This document shows, piece after piece, positions 1 to 64,000 of a stretch of 64,000 nucleotides of DNA. The stretch spans positions 248,001 to 312,000 of the forward strand of contig NZ_AUEP01000004.1 of the NCBI RefSeq assembly GCF_000426045.1. The letters run 5' to 3'. This DNA is from Marmoricola sp. URHB0036 (GTDB lineage: Bacteria; Actinomycetota; Actinomycetes; Propionibacteriales; Nocardioidaceae). Made by a program: the position numbers and the translations under genes. The notes beneath the pieces were generated by a model that searched no databases, had not been told where the DNA came from, and was given only the letters and a program-made list of their open reading frames with translations. Each line of letters begins with the position of its first letter. Positions within the stretch are counted from its first letter, which is position 1.

Positions 1-63
1 GCTCGTGGGCAGGCCGATGTAGCCCAGCCCGATGACGGCCACGCCACGCTCGTAGGACGTCAC
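1..63 (-). CDS. wecC: UDP-N-acetyl-D-mannosamine dehydrogenase, N-terminus only (partial)
   Basis: The first 21 codons of a gene that runs off the left edge. The reading starts at GTG (complement of 61-63) and contains VAVIGLGYIGLP, the Rossmann dinucleotide-binding start of UDP-glucose/UDP-ManNAc/GDP-mannose dehydrogenases. The start overlaps the wecB stop by 3 bases (GTGA), so the two are translationally coupled. After an epimerase that makes UDP-ManNAc, the expected role is NAD-dependent oxidation to UDP-ManNAcA. The fragment alone cannot separate this from other nucleotide-sugar dehydrogenases; the neighbour decides the call. Confidence 0.72.
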   Translation of the reverse strand, partial: MTSYERGVAVIGLGYIGLPTS

Positions 64-1253
64 GGGCGCCCCTGGGCGGTCACCGGCTCCGCTGCCGGCG
101 CATCCAGGTCAGCGACCACGAACGGCTCGGGCATGGGGCCCAGGCCCAGCAAGAAACGGATCGCGCCCGTGCTCCGCCGAGCGGCCTCCCCGTCGCCGTA
201 GGGGTTCACGGCCCGCGCCATCTCGGCGTACGCCGTGGGGTCGTCGAGAAGACGCTCGATCTCGTGGGCCACTCGTTGCCGGTCGGTGCCGATCAGCCGC
301 ACGACTCCGGCCTCGACTCCCTCCGGGCGCTCGGTGGTGTCGCGCAGCACCAGGACCGGCTTGCCGAAGCTCGGCGCCTCCTCCTGCACGCCGCCGGAGT
401 CGGTGACGACGAGCCGGCACCGGGCCATCAGGTGGGCGAACTCGGCGTAGGCGAGCGGCTCGGTCAGGATCACGTTGGGCAGCTCGCCGAGGGCAGGCTG
501 CACGGCGTCACGCACCACCGAGTTGCGATGCAGCGGGAGCAGTACGTCGAGCTCGGGATGGTCCCGGGCGACATCACCGATGGCCGCCACTGCCTGCTGC
601 ATGGGCTCTCCCCATGACTCGCGGCGATGGGTGGTCACCAGCACAAGCGGCCGGTCGCGACCCAGGGACGCCACCCGCTCGTCGGTGAACGCGACCGGCT
701 GCTGCACCGCCCACTGCAGGGCGTCGACGACGGTGTTGCCGGTGACCAGGATCGTCGCCGGATCGACCGACTCGAGCTCGAGGTTGCGTCGGGCCGTCGC
801 GGTCGGCGCCAGGTGCAGCGACGTGACGACACCGGTCAGCCGGCGGTTCGCCTCCTCGGGGAACGGCGAGCGGAGGTTGCCGGTGCGCAGGCCGGCCTCC
901 AGGTGGACCACGGGGACGCCGGCCAGGAACGCGGCGAGCGACGCGGCGAAGGCACTGGTGGTGTCGCCCTGCACCACCACGGCGTCCGGTCGCTCGGCCT
1001 CTAGCACGCGCTCGAGCTCACTCAGGACCGCCCGCGCCACCGCGTTGGGGGTGGCTCCGTGGCTCATCAGGTCGAGGTCGACGTCCGGCGTGATCCGGAA
1101 GAAGGAGTGGACCTGGTCGAGCATCTCCCGGTGCTGACCGGTGACGACCACCTGCGTGCGGAGGTCGCCGTCGGCACGCAGGGCGCGCACGAGTGGGGCG
1201 AGCTTGATCGCTTCGGGACGGGTGCCGTAGACGACCAGGATGTGCTTCCGCAT
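60..1253 (-). CDS. wecB: UDP-N-acetylglucosamine 2-epimerase (non-hydrolysing)
   Basis: 397 aa, the usual length for the family. It interconverts UDP-GlcNAc and UDP-ManNAc in the cytoplasm and supplies ManNAc or ManNAcA units for surface glycopolymers. Family signatures are present: GTRPEA at residues 10-15, HLEAGLRTG at 117-125, HRRES at 209-213 and DSGGVQEE at 285-292, the UDP-binding region of this GT-B-like fold. The ATG is preceded by a GAGGAGGG ribosome site. It is the second-last visible gene of a minus-strand polysaccharide operon, 34 bp after the upstream glycosyltransferase and overlapping wecC. The family call is firm. Whether ManNAc, ManNAcA or a further derivative enters the polymer cannot be read here. 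Confidence 0.95.
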   Translation of the reverse strand: MRKHILVVYGTRPEAIKLAPLVRALRADGDLRTQVVVTGQHREMLDQVHSFFRITPDVDLDLMSHGATPNAVARAVLSELERVLEAERPDAVVVQGDTTSAFAASLAAFLAGVPVVHLEAGLRTGNLRSPFPEEANRRLTGVVTSLHLAPTATARRNLELESVDPATILVTGNTVVDALQWAVQQPVAFTDERVASLGRDRPLVLVTTHRRESWGEPMQQAVAAIGDVARDHPELDVLLPLHRNSVVRDAVQPALGELPNVILTEPLAYAEFAHLMARCRLVVTDSGGVQEEAPSFGKPVLVLRDTTERPEGVEAGVVRLIGTDRQRVAHEIERLLDDPTAYAEMARAVNPYGDGEAARRSTGAIRFLLGLGPMPEPFVVADLDAPAAEPVTAQGRP

Positions 1254-1287
1254 GGGCCTGCCCTCCTCACGTCCGCGTCCCGAGACA

Positions 1288-3306
1288 TCAGGACCGTAAC
1301 GCAGCCCTCGCGCCTGACTGGTCGAGCAGGTCGCGCAACCGGCGTTCGAATCCGGGCGCGTCGGTGTCCTGCATCGTCCACACCTGCGGCGGATGCTGGC
1401 CGGCGGAGATCATCCGGGCCAGCTGCCCACCCTCGTGGAGGAGGACGACGTCGAGGTGCCGCGCCAGGGAGAGGAGCTCCGTCAGCGGCACCAGAGGGCG
1501 CACCGCGAAGACGTCGCCGAGACCGGCCCGCGTGACCTCGAGGCGCCGCTGGTCCCAGTCGCTCGTGAACACGTGCACGCGGATGCGTCGGCGGTCGCGC
1601 GGCGCCGTCCGGCGTACGACGTCCATCAGGTCGCCCAGCCTCGGGTCGGACCCCCAGGGTTCGAGGTGGCAGATGTCGATGACGCCGCTGCCGGAGACGT
1701 CGTACGTCGACTCCACGAGCGGGACGGACGTCAGCTCGTCGACCCGGGACAGCAGCCGGACGCGGTCGGCGAGGGCACTGTCACGGCAGTCGGCGAGCAT
1801 CGCCTCCAGGCCCTCGCGCTCGCCGAACGACAGCTGGTCGGCCAGGGCAAAGGTCACCAGCTGCACGAACTCGCCCAGCCCACACTCGGGGAGCTCGACG
1901 CCCTGCTCGTGCAGCGCGCGCCGCAGCTCACGGCCGAGCGCGTCCTCGGGAGCGGGGGTGTCGTCGACGGCGAAGGCACCGGGGTCGGACAGGTCGGCGA
2001 CCCAGAGCCGCTCCGGGCGACGCACCTTGAGCAGCGCTGCCGCGGCGTGGGTGGCCAGAGCCGTGGGACCGCTGTGCACGCGGCGGTAGGCGCCCTTGTC
2101 CTTCTCCCATGCCGCAGCCTGCTCCTCCACCTGCCAGGCGAACCGGCTGATCGAGGACCAACGGTCGGCGCCAGAAACCGCGTCGAGGAGCCGACGCCGA
2201 TCGACGAACTCCTCGGCCACCCGGTCCGAGCCGCGGTCGAGGACGGCGAACTCCCCGTCCTCGTTGCCGATCACGTCGGAGACGACCGCGCGACCGCGCA
2301 GGCGGATCGCCGGCAGCAGAGCGCTGGTGTCGAGGTGTCCTGACACCGTGCACATGAGGGTGAGGTCGCGGCCGAGTCCCTGGTTGGCCGAGCGCCACGG
2401 CACCCTGGCCAGCCCGCGGCCGCGAGCGTCGAGGACCACCCGGTGGTGCTCGTCGGGACGTTCGCGGAGATAACGGTTCATCCACTCGGCCTGCCCCACC
2501 CGCATCAGGTGTGCCACCCGCGCCACCACCGGGTCCTCGGTCTCGACCCGTTCGAGCGCGGCCAGGCAGTCGAGCCGCTGCGTCACCAGGAACTCGTAGT
2601 CGGCACTCTGGCGGCCGAGGCTGCCCTCCCGCAGGGAGCGGCAGTAGGCGACCTGCTCCTCGGTGCTGACGACGTGCAGCCGGAAGGGGTGACGGTTCAG
2701 CAGCTCGAGCCAGTAGACGAAGTCCTCGCCGCTGCGCAGGTTCTCGTCGTAGCGCAGGCTCCGGGCGATCCGGGTGGGCAGCAGCTTGCCGGCATTGAAG
2801 GAGATGGCGGCGACGACCTTGTCGCTGGACACCGTGCGCCCGGCGTACGGCAGCAGCCTGCGGCTCGCGTAGTTGTCGAAGTCGAGGTCACCGATCGGCG
2901 CCGTGCCGTCGTCGTGCCTGGCGCTGACCAGGGCGACCGGTACGACGCCCTCGCGCGCATGCCGCAACAGCACCTCGAGGAAGGGCGGCGTGATCCAGTC
3001 GTCGTCGTCGACGTAGGTGACATAGCTGCCGCGGGCCGCCCCCAGCCCGACGTTGCGCGCGTGCCCGAGCCCGCCCTGGCTGAGCTCGACCAGGCGCACC
3101 TGGAGGCTCGGGTGGGCGCGAGCGAACTCCCGGACCACGGCCGGCGTGGCGCACGGCGGTCCGTTCTGGACGACCAGCACCTCGAACCGCTCGGGAGGGA
3201 GGGTCTGGGTCGCCAGCGAGTCCAGGCAGCGGCCGATGCGGTCGGCGCCGTCGTACGTCGTGACCATCACGGTCACCTCAGGCACGGCGCGTACTGGTCC
3301 CGACAC
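1288..3306 (-). CDS. GT2 glycosyltransferase fused to a degenerate GT-B-like domain
   Basis: 672 aa, GTG start. Residues 10-240 are a GT2 (GT-A) domain: VTVMVTTYDGADR at the N-terminus and an acidic YVDDDDW motif at 100-103, expected to bind the metal-nucleotide sugar. The remaining roughly 400 residues resemble the C-terminal half of the paralogue at 5925-8036. There they look like a GT-B transferase, but here the donor-site part is weakly preserved (it ends ...HLDVVLLHEGGQ...). No membrane segment is evident, so it should act on the inner membrane face. It lies 13 bp after the GH16 gene and 34 bp before wecB in the same operon. Family-level confidence is good; donor, acceptor and activity of the second domain are unknown. 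Confidence 0.8.
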   Translation of the reverse strand: MSGPVRAVPEVTVMVTTYDGADRIGRCLDSLATQTLPPERFEVLVVQNGPPCATPAVVREFARAHPSLQVRLVELSQGGLGHARNVGLGAARGSYVTYVDDDDWITPPFLEVLLRHAREGVVPVALVSARHDDGTAPIGDLDFDNYASRRLLPYAGRTVSSDKVVAAISFNAGKLLPTRIARSLRYDENLRSGEDFVYWLELLNRHPFRLHVVSTEEQVAYCRSLREGSLGRQSADYEFLVTQRLDCLAALERVETEDPVVARVAHLMRVGQAEWMNRYLRERPDEHHRVVLDARGRGLARVPWRSANQGLGRDLTLMCTVSGHLDTSALLPAIRLRGRAVVSDVIGNEDGEFAVLDRGSDRVAEEFVDRRRLLDAVSGADRWSSISRFAWQVEEQAAAWEKDKGAYRRVHSGPTALATHAAAALLKVRRPERLWVADLSDPGAFAVDDTPAPEDALGRELRRALHEQGVELPECGLGEFVQLVTFALADQLSFGEREGLEAMLADCRDSALADRVRLLSRVDELTSVPLVESTYDVSGSGVIDICHLEPWGSDPRLGDLMDVVRRTAPRDRRRIRVHVFTSDWDQRRLEVTRAGLGDVFAVRPLVPLTELLSLARHLDVVLLHEGGQLARMISAGQHPPQVWTMQDTDAPGFERRLRDLLDQSGARAALRS

Positions 3307-3319
3307 GAGGTTCAGGGTG

Positions 3320-4693
3320 TCATCCCCAGGTGTGGACCCAGTCCACCGACATGGACGTGGAGCTCGACTTCATGGCCTTCAGCTCGTAGTCGGAGGTGAG
3401 CAGGCTGAGCACGAGCTCCTCGGTGCCGCTCGCCACCCGGGGCTGGGCCGTCGAGAAGGTCGGGATGCCGTCGACCCGGAAGACGTAGCCCGCCGGGGAC
3501 CACTGCACCGAGTAGACGTGCCACCCGTTGGACGGCGTCCGCCCCGCACCCAGGGCCGACTTCGCGGTGGTCTGGATGCCACCCGAGGTCGCCGTGCTGG
3601 AGCCCGTGGTGGCATGGACGAAGTTGCTGAGGCCGCCGTCGGTGCGGCCGTCGCCGAAGTACTCGGCCACGTCGATCTCCACACCGTTGGCCGCGTCCGC
3701 GCCGGCGGCCTGCATCCAGAACGAGCCGTGGGAGCCGGCTGCCTTCTGGAACAGCACGCGTGCGGCGTAGTACCCGTAGGGGCCGAAGGTTCGGCTCGGC
3801 GTCGCGCCCGCGGTCCCGATCATGCCGTTGTGCCAGAAGCCGTTCGGGCAGCTGGTGGTCGTCGGGTTGACGGCCTGCTTCTCGGCTCGCAACGTGACGG
3901 TCCCGTTGCCGAAGGTGACCATGTCGGGGTCGGTCTGGGCGCAGGTGCGCAGGCCACCCGGGAGCTGGGTGCGCGTCGCCCAGTTGGTGCTGCTCGTCGG
4001 GTCGGTGAACTCGTCACCGAACGAGCTCGAGACGGAGCTCGACTGCGAGGACCCACTGACGAGGTTTGCGGCCCCGGACCCCGGCGCGGCGACCACCCGG
4101 AAGGTCTCCGGTGACCCCGACGAGTCGGGGGCCGGCGCGAAGGTCGCCACTCCGGCGGAGCTCTGCTTCGCGGTGGCCACCTTGGTCCAGGCCCCGTTCG
4201 TCAGGCGGTAGAGGTCGACCGGGGTCCCGGGACGGGCGGGCACGAACAGCGCGGTGGCCGAGGCGATCGTGCTCCCGGTGTAGGCGTCCCGGACCGGTGC
4301 GCCGAACGTCAGGCTCGGGCGCACCCCGGTGACGTGCACGACGTTCGAGCTGCGGGCGGGGTACTTCCGCTTCTTGATCTTCACCAGTGGTGCCACGACT
4401 CGGTAGGGGGTGTTGGTCGCGGTCGCACGCACGGCGAAGGTGTACCTCCCGTAGAGAGCCGTCCTCGCCGCCTTCACCCGCACCCACCGTCCACCGAGGA
4501 GCTTCTGCAGCACCACCGTCCGCTTGGCCGGGGGCACCGCCCCTGCGACCGTGACCACCTCGCCGACGACCGGCACCGGTCGGGACACGCGGGCGGCGAA
4601 CGCCGCTGCAGATGCGGTCGGCTGCGTCAGTCCGACCAGGACGACGCTCAGGATCGTCAGGGCCAGGACCGAGACGAGCGGGCGAGATTTCAT
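3320..4693 (-). CDS. secreted glycoside hydrolase family 16 protein
   Basis: 457 aa from the ATG that opens a clear Sec signal peptide (MKSRPLVSVLALTILSVVLV, then TASAAA). An open frame continues upstream, but this start gives the export signal. A beta-rich Ig/SLAP-like region (about 35-200) precedes a GH16 jelly-roll domain (about 215-457). The catalytic motif EIDVAE is intact, with Glu339 as nucleophile and Glu344 as acid/base. GH16 enzymes cut beta-1,3/1,4-glucans, galactans and related exopolysaccharides, and some act as transglycosylases. Sitting among glycosyltransferase genes, this one is likely to trim or remodel the polymer the operon makes. The substrate is not predictable. Confidence 0.85.
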   Translation of the reverse strand: MKSRPLVSVLALTILSVVLVGLTQPTASAAAFAARVSRPVPVVGEVVTVAGAVPPAKRTVVLQKLLGGRWVRVKAARTALYGRYTFAVRATATNTPYRVVAPLVKIKKRKYPARSSNVVHVTGVRPSLTFGAPVRDAYTGSTIASATALFVPARPGTPVDLYRLTNGAWTKVATAKQSSAGVATFAPAPDSSGSPETFRVVAAPGSGAANLVSGSSQSSSVSSSFGDEFTDPTSSTNWATRTQLPGGLRTCAQTDPDMVTFGNGTVTLRAEKQAVNPTTTSCPNGFWHNGMIGTAGATPSRTFGPYGYYAARVLFQKAAGSHGSFWMQAAGADAANGVEIDVAEYFGDGRTDGGLSNFVHATTGSSTATSGGIQTTAKSALGAGRTPSNGWHVYSVQWSPAGYVFRVDGIPTFSTAQPRVASGTEELVLSLLTSDYELKAMKSSSTSMSVDWVHTWG

Positions 4694-4815
4694 GGCGAGG
4701 GGGCTCCGGAGATAGCGACCACCACGCCGACTGCAGCGACGCGACGTACGGCGACATTCAACCCTGCGCGCGGCCACAACGCGGCAAAACGACCAAATTT
4801 CGAGCCGCCGGGGTC
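4694..4815. other. intergenic spacer between the two GH16 genes
   Basis: 122 bp with no gene. The segment around 4783-4802 is AT-richer than its surroundings. A separate promoter for the secreted GH16 gene is possible, but no convincing -35/-10 pair was found. Confidence 0.3.
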
Positions 4816-5928
4816 TCAGTGTTGCCAGGCACGTACCCAGTCGACCTTCATCGTCGACGTCGTGGTGTTGAGCGCGGGCAGCTCCCAGTCGGAGGTGAGC
4901 AGGCTGAGGACGACGTACTCGCGGACCGCCACGCGCGCCTTGCTGGTCCGCATGGTCACGTGCCCGTCCATCCGGAAGACGTAGCCGCCGGGGTACCACT
5001 CGACCGACCACACGTGCCAGCCGGAGGACGGGGTGCGCCGCTTGCCCAACAGCTTCTTCACCGAGCGTCGGTTGCCGCCCACGCTGGTGAGCGCGCCCGT
5101 GGAGGAGGTCTTGTGGATGAAGCTGCTGATGCCGCCGTCGGACCGGTGGTCACCGAAGTACTCCGCCACGTCGATCTCGGCTCCGCCGCTCTCGGCCGCC
5201 TGCATCCAGAACGCGCCGTGCTGGCCGCGGCCGGCCTGGAACTTCAGACGTGCCGCGAACAGGCCATAACGCGCGCTGAACCCGGGCGTCGGCTCCCCGG
5301 TGCCGATCATGGCGTTCTTGAACACGCCGTGAGGACAGGCCCGCGTCTTTCCGCCGACGCGCCTGATCCCGAGGACCGCCTGCCCACTGCGCACGTGCAC
5401 CAGGGCAGGACCAGGAGTCGCACACTGGCGCCGTCCGGTCGCTTCCTGCACGCGGGTGCGCCACTTGCCGGGGTCGAGGCGGGTGCCGGCGAACTCGTCA
5501 CCCCAGACCTTGCGCCAGCGTGTGGAGGGCGTGGCCACCCGCGAGACCAGGCGACCACCGCGCCCGGACACGCTCACGGCGCGGTACTTCTGGCCGATCG
5601 ACGTCGTCGGACTGAGCGCGAAGGCGAACGTGCCGGCGCGGCTCTGCCGGCCGGAGATGGCCGTGCGCCAGACCGCTCCGTCCCAGCGCTGGATGCTGAC
5701 CCAGGCGCGCGGTCGGCGCGGCGAGAACGTGGCCACGCTCGCCACGAACGGCAGCCGGCTCAGCTGGATCGTGGCCCGAGCCGGCTTCGACCTCGCCGCA
5801 GCAGACGAGCTGGTCGCCGCGTTCGCGGGCTCGCGCCGGCCGGACTCGTCGTCCAGCTGCCCGCAGGCACTCAGCGCCGAGACGCACCCGAAGACCATGG
5901 ACATCAGCCAGGCCGTTCGCTTCTTCAT
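4816..5928 (-). CDS. GH16 family lipoprotein
   Basis: 370 aa. The N-terminus MKKRTAWLMSMVFGCVSALS is a lipoprotein signal with lipobox ALSAC, Cys22 being the lipidation site. A Ser/Ala linker follows, then a small beta domain (about 50-130) and a GH16 domain (about 135-370) with EIDVAEYFGD, catalytic Glu251 and Glu256. It is clearly paralogous to the secreted enzyme downstream: the catalytic strand and the C-terminal SLLTSD-to-VDWV segment match. The pair therefore provides one membrane-tethered and one released version of the activity. Its ATG overlaps the stop of the upstream glycosyltransferase (ATGA). Cleavage or transglycosylation of the locus polymer is the likely role; the substrate is unknown. 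Confidence 0.87.
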   Translation of the reverse strand: MKKRTAWLMSMVFGCVSALSACGQLDDESGRREPANAATSSSAAARSKPARATIQLSRLPFVASVATFSPRRPRAWVSIQRWDGAVWRTAISGRQSRAGTFAFALSPTTSIGQKYRAVSVSGRGGRLVSRVATPSTRWRKVWGDEFAGTRLDPGKWRTRVQEATGRRQCATPGPALVHVRSGQAVLGIRRVGGKTRACPHGVFKNAMIGTGEPTPGFSARYGLFAARLKFQAGRGQHGAFWMQAAESGGAEIDVAEYFGDHRSDGGISSFIHKTSSTGALTSVGGNRRSVKKLLGKRRTPSSGWHVWSVEWYPGGYVFRMDGHVTMRTSKARVAVREYVVLSLLTSDWELPALNTTTSTMKVDWVRAWQH

Positions 5929-8036
5929 GTGGAAACCCGCTCCCGAACCAGCTCACGAAGCACAGCGACCGCTTGGTCGACGTCCCCGAGGGTCGACTCG
6001 TACTCGAACTGCAGCGAGCTCATCACACTACCCGGCTCGGCGATCGCCCAGATCGGCGTACCGCTGCCGCGATAGTCGGACAGCTTCGAGGGCAGGTAGG
6101 GATTGACGTCGTGGGACCCGGACGTGCGGGCGTCGTCGAGCACCAGGACGTCGAAGTGGGTGGTGAGGTTGAGGAACTCGAGGACCGGGCGGTAGTGGTG
6201 AGCGGTGACCGTGCCGGCCAGGCCCAGCCGGGCCAGCTCGAGCGTGAGCCGGGACGGGTCGGGGGTGTAGACGCGCAGGCGCAGCCGCTCGCGTTCGTCC
6301 TGGCGAAGCCGTAGCAGCGCCTGGACGAGGTCGCCCAGGTGGCGCGTCTGGTAGAACGCCCCGAAGTACGCCAGCTGCACCGCGTCATCGGTGCGGTCGA
6401 GATCGACCGGTGCGAGCTCGTAGAAAGGGCGCGGAAGTACGGGATGAGCGTGCACCTGTGAGATCTCCATCGCCCGCTGCGCCAGCGCGGGGTCCTCGCA
6501 GTGCTCGATCATCAGCCGGCGTTGCTGGTCGTTGGTGAAGGTGATCTCGTCGGCCAGTGCGTAGACGAGGCGCTCGACCCACTCGAAGAGTCGCAGACCC
6601 TCCTCCGGGCGGAGCACCGGTTGGTGGCCGGCAGCGCACATGGCGTCGGCCAGCTCGTGGGAGAGCCAGTCCCAGGCGACCTCGTCGGGTCGCTCCTCGC
6701 CGAAGATGTTGAACCGCATCGGGTCGGAGAACTCCGCCGTCCAGCGGATCTCGGGCCGACGTGCCTTGACCAGCGCGGCCGCGTAGTGCGAGGAGACCGC
6801 CATGGCCCGGCTGTACAGCGTGGCGTAGGAGCCCTGCTCGGCCTCCCACCGGTCGACGGTGGCGACCGCCTCCTTCGCGAACCGCGACAGGTGTGTCCAG
6901 CCGGTGAAGCTGGCTGTCCCCCGGACCACGTGGTGGCGGCCCAGGAACTCACCGGGGACACGGAGCGACAGCGGGTCCACGTCGCGGATCCACGACAGGT
7001 CGTGGCTCACCACGTCGGTCACCACTCCCCGGCCGCGGATGCGCTTGGCGGCGACCAGACCGCTGGTGTCGTTGTCGGGTGGGAAGCAGTAGCAGATGGC
7101 GAGGTCGCGGGCCAGCCCGGCGTTCACCGTCGACCACGGCACCTCGCGCACGCCCATCGTCTCGGCCTCCGCCACGACGCGGGGACGTTGGTCCGGGTGG
7201 GCGCGGAGATGGCTGTTGATCCCGGACGCCAGGTCCTCGGCCACCGCGCGGGCCACTCGCGCCACGGAGGGGTCGGTGCGCGGCACGCCCTCGAGAGCCC
7301 GCATGCACTCGAGTCGTCGTACGACGTCGAAGAACCCGTCATCACCCTGGCTGCTGCTCGGGCGCGTCATGCGGTGGTACGTCGCGTCGTCGCCGGCTCG
7401 CAGCACGCGGAAACGGAACTGCCGTTGCGCGAACAGGGACAGCCAGTAGGCGTGGTCCGCACCGCTGCGCAGGCCGGGGTCGACGACTGCGGAGCGGGCG
7501 AGCTCGGTGCTCACCAGGGTGCCGGTGTGGGAGCCGAACAACGCAGGCAGCTCGCTGGCCAGCAGCGTCCGACCTGCGACGCGCCGAAGAGCGGGGTCGG
7601 TCGACCCACGCCCGTCCGGTTCGGCGACCACCGCCACCGTCACGACGCCCGGATCGGCTTCCTCGAGCAAGGCCTCGAGGTAGTCAGGGCCCGGGCGGTC
7701 GTCGGGGTCGACGACGGTCAGGTAGTCGCCCCGCGCGGCCGCGATGCCGACGTTGCGCGCCTGGCCTTCGTCGGGCCCGCGCGCCTCCACCATGCGGAGG
7801 TTCAGGCGGGAGTGCTTCGCTCGCAGATCGTCCACCAGCGCGGGGATCTCGGCATCGTTGCCCGGGTGGACGACGACCACCTCGACGCGGTCTGGGGACA
7901 CCGTCTGCGCCACGAGCGAGGCGAGGCACTCGCGCACTCGCTGCGCGCCTCGGAACGTCGGGACCACTACGCTGACCGATGGACTCACCAGCCGCGGGGC
8001 GGGTGAGGTAGATCCTCCACCACGGGTGATCCCCAC
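5925..8036 (-). CDS. dual-domain glycosyltransferase (GT2 plus GT4-like GT-B)
   Basis: 703 aa from GTG 8036, chosen because AAAGGAGG lies at 8040-8047 just upstream; GTG 7988 (687 aa) is the alternative. The N-terminal GT2 domain opens VSVVVPTFRGAQR and has a VVDPDD metal-binding motif. The C-terminal 400 residues end in a GT-B C-lobe: LAYFGAFYQTRHLGDLVQAL is a strand/helix typical of GT4, followed by LPSKLSDYRGSGTPIWA, a sugar-nucleotide grip. The fusion could add two sugars in turn, or alternate to build a polymer. It is probably the first gene of the operon, divergent from 8079. No transmembrane segment is seen. The order GT-A then GT-B is clear; specificity is unknown. Confidence 0.82.
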   Translation of the reverse strand: MGITRGGGSTSPAPRLVSPSVSVVVPTFRGAQRVRECLASLVAQTVSPDRVEVVVVHPGNDAEIPALVDDLRAKHSRLNLRMVEARGPDEGQARNVGIAAARGDYLTVVDPDDRPGPDYLEALLEEADPGVVTVAVVAEPDGRGSTDPALRRVAGRTLLASELPALFGSHTGTLVSTELARSAVVDPGLRSGADHAYWLSLFAQRQFRFRVLRAGDDATYHRMTRPSSSQGDDGFFDVVRRLECMRALEGVPRTDPSVARVARAVAEDLASGINSHLRAHPDQRPRVVAEAETMGVREVPWSTVNAGLARDLAICYCFPPDNDTSGLVAAKRIRGRGVVTDVVSHDLSWIRDVDPLSLRVPGEFLGRHHVVRGTASFTGWTHLSRFAKEAVATVDRWEAEQGSYATLYSRAMAVSSHYAAALVKARRPEIRWTAEFSDPMRFNIFGEERPDEVAWDWLSHELADAMCAAGHQPVLRPEEGLRLFEWVERLVYALADEITFTNDQQRRLMIEHCEDPALAQRAMEISQVHAHPVLPRPFYELAPVDLDRTDDAVQLAYFGAFYQTRHLGDLVQALLRLRQDERERLRLRVYTPDPSRLTLELARLGLAGTVTAHHYRPVLEFLNLTTHFDVLVLDDARTSGSHDVNPYLPSKLSDYRGSGTPIWAIAEPGSVMSSLQFEYESTLGDVDQAVAVLRELVRERVST

Positions 8037-8078
8037 ATTCCTCCTTTCGGGTCGCCTTCCACAGCCAGGGAGTTCCAC

Positions 8079-9029
8079 GTGACGATAGACGATGGCCGCG
8101 GCACCCACCGTCGCGTCGCGGTGGGCCACAGCCGCGAGTCGGCTGCCGCTGCGTTCGGTCGACAGGACGCGGACCTGTTCGTCACCAGCTATGCCGACCT
8201 CGAGGAGGAGGTCGACCCCGACCAGCTGGTGGAGCTCGGCCTCGTCCTCGACGGGGACTTCACCGCGGCGCTGGAGGCCGCCTGTGCCCGGCTCGTCGCC
8301 GGCGGTGCGGCGCTGCGCATCGCCGTACGACCCGGTGCGCACGCCGGCCTGGACGACCTGCTCGATCGGAGCGGCGTCACCATCACCGACGCGGAGCGTG
8401 TCGACGAGTCGGTGCTGCTGAGCCTGGCGCCGTCCACCGCTGACCACACGGGTCAGGTCGGCGCGGTCCTGGCGGCGCTCGACGCCGGCGCAGACGCGGG
8501 CACCGACGCTGCGCCGGAGCGGCCGGTGCAGCGTTCGGTCCACCACGTCGGCAAGAGCCGGCCGACGCCGAAGCTGCTGTCGACGCTGGCCCGGGCCGAC
8601 CGCTGGCGCGCGAGTCGGCGGCGACGGCTGGTTCTCGGCGTGACCGCGCTGGTGGTCGTGCTGGCGCTGCTCCTGCCCGGGCTGCTGCCGGACTCACCCC
8701 AGGTGCTGGTGAGCATCGCGCTACCGCTCCTGATCGTGCTGGTCGCGGTCGGTACGGCGGTGACGGCGTACACCGTGCTGCTGCTGGCCCGGCAGGTGCA
8801 CGTGCAGACCGGTCGACTGGAGCGGATGCTGCTGCGCAACCGCGAGGTCGTGCACGAGCGCTCCACCGCGCTGGCCAAGCGCCTCGACGCCGTGGAGGAG
8901 GCGCAGTCGCGGCTGCCGTTCCTGGAGCAGTACGTCGAGGCGGTGGCCGAGGGCAGCGCGGCCTCCTCGACGCGCCTGCGCGACCTGCTCGACCGGCTCG
9001 ATGCCGAGGACGCCACCGCGCGCGACTAG
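8079..9029 (+). CDS. unknown membrane protein with two TM segments and a C-terminal coiled coil
   Basis: 316 aa, not recognised. GTG start with CAGGGA upstream. Residues 25-120 form a compact, probably alpha/beta, cytoplasmic region. 184-203 and 208-236 are two strongly hydrophobic helices making a hairpin. 240-312 is a charged heptad-rich helix (LERMLLRNREV...RLRDLLDRLDAED) that should form a coiled coil. It is divergently transcribed from the polysaccharide operon with only 42 bp between starts, so both may share control. The topology recalls chain-length or assembly regulators of polysaccharide export, but no Wzz proline-rich motif is present, so that is only a possibility. Confidence 0.6.
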   Translation: MTIDDGRGTHRRVAVGHSRESAAAAFGRQDADLFVTSYADLEEEVDPDQLVELGLVLDGDFTAALEAACARLVAGGAALRIAVRPGAHAGLDDLLDRSGVTITDAERVDESVLLSLAPSTADHTGQVGAVLAALDAGADAGTDAAPERPVQRSVHHVGKSRPTPKLLSTLARADRWRASRRRRLVLGVTALVVVLALLLPGLLPDSPQVLVSIALPLLIVLVAVGTAVTAYTVLLLARQVHVQTGRLERMLLRNREVVHERSTALAKRLDAVEEAQSRLPFLEQYVEAVAEGSAASSTRLRDLLDRLDAEDATARD

Positions 9030-9033
9030 GTGA

Positions 9034-10131
9034 CTAGCCGTGGGTGGCCCTGCTCGCCTGCTCGAAGCGCACGCGGGTGGTGGTGAGCCCGACACGCAGC
9101 GGCTGGCTGTCGTCGTAGAAGTCGGTGCCCCAGAGGAAGTAGCCGGAGGCGGCCATGGCCGCGCGACGACTGTGCGAGAGCCGGTATCGGCCGTCGGTGT
9201 GCAGTGCGACGGTCTCACCCGAGGGGTCGACGTGCACGAGGTAGGCGTCACCGTGGTCACTGCCGCTGGCCGGCCTCCAGGCGAAGTGCTCGGCCCCATT
9301 CGACCAGCAGGTGTAGCCGGGCAGGCAGCTGGTGAGCCAGGCCGGTGGCGACGGGGCCGCGAGGGCGTCGACCGTGCCGGGACCGATCGGTTCGAGCTCC
9401 TTGGAGACCGCGACCCTGCCGCCGATCGCCTTCGGCCCGAAGAGCTGCTTCAGCGGTGAGGGACCGAGGTAGCGCCAGTCGTGCTCCCACCCGAAGATGA
9501 AGCCGGTGACCACTGTCTGGTCGTTGTTCGGGACCTCGTCGAGCTCACCCGGCTTGCGCTCGCCACCGCTCCAGTGCGCCACGTGGCCTCCGTCGGCGAT
9601 CGCCTGGGGGCTGGTGCGCAGCCGCAGCCGCTGGTCGCGCACCAGGTCGGTCAGGGCCTGCACGGACGGCTGCAGCTTCAGCTTGCGCGGATCGCGGGTG
9701 ATGTCCGGGCCGGCCAGCAGCGCGGTGGTCAGCGCGCCGTCGCGCTCGAACGCGACGGCGACGACCCCCGGGTCCTCCTCGGGCTCCACGAGATCCCACC
9801 TCAGCTGGGCGCCGTCACCCAGGTCGGCGCACTGGTCGTCGCTGCAGGCGGGCAGGTGGCTCGAGCGCTGCAGGGTGACCCGCACCAGGTCACCGTCGTC
9901 CTCGCCCCCGCCGTGGTAGCGGAAGTCCGCTCCGACATAGCCCGCCGGCGAGTTCTCGTCGACGTACGTCGCCTGCCGGTGGGTCGTCCGGGCCGAGAGG
10001 TGGTCGAGCATCACCGCGGCGATCGCGCGCGAGGTGATCGGCACCCGGTCGCCGGGCGGAGGCAGGTCGGTGGAGCTCGCGCTGCCACACCCTGTCAGCA
10101 GAGCGAGCGCGAGCAGCAGGGGCAGCGTCAG
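9034..10131 (-). CDS. putative lipoprotein of unknown function, probable CTG start
   Basis: A conventional start would be GTG 10044 (336 aa), but that begins after an in-frame lipoprotein signal: TLPLLLALALLTGCGSASS, lipobox LLTGC. No ATG, GTG or TTG lies between this signal and the upstream in-frame stop. Two CTG codons fit: 10131, which overlaps the acyl-CoA ligase stop as CTGA and is annotated here (365 aa, lipid Cys15), and 10158, which would add Arg/His residues to the n-region. The mature protein is soluble, Trp- and Asp-rich and has a CLPGYTC pair. No family was recognised. It probably sits on the outer face of the membrane and is translationally coupled to the ligase. Confidence 0.6.
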   Translation of the reverse strand: MTLPLLLALALLTGCGSASSTDLPPPGDRVPITSRAIAAVMLDHLSARTTHRQATYVDENSPAGYVGADFRYHGGGEDDGDLVRVTLQRSSHLPACSDDQCADLGDGAQLRWDLVEPEEDPGVVAVAFERDGALTTALLAGPDITRDPRKLKLQPSVQALTDLVRDQRLRLRTSPQAIADGGHVAHWSGGERKPGELDEVPNNDQTVVTGFIFGWEHDWRYLGPSPLKQLFGPKAIGGRVAVSKELEPIGPGTVDALAAPSPPAWLTSCLPGYTCWSNGAEHFAWRPASGSDHGDAYLVHVDPSGETVALHTDGRYRLSHSRRAAMAASGYFLWGTDFYDDSQPLRVGLTTTRVRFEQASRATHG

Positions 10132-11702
10132 ACGGTGGATCTGTCGCGCCCCTCCCAGTAGGGCTTGCGCAGGTCACGCTTGAGGATCTTGCCGGTCGGG
10201 TTGCGCGGCAGCGCCTCGATGATGTCCACGCTCTTCGGGCACTTGTAGTGGGCCAGGTGCTCACGGCAGAAGGCGATCAGCTCCTCCTCGGTCGCCTCGG
10301 TGTCCGGCTTGAGGGAGACCACGGCCTTGACCGTCTCGCCCCAGCGATCGTCGGGTACGCCGATGATGGCGACCTCGGCCACCGCGGGGTGCTCGGCCAG
10401 CACGCGCTCGATCTCGGGCGAGTAGATGTTCTCCCCACCCGAGATGATCATGTCCTTGAGCCGGTCCTCGACGTAGACGAACCCGTCGGCGTCGACCTTG
10501 CCCATGTCGCCCGTGCGGAACCAGCCGTCCTCGGTGATCACCTCGGCCGTGGCCTCGGGCTTGTTCAGGTAGCCCTGCATCAGCTGCGGCGTACGGAACC
10601 AGAGCTCGCCGTTCTCCCCGGTCGGCACCTCCTCCAGCGACTCGGGATCGACGACCTTGAGCTGGGCCTGCGGGATGAGCCGTCCGGCACTGACCAGCCG
10701 CTCCGGGTGGGCGTCGTCGCGGTGCGCATCGGGCAGCAGGTGGGTGATCACGCCGCACAGCTCGGTCAGGCCGTAGACCTGGAGGAAGTCGGTGTCGGGC
10801 CAGGCCTTGATCGCGGCGCGCAGCAGCGGCATCGGCATCGGCGCGGCGCCGTAGCAGTAGGTCTTGAGCTGGCCGAACAGCTTGATCGCGTCATCCCCGG
10901 ACTGCAGCACCTGGGCGAGCACGGCCGGCACCAGGAAGGTGCGGTTGGCGCCCTGCATGATCGCGCCGGCCAGCGAGGCACCGTCGGGGTCGCGGGTCAT
11001 CACGCTCGGCACGCCGTCGTGGATGCCGAACAGGACGTACGACGAACCGCCGACGTGGAACAGCGGCATCGAGACCATGTTCTTGTCGCCGTCGTCGAAT
11101 CCCCAACCCTCATGGGCGTTCAGGGTGTGCGCGACCATGTTGGCCTGCGAGAGGGTGACTCCCTTGGGGCGCCCCGTCGTACCGCTGGAGTACATCACCA
11201 GGCAGACGTCGTCGGGTGTGACCTCGGGGTCGCGTCCGACCGGCTCGGCGGCCGCGAGCATGGCTTCGTACTCGTCGCCGTCGCCGCCCTCGGGCGCCAC
11301 CTCGATGACGTGCTCGACATTCGTGAGCCGGTCGCGGATCTTCTCGATCTGCGGCATCAGCTCGGTGCCGACGAGGAGCAGCCTGGCCCCCGAGTCGTTG
11401 ACCGCGTAGTCGATCTCGTCGCCGGCCAGACGGAAGTTGATGATCGCGTTGGCGGCGCCGATGCTGGCCGCCGCCATGGTCAGCTCGACGCACGCCGGAT
11501 GGTTCTTGTCGAGGAAGGACACCACGTCGCCACGGCCGATCCCCTTCGCCTTCAGGGCACCGGCCAGGCGGCGTACGCGCCCCTCCCACTCGGCCCACGT
11601 CCACGTGCGACCGAGGTACGTGAACGCCTCGCCGTCCGGGTTCACCTCGGCCCAGTGGGCCAGTCGGTCGTCGAGGAACGTCGGGTCGGCCAGCTCGGTC
11701 AT
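10128..11702 (-). CDS. acyl-CoA synthetase, AMP-binding (FadD-like)
   Basis: 524 aa adenylate-forming enzyme that activates a carboxylate with ATP to acyl-AMP, then acyl-CoA. The phosphate-binding loop YSSGTTGRPKG is at 171-181. Later come the LQVYGLTELCG substrate/AMP region, WFRTGDMG, the hinge DRLKDMIISGGENIYSPEIE and the C-terminal catalytic lysine in PTGKILKRDLRK, all canonical. The size and the WFRTGD/GGENIY pattern fit medium/long-chain or aryl acyl-CoA ligases of actinobacterial lipid or steroid metabolism. The stop overlaps the lipoprotein gene, suggesting co-expression. The exact substrate cannot be assigned. Confidence 0.93.
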   Translation of the reverse strand: MTELADPTFLDDRLAHWAEVNPDGEAFTYLGRTWTWAEWEGRVRRLAGALKAKGIGRGDVVSFLDKNHPACVELTMAAASIGAANAIINFRLAGDEIDYAVNDSGARLLLVGTELMPQIEKIRDRLTNVEHVIEVAPEGGDGDEYEAMLAAAEPVGRDPEVTPDDVCLVMYSSGTTGRPKGVTLSQANMVAHTLNAHEGWGFDDGDKNMVSMPLFHVGGSSYVLFGIHDGVPSVMTRDPDGASLAGAIMQGANRTFLVPAVLAQVLQSGDDAIKLFGQLKTYCYGAAPMPMPLLRAAIKAWPDTDFLQVYGLTELCGVITHLLPDAHRDDAHPERLVSAGRLIPQAQLKVVDPESLEEVPTGENGELWFRTPQLMQGYLNKPEATAEVITEDGWFRTGDMGKVDADGFVYVEDRLKDMIISGGENIYSPEIERVLAEHPAVAEVAIIGVPDDRWGETVKAVVSLKPDTEATEEELIAFCREHLAHYKCPKSVDIIEALPRNPTGKILKRDLRKPYWEGRDRSTV

Positions 11703-11768
11703 GGGCAGAGCGTGACACAGGCCACACGGTCATGTCCTCTCCTCAGGGTCCTCTCCTCAGCGTCCCCC

Positions 11769-12644
11769 TCAGGCGGACTCGATCTGGCCCGGTTCCTCGG
11801 GTCGTCGTACGCCCATGACGATCGCACTGGCGACCACCACGAGCACAAGGCCGACCACCTGTGCGGGGTGCAGGGTCTGGTCGAGCACCACGAACCCCGC
11901 CACCGCGGCCACCGCCGGCTCGAGGGAGAGCAGGATCCCGAACACGTTGGCTGCCAGCCGGCGCAGGGCGAGCAGCTCGAGGGAGTACGGCAGCAACGAG
12001 GACAGCACCGCCAGGCCGAGGCCCTTGACGACGTGCTCGCGGGTCCAGAGGTCGCTGCTCGCCAACCCGGCCGGCAGCACCACGATCGTGGACACGACCA
12101 GGGCCAGGGCCAGGCCGTCGAGCTTCGGGAACTCGGCACCCGTGCGCCCGCTCAACAGGATGTACGCCGCCCACATCACCCCCGCCGTGGCCGCGAGGGT
12201 CAGCCCGATCCAGCTGAGCTCGTCGAGGGGCACGGTGAACACCTCGGAGATCAGCAGTACTCCGCCCCCGGCCGCCGCCACCGCCACGTAGTCGAGCGCT
12301 CGTCTCGACAGCACCGTCGTCAGCACCAGCGGACCGAGGAACTCGACGGTCACCGCGACCCCCAGCGGCAGGTGCGCCAGCGACCCGTAGAAGCTCCAGT
12401 TCATCAGTCCGAGCACCACCCCGAACACCACGACGGTCAGCCACGCCCGTCGCGAGTGGCCGACCAGCCGCGGCCGCGCCAGCGGCAGCAGGATCAGCGC
12501 CGAGAACGCGATCCGCAGCAGCACCGATCCGCCCGCCCCGATCTCCGGGACCAGGGTGGCCGCCAGCGCCGCGCCGAACTGCACCGAGACCACTCCGCCG
12601 AACACCAGCAGCGGAGCGGGAACGACGACGGACCCTCGAGGCAC
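11769..12644 (-). CDS. EamA-family transporter (RhtA-like)
   Basis: 291 aa with ten hydrophobic segments in two five-helix EamA repeats, the DMT superfamily pattern seen in RhtA threonine/homoserine exporters. Characteristic stretches are GLMNWSFYGSLAHLPLGVAV in repeat one and LSSLLPYSLELLALRRL in repeat two. The frame stays open far upstream through the repeat array, but GTG 12644 is preferred because TAGGGT lies 7 nt before it, a leaderless arrangement; GTG 12653 with GGGGAG upstream is an alternative. It should export a small metabolite from the cytoplasm. The substrate is unproven. Confidence 0.87.
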   Translation of the reverse strand: MPRGSVVVPAPLLVFGGVVSVQFGAALAATLVPEIGAGGSVLLRIAFSALILLPLARPRLVGHSRRAWLTVVVFGVVLGLMNWSFYGSLAHLPLGVAVTVEFLGPLVLTTVLSRRALDYVAVAAAGGGVLLISEVFTVPLDELSWIGLTLAATAGVMWAAYILLSGRTGAEFPKLDGLALALVVSTIVVLPAGLASSDLWTREHVVKGLGLAVLSSLLPYSLELLALRRLAANVFGILLSLEPAVAAVAGFVVLDQTLHPAQVVGLVLVVVASAIVMGVRRPEEPGQIESA

Positions 12645-12651
12645 GACCGCC

Positions 12652-12657
12652 ACCCTA
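12652..12657 (-). promoter_or_regulatory. -10 element, leaderless start of the EamA gene
   Basis: TAGGGT on the minus strand, 7 nt before GTG 12644, matching the TANNNT -10 consensus of actinobacterial housekeeping sigma factors and leaving no room for a leader. Confidence 0.45.
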
Positions 12658-12681
12658 GGTCTCCCCACCCTCCCCCCGCCG

Positions 12682-12809
12682 ACCGGGCACAAACGGTTGG
12701 CCGTACGACGCCCACCGGGCACAAACGGTTGGCCGTACGACGCCCACCGGGCACAAACGGTTGGCCGTACGACGCCCACCGGGCAGAAATGGCTGGCCGA
12801 GACCAACCA
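12682..12809. repeat. tandem array, four 32-bp units
   Basis: Four consecutive 32-bp units start at 12682, 12714, 12746 and 12778. The first three are identical (ACCGGGCACAAACGGTTGG plus 13 bp). The fourth keeps the core with substitutions (gggcAGAAATGGCTGGCC) and diverges afterwards. The array lies between the EamA promoter and the end of the ABC-F gene. The period is not a multiple of three, and no protein is encoded across it. Confidence 0.9.
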
Positions 12810-12885
12810 CGATTGCCCTCTCGGCGGGCTCCTACCAACCAAAATCCCCCGGTCAGCGCACTGCCGCCAACCAGAAGTGCCCGGT
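12803..12885. repeat. three degenerate inverted copies of the repeat core, also at 32-bp period
   Basis: The reverse complement of the core recurs with CCAACC starting at 12803, 12835 and 12867, exactly 32 bp apart. The third copy is the clearest (CCAACCAGAAGTGCCCGGT). Together with the direct array the common core is ACCGGGCANNNNTGGTTGG on alternating strands, with unrelated sequence in the remaining 12-13 bp. Confidence 0.7.
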
Positions 12886-12892
12886 CGGGGAG

Positions 12893-14569
<1,677 letters not shown>

Positions 14570-14630
14570 GGAACGTCATCCTCCCGGCACCCCGCCCCGC
14601 TGTCATCCGGGTTTCGGCCATGATCGCTGG

Positions 14631-15467
14631 GTGCACGCGCTCCCGGACACCTGGCCCGTCGAGGTCACCGACGCCGTCATCGCGGTCGTGGGCGAGGTCC
14701 GCGACAGCCAGCCGCTGACCGGGCTCAGCGGCCGGGCGGTACGCCGTGTCGACGGCGAGCGCGCCAGCGTCGTGGTCAAGGGTGACGTGCACCCGCGCGA
14801 GCTGGCCTTCTACGTCCACGCAGCTCCCCGGGTCGCGGACCTGGTGCCGAGGCTGCACGGGTACGTCGAGACCGGCGAGGCAGGGTGGCTCGTCCTGGAG
14901 CACCTGCCCGGACCGCTTCCCCGCGAGCTGTGGACCAGCCCGGCGGTGTACGACGTCCTCGCCACCCTGCACACCGTCGCGGACGTGTACGGCGGACTGG
15001 ACGACCCGTTCCGTCCGGAGTGGACCGACGCGATGACCACGACGGCACAGCGTGCACTCGGGATCGACCTCGCGCGGCTCGCCCACGACACCCGCGGTCT
15101 GCTCTCCGGCGACACTCCTGTCTCGGGCGACCCCAACCCCCGCAACTGGGGCGTCCGTGCGGACGGCAGCGTCGCCCTCTTCGACTGGGAGCGCGCCGGT
15201 CTCTCGAGTCCCGCTGTCGACGTCGCGATCACGCTTCCGGGGCTCCCCACGCGGCGCGAGGCCGACGACGCCGCAGCGGCGTACTCCTCCGCCCGGCAAC
15301 GCCTGGGCGCCCCGCTCGAGGTGCCGCTGCGCGCCCACTCGTTGCTGTTGCTCAAGCTGTGGACGGCCGTGGAGCTGCTCGACGAGCACCGCCCGCACGA
15401 GGCGCTGCGCGGCACCCGGCAATGGCTCATCGAGGCGCTGCCGGCGTGGATCGCGAGCTGGGCCTGA
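14631..15467 (+). CDS. aminoglycoside phosphotransferase-family kinase-like protein
   Basis: 278 aa from GTG 14631, the first plausible start after the divergent ABC-F gene; CATGAT six nt upstream suggests a leaderless message. The APH/choline-kinase fold is recognised by SVVVKGDVHPRELAFY (phosphate-contacting Lys), WLVLEHLPG (hinge), SGDPNPRNWGV (Brenner motif; Asp167 and Asn172 kept, the usual leading His replaced by Ser165) and FDWER (Asp185). These proteins phosphorylate small hydroxylated molecules, not always antibiotics. The substrate is not predictable, and resistance should not be assumed. Confidence 0.8.
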   Translation: MHALPDTWPVEVTDAVIAVVGEVRDSQPLTGLSGRAVRRVDGERASVVVKGDVHPRELAFYVHAAPRVADLVPRLHGYVETGEAGWLVLEHLPGPLPRELWTSPAVYDVLATLHTVADVYGGLDDPFRPEWTDAMTTTAQRALGIDLARLAHDTRGLLSGDTPVSGDPNPRNWGVRADGSVALFDWERAGLSSPAVDVAITLPGLPTRREADDAAAAYSSARQRLGAPLEVPLRAHSLLLLKLWTAVELLDEHRPHEALRGTRQWLIEALPAWIASWA

Positions 15468-15473
15468 CGCCGC

Positions 15474-16328
15474 TCAGGCAGCAGCGCCGTGCTTGTCGAG
15501 GAACGCCAACGAAGCGTCCGCGACCTCACGCCAGTGGCTGTCGATCACCAGCGAGTGCCCGACGCCGGGGATCTCCTTGATCTCGGTGGAGCTGGCGTTC
15601 TTCCGCTGCCGCTTGTACGCCGCGTTGGCCAGCGCCCACGGGACGATGTGGTCCTTCTCGCCGGAGATCACCAGCATCGGTCCGCGATCGGGGTTGCTCG
15701 CGTCGGCCTTGGCCTCCGTCCTCCAGTCGAGGTTGGCCGTCGCGGCCTGGAAGAGCGGCCGCCCCGGCGCCGGCACGTGGTAGGTCTCGTAGAGGTGGTG
15801 CGCCTCCTCCTCGCTGACGGCGTTGGCGAAGCCGTAGCGGAACTGGTCGAAGGTCAGGGTCACCGCCTTGCTGCGGTTGGCCGGGTTGCCGAGCACGGGG
15901 AAGGACGCCTTCAGCGCCGAGAACGGCAACGGCAGCACCCCGCGGCTGGGCGCCGGGTCGATGGAGACGGTCGCGAGGGAGAGGCCGCGGCCGGCCACGA
16001 TCTGGGCCAGCAGTCCGCCGAAGGAGTGCCCGACCACGATCGGCTTGCGCTGCAGGTCGCCGATCACCTCGGCGACGTGGTCGGCGACCTGGCCGACCCC
16101 CTTCTTGGCGAAGACGCTCGGGTCGGCGTGCGCTGCCTCGTAGTCGGCCGGGTCGTCGGGCCAGTCGACCGCGACGGTGGCGTACCCCTTCTCCTCGAAC
16201 AGTCTGCGCCAGGGCTCCCAGCTGCCGGCGAGCAGCCAGAGGCCGTGGATGAACAGGACGGGCTGACGCCCGGACTCGTTGGCGGTCGCGACCTCTTCTG
16301 CTTCGCGGGGTGTGACGGTGGTGGTCAT
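15474..16328 (-). CDS. alpha/beta hydrolase
   Basis: 284 aa from ATG 16328, which has AAGGA eight nt upstream; the open frame beyond it lacks features. Alpha/beta hydrolase fold: oxyanion motif HGLWLLAGSWE near residue 29, nucleophile elbow GHSFGG (Ser102), acid in ISGEKDHIV (Asp near 228) and base in GVGHS (His near 261). No signal peptide, so cytoplasmic. It converges on the kinase-like gene with 6 bp between stops. An esterase/lipase-like or haloperoxidase-like reaction is possible; the substrate is unknown. Confidence 0.88.
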   Translation of the reverse strand: MTTTVTPREAEEVATANESGRQPVLFIHGLWLLAGSWEPWRRLFEEKGYATVAVDWPDDPADYEAAHADPSVFAKKGVGQVADHVAEVIGDLQRKPIVVGHSFGGLLAQIVAGRGLSLATVSIDPAPSRGVLPLPFSALKASFPVLGNPANRSKAVTLTFDQFRYGFANAVSEEEAHHLYETYHVPAPGRPLFQAATANLDWRTEAKADASNPDRGPMLVISGEKDHIVPWALANAAYKRQRKNASSTEIKEIPGVGHSLVIDSHWREVADASLAFLDKHGAAA

Positions 16329-16486
16329 CGGTGATCCTTCGCGGAGTGCTTGCGGACGGACACGGTGAGGCCACCAGCATCTTCCGCGGGCCGCGTCCGC
16401 GCCAGAGCGCACTAGTCCATCAGGCCCACACGCACTGACCAGAGCACTCACAGCCGAGGCACAGGACTCCGTCGCACCGTAGGGCC
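16329..16486. other. intergenic region between divergent hydrolase and redox operon
   Basis: 158 bp. It holds the hydrolase ribosome site at its left edge and must contain the promoter of the plus-strand redox operon. No clear -35/-10 pair or operator repeat was recognised. Confidence 0.3.
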
Positions 16487-16834
16487 ATGAGCACTCCTGG
16501 AGAGACGGGCAGCGAGCGCGAGGAGCAGCTGAGGCGTACCCGTTCGGTACGCCGCGGCGTCGTCGCCGCAGGCGCCACCGGAGCCCTCGGGGTCGCGATC
16601 GCCATCGGGGCGACCATCCATGGCGCCGGCTCAACGAACTCGACGACGCCCAGCACAGGCACCACGGAGGACCAGTCGCGCCCGCAGCTCGCGACCCCCG
16701 AAGAGGACGACGACGACGGTGGCTTCCAGGCTCCCGATGACCAGCAGCTCCAGAACCAGCAGGTACCCCAGCGTGGCCAGCTCGCCGCCCCGGGTGGCAG
16801 CACCCCCGCGCAAGGCCACTCGAGCGGTTCCTGA
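16487..16834 (+). CDS. small single-pass membrane protein with Gln/Asp-rich tail
   Basis: 115 aa, not recognised. A charged N-terminus with several Arg (RRTRSVRRG) precedes one hydrophobic helix (about 24-46, Gly/Ala-rich with two GAT triplets). The outward tail of about 65 residues is low-complexity: a Ser/Thr stretch, an Asp cluster (EEDDDD) and QQLQNQQ. It should be anchored by its N-terminus with the tail outside. First gene of the redox operon, 39 bp before a similarly built protein. It could be a substrate, scaffold or partner of the ApbE/haem/NuoF-like components; nothing in it proves this. Confidence 0.6.
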   Translation: MSTPGETGSEREEQLRRTRSVRRGVVAAGATGALGVAIAIGATIHGAGSTNSTTPSTGTTEDQSRPQLATPEEDDDDGGFQAPDDQQLQNQQVPQRGQLAAPGGSTPAQGHSSGS

Positions 16835-16873
16835 CCAGCTCCACGACCGCACGACCACCACGAGAGGACCATC

Positions 16874-17149
16874 ATGGACGAGCACGACAACCAGGCCCGG
16901 CAACGCAGCCAGGCCACCCGACGCACGGGCCGCATGCGGGCATTGGCCGTCGGCGGCGCGCTGGCGACGTCGCTCGCCGCCACCGGAGCGATCATGGCCA
17001 CACCTGCCACGACGACCGACACCTCGACGGGCACCTCGTCGAGCACGTCGTCGGGCACCAGCACCTCCACGGACAGCTCGAGCAGCTCCTCCGCGCTGGC
17101 CACCTCGGGCAGCTCCGGCAGCAGCCACGCGACCACGAGCGGGTCGTGA
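16874..17149 (+). CDS. small membrane-anchored Ser/Thr-rich protein
   Basis: 91 aa, not recognised. Basic N-terminus (RRTGRMR), one hydrophobic segment (about 25-42, ALAVGGALATSLAATGAI) that may be an anchor or a cleaved signal, then about 48 residues made almost only of Ser, Thr, Gly and Ala. Its stop overlaps the apbE start (ATGA), so the pair is translationally coupled. The tail is the sort of disordered extracytoplasmic region that can be modified; ApbE enzymes attach FMN to Thr or Ser. The usual flavinylation motif D-x-x-[ST]-G-A-T was not found, so being the flavin acceptor is only a hypothesis. Confidence 0.6.
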   Translation: MDEHDNQARQRSQATRRTGRMRALAVGGALATSLAATGAIMATPATTTDTSTGTSSSTSSGTSTSTDSSSSSSALATSGSSGSSHATTSGS

Positions 17150-18078
17150 TGAGTACGCCGACCCTGGCCAGCCGCGACTGGGAGCTCTGGAGCACCTCGT
17201 GCCGCCTGGTGGTGACCGATCCGGCCGCCCTGCCCTCCGCTCGGGCGCTGGTCGACTGGCTGCTCGCCGAGATCGAGAGGGCCTGCAGCCGGTTCCGCCC
17301 CGACAGCGAGCTGATGACCCTCGCGCGCAACCACGAAGGTGGCGCCGAGCTGAGTCCGCTGCTGGCCGACCTGATGGCCGATGCGCTCGAGGCAGCCCGC
17401 GAGACCGACGGCGCCGTCGACCCCACCCTGGGCTCGGTGCTCGTCGGACTGGGCTACGACACCGACCTCGAGGAGGTACGCCGCCGCGAGTCCACGAAGG
17501 AGCGACCCCGGGTCACGGTCGTACGCCGCGCCGCCGGCTGGCGCACCCTCACCCTCGAGGGCCCTCACCTCCAGCTGCCGCCCGGGCTGCAGCTCGACCT
17601 GGGCGCGACTGCCAAGGCCGGTGCCGCTGACCGGTGCGCCCGGCTGGTGGCGTCCTGTCTCGAGACCGGTGTCCTGGTCAGCCTCGGCGGTGACATCGCC
17701 ACGGCCGGTCCCGCTCCGGAGGGTGGGTGGCAGGTGCTCGTGCAGGACCTGCCCAGCGACGTACCCCAGCAGATCACGCTCGCCGCCGGGGCAGCCGTCG
17801 CGACGTCGAGCAGCGCCCGGCGTACCTGGACCCAGGCCGGCCGCCCACGCCACCACCTCGTCGACCCGCGCACCGGGTTGCCGGCCACCGGTCCCTGGCG
17901 CAGCATCACCGTGGTCGCCCCGACGGCGCTGAAGGCGAACACGGCGACGACGGCCGCCATGGTGAAGGGCCGCGACGCCCTGGCCTGGCTGCGCGGCACC
18001 GGGCTGCCGGCCCGACTGGTGCCCCAGCACGGCGGGCTGGTCACCCTGGGTGGCTGGCCTCGGGAGGCGGCGGCATGA
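17146..18078 (+). CDS. apbE: FAD:protein FMN transferase
   Basis: 310 aa. ApbE enzymes transfer FMN from FAD to a Thr/Ser of target proteins by a phosphoester bond, normally outside the cytoplasm. Family features: RFRPDSELMTL at 48-58, DGAVDPTLG near 88, DLGATAKAGAAD at 150-161, SLGGDIATAG at 178-187, HHLVDPRTG near 237 and a C-terminal A-rich ATTAAMVKG helix. No signal peptide or lipobox is visible, unusual for a periplasmic ApbE, so it may act in the cytoplasm or be exported another way. It overlaps both neighbours by ATGA. No classic FMN-binding (RnfG/NqrC-like) target gene is present in the operon. Confidence 0.92.
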   Translation: MMSTPTLASRDWELWSTSCRLVVTDPAALPSARALVDWLLAEIERACSRFRPDSELMTLARNHEGGAELSPLLADLMADALEAARETDGAVDPTLGSVLVGLGYDTDLEEVRRRESTKERPRVTVVRRAAGWRTLTLEGPHLQLPPGLQLDLGATAKAGAADRCARLVASCLETGVLVSLGGDIATAGPAPEGGWQVLVQDLPSDVPQQITLAAGAAVATSSSARRTWTQAGRPRHHLVDPRTGLPATGPWRSITVVAPTALKANTATTAAMVKGRDALAWLRGTGLPARLVPQHGGLVTLGGWPREAAA

Positions 18079-18638
18079 ACGAGGCACTGTGGGCCCTCGG
18101 GCGCGGGACAGGGGTGGTCGCGCTGGTCGTGTTCACGCTGAGCATCGTCCTGGGCATCCTCAGCCGTTCGGGACGCCCGGTCGCGGGTCTGGGCCGGTTC
18201 GGCCTCAACGAGGTGCACCGCACGGCCGCGTTGACCGGCGTCGGCCTGATCGCCGTGCACGTCGGATCCCTGTTCCTCGACCCCTACGCCCAGCTCCACC
18301 TCGTCGATGCGGTGGTGCCGTTCCTCGGCAGCTTCCGGCCGCTGTGGCAGGGCCTGGGCACGCTCGCGGTCGACCTGCTCGCCGTGGTCACCGTCGTCAG
18401 CCTGCTGCGCCGCTGGGTCGGCCCCCGCATCTTCAGGGCCGTGCACTGGCTCACCTACGCGCTCTGGCCGGTGGCCATGCTGCACGCGCTCGGCAACGGC
18501 ACCGACGCCTGGTCACTCTGGATGGACACGGTCGCCGTGCTCTGCACCGGCGCGGTCGCGGCCGCCGTGACCTGGCGCCTGCTCCCGTCGTACGCCGAAC
18601 GCGGCCGCTCACGCATCGCGAGGGTGGTGACTCGATGA
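18075..18638 (+). CDS. ferric-reductase-like transmembrane haem protein
   Basis: 187 aa with about five hydrophobic helices. Two helices carry histidine pairs: His48/His62 (HRTAALTGVGLIAVH) and His124/His137 (HWLTYALWPVAMLH). Spacings of 14 and 13 are those of bis-haem b binding in ferric reductase, YedZ/MsrQ and NADPH-oxidase membrane domains. It should pass electrons across the membrane. No FAD/NADH domain is attached; the flavoprotein is likely supplied by the NuoF-like product encoded next, which overlaps by ATGA. The partner on the outer side may be a flavinylated or iron substrate. Confidence 0.85.
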   Translation: MNEALWALGRGTGVVALVVFTLSIVLGILSRSGRPVAGLGRFGLNEVHRTAALTGVGLIAVHVGSLFLDPYAQLHLVDAVVPFLGSFRPLWQGLGTLAVDLLAVVTVVSLLRRWVGPRIFRAVHWLTYALWPVAMLHALGNGTDAWSLWMDTVAVLCTGAVAAAVTWRLLPSYAERGRSRIARVVTR

Positions 18639-19792
18639 GCACCCTGCTGACCAGCACCGACCGGCTGCTCGGGCCGGCCCCGGAGTACCCGCTCCCCCAC
18701 CTCGAGGCCCCCGAGCTGATCCGACTGGTCGAGGAAGCCGGTCTGACCGGACGCGGTGGAGGCGGCTTCCCCACCGCCCGCAAGCTGGCGTCGGTGGCCG
18801 GGCACCTCCCCGTCGTCGTCGGCAACGCGATGGAGGGCGAGCCGCTCAGCGCCAAGGACGCACTCCTGCTCGCCCGATCCCCCGGTCTCGTCGTCGACGG
18901 CCTGTCCCTCGTCGGTGCGGCCCTCGGCGCGAAGCGGCTCGTGCTCGCCCTCGGACCACGGATCCCCGCCGAGCCGGTGCAGCTCGCGGCCCGGGGCACG
19001 CGGGTCGAGGTGCGGCTGCTGCCCGGTGGGTTCGTGGCCGGGCAGGAGTCCGCACTGGTCAACCTGCTGGACGGCCGCCCCGGCGTGCCCTCCGACCCGC
19101 GGGTGCCGGTCTTCCACCGGGGCGTCGACGGGCGACCGACCCTGGTGCTGAACGCCGAGACGCTCGCCCAGCTGGCCCTGATCGCCCGCAACGGCGCCGC
19201 CTGGTTCCGGGCTGTGGGCACCCCGTCGGACCCCGGCACCTTCCTGGCCACGATCAGCGCCACCGGCCCCACGACCCTGAGGCACCCCGGTGTGCTCGAG
19301 ATCGCACGCGGCCTGCCGTTGCGCTCGGCCCTCCGGACGGCCGGCGCCGACCTCGACCGGGTCACCGGCGTCCTGGTCGGCGGCTACCACGGAGCCTGGG
19401 TGCCGCCCGACGCGGACGTGCTGCTCACCGTCGACGACCTCGCCAGGTTCCGGGCGTCGCCGGGCGCGGGCGTCCTCCTCGTCCTCGACCGGGACACCTG
19501 TCCGCTGGCGCACGCGGCGACCATCGCGCGGTACCTCGCGGGGCAGAGTGCCCGTCAGTGCGGTCCCTGTGTCAACGGGATGCCGCTGCTGGCCGACGCC
19601 CTGGCCCGGCTCGCCTCGCCGGGGACGGCGACGACCGTCACCGAGGTCGAGCGGCTCCGCGGGCTGGTCGACGGACGCGGCGCCTGCGCCCACCCGGACG
19701 GGACGGCGCGGTTCGTGGCCAGCACGATGCAGGTCTTCGCCGCCCACGTGCAGCAGCACCTGGAAGGAGCCTGCGATGCGGATCCACGTTGA
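18635..19792 (+). CDS. NuoF-like NADH/FMN flavoprotein with Fe-S binding region
   Basis: 385 aa, similar to the 51-kDa NADH-oxidising subunit of complex I but standing alone, without NuoE, NuoG or other complex I genes. The NADH/FMN site has GRGGGGFPTARK at 39-50 and GNAMEGEPLSAKDA (EGEP at 67-70). A SLBB-like stretch follows. The C-terminal Fe-S region reads ARQCGPCVNG, with Cys309 and Cys312 and a later Cys351; the first Cys of the usual CxxCxxC is Ala. It should take electrons from NADH and feed the haem membrane protein and/or ferredoxin. Start and end overlap its neighbours. Confidence 0.85.
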   Translation: MSTLLTSTDRLLGPAPEYPLPHLEAPELIRLVEEAGLTGRGGGGFPTARKLASVAGHLPVVVGNAMEGEPLSAKDALLLARSPGLVVDGLSLVGAALGAKRLVLALGPRIPAEPVQLAARGTRVEVRLLPGGFVAGQESALVNLLDGRPGVPSDPRVPVFHRGVDGRPTLVLNAETLAQLALIARNGAAWFRAVGTPSDPGTFLATISATGPTTLRHPGVLEIARGLPLRSALRTAGADLDRVTGVLVGGYHGAWVPPDADVLLTVDDLARFRASPGAGVLLVLDRDTCPLAHAATIARYLAGQSARQCGPCVNGMPLLADALARLASPGTATTVTEVERLRGLVDGRGACAHPDGTARFVASTMQVFAAHVQQHLEGACDADPR

Positions 19793-19979
19793 CTGGACCC
19801 GGTGCGACGGCCACGGCGCCTGCGCCGAGCTGCTGCCCGAGCTGCTGACCACCGACGACTGGGGCTTCCCGCTGGTCACCGGGGACGAGCGGGACCCGCA
19901 GGTGACCGTCTCGCTCGCGGGGCACGCCCGCCGGGCGGTGAAGGCCTGCCCGTTGCAGGCGCTGAGGCTCGTGGACTAG
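19776..19979 (+). CDS. ferredoxin, single-cluster three-cysteine type
   Basis: 67 aa. Cys10, Cys16 and Cys58, with CxxxxxC near the N-terminus and CP at the end, is the pattern of [3Fe-4S] ferredoxins such as those serving actinobacterial P450s. The second position, where a fourth Cys would sit, is filled by His/Gly (DGHGAC). The acidic surface (DDWG, GDERD) suits partner docking. The start lies inside the NuoF-like gene (17-bp overlap) after AAGGAG. No P450 is nearby, so the expected partner is the NuoF-like flavoprotein. Its stop overlaps the converging methyltransferase stop (CTAG). Confidence 0.88.
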   Translation: MRIHVDWTRCDGHGACAELLPELLTTDDWGFPLVTGDERDPQVTVSLAGHARRAVKACPLQALRLVD

Positions 19980-20578
19980 GAGGCCGGCCGGGACTCCAGC
20001 ACGCGAAACCCCTTGGCGCTGGACAGCTTCTCGGTCGGGTAGCCCTGCTCGCCCAGCCAGCTGGCCAGCGAGTCCGAGCCGAGGTTCTTGCCGACCACCA
20101 TCAGCGCCCGGCCCTCGGGGCGCAGCCGCGGCAGCCAGGCGAGCAGCAGCTCGTGGAGGGCGTCCTTGCCGACCCTGATCGGGGGGTTCGACCAGATCTC
20201 GTCGTACGACGCAGCGGGGTCGACCTCGTCCGGCAGCACCGCCGTGAACCGGTCGGCCACCCCGAGGCGCTCGGCGTTCTCGCGGGCCAGCAGCAGGGCC
20301 CGCTCGTTGACGTCGACCGCCGTCACCCGGGCCTCCGGCACGGCGACCGCGATGGCCAGCCCGATCACGCCGTAGCCGCAGCCGAGGTCGAGCACCTCGC
20401 GTGCGTCCTCGGGAGGTGCCGCCTCACGCAGCAGCACGCCGGTGCCGATGTCGAGCCGACCCTGGGCGAACACCCCGGAGCCCGAGGTCAGCTCCAGCCA
20501 GTGCCCCCAGACGTTCGTGCGGACCGGCACCCGCTTGAAGGGAGTGGTCGGGTCCGCGGTGAAGTAGTGCTCGTCCAC
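19976..20578 (-). CDS. class I SAM-dependent methyltransferase (RsmC-like)
   Basis: 200 aa, one Rossmann methyltransferase domain. GTG start with AAGGAGG at an ideal distance. SAM-binding motif I LDLGCGYGVIG near 64, acidic VTAVDVNERAL motif II, and IWSNPPIRVGK, the NPP(Y/F/I) motif of N2-guanine and N6-adenine methyltransferases. The order and the N-terminal GVFAQGRLDIGTGVLL resemble the catalytic half of RsmC (16S rRNA G1207), without the second domain. An rRNA target is likely but the exact base is not shown. Convergent with the ferredoxin gene. Confidence 0.85.
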   Translation of the reverse strand: MDEHYFTADPTTPFKRVPVRTNVWGHWLELTSGSGVFAQGRLDIGTGVLLREAAPPEDAREVLDLGCGYGVIGLAIAVAVPEARVTAVDVNERALLLARENAERLGVADRFTAVLPDEVDPAASYDEIWSNPPIRVGKDALHELLLAWLPRLRPEGRALMVVGKNLGSDSLASWLGEQGYPTEKLSSAKGFRVLESRPAS

Positions 20579-20690
20579 GAGACCTCCTTACGTGCCGTTC
20601 GGCGTCCACACCCACGCGCCGCCGCCAACCTATCCACAGGTCCGGAGACGGCACTGGCCCGGGGGCCGGGCGATGGACTGTGCTGCCGCC

Positions 20691-21056
20691 ATGACCGAAC
20701 AGCTCAGCACCAGCAGCCTCGCCTCCGGCCACGTCAACGCCGTGACCCTCGTGGGACGGGTCAGCGCCGTCCCCGATTCCCGTGACCTGCCCAGTGGCGA
20801 CCGGCTCGTCACCCTGCGCATCGTCGTCGACCGTCCACCCGTCCGCGGCAGCACCAAGCGGGCGGTCGACGTCATCGACGTGGCCTGCTGGTCCAAGCGC
20901 ACCCAGCGCACCGCCACCTCCCTGGGGCCCGACGACGCGGTGCGGGTGGAGGGGTCGCTGCGTCGGCGGTTCTTCGCCACCGGCAGCGGGCGGGCGAGCC
21001 GCTACGAGGTCGAGGCCGGCCGTCTTGCCCGGGTGACCCTCCCCCATGTCGACTGA
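20691..21056 (+). CDS. short single-stranded DNA-binding protein paralogue
   Basis: 121 aa from ATG 20691 (ATG 20673 would add six residues). OB-fold of the SSB family: NAVTLVGRVSAVPDSRDLPS at the first strands, LVTLRIVVDRPP, then IDVACWSKRTQRTATSL and VRVEGSLRRRFF. It ends in ARVTLPHVD straight after the fold, so it lacks both the Gly/Gln-rich linker and the acidic C-terminal tip with which housekeeping SSB recruits partners. It is therefore probably a second, specialised SSB. It has its own start region and stops 2 bp before rmd, which converges on it. Confidence 0.8.
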   Translation: MTEQLSTSSLASGHVNAVTLVGRVSAVPDSRDLPSGDRLVTLRIVVDRPPVRGSTKRAVDVIDVACWSKRTQRTATSLGPDDAVRVEGSLRRRFFATGSGRASRYEVEAGRLARVTLPHVD

Positions 21057-21058
21057 CC

Positions 21059-21982
21059 TCAGTCGCGGTGCGCCAGTCGCTCCGCGACGTAGTCCCGCAC
21101 GGTGTCCTCGACCTCGTGCGCGGGCTCCCAGCCGGTCACCCGGCTCAGCCGGGCGTGGTCGCCGGTGATCGACCGCGGGTCGTTGGGCCGGATCCGCGAC
21201 TCGTCGACCGACCGCTCGAGGTCCTGGAGCCCGAGGCCGGCCAGCGCCAGCTCGCACAGCTCGTCGCCCGTGCGGGCCCGTCCGCTGCACACGTTGAACA
21301 CGCGGTCGTCGGCGAAGTCCGGCCCGAGCTCGGCCTCGAGCAAGAGGCGGTAGGCGTGGGCGACGTCGCGTACGTCGGTGTAGTCGCGCTCCGTGCTGAG
21401 GTCGCCGGTGCGCATCGGCCGACCCTCGGCGGCGGCCGAGAGGGCCTCGGTGACGAGGTCGGGCAGGACGAAGCCCTCACCCTGGCCCGGGCCGATGTGG
21501 TTGAACGGCCGGGCGACGACGAGGTCGAGGCCGCGTCCGGCGTAGTAGGCGACCAGGTTCTCCACCAGCAGCTTGCTGACGACGTACGGCGAGTTGGTCG
21601 AGACCCGTCCCGACTCGTCGATCGGCTGCGGCTGGAACGCGTCGTACACCGCGCCGCTGCTGACCACGAGCACCCTGGCTCGGGAGCCGGCCTCCTGCAT
21701 CGCCTCACACATCGTGGTGACCATGGCGCTGTTGGTCTCGACGTACCGCTGGGGCGCCGAGAAAGATGGTCCCACCGCCGAGAGGCCGGCGAGGTGAACG
21801 ACCGCGTCGACGTCCTCGAGCGCGGCCGGCCACTCCTGGGTCAGGTCGCAGGAGAGGAACGGCACGCCGAGGTCGGCGGTCTCCAGGTTGCTCACGGCGA
21901 CGGGGTCGTGCCCGGTCTCCAGCAGCTCACGAACGAGGTGCGGGCCGACGAAGCCGGTCGCCCCCGTGACAGCGACACGCAT
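21059..21982 (-). CDS. rmd: GDP-4-keto-6-deoxy-D-mannose reductase (GDP-D-rhamnose synthase)
   Basis: 307 aa short-chain dehydrogenase/epimerase. NAD(P)-binding GATGFVG at 7-13, catalytic Ser-Tyr-Lys as VVSSGAVY and YVVSK, and the RMD-type C-terminus RDYTDVRDVAHAYRLLLE, VFNVCSG, SRIRPNDPRSI. With gmd only 8 bp upstream, it should reduce the C4 ketone of the Gmd product to GDP-D-rhamnose. An epimerase-reductase making GDP-L-fucose is the alternative, but the RPND and VCSG signatures fit Rmd better. Last gene of the second sugar operon. Confidence 0.85.
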   Translation of the reverse strand: MRVAVTGATGFVGPHLVRELLETGHDPVAVSNLETADLGVPFLSCDLTQEWPAALEDVDAVVHLAGLSAVGPSFSAPQRYVETNSAMVTTMCEAMQEAGSRARVLVVSSGAVYDAFQPQPIDESGRVSTNSPYVVSKLLVENLVAYYAGRGLDLVVARPFNHIGPGQGEGFVLPDLVTEALSAAAEGRPMRTGDLSTERDYTDVRDVAHAYRLLLEAELGPDFADDRVFNVCSGRARTGDELCELALAGLGLQDLERSVDESRIRPNDPRSITGDHARLSRVTGWEPAHEVEDTVRDYVAERLAHRD

Positions 21983-21990
21983 CGTCGGAG

Positions 21991-22980
21991 TCAGCGCTTC
22001 TGCAGGGCGACGTCGTGCTCGACCATCAGCCGGACCAGGCCGGGGAGGTCGTAGTCCCGCTTCCAGCCCAGCACCCGCTCGGCCTTGGCGGAGTCACCGA
22101 GCAGGATGTCCACCTCGGCCGGGCGCATGAAGGCAGGGTCCTGCTTGACGTAGGGACGCCAGTCATCGACGCCGATTTCGGCGAACGCGAGGGCCAGGAA
22201 GTCCTCGATCGAGTGGGTCGCGCCGGAGGCGAGCACGAAGTCGTCGGGCTCGTCGTGCTGGAGCATCTGCCACATCCCGCGGACGTAGTCGCCGGCGTAC
22301 CCCCAGTCCCGCTTGGGCCACAGGTCGCCGAGCACGACGTGGTCGGCGGTGCCGGCGTCGATGCGCGCGACGGCATCGGTGATCTTGCGGGTCACGAACT
22401 CGAGTCCGCGCCGTGGCCCTTCGTGGTTGAACAGGATCCCGGTCGCCGCGAACATGTCGTAGCTCTCGCGGTAGTTGCGGGTGATCCAGTGCCCGTAGAG
22501 CTTGGCGACGCCGTACGGGCTGCGCGGGTGGAACAGCGAGTCCTCGTTGTAGCCGGTGCCGGGGCGGTTGTAGTCGAGACCGCCGAACATCTCCGAGGTG
22601 GAGGCCTGGTAGAAGCGGGCCCTGTCCTTGAAGCCGGCGATCCGGATCGCCTCCAGCAGGTTCAGCACTCCCTTGCCGGTGATGTCCGCGGTGAGCTGCG
22701 GGTTGCGGAAGGAGAAGCCGACGTGGCTGACCGCGGCGAGGTTGTAGACCTCGTCGGGCTGGGAGGCCTCGACGGCCTGGATCAGCGAGGTCTGGTCGGT
22801 GAGGTCGGCCTCGATCAGGGTGACGTAGGGGAACTCGTCGATGACCGCCTCGCGGCGCGCGTTGCGCTGGCCGCGGATCAGGCCGAAGACCTCGTAGCCC
22901 TTCTCGTGGAGCAGCTCGGTGAGGTGCCCGCCGTCCTGCCCGGTGATCCCGGTGATGAGGGCTCGCTTGGCGTCCGCCAC
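21991..22980 (-). CDS. gmd: GDP-mannose 4,6-dehydratase
   Basis: 329 aa. Converts GDP-D-mannose to GDP-4-keto-6-deoxy-D-mannose, the precursor of GDP-D-rhamnose and other deoxysugars. Typical signatures: GITGQDGGHLTELLHEKGY, YNLAAVSHVGFSF, TSEMFGG with catalytic Thr/Glu, YGVAKLYGHWITRNYRE (Tyr/Lys pair) and a binding loop read as FNHEGPRRGLEF, where most homologues have NHESPRRG. GTG start with AAAGGAA upstream. It leads rmd in the operon and follows the large glycosyltransferase by 70 bp. Confidence 0.94.
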   Translation of the reverse strand: MADAKRALITGITGQDGGHLTELLHEKGYEVFGLIRGQRNARREAVIDEFPYVTLIEADLTDQTSLIQAVEASQPDEVYNLAAVSHVGFSFRNPQLTADITGKGVLNLLEAIRIAGFKDRARFYQASTSEMFGGLDYNRPGTGYNEDSLFHPRSPYGVAKLYGHWITRNYRESYDMFAATGILFNHEGPRRGLEFVTRKITDAVARIDAGTADHVVLGDLWPKRDWGYAGDYVRGMWQMLQHDEPDDFVLASGATHSIEDFLALAFAEIGVDDWRPYVKQDPAFMRPAEVDILLGDSAKAERVLGWKRDYDLPGLVRLMVEHDVALQKR

Positions 22981-23050
22981 GGGTGTTCCTTTCGTGCGGC
23001 TGTCTCGGCAGCGGCCATCGTATCGGCGAGGCCGGATCCGGCCCGCCCGG

Positions 23051-25339
23051 CTACCGGGCGAGCCGGTCGTAGTACTTGACGGGTCGCTCGTCGGCGCCGA
23101 CCACCACGAGGGTGGCGAGGTAGCGCAGGCCGGCTGCCCGCACCGGTCGGCCGTCGAGCTGGAGGAAGAACTCCACGTCGTGGACGCCCCTGCGGGTGCC
23201 CTCGACCGCGAGCGACACGAACCCCGACTCGTAGCTGTCCCAGCGGTCGCTGCGTCGCCGGATCCCGGTCTCGTGCACGGGTCCGTCGCCGACCCGGTAG
23301 GAGAGGCCGATGTCGTGCGCGGCCGTCCCCCGAGCCAGCAGCTGGTAGGCGATGTCGAGGGAGACGTGGGTGCCCTCGGCCACCGTCATGAGCTGGGGCA
23401 GTCCGGCGACCAGCAGCTGCACGGCGTCCCCGGCGAACCGGATGGCGCCGTGGGCGAGGTCGTTGGCCCTCAGCTGGCGCTCGTTGCGGAGCTGGAGGGT
23501 CGGGTTGCGCTCGAAGGCCGGCTCGACCGTCGTACGGACCGCTCGCTTGTCGAACAGGGAGGGGTGGGTGGTCACCGCGTGGTCGAGGTACGCCGACCAG
23601 CCACCGATCCGGCTCGTTCCGGCCTCCCGGTCGGCCCAGGCACCGGCCTCCCGGAGCAGCTGCTTGTCGACGACCTGCGGCCGGTCTCCGGCGTACCCGA
23701 GCAGCTCGAGGCCCCGCGGTCCGAGGATGCTCGCCGTGGCCCGCTGCCGTTCGTCGAGGTCGTCCTCACGGCGGGTCCAGCGGGTCAGCTCGCCGAGGTG
23801 GTACGCCGTCATCCGCCCCTCCGGCGTGACGAACGCGTCGAGCGTGACCTCGCCAGACGGGAGGTGGGTCTCGTCGAGCAGCACGAACACGTCGTCGACC
23901 TCGTCCAGCTCGGCCAGCCCGGTCGGCAGCGTGGGGTCGTCCCACCCACGTCCGGCCGGCAGGAGACTCCGGTCGACCGGGACGACCGGGACCCGCGTCG
24001 GTGTCTTCCGCACCCTCGCGAGCGCTCGCCGCGGAGCCACCACGACGAGCTCGGTGGCGAGGTCGGTGCGCTCGCCCCAGGCAGCGAGAGCGCGCCGGAG
24101 CCGGGCCGGGTGGTCACCCAGCACGACCAGCTGGAGCCGCTCCGGGCGGCCCTCGGCAAGGCGTCGCCCGTCCGCTGGCAGGCCTCGCAGGGCGGCCTCG
24201 ATCGTCCGCGTCACCGTGTCCCACGACAGCGGACGGAAGCTCTCCCGGATGTGCCGTTCACGGGCAGCGAGCAGGTCGGGGTCGCCGAGGTACTGCGCCA
24301 GCGTCTCCGCGACCTCGGGGACCAGGTTGTGCCAGACGAAGTCGCAGGCGTCGCCACCCACCTCCGGCATGCCGCTGCCGTACGACGCGACGGTGACCCG
24401 GCCGTGCGCCAGTGCCTCCGCGATCGGGAGCCCGTAGCCCTCGTAGCGGGAGAGGTAGAGGCAGGCCGTCGCCCGGCGGTAGAGCTCGGCGAGCAGGGCG
24501 TCACTCGGTGCCTGGATCCAGTGCACCCGTTCGCCGTACGACGGATGGCCGGTGATCGTGGCCACCGTGTCGTCCCGGATCCAGCCCTTGCGACCGGCCA
24601 GGACCAGGTGGACGTCCGGGTACTCCTCGGCGATCTCGTCGAAGGCCCGGAGTGCGACGAGGTGCTCCTTGCGCGGCTCGATCGTGCCCACGAACAGCAC
24701 GAACCGCCCGCCGGTCAACGGCTCGAGCAGCGCCAGCTCGTCGTCGCCGGGCGCGGAGACCTCCGGCAGGTCGCAGCCGAGCCGGGTGACCAGGGTCGGG
24801 ATGTGGCGTCGGACGTCGAGCTGTTCCTTGAGGTCGAGCAGGTCACGCTCGGCGCTGCGCGAGTCCGACATCACCAGGTCGCTCCAGGTGAGCACCGCCG
24901 ACAGGTACACCACCCAGTTGGCCGAGGTCGTCTCGTGCACGACCTCCGGCACCTTCAGCGGGACCAGGTCGTAGACGTAGCTCACGATGGTCACGCCCGC
25001 GTCCTTCAGACGGGGGTACAGCGTGGACCGCTTCAGCGGCGAGTTCCAGGCCGAGTCGAGGTCGAGGAACACGTCCGTCGTACCGAACGCGCCGATGTCG
25101 CGCCGACCGACCACCTCCGGCTCGTCGGTGGCACCGGCCAGCACCGCGAGCATCGAGGTCGTGTCCAGCTCGAGGTAGAGGTGCTCGATCGGGTCGAACC
25201 GGAGCATGAGCAGCTCCAGCTCGTCATCGGCCGCTGCGGCGAGCCGGGGCAGCACCTGCCCGACCACGCGCTGGATCCCCGTGCGCGCGCCGTGACGCAA
25301 CAGGTCGGAGACGTCGACGAAGACGGTCGTCCGGCTCAC
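23051..25339 (-). CDS. large glycosyltransferase: GT4 domain plus two C-terminal modules
   Basis: 762 aa. GTG start overlapping the upstream stop (GTGA); the frame is open further upstream, but that belongs to other genes. Residues 1-370 form a GT-B/GT4 transferase: GTRTGIQRV-like acceptor lobe near 18, FVGTIEPRKEH at 216-226 and the donor-binding pair E300/E308 in EGYGLPIAE. Residues about 385-620 form a second region with DDVFVLLDE and a WADREAG...WSAYLDH segment, faintly like Stealth-type phosphotransferases. The last 120 residues are a predicted beta-sandwich (LDIAYQLLARG...FFLQLDGR), like Wzt C-domains. It probably assembles a rhamnose-containing glycan with gmd and rmd. The later modules are tentative. 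Confidence 0.78.
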   Translation of the reverse strand: MSRTTVFVDVSDLLRHGARTGIQRVVGQVLPRLAAAADDELELLMLRFDPIEHLYLELDTTSMLAVLAGATDEPEVVGRRDIGAFGTTDVFLDLDSAWNSPLKRSTLYPRLKDAGVTIVSYVYDLVPLKVPEVVHETTSANWVVYLSAVLTWSDLVMSDSRSAERDLLDLKEQLDVRRHIPTLVTRLGCDLPEVSAPGDDELALLEPLTGGRFVLFVGTIEPRKEHLVALRAFDEIAEEYPDVHLVLAGRKGWIRDDTVATITGHPSYGERVHWIQAPSDALLAELYRRATACLYLSRYEGYGLPIAEALAHGRVTVASYGSGMPEVGGDACDFVWHNLVPEVAETLAQYLGDPDLLAARERHIRESFRPLSWDTVTRTIEAALRGLPADGRRLAEGRPERLQLVVLGDHPARLRRALAAWGERTDLATELVVVAPRRALARVRKTPTRVPVVPVDRSLLPAGRGWDDPTLPTGLAELDEVDDVFVLLDETHLPSGEVTLDAFVTPEGRMTAYHLGELTRWTRREDDLDERQRATASILGPRGLELLGYAGDRPQVVDKQLLREAGAWADREAGTSRIGGWSAYLDHAVTTHPSLFDKRAVRTTVEPAFERNPTLQLRNERQLRANDLAHGAIRFAGDAVQLLVAGLPQLMTVAEGTHVSLDIAYQLLARGTAAHDIGLSYRVGDGPVHETGIRRRSDRWDSYESGFVSLAVEGTRRGVHDVEFFLQLDGRPVRAAGLRYLATLVVVGADERPVKYYDRLAR

Positions 25340-25695
25340 GTGAAGTGCACCCGACGACGACTGTTGGCGAACGTCTTCGAGCCGAGGATCTGGTCCAGCA
25401 GCTCCTCGCGGGTCCTGGTGCCCTCGCGGAGCCAGCGCAGCCGGTGGTTGAGCTGCTTGGTGTTCGGTGCGACGTCGAGCAGCACGAGGTAGCAGCTCGC
25501 GATGAAGGACCGGTCGTCCTCGATGGCGAGCAGCGCGGCGCGGGGGACGTCGACCACGGACAGGTGGGCCACCGAGGGGTCGCGCAACGGCGGCGGTCGC
25601 AGCTTGCGCGCCGTGGCCTGCTCGGTGACCAGCGCCGCCAGGCGGGCGTAGACCTCGTCGAACTGCTGACCGGCCGTGCCCATCGACTCGGTCAC
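25336..25695 (-). CDS. DUF4214-like small protein
   Basis: 119 aa from GTG 25695, which overlaps the preceding 67-aa gene stop (GTGA). Residues about 55-110 (RSFIASCYLVLLDVAPNTKQ, then LRWLREGTRTREELLDQIL, then SKTF) match the helical pattern of DUF4214, a phycobilisome-linker-like repeat found in surface proteins and beside or inside exopolysaccharide glycosyltransferases. Its stop overlaps the glycosyltransferase start. It may act as a small adaptor for that enzyme. A longer in-frame open stretch upstream is dismissed because it has no start with ribosome site and overlaps the small gene. Confidence 0.68.
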   Translation of the reverse strand: MTESMGTAGQQFDEVYARLAALVTEQATARKLRPPPLRDPSVAHLSVVDVPRAALLAIEDDRSFIASCYLVLLDVAPNTKQLNHRLRWLREGTRTREELLDQILGSKTFANSRRRVHFT

Positions 25696-25895
25696 CGTCG
25701 GCCCAGCCTGCCGGCCCTGGCCGCGGCCCGCTGGACCAGGGAGCCGAGCCGCGAGCGGCTGCGCCGACGCCGGAACGAGCGATCGACCGCGGACGACGCG
25801 TCGGGCTGCACCGACACGGCACCGAAGGTGCCGCCCTTGGCGTCCAGGATCCGGCGATGCAGGGCCGTCAGGTCCCGGGGACCTGCTCCGGTCAT
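25692..25895 (-). CDS. small basic protein, 67 aa, unknown
   Basis: ATG 25895 with GGAGAG eight nt upstream. The N-terminal half is mixed (LTALHRRILDAKGGTFGAVS). The C-terminal half is strongly basic: SFRRRRSRSRLGSLVQRAAA and a final RAGRLGRR, suggesting contact with nucleic acid, acidic lipid or a partner surface. It overlaps the DUF4214-like gene by GTGA, and is the first of three coupled genes ending in the 762-aa glycosyltransferase. No family recognised. The ribosome site and both overlaps support it as a real gene. Confidence 0.62.
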   Translation of the reverse strand: MTGAGPRDLTALHRRILDAKGGTFGAVSVQPDASSAVDRSFRRRRSRSRLGSLVQRAAARAGRLGRR

Positions 25896-25951
25896 GGTGA
25901 CTCTCCTGGTTCGTGCCACTCCGAGCCCTGACGGGTTGCCGCCAACGCACA

Positions 25952-26779
25952 CTACAGCGGACCACGCACCCGCCGGGAGGCGTGCGCCCGCACCGCGAGC
26001 TCGTCGTCCGGCGGGTACCGCACCTCCTCCAGGGTGAGCCCGTGCGCGTGCACCACCGTCACCGCCGGGTCGCGCACACCGGCAGCGAGCACGGCGTGCG
26101 CCCACTCCGGCTCCCGCCTCCCCTCGCCCACGGAGAGCAGGCAGCCCACCAGTGCCCGCACCATGTTGTGGCAGAAGGCGTCGGCCCGGACCGCCGCCAC
26201 CAGCAAGCCCCCGTCCCGGCTCCAGCCGAGGTCGAGCAACGTCCTGGTCGTGGTGGCACCCTCGCGCTTGCGGCAGAAGGCGGCGAAGTCGTGCTCCCCG
26301 ACCAGGAGGGCCGCGGCGGCGTTCATCGCCACCTCGTCGAGGGCCCGTGGCCAGGCGAGGACGTGCCCCCGGGTCAGCGGATCCACCGAAGCCGCCCGGT
26401 CTGCCACCCGGTAGGCGTAGCGCCGCCACAGCGCCGAGAAGCGTGCGTCGAAGCCGTCGGCCGCCTCGGCGACGGCGTGGACCCGGACATCCAGGTCGAG
26501 CACCCCGTTGAGCCGGCGTACCAGCGCGTCCTCGGGCGGCTCCGGGCTCCGTCCGGCCGCGGCCACCACGGCGTCGGCGTCGACGTCCACGTGGGCCACC
26601 TGGCCGCGCGCGTGCACCCCGGTGTCGGTGCGACCGGCCACGGTGACGGACGTGCCCGTCGTGCGCAGCACCGTGTCCAGTGCCTGCTCGAGCTCTCCCT
26701 GCACGGTGCGCAGGCCGTGCTGCCGGGCCCAGCCGTGGAAGGCGGATCCGTCGTAGGCGAGGTCGATGCGCAGCCGCAC
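25952..26779 (-). CDS. truA: tRNA pseudouridine(38-40) synthase
   Basis: 275 aa from GTG 26779, with TAGGTT 7 nt upstream (leaderless). TruA isomerises uridines 38-40 of the tRNA anticodon arm. The catalytic Asp is in [25 protein letters not shown] opens the first domain; [16 protein letters not shown] and [14 protein letters not shown] are conserved in the second. Often near rplQ in bacteria, it is here separated from it by two genes on the other strand. Confidence 0.95.
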
Positions 26780-26786
26780 GGCCGCC

Positions 26787-26792
26787 AACCTA
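26787..26792 (-). promoter_or_regulatory. -10 element, leaderless start of truA
   Basis: TAGGTT on the minus strand, 7 nt before GTG 26779. The opposite start (26823) is only 44 bp away, so the divergent promoters overlap. Confidence 0.45.
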
Positions 26793-26822
26793 TCGCCAGG
26801 GCCGCTCTGCCATGCTGCCCAC

Positions 26823-27422
26823 GTGCGCCGCCTGCCCCTCCGACAACTGGTGCTCCTCGTCGTCGGGTGTCTCGTCCTCGGCACCGGTGTCGCCATGCTG
26901 CTCACCGCCGACCTCGGCTCCGACGGCTTCTCCACGCTGGTCAACGGAACGGCGATCAGGACCGGGCTGCCGTTCTTCGTGGCCAACCTGGGCATCAGCC
27001 TCGCCTTCCTGCTCCTGGCGGCGGCTCGCCGGTTGCTGCCGGGGGTCGGCACCGTGGTGCAGATCGTGCTGGTGGGCCTGGTCGTCGACCGGTTGCTCCC
27101 GGTGCTGGACAAGCCCGACAGCGTCCTCGGGCAGGCGCTGCTCCTGACGGCAGCCTTCCCGGTGCTGTCGCTGGGGATTGCCGCCTATCTCGGCGCGCAT
27201 CTCGGCGCCGGCCCCATCGAGGCAGCGGCCCTCGCCTGGGATCCGCCGCTGCCCTTCAAGTGGAGCTACAGCGTGGCGCAGTTCGGTGGCGCCGCCCTCG
27301 GGTGGCTGCTCGGCGCCACCATCGGACCTGGCACCGTCGCGGTGATCCTGCTGCTGGGTCCGGCCGTCGACCTGACCAGCCGGCTGCTGGGCCTTGACGT
27401 CCACCAGAGGATGGAGTCATGA
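26823..27422 (+). CDS. YczE/YitT-like integral membrane protein
   Basis: 199 aa from GTG 26823, with about five to six hydrophobic helices. The pattern [20 protein letters not shown] near the N-terminus, the repeated [13 protein letters not shown] and the C-terminal [17 protein letters not shown] are typical of the YczE/YyaS membrane family, whose function is mostly unknown. It overlaps the next gene by ATGA, linking it to the oxidoreductase. A role in transport or redox sensing is only a guess. Confidence 0.75.
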
Positions 27423-29101
27423 CCGCCGAAGCCGTCATCCCCCGCAAGCCGCTGATCGTGCTGGTCGCGCCGTACCACGCCGACGTGCTGGAGTCGCAGT
27501 TCGCCCGCTACGCCGCGGACTACGACCTCCGCACCACCCACAGCGCAGCCGAGACCGACGAGCTGCTCTCGTCACTCGGCCCCGATGAACACGTCGCCCT
27601 GCTGGTGTCCGAGACGGAGCTTCCCGACGGATACGTCCTGCAGGCCGTTCATGGCTGGCGCAAGCGGGTGCCGACCGCCCGCCGGATCATCGCCGCCCAC
27701 GTCGACCACTTCCGCCAGCGCGCGGAGGAGCTGCGGCACGGCCTGGCCACCGGCAAGTACGACGCCTACCTGCTGATGCCGCGCGGGGTGCGTGACGAGG
27801 AGTTCCACACGGCCGTCACCGAGCTGCTCTCCGACTGGGGGTCGACCGCACCCGTCGTACCGACGGCGCACATCGTGTCGGCCGGACTCGACCCCCTGAC
27901 CGTGGCGCTGCGCGACTTCGCCTACCAGATGGGCATGCCGGCCCAAGTGGTGTCGCCCGACTCGCCCACGGGACGTGAGGTACTGGCCCGCCACGGGGGC
28001 GACGGCGAGCTGCCCGTGGTCTCGGCCCTCGGCGGGAAGACGACCCAGCCGCGCTCGGTGCGCGAGCTCGCCGCGACCCTCTACGGCGCTCCCGACGAGA
28101 TCGACGTCGACAAGATCGTGGATCTCGTCGTGGTCGGTTCCGGCCCGGCCGGGCTGGCCGCCTCGGTGTACGGCTCCTCCGAGGGCCTCACGACGGTCGT
28201 CCTCGAGTCGGGGGCCATCGGCGGTCAGGCCGGCACCAGCTCGATGATCCGCAACTACCTCGGCTTCCCGCGCGGCATCTCCGGCATGCGGCTGGCGCAG
28301 CGGGCCCGCAACCAGGCGATCCGCTTCGGGACCAAGTTCTTCACCGGCTGGCCGGTCGAGTCGCTGGTGCTCGGCAGCAACGGCGACCCGCACCGGGTCG
28401 TCACGGAGGGCGGGGAGGTACGCGCCCGGGCCGTGGTGATCGCGACCGGAGTCGCCTACCGCCGCCTCGGCGTCGACCCGATCGAGGACCTGGTGGGGCT
28501 CGGCGTGCACTACGGCGCCGCGGTGAGCGCGGCGCAGGAGATGGAGGACCGCGACGTGTTCGTCGTCGGCGGCGGCAACTCCGCAGGACAGGCGGCGCTG
28601 CACCTGGCCCGGTTCGCCCGCTCCGTCACCCTGCTCGTACGACGCCCCGACGTCTCGGCCACCATGTCGGACTACCTGATCCGCGAGATGAAGTACCTCC
28701 CGCGCATCCGCATCCAGGAGTGCGCCGAGGTGGTCGACGGTGGCGGCGAGGGGCGCCTGGAGTGGATCGGGGTACGCGACCTGAACGCCGGCGAGGTGAC
28801 CCGCCACGAAGCGGGCGGCCTCTTCCTGCTCATCGGCGCCGCACCGCAGTGCGACTGGCTGCCGCCGGAGGTGATCCGCGACGAGCACGGCTTCGTGCTC
28901 ACCGGTCGCGACGTGCCCAAGCACTCCTGGGCCGACGGACTGCCGCCCGCCAACCTGGCGACGCCGGTGCCGGGTGTGTTCGCTGCCGGCGACATCCGGT
29001 CGGGTTCGATGAAGCGCGTCGCCGCCGCGTCGGGCGAGGGCGCGAGCGTCGTACCACTCGTGCACGCCCACATCGCCGACGCCACGGCCGTCACGCGCTG
29101 A
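27419..29101 (+). CDS. receiver-like domain fused to thioredoxin-reductase-like FAD oxidoreductase
   Basis: 560 aa. Residues 10-140 look like a response-regulator receiver (LIVLVAPYHADVL; helix/strand order kept, phospho-acceptor position uncertain: LLVSETELPDG). Residues 230-560 are a TrxR-like flavoprotein: FAD motif VVGSGPAGLAAS (GSGPAG at 240-245), NADPH motif VVGGGNSAGQAAL, and AAGDIRSGSMKRVAAASGEG at the C-terminal FAD site. Where TrxR has its CxxC, this reads GGQAGTSSM, so it cannot reduce disulfides by the normal route. Related fused proteins are known in actinobacteria; the substrate is unknown. Confidence 0.85.
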   Translation: MTAEAVIPRKPLIVLVAPYHADVLESQFARYAADYDLRTTHSAAETDELLSSLGPDEHVALLVSETELPDGYVLQAVHGWRKRVPTARRIIAAHVDHFRQRAEELRHGLATGKYDAYLLMPRGVRDEEFHTAVTELLSDWGSTAPVVPTAHIVSAGLDPLTVALRDFAYQMGMPAQVVSPDSPTGREVLARHGGDGELPVVSALGGKTTQPRSVRELAATLYGAPDEIDVDKIVDLVVVGSGPAGLAASVYGSSEGLTTVVLESGAIGGQAGTSSMIRNYLGFPRGISGMRLAQRARNQAIRFGTKFFTGWPVESLVLGSNGDPHRVVTEGGEVRARAVVIATGVAYRRLGVDPIEDLVGLGVHYGAAVSAAQEMEDRDVFVVGGGNSAGQAALHLARFARSVTLLVRRPDVSATMSDYLIREMKYLPRIRIQECAEVVDGGGEGRLEWIGVRDLNAGEVTRHEAGGLFLLIGAAPQCDWLPPEVIRDEHGFVLTGRDVPKHSWADGLPPANLATPVPGVFAAGDIRSGSMKRVAAASGEGASVVPLVHAHIADATAVTR

Positions 29102-29121
29102 CACAGGCCCCGGACGTGCAC

Positions 29122-29154
29122 GAGGGCCCGTCACCGGTTCGGTGACGGGCCCTC
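29122..29154. terminator. perfect 15-bp stem bidirectional terminator
   Basis: GAGGGCCCGTCACCG, a 3-nt loop, then its exact reverse complement. It lies between the converging oxidoreductase (ends 29101) and rplQ (ends 29171). No T-run follows on either side, as is common in high-GC actinobacteria. It should serve the whole alpha operon as well as the plus-strand gene. Confidence 0.85.
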
Positions 29155-29170
29155 GATGCGTTGACCTGGG

Positions 29171-29809
29171 TCAGGCCTTGGCGTCGTCCTCGGACTCCGC
29201 GGCAGGCTCCTCGGTGGCCTCGGCCTCGACCGGCGCCTCCTCGGTCTCCTCGGTGGCCTCGCTCTGCGCCTCGGCGGTCTCGACCTCGGCAGGCTCGGTC
29301 TCCACGACCTGGGTGCCGCCGGTCTCGTCGGTGGCCTCGACCTCGGCCGGAGCGGCCTCGGTGGTCGGCTCCTCGACCTCGACGGCCGGTGCCGGCGTCT
29401 CCGCGGCAGCAGCCTTCTTGGCAGGCTTCTTCTTCGGCGCTGACGGCGTGTAGGACTCGGTCACCAGCTCGATCACGGCCATCGGGGCGTTGTCGCCCTT
29501 GCGGGGGCCGATCTTGGTGATCCGGGTGTACCCGCCAGGACGCTCCGCGAAGGTGGGCGCGATCTCGGTGAAGAGCGTGTGCACGACCGACTTGTCGCGG
29601 ACGGTCTTGAGGACCTCACGACGGTTGTGCAGGTCGCCCCGCTTGGCCTTGGTGATCAGCTTCTCCGCGACCGGACGCAGCACGCGCGCCTTGGCCTCGG
29701 TGGTGGTGATCCGACCGTGCTCGAACAACGCCGTGGCGAGGTTCGAGACGATCAGGCGCTGGTGCGACGGGCTGCCGCCGAGGCGGGCACCCTTCTTGGG
29801 GGTTGGCAT
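29171..29809 (-). CDS. rplQ: 50S ribosomal protein L17 with long acidic tail
   Basis: 212 aa, against about 120 for most bacteria. Residues 1-118 are the normal L17 fold ([40 protein letters not shown]). From 121 on, a [11 protein letters not shown] hinge is followed by about 80 residues rich in Glu, Ala, Thr and Pro, certainly disordered and strongly negative. Last gene of the alpha operon, 49 bp after rpoA. Confidence 0.97.
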
Positions 29810-29858
29810 TGCTTCTCTCGATTCTCCCCGGCCGTGTCAGGTACCGGAGTAGAGGGGA

Positions 29859-30872
29859 TTAGTACTGCTCGTCCTCGACGAAGGAGTCGTCATCGTCGTC
29901 GTACGCCGCCAGGGCGGTCGCCGGGTCGAAGCCGGGCGCGCTGTCCTTGAGGGACAGGCCCATCTCGACCAGCTTGGCCTTGACCTCGTCGATCGACTTC
30001 GCACCGAAGTTGCGGATGTCGAGCAGGTCCTGCTCCGAGCGCGAGATCAGCTCACCCACGGTGTGGATGCCCTCACGCTTGAGGCAGTTGTAGGAGCGAA
30101 CCGTCAGGTTCAGGTCCTCGACCGGGAGGGCGAGGTCCTGCGCCAGCTGCTCGTCGACGGGCGACGGGCCGATGTCGATGCCCTCGGCCTCGACGTTGAG
30201 CTCGCGGGCCAGGCCGAACAGCTCGACCAGCGTCTTGCCCGCCGAGGCGATGGCGTCACGCGGGCTGATCGACGGCTTGGTCTCGACGTCGATGACCAGC
30301 TTGTCGAAGTCGGTGCGCTGCTCGACTCGGGTGGCCTCGACCTTGTAGGTCACCTTGAGCACCGGGCTGTAGATCGAGTCGACCGGGAGCCGGCCGATCT
30401 CGTTGTCCGCGCCCTTGTTCTGCACCGAGCTGACGTAGCCACGGCCGCGCTCGACGATGAGCTCCATCTCGATCTTGCCCTTGTCGTTCAGGGTGGCGAT
30501 CTTCAGGTCGGGGTTGTGCACCTCGACGCCGGCGGAGGCCTCGATGTCAGCCGCGGTCACGACTCCGGCGCCCGACTTGCGCAGCACCATGGCGACCGGC
30601 TCGTCGTGCTCGCTGGAGACGACGAGGCCCTTGAGGTTGAGGATGATCTCGGTGACGTCTTCCTTGACGCCCTCGATGGTGGAGAACTCGTGAAGAGCGG
30701 TGTCCACCTTGATGCTGGTCACCGAGGCCCCCGGGATCGAGGACAGCAGGGTGCGACGCAGCGAGTTGCCGAGCGTGTAGCCGAAGCCGGGTTCCAGCGG
30801 TTCGATCACGAACCGCGAGCGGAACTCGTCGACGACATCTTCCGACAGGGTCGGGCGCTGAGCGATGAGCAC
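29859..30872 (-). CDS. rpoA: RNA polymerase alpha subunit
   Basis: 337 aa from GTG 30872 (AAAGGAAA upstream), the usual actinobacterial start [14 protein letters not shown]-terminal assembly/dimerisation domain to about 230 ([32 protein letters not shown]), linker, then C-terminal DNA- and activator-binding domain ([35 protein letters not shown]). It ends in an acidic [13 protein letters not shown] tail. Encoded between rpsD and rplQ as in most bacteria. Confidence 0.98.
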
Positions 30873-30944
30873 AGTTGTTTTCCTTTCCGAGCCCACCCGC
30901 TATTTGACGGACTCGAACTACACATGGATGGGGCTTGGTGGTGC

Positions 30945-31553
30945 TTACTTCTTGGAGTAGTACTCGACGATGAGCTGTTCCTGGATCGGCAGCTCGATCT
31001 GCGCGCGGAGCGGACGCGAGTGCACCAGCACCCGCATGCGCGAGGGGATGGCCTCGAGCCACGCCGGGACGATGCGCTCGCCGTGGGTCTCACGAGCCAC
31101 GATGAACGGCGTCATCTCCAGGCTCTTCTCGCGCACGTCGATGATGTCGTGGGCGTCGACCTGGTACGACGGGATGTCGACCTTCTTGCCGTTCACCCGG
31201 AAGTGACCGTGCGTGACCAGCTGGCGGGCGTGACGGCGGGTCCGGGCGAAGCCGGCGCGGTAGACCACGTTGTCCAGGCGGCACTCGAGGAGCTGCAGCA
31301 GGTTGTCACCGGTCTTGCCGGGACGACGGCTGGCCTCGTCGTAGTAGTTGTGGAACTGCTTCTCCATCACGCCGTAGGTGAAGCGGGCCTTCTGCTTCTC
31401 CTGCAGCTGGTTGCGGTACTCGCTCTCCTTGATGCGCGTACGGCCGTGCTGGCCGGGCGCGTAGGGGCGCTTCTCGAAGGCCTTGTCCTCGCCGACGAGG
31501 TCGACACCGAGACGGCGCGACTTCTTGGTCATGGGGCCGGTGTAACGAGCCAT
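30945..31553 (-). CDS. rpsD: 30S ribosomal protein S4
   Basis: 202 aa. Binds 16S rRNA early in 30S assembly. Recognised by MARYTGPMTKKSRRLGVDL, YAPGQHGRTRIKESEYRNQL and the S4 RNA-binding domain RLDNVVYRAGFARTRRHARQ. It lacks the N-terminal zinc cysteines, so it is the Cys-less form. Between rpsK and rpoA. Confidence 0.98.
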   Translation of the reverse strand: MARYTGPMTKKSRRLGVDLVGEDKAFEKRPYAPGQHGRTRIKESEYRNQLQEKQKARFTYGVMEKQFHNYYDEASRRPGKTGDNLLQLLECRLDNVVYRAGFARTRRHARQLVTHGHFRVNGKKVDIPSYQVDAHDIIDVREKSLEMTPFIVARETHGERIVPAWLEAIPSRMRVLVHSRPLRAQIELPIQEQLIVEYYSKK

Positions 31554-31582
31554 GGGTCAGAGTCTCCTGTTCTGTCTCGGGG

Positions 31583-31990
31583 TCAGACGCGCCGGCGCTT
31601 GGGCGGGCGGCAACCGTTGTGGGGGGTGGGCGTGACGTCCTGGATGGTGCCGACCTCGAGGCCGATCGCACCCAGCGAACGGATCGCGGTCTCGCGGCCC
31701 GAGCCCGGGCCCTTCACGAAGACGTCGATCTTCTTCATCCCGTGGTCCATCGCCCGGCGACCAGCGGCCTCGGCGGCCATCTGCGCGGCGAACGGGGTGG
31801 ACTTGCGCGAGCCCTTGAAGCCGACGGTGCCGGCAGAGGCCCACGAGATCACCGCACCGGTGGGGTCGGTGATCGTGACGATGGTGTTGTTGAACGTGCT
31901 CTTGATGTGGGCCTCGCCCTGGGCGACGTTCTTCTTCTCCTTGCGGCGCACCTTCTTGGTGCCGGCCGCGCTGCGGCTCTTGGGGGGCAT
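31583..31990 (-). CDS. rpsK: 30S ribosomal protein S11
   Basis: 135 aa. Sits on the 30S platform near the mRNA exit. A basic N-terminus precedes the core [35 protein letters not shown] and the end [13 protein letters not shown]-like segment ([14 protein letters not shown]). Confidence 0.98.
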
Positions 31991-32064
31991 TCAGACTCCT
32001 GAAATCGTGGCGGTTGCTGTGGGGTGGCGGTGACGGGACCTGTGCGTGGGCACGGGGCCTGTGG

Positions 32065-32439
32065 TCACTTCGCCTTCTTCTTGCCGGCGACGGTGCGCTT
32101 GGGACCCTTGCGGGTGCGCGCGTTGGTCTTGGTGCGCTGCCCACGAACGGGCAGGCCCTGGCGGTGCCGGCGGCCCTGGTAGCTACCGATCTCGATCTTG
32201 CGGCGGATGTCGGCCTGGACCTCACGTCGGAGGTCACCCTCGAACTTGTAGTCGGCTTCGATCGCGTCGCGGAGCTTGACGAGCTCGTCGTCGCCCAGCG
32301 TGTGCACTCGCGCATTGGGGTCGACCCCGGTCTCGGCGAGGATCTTCTGGGCGCTGGTACGGCCGATGCCGTAGATGTAGGTGAGTGCGATCTCGATGCG
32401 CTTGTCGCGCGGGAGGTCAACACCAACGAGGCGTGCCAT
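32065..32439 (-). CDS. rpsM: 30S ribosomal protein S13
   Basis: 124 aa. Head protein contacting tRNA and the B1 intersubunit bridge. [34 protein letters not shown] and the C-terminal [18 protein letters not shown] identify it. Confidence 0.98.
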
Positions 32440-32616
32440 GAATGGCTCTTCCTTTCAAGGGCGCTGCGGCCCTTCGGTACTTCACGGTGGTCTGGTCGTG
32501 TCGCGTCTCCTGCCTCGCAGCGGGAGCTCCGGCCATCCGTTCCGGAGGTGGTCTCAGCCCCGAGGGGCCTGAGCGAGCACGTGAGTGGATGTATTCAGTT
32601 GTGGTGTGGCCGGGGC
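32440..32616. other. 177-bp spacer between rpmJ and rpsM, with two hairpins
   Basis: No gene found. Two inverted repeats lie in the transcript: CTCCGG/CCGGAG at 32526-32546 (9-nt loop, plus flanking pairs), and CTCAGCCCC/GGGG-C-CTGAG at 32552-32572 (2-nt loop, one bulged base). Unusually long for this operon; it may be an attenuation or processing region that sets rpsM-rplQ output relative to infA-rpmJ. Confidence 0.5.
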
Positions 32617-32730
32617 TCAGCCCTGGCGCTGCTTGTGTCGCGGGTTCTCGCAGATCACCATGACGCGGCCGTGGCGACGGATCACCTTGCACTTGTCACA
32701 GATCGGCTTGACGCTCGGGTTGACCTTCAT
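32617..32730 (-). CDS. rpmJ: 50S ribosomal protein L36
   Basis: 37 aa, [20 protein letters not shown] to NPRHKQRQG. Cys11, Cys14, Cys27 and the following His form the zinc site, so this is the zinc-binding (C+) version. ATG 32730 after AAAGGG. 35 bp after infA, as in typical alpha operons. Confidence 0.97.
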
Positions 32731-32765
32731 CTGTCAGCCCTTTCTGGTCGTGGGTCGGCTGGTGC

Positions 32766-32987
32766 TCACTTGTACCGGTAGACGATGCGACCGCGAGTCA
32801 GGTCGTAGGGGGACAGCTCCACCACCACGCGGTCCTCGGGGAGGATCCGGATGTAGTGCTGGCGCATCTTGCCGCTGATGTGGGCGAGAACCTTGTGTCC
32901 GTTGGTCAGCTCGACCCGGAACATGGCATTGGGAAGGGCCTCCACGACGGAGCCCTCCATCTCGATCACGCCTTCCTTCTTCGGCAT
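32766..32987 (-). CDS. infA: translation initiation factor IF-1
   Basis: 73 aa OB-fold protein that blocks the ribosomal A-site during initiation. [40 protein letters not shown] and [13 protein letters not shown] match the family along its whole length. GCGGAGGA ribosome site. First gene of the infA-rpmJ-rpsM-rpsK-rpsD-rpoA-rplQ run; a promoter is expected in the 220 bp upstream. Confidence 0.98.
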
Positions 32988-33207
32988 GTCCTCCGCAATC
33001 TGTTGATCGTGTGTCTACCGTTGGCCCGGGAACCGCCCCGGACGAGCCGGGTGGACCTCGTGGTGCCGTTCGGTGAGCCTCATTTCCCCGAGCGCGCAGC
33101 ACGTCGCCGAGAGGCGAATCAGCGCTTGTCCGGGCAGCCGCGAGGCACCACAAAACGAGCCCACGTTGGGCCGAGGGTCTATGTTACCCACTTTGCTGTG
33201 CCAACCG
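32988..33207 (-). promoter_or_regulatory. leader/promoter region of the infA-alpha operon
   Basis: 220 bp without a gene. On the minus strand, TTGGCA near 33205 and TAACAT near 33188 resemble promoter elements but are spaced too closely (12 bp) to be accepted as a pair. A long untranslated leader of about 180 nt would follow. The region is less GC-rich close to the upstream gene. Confidence 0.4.
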
Positions 33208-35442
33208 TTAATCGGCGGGGCGTCGCTCGCCGCGGTGGCGCCACAGCGACAGCGGGTTGAACGGCGCCCACAGTCGCCGGGCGAGACGGCGGCCCTCCCG
33301 CAGGTCCCGGCGCTCGGCCATCATCTGGTCCCAGAACGCCTCCACGGCGGCGTCGGAGGGTTCGGAAGCGGCGAAGACGCCGTCATCGGCCTCCCGTGAG
33401 AGCGACTCGCCTCCCGGCAGCGCCATCACCCGCGCCTGCTCCGGGCGTGAGACGTGCAGCCTGACCGGGACTCCCAGGTCACGGGCGTGGTCGACCAGCT
33501 CGGTCCACCCGCCGGCGATGCGGTCCGCTGCCCGGCCTCGCCTGCGGCGCAGGCGGCGGCGGACGCCCTTGGTGAGGGGCACGAGCAGCAGGACTACGAG
33601 CAGCGAGAGCCACGGCAGCAGGCGTACGCCGGTCCCGGAGCCGGTGCCGGAGTGGTCCTGCGCCGAGGACCGGTCACGAGCCGTGGGCGGGTGCGGCTTC
33701 TCGGCCGGGGGCGTGGTCGCGGGGGGCGGCACGGCGACGGGTGGCGCCAGGGTGCGCAGCACCGGGGTCCTGCTCATGAACGTCTTGGTGGGCAGGGTCC
33801 GCCAGCTGCCGTCGAGGACGCGCAGCTCCACCCAGGCGTGGATGTCCGCGCCGCGGACCTTGCCGTCGCCCGGCAGGACAGCACCCACCACCACCCGAGC
33901 GGGTACGCCGACCCGGTTGGCCAGCATCGCCATGGCCGCGGCGTACTGCTCGTCGTCACCCACCGGCGGGGCAGCGAGCAGGAACCCGTCGACCAGCCGA
34001 TCGAGGCCCTGGCCGGCCTTGTACTGCAGCTCGCCGGGAGGTGCACCGTCGCTGTAGCGACCCTGGTCGTGCAGGTAGCCGGCGAGGATGAAGACCTTGC
34101 GCATCGGCGGGATGTTCGCGTCGAGCACGGCCGGCAGGAAGGCGTCGAGCCGACGCAGACCCACCACCGGCTGGGTCGGTCCCTCCCACCCCGGCGTCGA
34201 GGCATCGACGTCGGACCGCGGCGAGACCGAGGTGAACTCGTAGGGATCCTGGCTACCGATGCCGGAGGGCAGCACAGCGGTCGCGGTGGCCAGGTTGTAG
34301 CGCATCTCGTCGCGCTGCTCCCTGGGGTCGGCGAAGATCAGCTGCAGCGAGGTCAGGGATCCCACGGTGGGCATCCACGCCGAGCGGTAGGCCCGCGTCA
34401 CCGACACCGAGGCCCGCACCTTGCGCCCCCGGAGCGGGTTGTCGACCCGGCTGTCGACACGCAGGAAGGCGTCGTCCGACGTCCCGGCCTCGGTGTTGTT
34501 GCTGGGCAGCCACTCGTGGCCGTCGTACCGGTCCAGGGTGACCAGCCGCACGCGACTGCCCTTCGGTGCTCCGCGCACGGTGAACAGCACCTTGTCGTGG
34601 ACGTTCTCCAGGGTGTTGGTGCCCTGGTCGGTGAAGGTACGGAACCGTCGCAGCGGCGAGTCCAGCGCCGAGACGTCCACCAGTCTCTGACGGTTCTCAC
34701 GCAGTGCGGTGCCCTGGGAGGCGGGCGCGCCCGAGGGCGCGAACGGGATGGTCAACGGCACCGCGACCAGCAGCACCGCCCCGACCACGAGCGCCGCCAC
34801 CGCGGTGCGGGCCACCCGCCCGTGCCCGGCGCCGCTGACGGATGCGCCCGGCGCGACCCGGAGGCTGCGGACCACCAGCCAGCCGACGGCGACGACGGCG
34901 AAGGCGACGGGGTACCAGTCCAGCAGGTCGCTGCCCGTGCCCTCGGGGCGGCGCAGGAGCAGGACGACCGTGAGCACGACCAGCATCGGCAGGAGCGGGG
35001 CGCCGGCGCTGCGGGTCCGCACGGCCAGCGCTCCGGCGAGCACCGCCCCGAGGTAACCGAGCAGGAAGGGCACCATGGCCGGCGACCCCGACAGGTCGAC
35101 CCAGGGCAGCGTGGACAGCAGCTCGCCCCAGCCCCGCAGCGTGCCCTGCAGCACGTCGCCCAGCGTCTGCGCCCCGGGCACGCCCAGGCCGAGGCCCTTC
35201 GACCGCAGGGCCACCGGCCCGCCGAACACCAGGGCGACGATCGGGACGGCGCCGACCAGGACGGCTCCGGGTAGTCCGGCGGTCAGGACGGCCACGAGCA
35301 GGCCGAGGACGGCGGCCAGGCCGGCCACGACGAGGTAGCCGCCGCCCTCGAAGGTGTTGGCCAGCCCGAGCTCGGCCAGCCCCACGAGGGCCAGCACGGC
35401 GAGGCAGTCGACGACCACCCAGGGACGCGGCGGGCGGATCAC
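33208..35442 (-). CDS. TgpA-like membrane protein with transglutaminase-like domain lacking the catalytic Cys
   Basis: 744 aa. Residues 1-250 hold about six to seven TM helices (DUF3488/TgpA-like). 260-560 is an extracytoplasmic transglutaminase-like domain, then a Pro-rich linker, one TM helix near 610 and a cytoplasmic tail. The core keeps NRVGVPARVVVGAVLPG and IHAWVEL (His), but where active members have GYCEQ this reads GDDEQY, Asp497 replacing Cys; the distal acid (FDPTP) is TLPT. It should not be a working protease/transglutaminase. GTG start overlapping the DUF58 gene stop. Together with MoxR and DUF58 it probably forms a cell-envelope assembly unit. Confidence 0.85.
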   Translation of the reverse strand: MIRPPRPWVVVDCLAVLALVGLAELGLANTFEGGGYLVVAGLAAVLGLLVAVLTAGLPGAVLVGAVPIVALVFGGPVALRSKGLGLGVPGAQTLGDVLQGTLRGWGELLSTLPWVDLSGSPAMVPFLLGYLGAVLAGALAVRTRSAGAPLLPMLVVLTVVLLLRRPEGTGSDLLDWYPVAFAVVAVGWLVVRSLRVAPGASVSGAGHGRVARTAVAALVVGAVLLVAVPLTIPFAPSGAPASQGTALRENRQRLVDVSALDSPLRRFRTFTDQGTNTLENVHDKVLFTVRGAPKGSRVRLVTLDRYDGHEWLPSNNTEAGTSDDAFLRVDSRVDNPLRGRKVRASVSVTRAYRSAWMPTVGSLTSLQLIFADPREQRDEMRYNLATATAVLPSGIGSQDPYEFTSVSPRSDVDASTPGWEGPTQPVVGLRRLDAFLPAVLDANIPPMRKVFILAGYLHDQGRYSDGAPPGELQYKAGQGLDRLVDGFLLAAPPVGDDEQYAAAMAMLANRVGVPARVVVGAVLPGDGKVRGADIHAWVELRVLDGSWRTLPTKTFMSRTPVLRTLAPPVAVPPPATTPPAEKPHPPTARDRSSAQDHSGTGSGTGVRLLPWLSLLVVLLLVPLTKGVRRRLRRRRGRAADRIAGGWTELVDHARDLGVPVRLHVSRPEQARVMALPGGESLSREADDGVFAASEPSDAAVEAFWDQMMAERRDLREGRRLARRLWAPFNPLSLWRHRGERRPAD

Positions 35443-36614
35443 GCCGACGCCTGGTGGACGACGGCGGGAAGGGCGCGCGGCAGGTCATCCAGCGTCCGCA
35501 ACGAGACCATCCGGGTGCCGGCCGCGCGCGACACGTTGGTCGGCGAGCTGCCGTCGGCCCGGACGCACAACAGCGAGACGTCGTCGGGAAGCCCGGTGCG
35601 CACGAGACCGGCTAGGCCATCCGGTGCCGAGCCGCCCGTCGCCACGACCAGCCAGCTGGTCTCCGGAGCGAGGCGCATCGCCTGGCGTGCGCCTTGCACC
35701 GGCTCCGAGTCGCCCGGCTCGATGCGGCAGCAGGCGTCGAGGATGCCGTCCAGCCCTTGTCCGGTCACGGCGTGGTCACCGCACAGCATCGAGACCTCGA
35801 CGCCGTCCTCGTAGGCCCGGGCCGCGATCGAGGCGGCGACCGAGACCGCCGTCTCGAAGTCCGCCGGGTCGGCGTACGACGCCGCGCTCGCGTCGAGCAC
35901 GACCGTCATGTGGCTGCGCCGGGTGTCGTGGTACTGCCGGATCTGGAGGGTGCTGGCCTTGGCCGACGAGCGCCAGTGCACGTGCCTCAGCTCGTCGCCG
36001 GGCACGTACTCGCGCAGCGCGTGGAAGGCGAGGTCGCTCATCGAGATCTCGTCGCTCGGCGTGCCCTCCTGGTCGCGGATCACGCCGATGCCGAGGGACT
36101 CCACGCGCACGATCCGAGGCAGCACCAGCAGCTCGACCGCCGGCGACCAGGTCTCGTGCCAGCTCAGCAGCGCCAGCGGGTCACCCCGCCGGGCGGTCAC
36201 GGGCCCGACCGGCACGACTCCCCTGCTGAGGCCGGACAGCTCGATCTGCTCCTCGACCTGACGGCCCCGACGGAGCATCGGGAGCCGGATCAGGTGCTCC
36301 GTCGTACCGACAGGAAGGGCGACCAGCGGGCTCAGCACCGGGAGCCGCCTCGTGCTGCTCGCCCGCAGCCGCACCTGGGCGCCTTCTCCCGCCATGGTCC
36401 GCGGCGGTGCGACCTGGAGCGTGGTGTGGATCCGCGGGCGGACCAGGACCGTGGCCCCCGCCACCGCAGCGAGCAGCACGCAGACCACCCACAGCAGCCG
36501 GAAGACCGGCCAGCCGCCCAGCACGTCGGCCGCGTAGGAGAACACCCCGACGGCGACCAGCGACCGACCTCCGGACGTCACCACGCCGAACGGGCGCGAC
36601 AGCCGGCGCCGCAC
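35439..36614 (-). CDS. DUF58 domain protein
   Basis: 391 aa from GTG 36614, one nt after the moxR stop. Two hydrophobic helices at the N-terminus (about 15-55), then a beta-rich segment and the DUF58 core: SDLAFHALREYVPGDELRHV, HWRSSAKASTLQIRQY and a vWA-like fold with TVVLDASAASY. In MoxR/DUF58 pairs the AAA ATPase is thought to act as chaperone for vWA-like partners. Its stop overlaps the transglutaminase-like gene. Confidence 0.9.
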   Translation of the reverse strand: MRRRLSRPFGVVTSGGRSLVAVGVFSYAADVLGGWPVFRLLWVVCVLLAAVAGATVLVRPRIHTTLQVAPPRTMAGEGAQVRLRASSTRRLPVLSPLVALPVGTTEHLIRLPMLRRGRQVEEQIELSGLSRGVVPVGPVTARRGDPLALLSWHETWSPAVELLVLPRIVRVESLGIGVIRDQEGTPSDEISMSDLAFHALREYVPGDELRHVHWRSSAKASTLQIRQYHDTRRSHMTVVLDASAASYADPADFETAVSVAASIAARAYEDGVEVSMLCGDHAVTGQGLDGILDACCRIEPGDSEPVQGARQAMRLAPETSWLVVATGGSAPDGLAGLVRTGLPDDVSLLCVRADGSSPTNVSRAAGTRMVSLRTLDDLPRALPAVVHQASA

Positions 36615-36615
36615 G

Positions 36616-37581
36616 TCACGCCCGCAGGGCAGGCACGGGCACGCGGTCCAGCAGGTCGTCGACCACGGTCTCGATGGCGACCCCGCGGTACTGCGCCTCG
36701 CCATCCAGGATCAGGCGATGGCTGAGCACGGGGTGAGCCAGCTCCGCCACGTCCTCGGGTACGACGTGCGCCCGCCCGGCCGCCGCGGCCCAGGTCTTCG
36801 TCACCCGGATCAGGGCCAGGCAACCGCGCGCCGAGATGCCGAGTCGCACGTGCTCGGCCTCACGAGAGGCCTCGGCCAGCTGGCGCACGTAGCTGATCAC
36901 CGCGCGGTCGACGTACACCGCGTCGGCGATGCGGCTCATCTCGGTGACGAGCTCGGTCTTCAGGATCGGTTCGACGAGCGAGGCGCGGTCGCGGACCTGG
37001 GAGTTCATCAGCAGCTCCTCGGTCGCGGCGGCGTCCGGGTAGCCGACCGAGGTCTTCATCAGGAACCGGTCGAGCTGGGCCTCGGGAAGCCGGTAGGTGC
37101 CGGCCTGCTCGATCGGGTTCTGGGTGGCGATGACCATGAACGGCCGCGGCACGTCGTGGGTGATCCCGTCGACGGTGACGTGTCCCTCCTCCATCACCTC
37201 GAGCAGCGCCGACTGGGTCTTGGGCGAGGCACGGTTGATCTCGTCGGCCAGCACGATCGCGTGGAAGATCGGGCCGGGGTGGAAGGTGAAGGTGCCCTTC
37301 TGCTGCTCGTAGACCGTCACCCCGGTCACGTCGCTCGGCAGCAGGTCGGGCGTGAACTGGATGCGCGCGTGGGAGCCCTCCAGGGTGGCCGCCAGCGCCC
37401 GGGCCAGCATGGTCTTGCCGGTCCCCGGGAAGTCCTCGATCAGCAGGTGGCCCTCGGAGACCAGGCAGGCCAGGGTGAGCCGGATGACGTTGCGCTTGCC
37501 GAGGACAGCACGCTCGATGTTCTGCGTCATCGCCTCGAAGGTGTCGCCGAACCACTCCACGCGCTCGGTGCCAGACGTCAT
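36616..37581 (-). CDS. MoxR-family AAA ATPase
   Basis: 321 aa from ATG 37581, chosen because TACGAT lies 7 nt upstream; ATG 37590 overlaps that element. Walker A DFPGTGKTML, Walker B VLADEINRASPKTQSALLEV, sensor ATQNPIEQAGTYRLPEAQLD and the MoxR C-terminal lid ISARGCLALIRVTKTWAAAA. Hexameric chaperone-like ATPase in the cytoplasm. First gene of a three-gene unit with DUF58 and the TgpA-like protein, and probably driven by its own promoter rather than by the ribosomal operon. Confidence 0.95.
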   Translation of the reverse strand: MTSGTERVEWFGDTFEAMTQNIERAVLGKRNVIRLTLACLVSEGHLLIEDFPGTGKTMLARALAATLEGSHARIQFTPDLLPSDVTGVTVYEQQKGTFTFHPGPIFHAIVLADEINRASPKTQSALLEVMEEGHVTVDGITHDVPRPFMVIATQNPIEQAGTYRLPEAQLDRFLMKTSVGYPDAAATEELLMNSQVRDRASLVEPILKTELVTEMSRIADAVYVDRAVISYVRQLAEASREAEHVRLGISARGCLALIRVTKTWAAAAGRAHVVPEDVAELAHPVLSHRLILDGEAQYRGVAIETVVDDLLDRVPVPALRA

Positions 37582-37588
37582 GGCGGTC

Positions 37589-37594
37589 ATCGTA
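37589..37594 (-). promoter_or_regulatory. -10 element, leaderless start of moxR unit
   Basis: TACGAT on the minus strand, 7 nt before ATG 37581; it lies in the 30-bp gap after the amidotransferase gene and would give the moxR trio its own transcription. Confidence 0.45.
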
Positions 37595-37611
37595 GGGCTC
37601 GGGGTCCCGGG

Positions 37612-38343
37612 TCAGCGGGCGTACAGCGAGACGAAGTTGGCCAGCAGGGTCATCGGGTGCTTCACCTCGACCGCCCGCGATCGTTCCTTGAGCGTCTCCG
37701 CCTCGCTGGGCGGGAAGTAGCCGGCGTCCTTGTAGACCTCGATCCGGGTGCAGACGCCCTCGAGGTCGAGCTCGGGGTGGAACTGGGTGGCGTAGACGTT
37801 GCTGCCCACCCGGAAGGCCTGCACCGGGCAGGCGGCCGACGTGGCCAGCTGGACCGCGCTCGAGGGCAGCGTGACCATGGCCTCCTTGTGCCCGCCGTAC
37901 GCCGCGAAGTCGGTGGGCACACCGGCGAACAGCGGATCGGCCTCGCCCTGGGCCGTGAGCGTCACCGAGAGCGGACCGACGGGCTCGGGCGAGCTGCGGT
38001 CGACCACGGCGCCCTGGTGGACCCCGAGGGTGCCGATGCCGTAGCAGGCGCCGAGGAAGGGGAAGTCGCGCTCCACCACCTCGTCCAGCAGGCGCAGGAT
38101 GGCCACCTCGGAGCGCACCTGGGCCGCCGACTTCGTCTCGCGGGCGTCACTGGCGTTCCACGGCCCGCCGCCGAGCAGGATGCCGGAGAAGGCGTCGAGG
38201 TCGACCGGAGGCAGCTCGTCGCGGACCAGGTTGACCCGGGGCAGCTCTGCCTCGGGCAGGCCGGTGAACCGGAGGAACGAGTCGTACTCGTTGTCGGCTG
38301 CTGCTGGCTCGGCCCGGATCGAGAGCAGCAGGAAGGGCTTCAC
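37612..38343 (-). CDS. class I glutamine amidotransferase
   Basis: 243 aa from GTG 38343, overlapping the map stop (GTGA). GATase fold with nucleophile Cys in FLGACYGIGTLG and catalytic His/Glu in ATQFHPELD; LLGGGPWNASD is the oxyanion-side loop. No synthase domain is fused and no partner synthase lies nearby, so it may be a stand-alone glutaminase or gamma-glutamyl hydrolase-like enzyme. Being coupled to map in the secY run is unusual. Confidence 0.88.
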   Translation of the reverse strand: MKPFLLLSIRAEPAAADNEYDSFLRFTGLPEAELPRVNLVRDELPPVDLDAFSGILLGGGPWNASDARETKSAAQVRSEVAILRLLDEVVERDFPFLGACYGIGTLGVHQGAVVDRSSPEPVGPLSVTLTAQGEADPLFAGVPTDFAAYGGHKEAMVTLPSSAVQLATSAACPVQAFRVGSNVYATQFHPELDLEGVCTRIEVYKDAGYFPPSEAETLKERSRAVEVKHPMTLLANFVSLYAR

Positions 38344-39179
38344 TCGCCGCCGTACGGGACGCCGAGCGCGGCGAGCATTGCCCGGCCACCGTCGAGGGCG
38401 GTGAGGACCCAGGCGCCGTCGGGCGTGAGGGTGAAGGTGTTCTCGAAGTGGGCCGCCCAGCTGCCGTCGTCGCTGACCACGGTCCACTGGTCGTCGTCGA
38501 GGTCGGTGTACTTGCTGCCGAGCGTGATCATCGGCTCGACGGCGAGCGCGAGGCCGCGCTCGAGCTTCGGGCCGCGTCCCGCGCGCCCGTAGTTGGGCAC
38601 GCTGGGCGGCTGGTGCATGGCGGTCCCGATCCCGTGCCCGGTGAAGTCCTCGAGGATGCCGTAGGTGCCGCCGGTCGGATGCGGTTGCGAGCGCACGTAG
38701 GACTCGACGGCGTGCGAGATGTCGGTGACCCGGCCGCCGAGACGAGCGGCGGCGATGCCGGCCCACATCGAGCCCTCGGTGACCCGCATCAGCTGGAGTA
38801 CGTCGGGGGCGACCTCGCCGACCGCGACGGTGATCGCCGCGTCGCCGTGCCAGCCGTCGACGATCGCCCCGCAGTCGATGGAGATCGCGTCACCCTCCTG
38901 GAGGGTCCGCTCGCCGGGGATGCCGTGCACCACCTCGTCGTTCACGGAAGCGCAGATCGTGGCCGGGAACGGAGGATGGCCGTAGCCGAGGAACGACGGC
39001 ACGCCGCCCCCGTCGCGGATGTTCTTCTCCGCGATGGCGTCGAGGTCACCGGTCGTGATGCCGGGCCGCACCGACTCGCGGAGCAGCTCGAGGGTCTCCC
39101 CCACGAGCAGCCCGGCGACCCGCATCTTGCCGATCTGCTCGGGGGTCTTGATCTCGACCCCGCGGTCTCGCAAGCCCAT
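38340..39179 (-). CDS. map: methionine aminopeptidase, type I
   Basis: 279 aa. Removes the initiator Met from nascent proteins with a dinuclear metal centre. The ligands are visible: Asp in SIDCGAIVDG and DAAIT, His in FTGHGIGTAMHQPP, Glu in AVEPMITLGS and in HFENTFTLT. The N-terminal helix IKTPEQIGKMRVAGLLVGE is standard. 16 bp after adk in the secY-adk-map run. Confidence 0.96.
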   Translation of the reverse strand: MGLRDRGVEIKTPEQIGKMRVAGLLVGETLELLRESVRPGITTGDLDAIAEKNIRDGGGVPSFLGYGHPPFPATICASVNDEVVHGIPGERTLQEGDAISIDCGAIVDGWHGDAAITVAVGEVAPDVLQLMRVTEGSMWAGIAAARLGGRVTDISHAVESYVRSQPHPTGGTYGILEDFTGHGIGTAMHQPPSVPNYGRAGRGPKLERGLALAVEPMITLGSKYTDLDDDQWTVVSDDGSWAAHFENTFTLTPDGAWVLTALDGGRAMLAALGVPYGGE

Positions 39180-39195
39180 GGCGGCCTACCCGGGC

Positions 39196-39771
39196 TCAGC
39201 TCTCGCGGACGTCGTCGAGGGCGTCGAAGATGCGCTTGGTGACCTCGTCGACCTCGCCCATGCCGTCGACCTCGATCAGCAGGTTGCGGTCGCGGTAGAC
39301 GTCGATCAGCGGCTCGGTCTGCTCGGCGTACACCTCCTGGCGGCGGCGGATGACGTCCTCGGTGTCGTCGGAGCGACCGTCGGTCTCCGCGCGGGCCAGC
39401 AACCGCTGCACCAGCTCCTCGCTGTCGACGGTGAGCACCACGACGGCGTCGAGCTCGTGGCCGGTGAACTTGATCATCCCGTCGAGCTCCTCGACCTGCG
39501 AGAGCGTGCGCGGGTAGCCGTCGAGCAGGAATCCCGGCTCGGCGTCGGACTCGTCGATGCGGTTGCGCACCATCAGGTTGGTGATCTCGTCCGGGACGTA
39601 CTCCCCGGCGTCCATGTACTGCTTGGCCTTCACGCCCAGCTCGGTGCCCTCCGAGACGTTGAACCGGAAGATGTCACCGGTCGAGATCGCGGGTACGCCG
39701 AAGTGCTCGGCGACGACCTTGGCCTGAGTGCCCTTGCCGGCCCCCGGGGGCCCCATCAGGATGATTCTCAT
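39196..39771 (-). CDS. adk: adenylate kinase
   Basis: 191 aa, short-lid type without the zinc cysteines. P-loop GPPGAGKGTQ at 7-16, AMP site FLLDGYPRTLSQVEEL, and a compact lid (ARAETDGRSDDTEDVIRRR). Interconverts ATP + AMP with 2 ADP. One nt between the secY stop and its start. Confidence 0.97.
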   Translation of the reverse strand: MRIILMGPPGAGKGTQAKVVAEHFGVPAISTGDIFRFNVSEGTELGVKAKQYMDAGEYVPDEITNLMVRNRIDESDAEPGFLLDGYPRTLSQVEELDGMIKFTGHELDAVVVLTVDSEELVQRLLARAETDGRSDDTEDVIRRRQEVYAEQTEPLIDVYRDRNLLIEVDGMGEVDEVTKRIFDALDDVRES

Positions 39772-39772
39772 A

Positions 39773-41068
39773 TCAGCGCAGGAATCCTTCGTAGTTGCGC
39801 TGCTGGAGCTGGGACTCGATCTGCTTCACGGTGTCGAGCGCGACACCGACCATGATCAGCAGCGAGGTGCCGCCGAACGGGAAGTTCTGGTTGGCCTGGA
39901 CCCACACGAGTGCGATCAACGGGATCAAGGACAGCAGACCCAGATACAGAGCGCCGGGCAGCGTGATGCGGGAGAGGACGTAGTTGAGGTACTCCTCGGT
40001 CGGCTTTCCCGCCCGGATCCCGGGGATGAAACCGCCGTACTGCTTCATGTTGTCCGCGACCTCTTGTGGGTTGAAGGTGATCGCGACGTAGAAGTAGGTG
40101 AAGAAGATGATCAGCAGGAAGTAGGCCAGCATGTACAGCGGGTGGTCGCCCCGGACGAAGTAGCGCTGGATCCAGATCAGGATCTGGTTGTTCGTGCCCG
40201 AGTTGAACTGCACCGCCATGGCCGGCAGGTAGAGCAGGCTCGAGGCGAAGATGACCGGGATGATGCCGGCCTGGTTGACCTTGAGCGGGATGTAGGTCGA
40301 GGAGCCGCCGAACATCTTGCGGCCGACCATCCTGCGGGCGTACTGCACCGGTATTCGCCGTTGCGCCTGTTCGATGAAGACCACGGCCGCCATCACCACG
40401 ATGCCCATGATGATGACCGCACCGAAGACCCACGGGCCCTTGGCCTTCTGCACGCCCCAGAGGGCGGCCGGGAAGGTCGCGATGACCTGGGTGAAGATCA
40501 GGATCGACATGCCGTTGCCGATGCCGCGCTCGGTGATCAGCTCGCCGAGCCACATGATCACGGCGGTGCCAGCGGCCATCGTGATGACCATCAGGATGGC
40601 CACCCAGGTGGTGTCCTTGTAGAGCAGCGGCTTGTCGCAGCCCTGGAGCAGGTTGCCGGTGCGGGCGAGGGCCACGATGCCGGTCGCCTGGAGGATGGCC
40701 AGCGCGAGGGTGAGGTAGCGGGTGTACTGCGTGATCTTGGTCTGACCGGCCTGGCCCTCCTTCTTGAGGGCCTCCAGCCGCGGGATCACGACCACGAGCA
40801 GCTGCAGGATGATGCTCGCGGTGATGTAGGGCATGATCCCCAGCGCGAAGATCGTCAGCTGGAGCAGCGCTCCGCCGGAGAACAGGTTGATCAACCCGTA
40901 GACGCCGCTGTTCTTGGTGGCCTCGAAGCACGACTGCACGTTGGCCACGTCGACCCCGGGCGTCGGGATGTGGGATCCGAGCCGGAAGACGGCCACGATG
41001 AACAGCACGAACAGCAGCTTCTTGCGCAGGTCCGGTGTCCGGAAAGCGTTGGCGAATGCGCCTAGCAC
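39773..41068 (-). CDS. secY: protein translocase subunit SecY
   Basis: 431 aa, ten TM helices. GTG start. Channel-forming subunit of the SecYEG translocon. IPTPGVDV near the N-terminus (plug side), MPYITASIILQLL in TM2, VIFASSLLYLPAM and the late ALYLGLLSLIPL match SecY; the cytosolic loops with ERGIGNG (SecA/ribosome contact) are kept. It starts the secY-adk-map block after a structured spacer that separates it from rplO. Confidence 0.97.
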   Translation of the reverse strand: MLGAFANAFRTPDLRKKLLFVLFIVAVFRLGSHIPTPGVDVANVQSCFEATKNSGVYGLINLFSGGALLQLTIFALGIMPYITASIILQLLVVVIPRLEALKKEGQAGQTKITQYTRYLTLALAILQATGIVALARTGNLLQGCDKPLLYKDTTWVAILMVITMAAGTAVIMWLGELITERGIGNGMSILIFTQVIATFPAALWGVQKAKGPWVFGAVIIMGIVVMAAVVFIEQAQRRIPVQYARRMVGRKMFGGSSTYIPLKVNQAGIIPVIFASSLLYLPAMAVQFNSGTNNQILIWIQRYFVRGDHPLYMLAYFLLIIFFTYFYVAITFNPQEVADNMKQYGGFIPGIRAGKPTEEYLNYVLSRITLPGALYLGLLSLIPLIALVWVQANQNFPFGGTSLLIMVGVALDTVKQIESQLQQRNYEGFLR

Positions 41069-41130
41069 GTGCTCCTCTTTCGGGTTTCGATCAGGCCGGC
41101 TGGGGAGGGGACCAAATCCGTGGAAGCCTA

Positions 41131-41196
41131 ACAGGGCAGGACGATCGTCCTCAGGCCTCCGTGGACTACGGGACCTTCGGGATCATCCTGCCCTGT
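41131..41196 (-). promoter_or_regulatory. long inverted repeat between rplO and secY
   Basis: ACAGGGCAGGA at 41131-41141 pairs perfectly with TCCTGCCCTGT at 41186-41196, and after a 2-nt mismatch three further pairs extend the stem. The 66-bp element fills half the 144-bp rplO-secY spacer. It may be an attenuator or RNA-processing site setting secY expression against the ribosomal genes. No T-run follows. Confidence 0.6.
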
Positions 41197-41212
41197 CACG
41201 CAATAGGTGCGG

Positions 41213-41653
41213 TCAGATCTGGGTCGCGCTGCCGCCGGCAGCCGCGATCTTCTCCTTGGCGGAACCCGAGAAGCCGTGCGCAGTGACCTGGACGGCGACC
41301 GAGAGGTCGCCCTGGCCCAGCACCTTCACGGGCTTGTCCTTGCGGACGGCGCCCTTGGCGACCAGGTCAGCGACAGTCACCTCGCCGCCCTCGGGGAACA
41401 GCTCGTTGATCCGGTCGAGGTTGACGACCTGGAACTCGACCTTGAACGGGTTCTTGAAGCCCTTCAGCTTGGGCAGGCGCATGTGGATGGGCATCTGGCC
41501 ACCCTCGAACGCCGCCGGCACCTGGTAACGGGCCTTGGTTCCCTTGGTACCGCGACCGGCCGTCTTGCCCTTCGACGCCTCACCGCGACCCACGCGGGTC
41601 TTGGCGGTCTTGGCGCCGGGAGCCGGGCGCAGATGATGCAGCTTGAGCGACAT
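41213..41653 (-). CDS. rplO: 50S ribosomal protein L15
   Basis: 146 aa from ATG 41653, with AGGAGG nine nt upstream; TTG 41662 would add three residues and is less likely. [20 protein letters not shown] and [17 protein letters not shown] are the typical glycine-rich rRNA-binding start; the C-terminal domain closes with [18 protein letters not shown]. Last gene of the spc ribosomal block. Confidence 0.97.
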
Positions 41654-41654
41654 G

Positions 41655-41837
41655 TCAGTCAACCTCCTCGACCGTCACGAGGTGACGGACGGTGTGGACC
41701 ATGCCCCGGAACTCCGGGCGGTCCTCCTTGACGACCACGTCACCGATCCGCTTGAGACCCAGCGAGCGCAACGTGTCGCGCTGGTTCTTCTTGCAGCCGA
41801 TGGTGGACTTCTTCTGCTCGACCTTGAGACGCGGCAT
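41655..41837 (-). CDS. rpmD: 50S ribosomal protein L30
   Basis: 60 aa, [20 protein letters not shown] to HLVTVEEVD, full-length bacterial L30. ATG 41837 shares a base with the rpsE stop (TGATG), and 1 nt separates its stop from the rplO start. Present in this spc operon although some bacteria lack it. Confidence 0.97.
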
Positions 41838-42460
41838 CAGGAGGCCACCTCCTGGCTCACGCCCTCCGGCACCTCGGCCTGAGCCCGGAGCAGGGCAGCC
41901 GGGGCCACGTCCTCGACCGGCAGACCACGACGTGCGGCGACGGCAGCGGGCTCCTCGAGGGCGCGCAGTGCTGCCACCGTGGCGTGCACGATGTTGATCT
42001 GGTTCGAGGAGCCGAGCGACTTGCTGAGCACGTCGTGGATGCCCGCGCACTCCAGCACCGCGCGCACCGGGCCACCGGCGATCACGCCGGTACCGGGGGC
42101 GGCAGGACGCAGGAGTACGACGCCGGCAGCCTTCTCACCCTGCACGGGGTGCGGGATGGTGCCCTGGATGCGGGGAACCTTGAAGAAGTGCTTCTTGGCC
42201 TCCTCGACACCCTTGGCGATCGCGGCCGGGACCTCCTTGGCCTTGCCGTAGCCGACGCCGACCATGCCGTCACCGTCGCCGACGATCACCAGGGCGGTGA
42301 AGCTGAAGCGACGACCACCCTTGACGACCTTGGCGACACGGTTGATGGCGACGACGCGCTCGATGTAGGTGCTCTTGTCGGCACCGTCTCGGCCGCGGTT
42401 GTCGCGACCTCCACGACGCTCGCCACCGCCGGCGCGTCCTCCGCGCTGGGGTCCGCTCAT
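41837..42460 (-). CDS. rpsE: 30S ribosomal protein S5
   Basis: 207 aa. Double-stranded RNA-binding N-domain ([20 protein letters not shown]) and S5 C-domain ([39 protein letters not shown]). An Arg/Gly-rich extension of about 30 residues ([18 protein letters not shown]) precedes the fold, as in other actinobacteria. Acts in decoding fidelity. Confidence 0.98.
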
Positions 42461-42508
42461 GAAACTACCTCTTCCATTTCTTAAGCTCTGTGGAATCTCT
42501 TGGGTGGA

Positions 42509-42898
42509 TCAGAAGGTCAGGCCGCCCTCGCGGGCGCCGTCCGCGAGGGCCGCAACGCGACCGTGGTACTTGTTGCCGGCGCGGTCGAAGACCACGCCCT
42601 CGACACCAGCGGACTTCGCGCGCTCGGCGACGAGCTCGCCGACCTTGCGGGCCTTGGCCGTCTTGTCACCCGTGATCGAGCGGACGTCGGGCTCCATGGT
42701 CGAGGCCGACGCAAGCGTCTTGCCGACCAGGTCGTCGACGACCTGCACGGTGATGTGCTTCGAGGAGCGCGTCACCACGAGGCGAGGACGCTCCGCAGTG
42801 CCGCTGACCTTCTTGCGACCGCGGATCTGGCGCCGCGCGCGGGACGCGACCCGGGCCGCGGTGTGCTTGCCAGTCTTGAGTGCGATAGCCATCGTCAC
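42509..42898 (-). CDS. rplR: 50S ribosomal protein L18
   Basis: 129 aa from GTG 42898, which overlaps the rplF stop (GTGA) with AAAGG 7 nt upstream; ATG 42892 two codons later is the alternative. Binds 5S r[23 protein letters not shown] and the C-terminal [20 protein letters not shown] are family signatures. Confidence 0.97.
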
Positions 42899-43434
42899 TT
42901 ACCAGCCTTTCCGACCTTGCGGCGAATGTGCTCTCCCGCGTAGCGCACGCCCTTGCCCTTGTAGGGCTCCGGCTTGCGCAGCTTGCGGATGTTGGCGGCG
43001 ACTTCGCCGACGAGCTGCTTGTCGATGCCCTGGACACCGAGCCTGGTGGGGCCCTCGACGGTGAAGGTGATGCCGTCGGGGGCGTTGAACGTGATCGAGT
43101 GGGAGTAGCCGAGCTGGAACTCCAGCTGGGTCGGGCCCTTGGAGAGGACGCGGTAGCCCACGCCGACGATCTCGAGCTTCTTCTCGTAGCCCTCGGTGAC
43201 GCCCACGACCATGTTGTTGATCAGCGACCGGGTCAGTCCGTGCAGGGCACGGCTCTCCCGCTCGTCGTTGGGACGCTTCACCTCGAGGGCACCGTCACCG
43301 TTCTCGACGGTGATGGGCGCGGCCACCGCGTGGGTCAGGGTGCCCTTGGGGCCCTTGACCGTGACGATGTTCGCCTGGACCTGCACGTCGACTCCGGACG
43401 GGACCGGGACGGGCAGCTTGCCGATGCGCGACAT
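42895..43434 (-). CDS. rplF: 50S ribosomal protein L6
   Basis: 179 aa from ATG 43434 ([17 protein letters not shown]); the upstream in-frame extension has no function. Two repeated L6 domains; the C-terminal one holds [18 protein letters not shown] and [20 protein letters not shown]. Sits near the GTPase centre of the 50S subunit. Confidence 0.98.
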
Positions 43435-43468
43435 TGCTTCTACCTCAGCTTCCTCGTCTTGTTCCGGG

Positions 43469-43867
43469 TCACCAGACGTAGGCGAGGACTTCCCCACCTA
43501 CACCCTTGCTGTTGGCCTGACGGTCGGTGAGCAGGCCCTGGCTGGTCGAGATGATCGCGACGCCGAGGCCGCCGAGCACCTTCGGCAGGGCGGTGTGCTT
43601 GGCGTACACGCGCAGGCCGGGCTTGCTGATCCGGCGTACGCCGGCAATGGAGCGCTCACGGCTGCGGCCGTACTTGAGCTGGATCTCCAGCGTCTTGCCG
43701 ACCACGCCCTCGAGGTCCTTGACCTCGAAGGAGGTGATGTACCCCTCCTGCTTGAGGATCTCGGCGACGCCCTGCTTGAGCTTGCTGTACGGCATCGACA
43801 CCGAGTCGTGGTACGCCTGGTTGGCGTTGCGCAGACGCGTCAGCATGTCTGCGATCGGGTCAGTCAT
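43469..43867 (-). CDS. rpsH: 30S ribosomal protein S8
   Basis: 132 aa from ATG 43867 ([20 protein letters not shown]), placed eight nt after GAGAAGG; an upstream ATG two codons earlier lies too close to that site. C-terminal [20 protein letters not shown] and [16 protein letters not shown] are typical. Binds 16S rRNA helix 21; in E. coli also the spc translational repressor. Confidence 0.98.
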
Positions 43868-43952
43868 CGTCATGGCCTTCTCGGCCCTTTCTCCACTCCG
43901 GTTTCGCTCCCGCATCTCGGGGCGACCTGTAGCGATCGTTTGTAGGTGGTGG

Positions 43953-44138
43953 TTACCAGGAGCTCTTGGTGACGCCGGGCAGCTCGCCGGCGTGTGCCAT
44001 CTCCCGGAGGCAGATGCGGCACAGGCCGAACTTGCGGTAGACGGCCTTGGGCCGGCCGCAGCGCTGGCAGCGGGTGTAGCCGCGCACCGCGAACTTGGGC
44101 TTGCGTGCGGCCTTGACCTTCAGTCCGGTCTTCGCCAT
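43953..44138 (-). CDS. rpsN: 30S ribosomal protein S14, zinc type
   Basis: 61 aa. [20 protein letters not shown] gives the CxxC...CxxC zinc ribbon, so this is the short zinc-binding form; actinobacteria often keep a longer zinc-free copy elsewhere for zinc starvation. 85 bp before the rpsH start and 1 nt after the rplE stop. Confidence 0.98.
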
Positions 44139-44139
44139 G

Positions 44140-44739
44140 TCAGTTGCCTTCCTTGAACGGGAAACCGAGCTTCTTCAGCAGAGCCCGGCCCTCGTCGTCG
44201 TTGGTCGCGGACGTCACCACGGTGATGTCCATGCCGCGGGAGCGGTCGATCTTGTCCTGGTCGATCTCGTGGAACATGACCTGCTCGGTGAGACCGAAGG
44301 TGTAGTTGCCGCGCCCGTCGAACTGGCGGTCCGAGAGACCACGGAAGTCGCGGATGCGGGGCAGGGCGAGCGCCAGCAGGCGGTCGAGGAACTCCCACAT
44401 GCGGTCGCCACGCAGGGTGACGTGCGCGCCGATGGGCATCCCCTCACGCAGCTTGAACTGCGCGATCGACTTGCGGGCCCGGGTGACCTGCGGCTTCTGG
44501 CCGGTGATCGCGGTGAGGTCCTTGACGGCACCCTCGATGAGCTTGGAGTCGCGAGCGGCCTCGCCGACACCCATGTTCACCACGATCTTGGTCAGGCCCG
44601 GCACCTGCATGACGTTGGCGTAGCCGAACTGCTCGCGCAGCGCGGGGAGGATCTCCTCGCGGTAGCGGGCCTTCATGCGCGGGCCGGCCGACTGCTCGGC
44701 CGAGCGGTCGCTGTTGATCTCGGTCATTGACTCAGTCAT
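44140..44739 (-). CDS. rplE: 50S ribosomal protein L5
   Basis: 199 aa. Binds 5S rRNA and contacts P-site t[63 protein letters not shown] and [20 protein letters not shown] are conserved. A 21-residue N-terminal extension ([20 protein letters not shown]) is not part of the core fold. The start shares a base with the rplX stop. Confidence 0.98.
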
Positions 44740-45095
44740 CAGATCTCTTCTCCGGACTTCCGGGAGACGCGGACGCTGCGCGTGGTCTCGTACGTCGACC
44801 CGTCGCTGCGACGCTTCGTGGCCTCCACCCGCTTGGAGCCGATGCGGGTGGTGCCCTTGCCGTCGACGACCATCACGTTGGAGACGTGGATCGGGGCCTC
44901 CGCGGTCACGATGCCGCCGGTGTTGCCGGCGCGGCCGCCCTGGTTGACGACCTTGGTGTGCTTCTTGACCCGGTTGACGCCCTCGACGATCACCCGCTGC
45001 TCCTCCCGGAGCACCTGGATGACCTTGCCCTCGGCACCCTTGTCCTTGCCTGCGATCACCTTGACGGTGTCGCCCTTCTTGATCTTCACGCTCAT
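44739..45095 (-). CDS. rplX: 50S ribosomal protein L24
   Basis: 118 aa. KOW motif [20 protein letters not shown] at the N-terminus, then [20 protein letters not shown]. Assembly-initiating protein at the exit tunnel. One nt after the rplN stop. Confidence 0.98.
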
Positions 45096-45096
45096 C

Positions 45097-45465
45097 TCAG
45101 AGCACCTCCGGCGCGAGCGAAATGATCTTCATGAACCGCTTCTCGCGCAGCTCGCGGCCCACGGGGCCGAAGATGCGCGTGCCACGGGGTTCCCCGTCGG
45201 CCTTGAGGATCACCGCTGCGTTCTCGTCGAAGCGGATGTAGGAACCGTCGGCACGACGGCGCTCCTTGACGGTGCGCACGATCACGGCCTTGACGACGTC
45301 GCCCTTCTTGACGTTGCCGCCCGGGATCGCGTCCTTGACGGTGGCGACGATGACGTCACCGATGCCGGCGTAGCGCCGACCGGAGCCGCCGAGCACACGG
45401 ATGCACAGGATCTGCTTGGCACCCGTGTTGTCGGCGACCTTGAGTCGCGACTCCTGCTGGATCAT
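45097..45465 (-). CDS. rplN: 50S ribosomal protein L14
   Basis: 122 aa, highly conserved: [60 protein letters not shown] and [19 protein letters not shown]. Contacts the 30S subunit; first gene after the S10-type block. Confidence 0.98.
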
Positions 45466-45477
45466 CTGTCCTGTCTC

Positions 45478-45750
45478 CTACTTCGCCTTCTCGATGATCT
45501 CCACCACGCGCCAGCGCTTGGTCGCGCTGAGCGGGCGGGTCTCCATCAGGAGCACACGGTCGCCGACTCCACAGGAGTTGGCCTCGTCGTGTGCCTTGAG
45601 CCGGGTGGAACGACGCAGCACCTTGCCGTAGAGCGCGTGCTTGACGCGGTCCTCGACAGAGACCACGACGGTCTTGTCCATCTTGTCGCTGACGACCAGG
45701 CCTTCACGGACCTTGCGGGCCGACCTGTCCTCAACAGCGTTCTCGCTCAT
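45478..45750 (-). CDS. rpsQ: 30S ribosomal protein S17
   Basis: 90 aa OB-fold. [40 protein letters not shown] and [20 protein letters not shown]. The start overlaps the rpmC stop (ATGA). Binds the 5' domain of 16S rRNA. Confidence 0.98.
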
Positions 45751-45974
45751 GCGTTCTCCTTAGCGCCCGGCGCCGTACGGATGCCGAGCTCGCGCTCGCG
45801 CACCACGGTGTAGATCCGGGAGATGTCCTTCTTGACGGCCTTGAGACGGCCGTGGCTCTCGAGCTGACCGGTCGCGGCCTGGAAACGGAGGTTGAACAGC
45901 TCCTCCTTGGCCTCGCGCAGCTTGCCCTCGAGGTCGACGTTGTTCAGCTCGTCGAGCTCATGTGCGGTCGCCAT
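45747..45974 (-). CDS. rpmC: 50S ribosomal protein L29
   Basis: 75 aa helical hairpin. [20 protein letters not shown] and [19 protein letters not shown] are the two helices. Lies at the exit tunnel where it meets nascent-chain factors. Overlaps neighbours on both sides. Confidence 0.97.
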
Positions 45975-46393
45975 CAGAAATCACCTGTCTCACGGCTGAT
46001 GAACTTGCACTTCATCGGGAGCTTGTGGATCGCGCGACGCATGGCCTCGCGGGCAATGTCCTCGTCGACACCGGCAAGCTCGAACATGACGCGACCGGGC
46101 TTGACGTTGGCCACCCACCACTCGGGCGAGCCCTTGCCGGAACCCATCCGGGTCTCGGCGGGCTTCTTGGTCAGCGGGCGGTCGGGGTAGATGTTGATCC
46201 ACACCTTTCCGCCGCGCTTGATGTGACGGGTCATCGCGATACGCGCTGACTCGATCTGTCGGTTGGTCACGTAGGCGGACTCGGTCGCCTGGATACCGAA
46301 GTCACCGAAGGAGAGCTTGGTGCCACCCTTGGCGGCGCCAGTCCGCTTCGGGTGGTGCTGCTTGCGGTGCTTGACCCTTCGAGGCATCAACAT
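45974..46393 (-). CDS. rplP: 50S ribosomal protein L16
   Basis: 139 aa from ATG 46393 ([20 protein letters not shown]), giving the normal full length; the frame is open upstream inside rpsC but that is not used. [20 protein letters not shown] and [20 protein letters not shown] are the signature parts contacting A-site tRNA. Confidence 0.98.
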
Positions 46394-46398
46394 GATGT

Positions 46399-47235
46399 TC
46401 AGCCCTCCCCGTTGGTAGCGGTCGGTGCGGCCTCGGCAGCCGGGGCCGCAGCAGCGGTCTCGGCAGCAGGAGCCTCGGTACGGTCGGAACGCGTCGGACG
46501 CTCGGCACCGCCACGCGAACCACGCGTGGGGCGGTCGGTGCGGGCGCCGCCACGGCCACGGCCGGGGGCTCCGGCACGGGCCGCAGCCTGGGCCTCGCGC
46601 TCGGCGCGGGTGCCCGCGACCTCGCCCTTGTAGATCCAGACCTTCACGCCGATGCGGCCGAAGGTGGTCTTGGCCTCGTAGAAGCCGTAGTCGATGTCGG
46701 CACGCAGCGTGTGCAGGGGCACGCGGCCCTCGCGGTAGAACTCCGAGCGCGACATCTCGGCGCCGTTGAGACGACCCGAGCACTGGATCCGGATGCCCTT
46801 GGCACCGGAGCGCATCGAGGTCTGCATGGCCTTCTTCATCGCGCGACGGAACTGCACACGACCGGCGAGCTGCTCGGCCACGCCCTGGGCGACCAGCTGA
46901 GCGTCGATCTCCGGCTGCTTCACCTCGAGGATGTTCAGCTGCACCTGCTTGCCGGTGAGCTTCTCCAGCTCGCCGCGCAGGCGGTCGGCCTCGGCACCGC
47001 GGCGACCGATGACGATGCCCGGCCGTGCGGTGTGGATGTCCACTCGCACGCGGTCGCGGGTGCGCTCGATCTCCACCTTGGCGATGCCGGCGCGCTCCAT
47101 GCCCTTGGACAGGAGACGACGGATCGCGACGTCCTCACCGACGTAGGACTTGTAGAGCTTGTCGGCGTACCACCGGCTCTTGTGGTCGGTGGAGATGCCG
47201 AGGCGGAACCCGTTCGGGTTGATCTTCTGACCCAT
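46399..47235 (-). CDS. rpsC: 30S ribosomal protein S3
   Basis: 278 aa. KH domain near 40-110 ([20 protein letters not shown]) and S3 C-domain ([40 protein letters not shown]). Beyond residue 220 the tail is low-complexity: [20 protein letters not shown], then Ala/Glu/Pro-rich. Forms the mRNA entry helicase with S4 and S5. Confidence 0.98.
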
Positions 47236-47657
47236 CAGGCCTTCCGTCCCTTCGTCTGGTTCTCGTCGGCAGGCGACACCACGAGCGTGATGTGGCTGGT
47301 GCGCTTGTTGATCCGGGTGGCCCGGCCCTGCGCACGCGGGCGCCAGCGCTTCATGGTGGGGCCCTCGTCGACCATGGCCTTGCTGACCACGAGCGTGCCG
47401 CGGTCGAGGTCCTCGGTCGTCTCGGCGTTGGCCACGGCGCTCTCGAGCACCTTGTAGACGGTCTCGCTGGCCGCCTGCGGCGCGAACTGCAGCAACGCCA
47501 GGGCGTCATCCACGGGAAGTCCACGGACCATGTCCACGACACGGCGGGCCTTCATCGGGGTGATCCGGACGAAGCGCGCGCTGGCGAACGCACCCGGCTG
47601 GTCGCCGAGCAGCGAGTCACGGCGGGCGCTGGTGCGCCGACGCTCAGTAACACTCAT
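47235..47657 (-). CDS. rplV: 50S ribosomal protein L22
   Basis: 140 aa. [20 protein letters not shown] near residue 27 and the tunnel-lining hairpin [20 protein letters not shown] at the macrolide-contact end. A 25-residue N-terminal stretch ([17 protein letters not shown]) precedes the fold. Stop and rpsC start share a base. Confidence 0.98.
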
Positions 47658-47684
47658 TGTCTGTTCTCTCCTCAGCTACCGCGG

Positions 47685-47966
47685 TCAGCGGCGGCGGCTC
47701 TTCCGGTCGTCCTTGACGTGGCCCCGGTAGGTGCGGGTGGGCGCGAACTCGCCCAGCTTGTGGCCGACCATCGAGTCGGTCACGAACACCGGGACGTGTT
47801 TGTGTCCGTCGTGCACGGCGAGCGTGTGGCCGATCATGGCCGGCACGATCATCGAGCGACGCGACCACGTCTTGATCACGTTGTGGGTCCCGGCCTCGTT
47901 CTGGGCGTCCACCTTCTTGATCAGGTGGTCGTCGACGAACGGGCCCTTCTTCAGGCTGCGTGGCAT
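47685..47966 (-). CDS. rpsS: 30S ribosomal protein S19
   Basis: 93 aa. [40 protein letters not shown] and [20 protein letters not shown], full length. Head protein near the B1a bridge. 4 bp after rplB. Confidence 0.98.
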
Positions 47967-47970
47967 CTGG

Positions 47971-48804
47971 CTACTTCCTCTTACCGGACTTGCGGCGACG
48001 GACGATCAGGGCATCGCTGGCCTTGCGCTTGCGCGTACGGCCCTCGGGCTTGCCCCAGGGGGTGACCGGGTGGCGACCACCGGAGGTCTTGCCCTCGCCA
48101 CCGCCGTGCGGGTGGTCGACGGGGTTCATGACGACACCGCGGACGGTCGGGCGCTTGCCCTTCCACCGCATCCGGCCGGCCTTGCCCCAGTTGATGTTGG
48201 ACTGCTCGGCGTTGCCGACCTCGCCGACCGTGGCGCGGCAGCGGACGTCGACGTAACGCATCTCGCCGGAGGGCATCCGCAGCTGTGCGCGCGAGCCCTC
48301 CTTGGCGACGAGCTGGGCGCTGTTGCCGGCGGAACGGGCGATCTTGGCACCGCCACCGGGCCGGAGCTCGATGCAGTGGATCGTGGTACCGACGGGGATG
48401 TTGCGCAGCGGCAGGTTGTTGCCCGGCTTGATGTCGGCGGTCGGACCGGCCTCGATCGCGGTGCCCTGGCTGACGCCGAGCGGCGCGATGATGTAACGCT
48501 TCTCGCCGTCGGCGTAGTGCAGCAGCGCGATGCGCGCGGTGCGGTTGGGGTCGTACTCGATGTGCGCGACCTTGGCCGGCACGCCGTCCTTGTCGTAGCG
48601 ACGGAAGTCGACGATGCGGTAGGCGCGCTTGTGGCCACCACCCTGGTGACGGGTGGTGATGCGGCCCTGGTTGTTGCGGCCACCCTTCTTGGGCAGCGGC
48701 TTGACCAGCGACTTCTCCGGCGTGGTCCGGGTGATCTCGACGAAGTCAGCGACCGACGAGCCACGACGGCCCGGGGTGGTCGGCTTGTACTTGCGGATTG
48801 CCAT
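47971..48804 (-). CDS. rplB: 50S ribosomal protein L2
   Basis: 277 aa. Peptidyl-transferase-centre protein. [20 protein letters not shown], the conserved centre, and the C-terminal [20 protein letters not shown] holding the essential His loop. [19 protein letters not shown] ends it. Confidence 0.98.
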
Positions 48805-48831
48805 GTCAGTTCCTCAGCTCCTCGAGCCCGG

Positions 48832-49137
48832 TCAGGAGACCGGACCTCCGAAGATGTCGATGCGGTGACCCTCGGCCAGGCTGACGATCGCGCGCTTGGT
48901 GTCCTTGCGCTTGCCGGTGCCGGTGCGGGTACGACGGGTCTTGCCGGGTCGGTTCAGCGTGTTCACGGAGGTGACCTTGACGTCGAAGACCTTCTCGACC
49001 GCGACCTTGATCTCGGTCTTGTTCGCGTCGGGACGCACCAGGAACGTGTACTTGTTCGCGTCGAGGAGGCCGTAGCTCTTCTCGCTCACGACCGGCGCGA
49101 TCAGTACGTCGCGGTGGTCCTTGTGCAGCGTGCTCAC
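48832..49137 (-). CDS. rplW: 50S ribosomal protein L23
   Basis: 101 aa, GTG start overlapping the rplD stop (GTGA). [40 protein letters not shown] and [20 protein letters not shown]. Exit-tunnel protein that docks trigger factor and SRP. Confidence 0.97.
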
Positions 49138-49937
49138 TTGGTGTCCTCCTCAGCGGTCTCAGCCTCGTCGGCGGCCTCAGTGTCGTCGGTGGCCTCAGTC
49201 GGCTCGTCGGCGTCGCCCGGCTCGTCGGCAGCGGCGGTCGGCTCCTCGACTGCGGGAGCCTCCTCGACCTCGGCCTCGTCGTCAGCCGCGTCGTTGCCGG
49301 CGGGCTCGACGATGGTCGCCTTGCGGGCGGTCGCCGAGGCGGTGCCGTTGACGAACGAGTCGTAGGCGCCCTGGGTGAACACCACGTCGTCGCAGAGCAG
49401 CACGTCGTAGGTGTTCAGCTGGTCGACGGCGAGGAGGTGCACCGAGGCCACGTTGCGCAGCGAGAGCCACGTCAGGGCGTCGTCACGCTCGAGCACGACC
49501 AGCTGGCGGCGGTGCTCGGTGAGCCCGTTCAGCGCCTCGACGGCACCCTTGGTCGACGGCTTCTTCTGGTCACCGATCAACGACTCCACGACGTGGATGC
49601 GCCCGGCGCGGGCCCGGTCGGAGAGGGCTCCGCGCAGGGCGGCGGCCTTCATCTTCTTCGGGGTGCGCTGGTCGTAGTCACGCGGCTGCGGGCCATGGAC
49701 GACGCCACCACCGGCGAACTGCGGCGCGCGGGTCGAGCCCTGGCGGGCGCGGCCGGTGCCCTTCTGCTTGTAGGGCTTGCGGCCACCGCCGCGAACCTCG
49801 CCGCGGGTCTTGGTGGCGTGGGTGCCCTGACGAGCAGCGGCCTGCTGGGCCACCACGACCTGGTGGATCAGCGGGATGTTGGTCTTGGCGTCGAAGATCT
49901 CGGCGGGGAGATCGACCTTCACGGTCTTGGCGGTCAT
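49134..49937 (-). CDS. rplD: 50S ribosomal protein L4 with acidic tail
   Basis: 267 aa, some 55-60 longer than usual. Residues 1-207 are the L4 fold: [20 protein letters not shown], tunnel loop [20 protein letters not shown], then [17 protein letters not shown] near the end. A tail from about 210 to 267 is almost only Glu, Asp, Ala and Thr ([20 protein letters not shown] and on). Tail function unknown. Confidence 0.97.
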
Positions 49938-49939
49938 GC

Positions 49940-50614
<675 letters not shown>

Positions 50615-50636
50615 GACTCCACTAATCTCCTGGGCC

Positions 50637-50945
50637 TCAGAGCTTGATCTCGATGTCGACGCCGGCGGGAAGGTCGAGACGCATCAGCGAGTCGACGGTC
50701 TTCGGCGTGGGGTCGATGATGTCGATCAGGCGCTTGTGGGTGCGCATCTCGAAGTGCTCGCGGGAGTCCTTGTACTTGTGGGGCGAGCGGATGACGCAGT
50801 AGACGTTCTTCTCCGTCGGCAGCGGCACCGGGCCGGCCACCTTCGCGCCCGTACGGGTCACGGTGTCCACGATCTTCCGCGCCGAGGTGTCGATCACCTC
50901 GTGGTCATAGGCCTTGAGCCTGATGCGGATCTTCTGTCCCGCCAT
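50637..50945 (-). CDS. rpsJ: 30S ribosomal protein S10
   Basis: 102 aa from ATG 50945 ([20 protein letters not shown]), the usual length. [40 protein letters not shown]. Also known as NusE, a transcription-antitermination partner of NusB. First gene of the S10 operon. Confidence 0.98.
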
Positions 50946-51314
50946 CAAACAACGTCCTTACTCAGTAGTCCCAACGACTGGTCTCGGACCCCCTCGGTGA
51001 GGTGGTCCGCCCTGCTCCTTCTCGCTCCAGGCCCCGACCCACGCGGTCGGGCGTGTCGCGGCCTTCAAACTGCGCGCGACGCACACGATCGTGCTGGTCG
51101 TTGTCTGGAGTGGCGCCCGGTGGGCCGGGCAGAACGGGATCTCCTGGTGCGGCGCGAACACGCGCGACCACTACAACTGCCATGTCAGCAGCTCAGGAGA
51201 ACCTGTTCAGTAGTCAATGTCCGCGCCCCGGCAATCCCGCCGGAGCAACCGAACTATCTTGTCAGAGACACCCGCGGTACGCCAAATCGGGTTCGCCGTG
51301 CACCTTCCCGGGCC
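50946..51314 (-). promoter_or_regulatory. promoter and leader region of the S10 operon
   Basis: 369 bp with no supported gene. On the minus strand it holds a 7-bp hairpin CCCGACC/GGTCGGG (51033-51051) and possible promoter boxes: TTGACT near 51217 without a good -10, and AAGATAGT near 51262 without a good -35. A long leader is expected, as in other S10 operons, where L4 or other factors can act. No terminator for the upstream transporter gene was found. Confidence 0.5.
51033..51051 (-). other. hairpin in the S10 leader
   Basis: CCCGACC, five-nt loop, GGTCGGG; about 88 nt before rpsJ. It would form in the leader RNA. Confidence 0.5.
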
Positions 51315-52631
51315 TCACAGCTGGGCGGACTCCTGGGCCACCTGCTCCAGAGCGGGGTCTCCGGACCTCCGCGCCCGTGGGATGGACAGGCACATCAGCG
51401 AGGCGAGCAGGCACAGCCCGCCGGCCGTCATCCAGGCGACGAAGTAGTCGCCGAGTCCCTGCCGGATCCAGCCCGCGTACGACGCCGCGACCCCCGCGCC
51501 GACCATGTGCGAGGCGAACACCCAGCCGAACACGACGCCCGACTTCTCCAGCCCGAAGTGGATCCGGCACAGGGCGACCGTCGGCGGCACGGTGGCCACC
51601 CAGTCGAGCCCGTAGAAGACGATGAACAGGAACAGGCTGGGCTGGACGTGCGGCCCGAGCAGGGTGGGTACGACGAGCAGGCTCAGCCCGCGCAGGAAGT
51701 AGTAGCCGAAGAGCAGGTAGCGGGAGTCGACCCGGTCGGTGAGCCACCCCGACGCGATCGTGCCGACGATGTCGAAGATGCCGATCAGGGCGAGCAGTCC
51801 CGCTGACGTGGTCTCCGGCATGCCGTGGTCGTGGGCGGCCGGGATGAAGTGGGTGCCGATCAGCCCGTTGGTCGACCAGCCGCAGATCCAGAACGTCAGG
51901 AACAGGGCCCAGAACGTCCAGCGGTGGCTGATCTCGCGCAGCGTCGTCAGCGCGAGCCTGGCCGGCCCCGGTCCGTCGCGCACGACCGGCGGCTCGGCGT
52001 ACGACTCCGGGGCGCCGTACGGCACCTGGCCGACGTCGGAGGGCCGGTCGCGCATGACCAGCAGCACCACCGGCACGAGCAGCAGCGCGAACCCGGCCAC
52101 CAGGCCCGCGGCCCAGCGCCAACCGGGCCCGTGTGCCAGGTGGGCGATGGCCGGCAGGAAGATCAGCTGTCCGGTCGAGCTCGCCGCCGAGAAGACGCCC
52201 GTGATGAGCCCGCGGTCGCGCACGAACCAGCGGTTGGCCACGATGGCGCCGAAGACGAGGGCCATCGCCCCGGTGCCGACGCCGATCGGGACGCCCCAAA
52301 GGAACCACAGCTGCCAGGCCGAGGTCATCACCAACGTCAGGCCGGCCCCCGCGGCGACGAGGGCGAGCGCCAGCGCCACCACCCGTCGTACGCCGAACCG
52401 CTCCATCAGCGCCGCTGCGAAGGGGGCCGTGAGCCCGTAGATCACCAGGTTGAGGCTGACCGCACCCGACGTCGTCGCCCGGGACCAGCCGAACTCGTGC
52501 TCCAGCGGCTCGAGCAGCGCACCGGTCGAGGAGCGGAAACCCGCGGCCGCCACGAGGGCAGCCATGGTGACCCCGGCGACCCACCAGGCCCGGGTGCTGG
52601 TGCGCGCCTCGGGCTTCGCGGTGGTGGCCAC
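51315..52631 (-). CDS. MFS transporter, OFA-like
   Basis: 438 aa with twelve predicted TM helices. GTG 52631 sits 6 nt after TAGACT. N-terminal half: WWVAGVTMAALVAAAGFRSS, loop-2 MERFGVRR; central cytoplasmic loop; ASGWLTDRVDSRYLL is the loop-8 equivalent. It looks like the oxalate/formate antiporter-monocarboxylate branch of MFS. Substrate unknown; export or uptake of an organic acid is plausible. It ends 370 bp before rpsJ on the same strand. Confidence 0.87.
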   Translation of the reverse strand: MATTAKPEARTSTRAWWVAGVTMAALVAAAGFRSSTGALLEPLEHEFGWSRATTSGAVSLNLVIYGLTAPFAAALMERFGVRRVVALALALVAAGAGLTLVMTSAWQLWFLWGVPIGVGTGAMALVFGAIVANRWFVRDRGLITGVFSAASSTGQLIFLPAIAHLAHGPGWRWAAGLVAGFALLLVPVVLLVMRDRPSDVGQVPYGAPESYAEPPVVRDGPGPARLALTTLREISHRWTFWALFLTFWICGWSTNGLIGTHFIPAAHDHGMPETTSAGLLALIGIFDIVGTIASGWLTDRVDSRYLLFGYYFLRGLSLLVVPTLLGPHVQPSLFLFIVFYGLDWVATVPPTVALCRIHFGLEKSGVVFGWVFASHMVGAGVAASYAGWIRQGLGDYFVAWMTAGGLCLLASLMCLSIPRARRSGDPALEQVAQESAQL

Positions 52632-52637
52632 GCCGCG

Positions 52638-52643
52638 AGTCTA
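52638..52643 (-). promoter_or_regulatory. -10 element, leaderless MFS gene
   Basis: TAGACT on the minus strand, 6 nt before GTG 52631. Confidence 0.5.
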
Positions 52644-52748
52644 GGGACGTCGGAGCGCTCGCACGCCGGGGCTGACTGCCCACCATCGCCGGGATCCTGC
52701 CACCGGATCCACCGGTCCTCGACCGACCCAGCGGTTGCCAACAGGGCT

Positions 52749-52754
52749 TAGAGT
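52749..52754 (+). promoter_or_regulatory. -10 element, leaderless gene at 52761
   Basis: TAGAGT, 6 nt before ATG 52761. CAGGAC between them is a weak ribosome-site-like match. Confidence 0.45.
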
Positions 52755-52760
52755 CAGGAC

Positions 52761-53183
52761 ATGGACGGCAGGGTCCTGACCGGACTGCTCGAAGTCGTCG
52801 CGATCTCCATGGTCCCGGTGACGGCTTTCGCCGTGCTCATCCACCGCGAGCGCATCTGTGAAGTCAGTGTCGCCCTGGGTCGCCGGGTGCGGGTCGTGCC
52901 GCCTCCCCCGGCCCCGCCGGCCGGACCTCCGCTGGAGAAGCTCGCGGCCGACCTGCGCCGGCTCCGTCCCGAGGCGAGGTCACCCCGCCCCGGCGTACCC
53001 ATGGCCAGGCAGAAGGGCATCGTGGCGGCCTACGACGGCGTGCTCGTCGCGACGGCCAGGGCGCTGGGTGTCCCGACGTCCCTCACCGACCTGCCCGAGG
53101 GGATCGACCGGGAGGCCGAGCGCCTGCGGGTCGAGGACGCACTCGAGGCGGCCGGGCTCAGCTGGCACCTGCACCAGGACTGA
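52761..53183 (+). CDS. small membrane-anchored protein, unknown
   Basis: 140 aa, not recognised by function. One N-terminal hydrophobic helix (LTGLLEVVAISMVPVTAFAV), then basic VALGRRVRVVPPPPAPPAGP linker and a soluble helical domain (ADLRRLRPEARS; MARQKGIVAAYDGVLVATAR; RLRVEDALEAAGLSW). The motif VAAYDGVLVATARALGVP, with a following acidic helix, looks like a conserved actinobacterial protein. Inner-membrane anchored with its body in the cytoplasm. Confidence 0.7.
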   Translation: MDGRVLTGLLEVVAISMVPVTAFAVLIHRERICEVSVALGRRVRVVPPPPAPPAGPPLEKLAADLRRLRPEARSPRPGVPMARQKGIVAAYDGVLVATARALGVPTSLTDLPEGIDREAERLRVEDALEAAGLSWHLHQD

Positions 53184-53201
53184 GCCCGACCGACGCGGGA
53201 C

Positions 53202-53672
53202 CTACGACCACCAGCTCGCACCGGGGTTGGCGATCCAGTCGCTCACGTAGAAGGCGGCGTACCCGACCACGGCGAGCACTCCGATCACGAACGCTGCGGT
53301 CGCCTTGCCGGCACCGGTCGACGCCCGTCGGCCGGCGTACCCGAGCAACGCTGCCGCAGCCCCCAGGATGATCGGCAGTCCAGACCACGCAGCGGGGACG
53401 ATCAGCAGGACGCCGGTGATGCCCAGGGCGAGGGCACGTCCGATTGCGCTCTCGTGACGCAGGCCGCGGACCACGACGAGCGGGTAGAGCAGACCGACGA
53501 CGACCAGGTCGAACACGACCATGCTCAGCGCCTCCACGGCGCTGTCGGCGCGAGCCAGATCGAGGAACGCAGCGACCCCGAGACTGACTGCCGCTACTGG
53601 GACGAGTGCGTGCCGCGCGCGGTCACGGTCGACGATGGCACTCGGACTGGCACCTGCAGTGATGGAGCTCAT
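53202..53672 (-). CDS. membrane protein of unknown function, beside two-component system
   Basis: 156 aa from ATG 53672 (GAGAGGAAA upstream); the longer open frame is not used. Five hydrophobic helices: LVPVAAVSLGVAAFLDL, LSMVVFDLVVVGLLYPLVVV, ALALGITGVLLIVPAAW, LPIILGAAAALLGYA, AAFVIGVLAVVGYAAFYV. Divergent from the histidine kinase operon by 158 bp; small proteins of this type are often controlled by or linked to such kinases. Confidence 0.72.
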   Translation of the reverse strand: MSSITAGASPSAIVDRDRARHALVPVAAVSLGVAAFLDLARADSAVEALSMVVFDLVVVGLLYPLVVVRGLRHESAIGRALALGITGVLLIVPAAWSGLPIILGAAAALLGYAGRRASTGAGKATAAFVIGVLAVVGYAAFYVSDWIANPGASWWS

Positions 53673-53830
53673 GGCGGTTTCCTCTCGGGTTGGTTGTCCC
53701 AGCAGTGTTCGGTCTGAGACACACCTCCGTCGTCGCCCGGGCTGACGAAACCCGTCGCTCCCCCGAGTGAGTCGAGGCGTCATCCTCAGGAGTGACTGCC
53801 GACCCCGGCCCGAGGCCCTAACGTGGCTCC
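53673..53830. other. intergenic region between divergent membrane protein and kinase operon
   Basis: 158 bp. It holds the ribosome site of the left gene and, at the right edge, the leaderless -10 of the kinase. No palindromic operator was recognised. Confidence 0.35.
53819..53824 (+). promoter_or_regulatory. -10 element, leaderless histidine kinase gene
   Basis: TAACGT, 6 nt before ATG 53831. Confidence 0.45.
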
Positions 53831-54967
53831 ATGAGGGTGCCTCCAGGGGTGCGTCGACACGGTGACCTGCTGGTTGCGGTGGCCTTCGCGGTGGCGTACG
53901 CCGGGGAGCTGCTCGCCTACGACGATGCGAACCACGTCGTCGCGGTGCCGCTGGCGATCGCCGCTGGGTTGGCACTGGCGGCCCGGCGACGGGCGCCGTT
54001 CCTGTCCTTCGTCGTCGTCGCCGTGCTCGACGTGGCCGTCGTCCACTGGGCGCCGGACTTCGATGGGAACTCGATCGTGTTCGTCGCGATCTTCCTGTTC
54101 AACCTGTTCTCGCTGGGAGCCAACGCGCACGGGGTCGAGGCGTGGCTCGGGGTCCTCGGAGTGCTGGGGGTGACGGTGGGCTTCGTGGTCGGCGACGGCG
54201 CGCACGATGCCTCCGACGTCTTCTTCGCCCTCGTCTTCTGCGGGACCCCGTGGAGCCTCGGCGTTGCCGTGCGGGTCCGCCGCGACCGGGAACGCGAGCT
54301 CGGTGCGCGCAACCTCGCGCTGCAGGAAGAGAGTGCTCGCGCCATCGCCGACGAGCGCGCCCGCATCGCTCGCGAGCTGCACGACACCGTCTCCCACGCG
54401 ATCGCTGTGACCGTCCTCCAGGCGCGTGGTGGCGCGAAGATGGTCGGCCGCGACAACGAGGCGGTACGACGGGCGTTGGCCTCGATCGAGCACACGAACA
54501 CCTCGGCCCTGGCCGACATGCGCCGCCTGCTCGGGCTGCTCCGCAGTACCGAGGAGGACGGCGCTCGTGCCGAGCCGCAGCCATCCCTCCAACGCCTCGA
54601 CGAATTGGTGGATGAGGTGCGCTCGTCGGGCCTCCCTGTCGAGCTCGAGGTCAGTGGCGATCCGTTGCCGGTGCCACCTGGGCTCGACCTCTCCGCCTAC
54701 CGGATCGTGCAGGAGGCGCTGACCAACGTGCTCAAGCACGCCGGACCTCAGGCACACGCGAAGGTAGAGCTGGTCTACGGGCCTGATGACCTCGAGGTCG
54801 CGGTCACCAACGACGGGGCCACGACGACGTCGGGGGCTGGCACCGGCCACGGCCTGATCGGCATCCGTGAACGCGTCTCGGTGGCAGGCGGTTCGGTCGA
54901 GGCCGGTCCCGCAGAGGGTGGCTACGTCGTACGCGCCCGGCTTCCGTACCTGTTGGGGACGTCATGA
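53831..54967 (+). CDS. sensor histidine kinase, NarL/DesK class
   Basis: 378 aa. Residues 10-150 hold about five hydrophobic helices with short loops and no extracellular domain, so sensing is probably within the membrane. HisKA_3 dimerisation domain ADERARIARELHDTVSHAIA with phospho-His184. HATPase_c domain: YRIVQEALTNVLKHAG (N-box) and TGHGLIGIRERVSVAGGSVE (G-box). Overlaps the response regulator start by ATGA. The intramembrane sensor type often reports on envelope stress or lipid state; the signal is not known. Confidence 0.94.
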   Translation: MRVPPGVRRHGDLLVAVAFAVAYAGELLAYDDANHVVAVPLAIAAGLALAARRRAPFLSFVVVAVLDVAVVHWAPDFDGNSIVFVAIFLFNLFSLGANAHGVEAWLGVLGVLGVTVGFVVGDGAHDASDVFFALVFCGTPWSLGVAVRVRRDRERELGARNLALQEESARAIADERARIARELHDTVSHAIAVTVLQARGGAKMVGRDNEAVRRALASIEHTNTSALADMRRLLGLLRSTEEDGARAEPQPSLQRLDELVDEVRSSGLPVELEVSGDPLPVPPGLDLSAYRIVQEALTNVLKHAGPQAHAKVELVYGPDDLEVAVTNDGATTTSGAGTGHGLIGIRERVSVAGGSVEAGPAEGGYVVRARLPYLLGTS

Positions 54968-55617
54968 TCCGCGTCGTGCTGGCCGATGACCAGCCACTGG
55001 TCAGGACGGGCCTCCGCATGATCCTCAGTGACCAGGAGGACATCGAGGTCGTCGGCGAGGCAGCGGACGGGGCACAGGCGATCGAGATCTGTGCCGAGAG
55101 GAACCCGGACGTCGTCCTGATGGACGTGCGGATGCCCGGAGTCGACGGCATCGACGCGACACGGGCTGTCACCGCGGCGAAGGATCCACCACGGGTTCTC
55201 GTACTGACCACGTTCGACCTCGATGACATCGTCTATGACGCGCTGCGTGCGGGGGCCAGTGGCTTCCTGCTCAAGGATGCCCCGGAGGAGCGACTGATCA
55301 CCGCGATACGGGTGGTGGCCGACGGGGGATCGTTGTTCGCCCCTTCGGTGACCCGGCGACTGATCGAGGAGTTCTCGCGTCGCCGAGCGCCGTCGCGGGA
55401 ACCCGAGGCGTTCGGGTCACTGACCGACCGTGAGACCGAGGTCCTCGCCCACCTCGCGCGCGGTGAGTCCAACGCGGAGATCGCAGCGGCGCTGTTCGTC
55501 ACCGAGAACACGGTCAAGACCCACGTGGCCCGGCTGCTGATGAAGCTGGGGCTGCGTGACCGGGTCCAGGCCGTCGTACTCGCCTACGAGTCGGGCCTCG
55601 TCCAGCCGGGCGGGTGA
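54964..55617 (+). CDS. NarL/FixJ-family response regulator
   Basis: 217 aa. Receiver domain with Asp54 as phospho-acceptor (VVLMDVRMPGVDG), the acidic pocket LADDQ, Thr and Lys in LTTFDLDD and FLLKDAPEE. C-terminal LuxR-type HTH: LTDRETEVLAHLARGESNAE, ALFVTENTVKTHVARLLMKL. Coupled with the kinase gene. Likely targets include the divergent membrane protein. Confidence 0.96.
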   Translation: MIRVVLADDQPLVRTGLRMILSDQEDIEVVGEAADGAQAIEICAERNPDVVLMDVRMPGVDGIDATRAVTAAKDPPRVLVLTTFDLDDIVYDALRAGASGFLLKDAPEERLITAIRVVADGGSLFAPSVTRRLIEEFSRRRAPSREPEAFGSLTDRETEVLAHLARGESNAEIAAALFVTENTVKTHVARLLMKLGLRDRVQAVVLAYESGLVQPGG

Positions 55618-55638
55618 GGTGTGCGGGAAGTCGGGCGG

Positions 55639-56367
55639 TCAGTCGACCAGACGTCGGTAGGCCAGGTCCACGATCTGCCGGTCGGCTGCCCGTCCCTTGC
55701 GCTCGAACTTCGTGACCGGCCGGTCCTCCCAGCGCGGCACCGGTCCGCCCTCGAACGCCGGGTCGGCGTCGAGCACCGCGCACATCTGTGCGGCGTAGTC
55801 CGCCCAGTCGGTCGCCAACCGCCACATCCCGCCGGGACGGAGTCGCGAGGCAGCCAGCCGTGCGAACTCGGCATTGACCAGCCGCCGCTTGTGGTGCCGC
55901 GTCTTCGGCCACGGGTCGGGGAAGAAGGTCCACAGCTCCGTGACCTCGCCCTCACCGAACAGGTGCTCCACGCACCAGACTGCATCGACGGAGAGCAGCC
56001 GGACGTTGTCGGCACCTGCCTCGGCGAGGAGCCCGAGCGTGTGCGCGACTCCGGGCCGCCAGACCTCGAGCGCGACGATGTCGTACGACGGACGGCCGGC
56101 CGCGAGCGCAGCGGTCGCCTCGCCGATCCCGGAGCCGATCTCGACGACGATCGGTGCGGTCCGCCCGAACTCCTCCGCCCAGCTGAACGACGGGTCGTCG
56201 ACCGCCTCGTCGGGGATCACCCAGTCGCGGTGGTGGGCGTCCCAGGACTCCTGCTGCGACGGGGTGAAGCGGCTGCCCCGGCGTGAGTAGGTGAGCACCT
56301 CGCGGATCCGCCGCCCGTCGTCGGTGAAGCGCTGGTGCGGTCGCGCGGGAGGCAGCGGGTGGTTCAC
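55639..56367 (-). CDS. trmB: tRNA (guanine-N7-)-methyltransferase
   Basis: 242 aa from GTG 56367 (GACAAT six nt upstream, possibly leaderless). Methylates G46 in the tRNA variable loop. SAM motif VVEIGSGIGEATAALA, the TrmB feature LWTFFPDPWPKTRHHKRRLV and the C-terminal TKFERKGRAADRQIVDLAYR. N-terminal FTDDGRRIREVLTYSRRGSR is conserved. Converges on the response regulator, 21 bp apart. Confidence 0.95.
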   Translation of the reverse strand: MNHPLPPARPHQRFTDDGRRIREVLTYSRRGSRFTPSQQESWDAHHRDWVIPDEAVDDPSFSWAEEFGRTAPIVVEIGSGIGEATAALAAGRPSYDIVALEVWRPGVAHTLGLLAEAGADNVRLLSVDAVWCVEHLFGEGEVTELWTFFPDPWPKTRHHKRRLVNAEFARLAASRLRPGGMWRLATDWADYAAQMCAVLDADPAFEGGPVPRWEDRPVTKFERKGRAADRQIVDLAYRRLVD

Positions 56368-56422
56368 GTGCTCATTGTCGCGTTCGCGCCGGGACGCGAG
56401 ACCACCCCCTCCCCCCGGGGCC

Positions 56423-56428
56423 TAGATT
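56423..56428 (+). promoter_or_regulatory. -10 element, leaderless aminotransferase gene
   Basis: TAGATT, 6 nt before ATG 56435. Confidence 0.5.
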
Positions 56429-56434
56429 GCCCTC

Positions 56435-57778
56435 ATGATCGACCGCCAGCGCCTTGCCGACCTCCGCGCCGCCGAGGACCAGCTCTTCCTCGACCTCCAC
56501 CCCCGCTCCGCCGAGCAGGCCGCGCGAGCCCGAGGGCCGCTCCTGGCCGGCGTGCCGATGCCATGGATGACCCGGTGGCCGGGCGCCTTCCCGGTCTTTG
56601 CCGCCTCGGCCACGGGCGCGCGGCTGGTCGACGCCGACGGGCTGGAGTACGTCGACCTCTGTCTCGGCGACACCGGCGCGATGACCGGGCACGCGCTCCC
56701 CCAGGTGGCAGAGGCGGTCGCTCGTCAGGCAGCCGCCGGCATCACCACGATGCTGCCGTCGCAGGACGCGGTATGGGTCGGCGAGGAGCTGGCCCGCAGG
56801 TTCGGGCTGCCGACGTGGCAGCTGGCGATGTCGGCCACCGACGCAAACCGGTTCGTGCTGCGGTTCGCCCGTCACCTCACCGGACGGCCACGGATCGCGG
56901 TGATGGACTGGTGCTACCACGGCACGGTGGACGAGACCCTGGCCGTGCTCGACGAGGGGCGGGTGGTCCCCCGGCCCGGCGCTCTCGGTCCCCAGGTCGA
57001 CGTCGTGACGACGACCGCCGTGGTGCCGTTCAACGACCTCGACGCCCTCGACCGACGTCTGGCCGAGGGCGACGTCGCCTGCCTGCTGATGGAGCCGGCC
57101 CTGACCAACATCGGCATCGTGCTGCCCGACGACGGCTACCTCGACGGCGTCCGGGAGGTCACCCGCCGCCACGACGTGCTCCTGGTGATCGACGAGACGC
57201 ACACCCTGTGCGCCGGGCCGGGTGGCTGCACGAGCGCCTGGGGTCTCGATCCCGACTTCGTGGTGGTCGGGAAGCCGATCGGCGGCGGGGTGCCGTCAGC
57301 GGCCTACGGCATGACCGCGGAGATCGCCGATCGGTTGGCCGGCCCGATGCTGGGTCACGAGATCGACGTCGCCGGCGTCGGCGGGACACTGACGGCCAAC
57401 GCCCTGGCCCTCGCTGCGATCAGGGCGACGCTCTCGACGTGCCTGCGCGAGGAGGACTTCGCGGTCGCCGTACCCCTGGCTCAGCGGTTCACCGACGGGG
57501 TCGCGGGCGTCATCGAGAAGCACGCGCTGCCGTGGCACGTGCAGCGCCTCGGCTGCCGGGCCGAGTACTGGTTCTGCCCTCCGCCGCGTGACGGTGCCGC
57601 TGCAGCGGCCGCGGTCGACGACGACCTCGAGGGGTTCATGCACCTGTGGGCGCTGAACCGCGGGGTGCTGCTGACGCCCTTCCACAACATGGCGCTGTTC
57701 AGCCCGCACCACACCGAGGCCGACGTCGACGGGCACACCGAGGTGTTCGGCGAGGCCGTGCAGGCACTCGTCGGCTGA
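56435..57778 (+). CDS. class III aminotransferase (glutamate-1-semialdehyde aminomutase-like)
   Basis: 447 aa PLP enzyme. DLCLGDTGAMTGHALPQV start of the fold, MSATDANRFVLRFARHLTGR, YHGTVDE, and LLVIDETHT (Asp for PLP nitrogen) before Lys280 in VVGKPIGGGVPSAAYG, which forms the Schiff base. It resembles GSA aminomutase in sequence, but it is a lone gene away from haem genes, so a substrate such as a beta- or gamma-amino acid or amino ketone is likelier than a role in tetrapyrrole synthesis. Confidence 0.88.
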   Translation: MIDRQRLADLRAAEDQLFLDLHPRSAEQAARARGPLLAGVPMPWMTRWPGAFPVFAASATGARLVDADGLEYVDLCLGDTGAMTGHALPQVAEAVARQAAAGITTMLPSQDAVWVGEELARRFGLPTWQLAMSATDANRFVLRFARHLTGRPRIAVMDWCYHGTVDETLAVLDEGRVVPRPGALGPQVDVVTTTAVVPFNDLDALDRRLAEGDVACLLMEPALTNIGIVLPDDGYLDGVREVTRRHDVLLVIDETHTLCAGPGGCTSAWGLDPDFVVVGKPIGGGVPSAAYGMTAEIADRLAGPMLGHEIDVAGVGGTLTANALALAAIRATLSTCLREEDFAVAVPLAQRFTDGVAGVIEKHALPWHVQRLGCRAEYWFCPPPRDGAAAAAAVDDDLEGFMHLWALNRGVLLTPFHNMALFSPHHTEADVDGHTEVFGEAVQALVG

Positions 57779-57785
57779 GCACGCA

Positions 57786-57819
57786 GAACGGCCCCGGACC
57801 AGCAGGTCCGGGGCCGTTC
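57786..57819. terminator. 15-bp stem bidirectional terminator before tuf end
   Basis: GAACGGCCCCGGACC, AGCA loop, GGTCCGGGGCCGTTC. Between the converging aminotransferase gene and tuf. No T-run; stem strength suggests a terminator for both directions. Confidence 0.85.
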
Positions 57820-57842
57820 GGTGAAGCGCTAGATCAGCAAGC

Positions 57843-59036
57843 TCACTTGGTGATCTTGGTGACGCGACCGGCGCCGACGGTGCGACCGCCCTCGCGGATC
57901 GCGAAGCGGAGACCGTCCTCCATGGCGATCGGCTGGATCAGCTCGACCGACATGTCGGTGTTGTCGCCCGGCATGACCATCTCGCGGCCCTCGGGAAGGG
58001 TCACCACGCCCGTCACGTCCGTCGTACGGAAGTAGAACTGCGGGCGGTAGTTGTTGAAGAACGGCGTGTGACGGCCGCCCTCCTCCTTCGAGAGGATGTA
58101 GACCGAGGCCTCGAAGTTGGTGTGCGGGGTGGTCGTGCCCGGCTTGATCACGACCATGCCGCGCTCGACGTCCTCGCGCTTGGTGCCACGGAGGAGCAGC
58201 CCGACGTTCTCGCCGGCCTGGCCCTCGTCGAGGAGCTTGCGGAACATCTCGACACCGGTGACCGTGCTCTTCTGCGAACCCGGGCGGATGCCGATGATCT
58301 CGACCTCCTCGTTCACCTTGACGATGCCGCGCTCGATGCGACCGGTGATGACGGTTCCACGACCGGTGATCGTGAAGACGTCCTCGACGGGCATCAGGAA
58401 GGGCTTCTCGGTGTCGCGCTCGGGCTGCGGGATGAACTCGTCGACCGCGTTCATCAGCTCGAGGATCGACTCGCCCCACTTCTCGTCACCCTGGAGGGCC
58501 GGGAAGGCAGCGACCTTGATCACCGGGACGTCGTCGCCGGGGAACTCGTACTCGTTGAGGAGCTCGCGCACCTCCATCTCGACGAGCTCGATGAGCTCTT
58601 CGTCGTCGACCATGTCGCACTTGTTCAGCGCGACGACCAGGGCCGGCACGCCGACCTGGCGGGCGAGCAGCACGTGCTCACGCGTCTGCGGCATCGGACC
58701 GTCGGTGGCGGCCACGACCAGGATCGCGCCGTCCATCTGCGCGGCACCGGTGATCATGTTCTTGATGTAGTCCGCGTGACCCGGGCAGTCGACGTGCGCG
58801 TAGTGGCGCGCCTCGGTCTGGTACTCGACGTGCGCGATCGAGATGGTGATACCGCGCTGACGCTCCTCGGGGGCCTTGTCGATCTCGTCGAAGGCCGAGG
58901 CAGCGTTCAGGTCGGGGTACTTGTCGTGCAGCACCTTCGTGATTGCTGCGGTCAACGTCGTCTTGCCGTGGTCGATGTGACCGATGGTTCCGATGTTGAC
59001 GTGCGGCTTGGTCCGCTCGAACTTCGCCTTAGCCAC
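57843..59036 (-). CDS. tuf: elongation factor Tu
   Basis: 397 aa, GTG start after AGGAGGAGC. GTPase that brings aminoacyl-tRNA to the ribosome. G1 [10 protein letters not shown]3 DCPGHADY, G4 NKCDMVDD, then domain II ([15 protein letters not shown]) and III ([20 protein letters not shown]). Last gene of the str operon. Only one tuf copy is in this window. Confidence 0.99.
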
Positions 59037-59111
59037 TGGGGCTCCTCCTGTTGTTGTTACTTGACTCGTGTAGTTGAACTGCTGTGCTGCTGCCGAGGGC
59101 CGGTGCGAACG

Positions 59112-61223
<2,112 letters not shown>

Positions 61224-61308
61224 TGAAAGCCTGTTCCTTAGGGTAGAAAAACGTCTGGGGTGCGGGAGGAGAACGCCGGTGCTGAGCGCCGTGTTCCCCT
61301 CCCGGCGA

Positions 61309-61779
61309 TCACCAGCGGTAGTGGGCGAAGGCCTTGTTGGACTCGGCCATCTTGTGGGTGTCCTCGCGCTTCTTCACAGCGGCACCGAGGCCGTTGGAGG
61401 CGTCGAGGATCTCGTTCATCAGGCGCTCGGACATCGTCTTCTCGCGACGGTCCGCGGCGTAGCCGACGAGCCAGCGCAGGGCCAGCGTGGTGCTGCGGCC
61501 CGCCTTGACCTCGATCGGCACCTGGTAGGTCGCGCCACCGACACGGCGGGACTTGACCTCGATGGCGGGCTTGACGTTGTCGAGCGCGCGCTTGAGCGTC
61601 ACGACGGGGTCGGTGCCGGTCTTCTCACGGGTGCCCTCGAGGGCGCCGTAGACGATGCGCTGGGCGACCTGCTTCTTGCCGTCCTGCAGCACCTTGGAGA
61701 CGAGCTGGGAGACGAGCTGGGACCCGTAGACGGGGTCCATGTCGACTGGCCGCTTGGTTGCGGGACCCTTGCGCGGCAT
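61309..61779 (-). CDS. rpsG: 30S ribosomal protein S7
   Basis: 156 aa. [31 protein letters not shown]-type segment ([20 protein letters not shown]) and [20 protein letters not shown]. Nucleates 30S head assembly. 73 bp after rpsL. Confidence 0.98.
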
Positions 61780-61852
61780 TAGAGGTTCACCGACTTACGG
61801 TTTGCAGGGCTGATGGCGGAAGCGAAGGAAGCGGACTCTGCTGAATGCGGCA

Positions 61853-62227
61853 TTAGCTCTTCTCCTTCTTGGCGCCGTAACGGCTACGGGCCTGCTTGCG
61901 GTTCTTGACACCCTGGGTGTCGAGCGAACCGCGGATGATCTTGTAGCGGACACCGGGCAGGTCCTTCACCCGGCCGCCGCGGACGAGCACGATCGAGTGC
62001 TCCTGGAGGTTGTGGCCGACACCCGGGATGTAAGCGGTGACCTCGATGCCGCTCGACAGGCGCACGCGGGCGACCTTGCGAAGAGCAGAGTTCGGCTTCT
62101 TGGGAGTCGTGGTGTAGACGCGGGTGCAGACACCGCGTCGCTGGGGCGAACCCTTCAGGGCAGGCGTCTTGTTCTTGGACACCTTGTCCTGGCGGCCCTT
62201 GCGGACCAGCTGGTTGATGGTGGGCAC
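61853..62227 (-). CDS. rpsL: 30S ribosomal protein S12
   Basis: 124 aa from GTG 62227 (AAAGGGAA upstream); the longer open frame is not used. [40 protein letters not shown] and [20 protein letters not shown]. The Lys positions in PKKPNS and [10 protein letters not shown] are wild-type, so no streptomycin-resistance allele is apparent. Confidence 0.98.
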
Positions 62228-62366
62228 CTGGTGGTTCCCTTTCTGTTCTGCTCTCAGTACCCGACGCCTTGCCGGGCACGATGATGTCGCTTGTTGCATG
62301 TGGTGCGGGAGTGCGGCACAGAGGGCACGCAAACAGGCCTGGATCGCCCAAGCACAAGGAGCAAGA
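62228..62366 (-). promoter_or_regulatory. leader/promoter region of the str operon
   Basis: 139 bp without a gene between the oxidase gene end and rpsL. It must hold the str promoter or the leader from one inside the upstream gene; a TAGTCT near 62373 could be a -10 reaching into the oxidase gene. No hairpin of note. Confidence 0.4.
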
Positions 62367-64000
62367 CTACCGGCGGGCAGCAGTCAAGGCAAAACGCGGG
62401 TGGAGCAGCTCCGCGAGGTGCAAGGCCCGCCGTCCGGCGAGGTCGTCGAGCTGCGTGCGGCAGGAGAATCCGTCTGCCACAACAACGGCGTCTGGCCCGG
62501 CATTCCGTACGGCGGGCAGCAGGTCGTGCTCGGCCACGGCCACCGAGACCTCGTAGTGCCCCTGCTCGACCCCGAAGTTGCCGGCGAGGCCGCAGCAGCC
62601 GCCCACGCGGGTGACGGTGGCACCGGTCTGCGCGAGCAGCGCGGCGTCGGTCTCCCAGCCGATGACGGCGTGGTGGTGGCAGTGCGGCTGGGCCACCACC
62701 TCGACGCCGGTGAGGTCGGGCGGCGTCCATGTCCCGCGGCGCACCTGGTCGGCGAGGAACTCCGCGAGCGACAGCAGGCCCCTGCTCACCTCGGCGACGC
62801 GCGGGTCGTCGACCAGCTGGCCGGCGTCCTCGCGGATCGCGGCCAGGCAGCTGGGTTCCAGGCCGATGACGGGGGTCCCGTCGGCGACGTACCCGTGCAG
62901 GGTCTCGACCGCCGCGCCCACGATGCGCCGCGCCGCGGCCAGCTGCCCGGTGGTGATCCAGGTGAGGCCGCAGCACGCCTGGTCGGGGATGACGGCGGCC
63001 CGGAGTCCCAACGACTCGAGCAGCTCGATCGCCGCCCGTCCGGTGTCGGCAGCGAACCGGTCGGTGAAGGAGTCGGCCCAGATCCACACGTCCGGCTTTG
63101 CGTCATCCGAATCGTGGCCTTGAGCGCTCCGTCCGTATGACGCACGCAGTGGCTGCTCGGAGAAGCGGGGCAGGCTGCGGCGCCGGTCGACCCCGGCGGC
63201 GGCCTTCGCGAGACGGCCGACGGTCTCGCTGCGGAGCATGGCGTTGGCCAGCTTCGGCGGAGTCATCCGGGCCCAGCGCGGCAGCTGGCCGAGGGCGTAG
63301 TGGGAGCGGGGGCGCAGCTTGCGGCGGTACTGCTGCGACAGGGCCTCCGACTTGTAGGTCGCCATGTCGATGCCGGTCGGGCAGTCGCGGGCACAGCCCT
63401 TGCAGGACAGGCAGAGGTCGAGCGCGTCGCCGACGGCCGGGTCGTCGAAGCCGAGGGTGCCGTTGGCGACGTCCTGGAGGACGTGCGCGCGGCCGCGGGT
63501 GGAGTCCTTCTCCTCCCGGGTGGCGAGGTACGACGGGCACATCACGCCACCTGTGCCCGTGTTGTCGGCGATGCACTTGCCCACGCCAGTGCAGCGGTGC
63601 ACGGCGTCCTTGAACGAGCCGGAGTCGTGGGTCAGCTTCAGCGTCGTACGCACCGGGCGCATGGGTGCGGCCAGCCGCAGGTCGGCGTCGAAGGGGGCAG
63701 GCTCGACGAGCACGCCGGGGTTGAGCAGGTTGCCGGGGTCGAGGATCCGCTTCGCCTGCTGCATCAGCGCGATCGCCTGCGGGGAGTACATCCGCGGCAG
63801 CAGCTCGGAGCGGGCCCGGCCGTCGCCGTGCTCCCCCGACATCGAGCCGCGGTACGACGCCACCAGGTCGGCCGCGTCCTCGATGAAGCCCCGGAAACGG
63901 CTCCGACCACCGGCGTCCTCGAGCTCGAAGTCGATGCGCACGTGCACGCAGCCGTCACCGAAGTGGCCGTAGGGCACGCCATCGAGGGCGCGGTCCTTCA
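62367..64000 (-). CDS. FAD-linked oxidase / Fe-S / CCG-domain protein, C-terminal part (partial)
   Basis: At least 544 residues are in the window; the start lies beyond the right edge. In order: the end of an FAD-linked oxidase C-domain ([42 protein letters not shown]), a ferredoxin-like region with Cys clusters ([34 protein letters not shown]) and two CCG (cysteine-rich) domains near the end ([33 protein letters not shown]). This is the layout of D-lactate, glycolate or 2-hydroxyglutarate dehydrogenases that pass electrons to quinone or ferredoxin. Ends 140 bp before rpsL. Confidence 0.88.

Follow-up and report, generated by a model that had tools for sequence, protein, structure and literature searches.

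Gene content of the operon

The window analysed here is the whole 64,000-nt stretch of Marmoricola sp. URHB0036 DNA (contig NZ_AUEP01000004.1, positions 248,001 to 312,000). Six plus-strand open reading frames occupy its positions 16487-19979 and encode, in order, two small proteins (g1 and g2), an ApbE, a ferric-reductase-like membrane protein, a NuoF-like protein and a ferredoxin (Table 1). A previous reading of this DNA, made from the sequence only, had proposed six plus-strand genes, and these were borne out by the open reading frames and, for the last four, by Pfam matches. In a profile search neither g1 nor g2 matched a Pfam or NCBIfam family above cut-off, and the FMN_bind domain (PF04205) was found in neither of them. 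As the previous reading had stated, Pfam placed no FMN_bind gene within the operon; the Marmoricola genome holds exactly one, on another contig, where it adjoins a second ApbE of its own.

Table 1. Features of the operon, with positions in the window.
Feature	Coordinates	Strand	Product length (aa)	Basis
g1, small membrane-anchored protein, predicted flavin carrier, ending QGHSSGS before the stop codon	16487..16834	+	115	ORF; no Pfam/NCBIfam family above cut-off
g1 seven-residue C-terminal tail QGHSSGS; predicted FMN acceptor, the last Ser	16811..16831	+		fits tail consensus
g2, small membrane-anchored protein, predicted flavin carrier, ending HATTSGS before the stop codon	16874..17149	+	91	ORF; tail kept in ~115/119 homologous operons
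g2 seven-residue C-terminal tail HATTSGS; predicted FMN acceptor, the last Ser	17126..17146	+		consensus, codon diversity, linker control
ApbE FMN transferase, no signal peptide	17149..18078	+	309	PF02424; PDB matches; model with top folds all ApbE
MsrQ/ferric-reductase-like membrane protein, four invariant His, two putative haems b	18075..18638	+	187	PF01794; conservation
NuoF-like NADH/FMN/Fe-S protein	18635..19792	+	385	PF01512 and PF10589; conserved residues
Small ferredoxin, three invariant Cys	19776..19979	+	67	PF13459; C10, C16, C58 conserved

A gap of 39 bp separates g1 from g2. From g2 onward every junction had been described as an overlap, three by ATGA and the last by 17 bp; the ATGA overlaps of apbE with the ferric-reductase-like gene and of the latter with the nuoF-like gene stand, as does the 17-bp overlap of the nuoF-like and ferredoxin genes. 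The third ATGA does not: with the ATG start at 17149 the g2/apbE junction reads TGATG and shares 1 bp, and with a GTG start at 17146 it reads GTGATGA and shares 4 bp.

The ApbE matched PF02424 with an E value of 2.8e-50, and its structural model (pLDDT 93.9) gave Foldseek top matches that were all ApbE/Ftp/FmnB proteins, with E values to 3.9e-20; the best were the Pseudomonas stutzeri, E. coli, Treponema and Listeria enzymes. The haem membrane protein matched Ferric_reduct (PF01794, E 1.5e-7), and the four histidines noticed earlier, H48, H62, H124 and H137, proved to be 98-100% conserved in 117 homologues. The ferredoxin matched Fer4_15 (PF13459, 1.7e-15) and its C10, C16 and C58 are invariant. 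In the NuoF-like protein Complex1_51K (PF01512, 4e-26) and NADH_4Fe-4S (PF10589, 2.6e-13) were recognized; its hits to NuoF equivalog models fall below their cut-offs. The protein keeps the glycine-rich nucleotide motif and lacks the first Cys of the N3 quartet (4Fe-4S), which is replaced by Ala (SAxQCGPC) in the homologues listed. Three cysteines, C289, C351 and C380, are conserved; judging by their conservation, C289 and C380 might substitute for the missing N3 Cys. The full CxxCxxC...C N3 cluster of a complex I NuoF is absent and no Nuo genes lie in the operon, in agreement with the earlier description of this protein as lacking complex I partners.

Many Actinomycetes have their genes in the order apbE, haem protein, NuoF-like protein, ferredoxin, and throughout this class the small proteins were found with apbE or with the haem/NuoF pair. 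They do not always accompany ApbE, as in some mycobacterial loci apbE and the ferredoxin gene are split off, without tail, haem or NuoF genes. In five of five examined mycobacterial genomes with such a split, a tail protein lies immediately upstream of the haem/NuoF pair (ending SPHVTVSRGS twice, SPPHTTSKGS, SPHVTISRGS and TPQHTRARGS, each followed by the stop codon), which indicates that the tail protein goes along with the membrane redox pair. In the flanks of loci L035-L073, where 81 neighbouring genes were scanned, we noted eight OmpR-type response regulators and seven histidine kinases; these neighbours were mainly regulators and included no clear outside electron acceptor. Neither type of regulator was seen beside the window operon. 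Two of the records compared, titled Bifidobacterium breve (MAG) (L042) and Sporosarcina (L061), hold loci that look mycobacterial and Arthrobacter-like, possibly through contamination or mislabelling.

A shared tail at the end of the small proteins

The key feature of the operon, absent from the sequence-only reading, is a C-terminal tail shared by the small proteins. Across about 120 compared homologous operons these carriers consist of an N-terminal membrane segment and a hydrophilic linker rich in Ser, Thr, Gly and Pro, and nearly all end in [H/Q/D/N]-[A/G]-x-[S/T]-x-[G/A]-Ser with the stop codon directly after. Tails are written below up to that codon. The linkers are dissimilar between carriers and the rest of the protein aligns poorly, perhaps the reason for the lack of a family model. 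Two carriers in one operon, as in the window, were also found at L009 and L014.

For the count of tails no motif selection was applied; the adjacent small membrane-anchored open reading frame was taken at 119 loci with a haem or NuoF gene. The exact ending [S/T]-x-[G/A]-S-stop was present in 103 of them; by our count exact tails are spread over 25 family groups. The other 16 comprised ten loose or near-terminal variants, one frame without the motif and five loci without such a frame; a tail protein lies nearby in two of these five, and no tail was found at L152, L159 and L169. Small membrane proteins with low-complexity tails ending GGTTT or KTTTT were seen near ferric-reductase/ApbE genes at L159 and L132. 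A second group of tails ends SNAS or TNAS.

Chance endings in Ser/Gly-rich linkers were ruled out, since the same pattern occurs at only 189 of 5900 positions (3.2%) inside the linkers. A stricter heptamer ends 72 of 118 tails and is seen 3 times among the 5900 linker positions. At the linker rate, 103 of 114 would have a binomial probability of about 10^-139, a figure that is indicative only because related loci are treated in it as independent. Elsewhere in the same loci 6 of 5616 frames end in [ST].GS, and none of 71 frames in FMN_bind-type ApbE loci has the tail ending, so that the tail is not a general feature of ApbE loci. Enrichment was strongest at positions -7 (His/Gln/Asp/Asn), -6 (Ala/Gly), -4 (Ser/Thr), -2 (Gly/Ala) and -1 (Ser); that at -4, -2 and -1 was part of the tail selection, whereas -7 and -6 were not. 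A ribosome-binding-site artefact was also excluded as the cause of the Gly-Ser ending: the final Ser is encoded by TCC, TCG, TCA, AGC or AGT, and Gly-Ser is kept in 48 of 49 loci with at least 15 nt before apbE, which argues for selection on the protein.

The tail as a predicted ApbE site

The minimal ApbE target consists of seven residues, D-x-x-[S/T]-G-A-[S/T], with FMN on the last one (reviewed in PMC12052999). The tail aligns with this motif position by position and stops right after the predicted acceptor residue. The match is relaxed, with the canonical Asp usually replaced by His or Gln and the canonical Gly position (-3) free. Near-canonical tails occur in the most divergent loci, VVDATTGAS (L190), ADSNTGAS (L176) and SHATSGATS (L191), and further ones are DTSTGASG (L193) and HTRSGATTTHHDS (L121). 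Because of the position-wise match and these divergent members, the tail is best read as a putative ApbE site that ends at its acceptor, and engineered flavin-tags are known to work best at protein ends (PMC12052999). An ApbE-type motif at each C-terminus strongly supports both QGHSSGS and HATTSGS proteins of the window as predicted flavin carriers; the earlier proposal that one or both small proteins carry flavin on an NADH-to-outside line thus gains support for both. Some genomes (G131, G135; loci L121, L122, L128, L129 and L200-L203) have three paralogous tail-type apbE loci, and putative acceptors several residues before the end are seen there (SSGSHHG, SGATTTHHDS).

To which side of the membrane the tail points was predicted from charge. 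The carriers have a net charge of +3.6 on the N-side vs. -1.5 on the C-side, the N-side being the more positive in 76 of 77, and this bias predicts an N-in/C-out orientation. The opposite topology, in which the tail stays in the cytosol, its flavin swings on an arm from NuoF/ferredoxin to the haem protein and no flavin is held outside, would suit an ApbE without an N-terminal signal peptide (hydropathy of the N-terminus is low and none was detected in 132 such ApbEs, that of the window included); the NuoF-like protein and the ferredoxin are also cytosolic, and all partners could be reached from inside. We regard it as unlikely, as N-in/C-out is what the positive-inside rule predicts for 76 of 77 carriers under one start model and for 84 of 103 under the second, and known MsrQ-like/ApbE clusters have their flavin outside (PMC8238504). 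Tat export of all carriers is not general, since no more than 30 of 103 have an Arg-Arg pair directly ahead of their membrane segment.

A terminal acceptor also has to be weighed against flavin on the Ser/Thr at -4 (or -5). Nearly all tails have Ser or Thr at -4, and ApbE prefers Thr as its acceptor (PMC12052999). Yet -4 is Ala in L015 (HATASGS) and L233 (HTRARGS) while -1 is still Ser, which favours -1 as the acceptor; moreover, the canonical spacing fits only with the last residue in this role and the canonical-looking members end TGAS, so that modification at -4 appears improbable.

The distribution of FMN_bind genes bears on whether the ApbE target is encoded in the operon at all. Of 30 genomes that have an apbE of this kind, 11 are devoid of FMN_bind, and in eight of these 11 that apbE is the sole ApbE gene; in the remaining 19, FMN_bind lies at a locus of its own, usually adjoining a second ApbE. 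FMN_bind is absent also from 10 of 16 additional genomes. A normal FMN-binding protein inside homologous operons, which would have spoken against the small proteins as carriers, was not seen; where FMN_bind occurs it lies in separate loci, usually with its own ApbE. The tail could instead be an unflavinylated peptide that serves in docking or assembly of the haem protein or ApbE, with the ApbE target encoded elsewhere, a view to which the relaxed motif and the Asn at the ApbE Mg site described below lend some weight. Genomes with a single ApbE in which FMN_bind, the substrate domain searched for, is absent stand against it, as do the per-position match of the motif, grading into canonical SGAT/TGAS, and the strict conservation of the residue corresponding to the acceptor, and we consider a docking role doubtful.

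The ApbE of the window has Asn264 (codon 17938-17940) in place of the canonical Mg-binding Asp. Of 131 tail-linked ApbEs, 119 have Asn at this position and 10 have Glu, the exceptions being L187 and the truncated L072, whereas Asp is present in 10 of 10 FMN_bind-linked ApbEs of the same genomes. In the tree the Asn-type ApbEs are set apart from the FMN_bind-linked and Glu-type ones with a support of 0.976. Judged from the alignment and the tree, Asn264 is a marker of an ApbE subgroup and, at the same time, the chief reason to doubt that the enzyme is active. In FmnB both Mg ions are bound by the equivalent Asp, and there Ala at Mg2+-coordinating residues, this Asp included, greatly reduces or abolishes activity (PMC8906456). 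A substrate carboxylate standing in for the missing Asp is unsupported, because L191 and L200-L203, with non-terminal acceptors, also have Asn. Having Asn or Glu at 264 in all aligned members apart from the two exceptions, at the residue that binds both metals in FmnB, the operon ApbE may no longer be an FMN transferase and may, for example, only bind or hydrolyse FAD; we find this very improbable, as Ser220, His236, Asp182 and Lys156 are still about 98-100% conserved and a lost transferase leaves the co-inheritance with an ApbE-type acceptor motif unexplained.

Proposed electron route and relation to known systems

A likely interpretation is that the locus is a flavinylation-based transmembrane electron-transfer operon in which two tiny tether proteins, and not an FMN_bind domain, carry the flavin. 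NADH would reduce the NuoF-like protein, from which electrons would pass through the ferredoxin to the four-His haem membrane protein. The co-encoded ApbE, without a signal peptide, would move FMN from FAD to the C-terminal Ser, either while the tail is still cytosolic or during export. With an apparently cytosolic ApbE and a tail predicted to end up outside, modification must precede the end of export; the C-terminus would leave the cytosol last. Overlap of the genes suggests coupled translation, which would aid modification of the tail before export. The anchored linker would then hold FMN outside, where it may take electrons from the outer haem and hand them to an outside acceptor such as Fe(III), O2, a quinone or a protein. 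This suggests a redox cofactor that hangs from the free tip of a flexible tether and not in a folded domain.

The closest known systems are the MsrQ-like flavinylation clusters of Actinobacteria (PMC8238504), which share the ApbE beside a PF01794 haem protein and the inferred NAD(P)H-to-outside flow; 31 of the 1797 clusters surveyed there include a NuoF-like protein (Meheust et al. 2021, PMC8238504). They typically have an FMN_bind protein, whereas the window operon has an ApbE without signal peptide and carriers without known domain, the tail proteins replacing the FMN_bind partner, which is typical of the MsrQ-like systems but not strictly defining. The same survey discarded ApbE and FMN-binding genes without signal peptides, and reported that ApbE genomes without any known substrate remain, some substrates being unidentified (PMC8238504). 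A second locus of the Marmoricola genome, L131 (G000:C12:178500-187500), is of the classical type and also combines a ferric-reductase-like protein with ApbE, but its membrane protein is 459 aa long and resembles the NAD-domain MsrQ-like type, its FMN_bind protein has IDSVSGAS and its ApbE has Asp at 264. Downstream of it come a membrane protein that by eye resembles DUF2231 and a two-component pair.

Flavinylation outside FMN_bind is known for FMN_red and Flavodoxin_4 substrates (mSystems 2024, PMC11334425), with FMN_red modified on an unstructured C-terminal extension; these have a folded flavin site near the attachment, whereas the tail proteins have a transmembrane anchor and no folded domain. 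DUF2271 and DUF3570, too, are non-FMN_bind ApbE substrates recognised via apbE linkage, but both are folded domains, about 135 and 420 aa long, that have [S/T]GA[S/T] internally. In the Flavin-tag (Tong et al. 2021, reviewed in PMC12052999) the terminal seven residues suffice for ApbE without a folded FMN domain; that tag is synthetic, whereas the predicted tag of the window is natural, with a relaxed motif and the very last residue as acceptor. We found no description of disordered, C-terminal-serine or tail ApbE substrates in the literature covered, which took in few subscription papers and preprints.

We are moderately inclined to the wider view that Actinobacteria have a class of redox proteins with FMN on the terminal Ser of a disordered, membrane-anchored tether and no folded flavin pocket, loaded before export by a cytosolic ApbE subfamily with an Asn metal site and serving as swinging external carriers for an NADH-driven haem protein. 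The predicted substrates escape domain searches, having no Pfam family, about 100 aa and low complexity, as well as signal-peptide filters, and they span at least 25 actinobacterial family groups. The Asn in place of the Mg-binding Asp offers a handle to recognise the ApbE subgroup. If true, the tail proteins would be minimal covalent redox carriers and a natural counterpart to the flavin-tag made by engineering.

Follow-up and report, generated by a model that had tools for sequence, protein, structure and literature searches.

The window, a 64,000-nt stretch of the genome of Marmoricola sp. URHB0036, carries a cassette of five consecutive genes that encode a small basic protein, a DUF4214-domain protein, a large glycosyltransferase, a protein resembling GDP-mannose 4,6-dehydratase and a short-chain-type epimerase/dehydratase (SDR). 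The cassette sits between two genes, presumably truA and an rsmC-like methyltransferase gene (Table 1). The gmd-like protein matches PF16363 at E 8e-117 and aligns with positions 1-340 of the 342 of TIGR01472, where it scores 372 bits against an equivalog cut-off of 415; we would therefore call it GMD-like, short of an equivalog assignment. The profile matches of the SDR are not specific to a GDP-sugar reductase. As a whole this is probably a surface-sugar or glycan cassette. The window holds a second polysaccharide-like region at 60-8546, with a UDP-GlcNAc 2-epimerase, two GT2 enzymes and two neighbouring GH16-domain proteins.

Table 1. Genes of the cassette and its two borders, with positions in the window.
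Feature	Positions	Strand	Remarks
67-aa basic protein, probable gene	25692..25895	(-)	ATG start; 15 Arg, 1 Lys, 4 Asp
119-aa DUF4214-domain protein	25336..25695	(-)	GTG start; domain match residues 60-111
762-aa GT4 glycosyltransferase	23051..25339	(-)	GTG start; GT4 domain and a second part
GDP-mannose 4,6-dehydratase-like (gmd)	21991..22980	(-)	PF16363, TIGR01472
NAD-dependent epimerase/dehydratase (SDR), possibly the reductase that works with gmd	21059..21982	(-)	Family matches
truA, upstream-side cassette border	25952..26782	(-)	26782 is the limit of the reading frame used
rsmC-like methyltransferase, downstream-side cassette border	19976..20578	(-)	MTS domain

The original prediction had placed the two small genes ahead of the glycosyltransferase gene, each joined to the next by GTGA, and we confirm both the coordinates and the overlaps: at either junction the GTG of the downstream gene overlaps the preceding TGA in a 4-nt motif. 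Longer frames do mask the small genes, as had been stated; the three genes are covered by own-phase upstream extensions of 245, 209 and 923 aa and, on the opposite strand (plus), by frames of 230 and 857 aa. The further claim, that stop-start coupling implies a fixed stoichiometry of the products, does not follow, since exact 4-nt overlaps are frequent and occur in 9 of 46 same-strand neighbour pairs, both junctions studied included (the pairs are likely neighbouring genes compiled from ORF tables covering parts of the window, rather than a full annotation). Overlaps of this kind indicate coupled translation within an operon but carry no information on stoichiometry.

As open frames are expected by chance in high-GC DNA, codon use was scored against 29 likely genes of the window, partly picked by composition, each gene being left out when its own segments were scored. 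The 119-aa gene scores 0.434, close to the in-frame mean of 0.456 (sd 0.148, 264 segments), and none of 1320 out-of-frame segments reaches this value; the frame is clearly coding. The score of the 67-aa frame, 0.094, is the highest among its six frames and exceeds 95.7% of out-of-frame segments, yet it falls under 99.2% of the in-frame ones. Along this frame, the windows of codons 1-30 and 11-40 score 0.32 and the Arg-rich window 31-60 scores -0.03. An origin of the two small genes by fusion or frameshift was rejected, because the 119-aa frame scores as non-coding (-0.50) upstream of its GTG and because its homologue in G252, a genome from another genus of the same family, begins at the same place.

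The low rank of the 67-aa frame among in-frame segments would suit a reading in which it is a leader RNA or a chance frame and the 119-aa gene starts alone, at GTG 25695 or at ATG 25683. Homologues of the 67-aa protein were likewise absent from the 38 other genomes searched, from plasmids at E 1 and, by tblastn at E 0.1, from 16 fetched genomic stretches, and its start pairs with the 16S tail at -9.2 kcal/mol, a value reached by 11% of random positions, the inner ATG 25683, four codons into the 119-aa gene, pairing at -8.2, better than the GTG. Against this reading, the frame is the best of its six and comes close to the codon score of genes over its first 40 residues, an AGGAG motif lies seven nt ahead of its ATG, the overlap is exact, and GTG 25695, which is backed by an equal N-terminal length in G252, pairs weakly on its own. 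We regard a non-coding 67-aa frame as unlikely, and the frame as probably a real gene. Searches of Pfam, NCBIfam and PHROGs assign it to no family, and it probably encodes a lineage-specific basic peptide, whose function we can only propose (below).

Shine-Dalgarno pairing is weak at both overlapped starts, with -6.7 kcal/mol for the 119-aa gene and -6.2 kcal/mol for the glycosyltransferase gene, values equalled by 32% and 37% of random positions (n = 2000). The DUF4214 gene of G252, which has no overlapping gene ahead, starts with a pairing of -13.5, and set beside it the weak starts of the window fit coupling. The overlapped glycosyltransferase gene of G252 nevertheless has a strong predicted pairing of -17.5 and could thus start without coupling. 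For the window, it is plausible that ribosomes re-initiate after the upstream frame.

G252 is also the genome that decides how much of the gene arrangement is shared. Among 294 genomes of the family, our own included, the 119-aa protein has a strong match in two, its own genome and G252 (E 3.7e-11), and these same two match the glycosyltransferase at E 1e-20 (E 4e-121 in G252). There, a DUF4214 gene of 118 aa (L034 7545-7901) overlaps the glycosyltransferase gene (L034 7898-12058) by ATGA. Between window and G252 the DUF4214 proteins are 33-35% identical (35% over 100 residues) and the glycosyltransferases 36-40%, and both align without gaps from the first residue, which supports the GTG starts in the window. 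The surroundings differ, the neighbours in G252 not being those of the window. Upstream lies a gene for an 862-aa GT4 protein ending at 7401, 143 nt before the DUF4214 gene, and this gap is too short to hold the 67-aa frame; the 862-aa protein does not significantly resemble the 67-aa protein, and tblastn at E 0.1 gives no match to the latter on the 15-kb stretch of G252. Hence the trio does not recur: G252, the one further genome recovered, has the glycosyltransferase and DUF4214 genes but no 67-aa frame, which for this member is the outcome named beforehand as refuting the prediction. What stands of the earlier interpretation is an overlapping DUF4214-glycosyltransferase pair in two genera, supported by this one other genome.

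The glycosyltransferase, at E 1e-20, is absent from the other 214 of the 215 genomes of G252's genus and occurs within the order in 1 of 293 genomes, its own. In the class it is matched in 11 of 345, namely its own genome and ten whose GT4 matches are weaker (E between 9e-29 and 2e-21) and may lie outside this subfamily; at six of these ten loci, viewed by eye on one strand and unoriented, no DUF4214 neighbour was seen, an observation of little weight. The first look of this survey scored three to four candidates per genome and may miss distant homologues. Weak matches to the 119-aa protein, 29 in 28 family genomes at E 0.005-0.1, were taken as chance. Scanning genome contigs with six patterns gave 174 stretches and with two patterns 114, none of them confirmed as relatives; the scan with two patterns is a weak negative, and G252 was missed by both. 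Viral contigs scanned with two patterns from the glycosyltransferase alignment gave none.

The site of the cassette is variable. truA is present in 22 of 24 genomes of the genus, our own included, and its downstream stretch was taken from 15 of the 21 truA-bearing relatives. In all 15, truA and the rsmC-like gene lie on the same stretch, 18 to 5561 nt apart (match ends), and in none does the gap hold any of the five cassette proteins at E 0.1; a weak SDR match (24-26%) lies outside the gap in one relative (L082). As none of the five genes is found in the relatives' gaps, the cassette is additional cargo that the window genome carries here. The gap in eight of the 15 carries a flavoprotein gene whose product is 65-69% identical to that of window 27419..29101, and in the other seven it measures 18-536 nt. 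The flavoprotein gene lies on the opposite side of truA in the window as compared with those eight relatives, a local rearrangement. Other cargo seen by eye in the relatives' gaps includes an aldo-keto reductase and a peptidase-like protein.

The 119-aa protein had been labelled DUF4214-like, and for a divergent member of the family this label holds: it scores 22.6 bits against PF13946, just under the gathering cut-off of 23.2, and its G252 homologue scores 36.6, above it. The structure model of the 119-aa protein consists of helices only, at low confidence (mean pLDDT 56), and the search of solved structures gave no match at E 1 for the G252 protein and a single chance match (E 0.96) for that of the window. 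The domain is rare among genomes of the class as judged by sequence search, with 0 of 216 at E 1e-4, a threshold of which the window genome itself falls short and a draw in which G252 was presumably not included. Five plasmid records pass E 0.1, none of them strongly (0.08-0.09), and three were opened; the four DUF4214 proteins examined there are all of the RTX type, each with four matched stretches plus RTX repeats, and are probably secreted, so that a role as transferase subunit is no general property of the domain. Unlike these proteins, that of the window is one small stand-alone domain. In two of the three opened plasmid regions (L046 and L047, both from Rhodobacterales) the RTX-type DUF4214 genes adjoin glycosyltransferase genes, and on a Thioclava plasmid such a gene also lies beside gmd. 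One plasmid RTX-type protein matches the phycobilisome linker family over its DUF4214 part (E 1e-6). Our literature search found DUF4214 rarely mentioned, and found no paper combining it with glycosyltransferases or with phycobilisomes; one report suggests that a DUF4214 protein is an anchored extracellular protein (PMC11970703). The 119-aa gene seems to be an accessory gene of modest importance, of a kind that has been little described.

It is conceivable that the 119-aa gene is a mere passenger, brought along when one cassette was transferred and serving some unrelated purpose, for example as an exported surface protein, as both genomes may share a single transfer and the plasmid DUF4214 proteins examined are RTX-type. 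However, the pair stayed together at 33-40% identity, in differing surroundings and despite a fusion of the glycosyltransferase to a WbdD-like part in G252, and the 119-aa protein has no signal-peptide-like start as judged by eye. We consider a passenger role quite unlikely.

The glycosyltransferase belongs to GT4 by its Glycos_transf_1 domain (PF00534, 64.9 bits against a cut-off of 26.4; Pfam matches within residues 209-366), and its similarity to other GT4 enzymes spans about residues 1-400. The second part (about 400-760) has no family match in Pfam or NCBIfam and nothing under E 0.4 among solved structures, and the single-sequence structure model of the protein is unusable (pLDDT 39). The glycosyltransferase matches 179 plasmid records, and five of the 15 matches listed are annotated wbdA, the best of these at E 4e-25 and about 29% identity across residues 6-388 (tblastn). 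Since other GT4 genes outscore wbdA (Rhizobium 4e-31, Methylocystis 4e-30), the term "WbdA-like" is a loose one. The G252 enzyme is longer, 1386 aa, and its residues 954-1317 match the methyltransferase/kinase WbdD (E 6.5e-35 to 4azw), with methyltransferase domains above the Pfam cut-off. This WbdD-like part is matched in 35 of 231 family genomes, a draw presumably without G252, at no better than 6e-10, and the 37 listed matches all fall inside query residues 19-191, the methyltransferase side.

These similarities bear on the original prediction that the 67-aa protein, the 119-aa protein and the glycosyltransferase form one complex of fixed stoichiometry, which can be extended by casting the 67-aa protein as membrane anchor and DUF4214 as adaptor. 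The model for this is E. coli O9a, where WbdA is brought to the membrane by the C-terminal part of WbdD (PMC3482155). Overlaps are present at both junctions, and residues 49-66 of the 67-aa protein form an Arg-rich amphipathic stretch (moment 0.74, attained by 4.2% of local shuffles); in G252 the 862-aa protein ends in a basic amphipathic stretch (0.78, 2.2%) and another lies within the 1386-aa glycosyltransferase (0.83, 0.3%), where the WbdD-like part is fused, a part for which a search of the window genome at E 1e-5, scoring 8 of 18 candidates, gave no match. But the 67-aa gene is not retained in G252, 4-nt overlaps are common and Arg-rich stretches readily become amphipathic. A fixed three-part complex appears very unlikely; a shared complex as such is possible.

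Based on our data we propose, as a reading with about an even chance of being right, that the 119-aa DUF4214 protein and the GT4 glycosyltransferase are a co-translated pair in a variable polysaccharide cassette, with DUF4214 as an accessory and the 67-aa gene as a leader. The gmd-like enzyme and the SDR would make a GDP-6-deoxyhexose, GDP-D-rhamnose or similar, and the GT4 domain, as expected from its family, would transfer a GDP-linked sugar to the growing glycan on the inner side of the membrane. The DUF4214 protein, to go by its pairing, may be an accessory subunit, small and helical, with the glycosyltransferase, its glycan or its membrane site as binding partner. The 67-aa gene would be a leader specific to this lineage, from which ribosomes pass to the following start through stop-start coupling, and the amphipathic, Arg-rich end of its product may make contact with the membrane. 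A lone small DUF4214 protein kept beside one glycosyltransferase in two genera offers a compact system in which the role of the domain can be tested, although the finding would be ordinary should the pairing be an accident of one shared cassette.

The comparison with known systems is closest for WbdA and WbdD. WbdA carries two GT4 domains, whereas the glycosyltransferase of the window has no GT4 match past residue about 390, and unlike WbdA systems the five-gene cassette holds no ABC exporter. The likeness to WbdA of E. coli O9a and related loci lies in the alignment of the GT4 region and in the gmd-like GDP-sugar gene that follows the glycosyltransferase gene; the likeness to the WbdA/WbdD couple lies in the fusion found in G252, and the glycosyltransferase of the window ends before such a region. 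By analogy one may speculate that the 67-aa and DUF4214 proteins are stand-ins for the recruiting region of WbdD, but it is a long shot that a stand-alone DUF4214 protein, aided by a tiny basic membrane peptide, replaces this region as the dedicated assembly partner of a polymerase like WbdA, in what is probably a Gram-positive organism; if true, it would be the first molecular role for DUF4214. O-antigen loci of Gram-negative bacteria are where WbdD is known, and in E. coli O9a it caps the chain (PMC3482155), whereas the family of G252 looks Gram-positive. The WbdD-like fusion in G252 hints at a wider spread of this chain-ending machinery.
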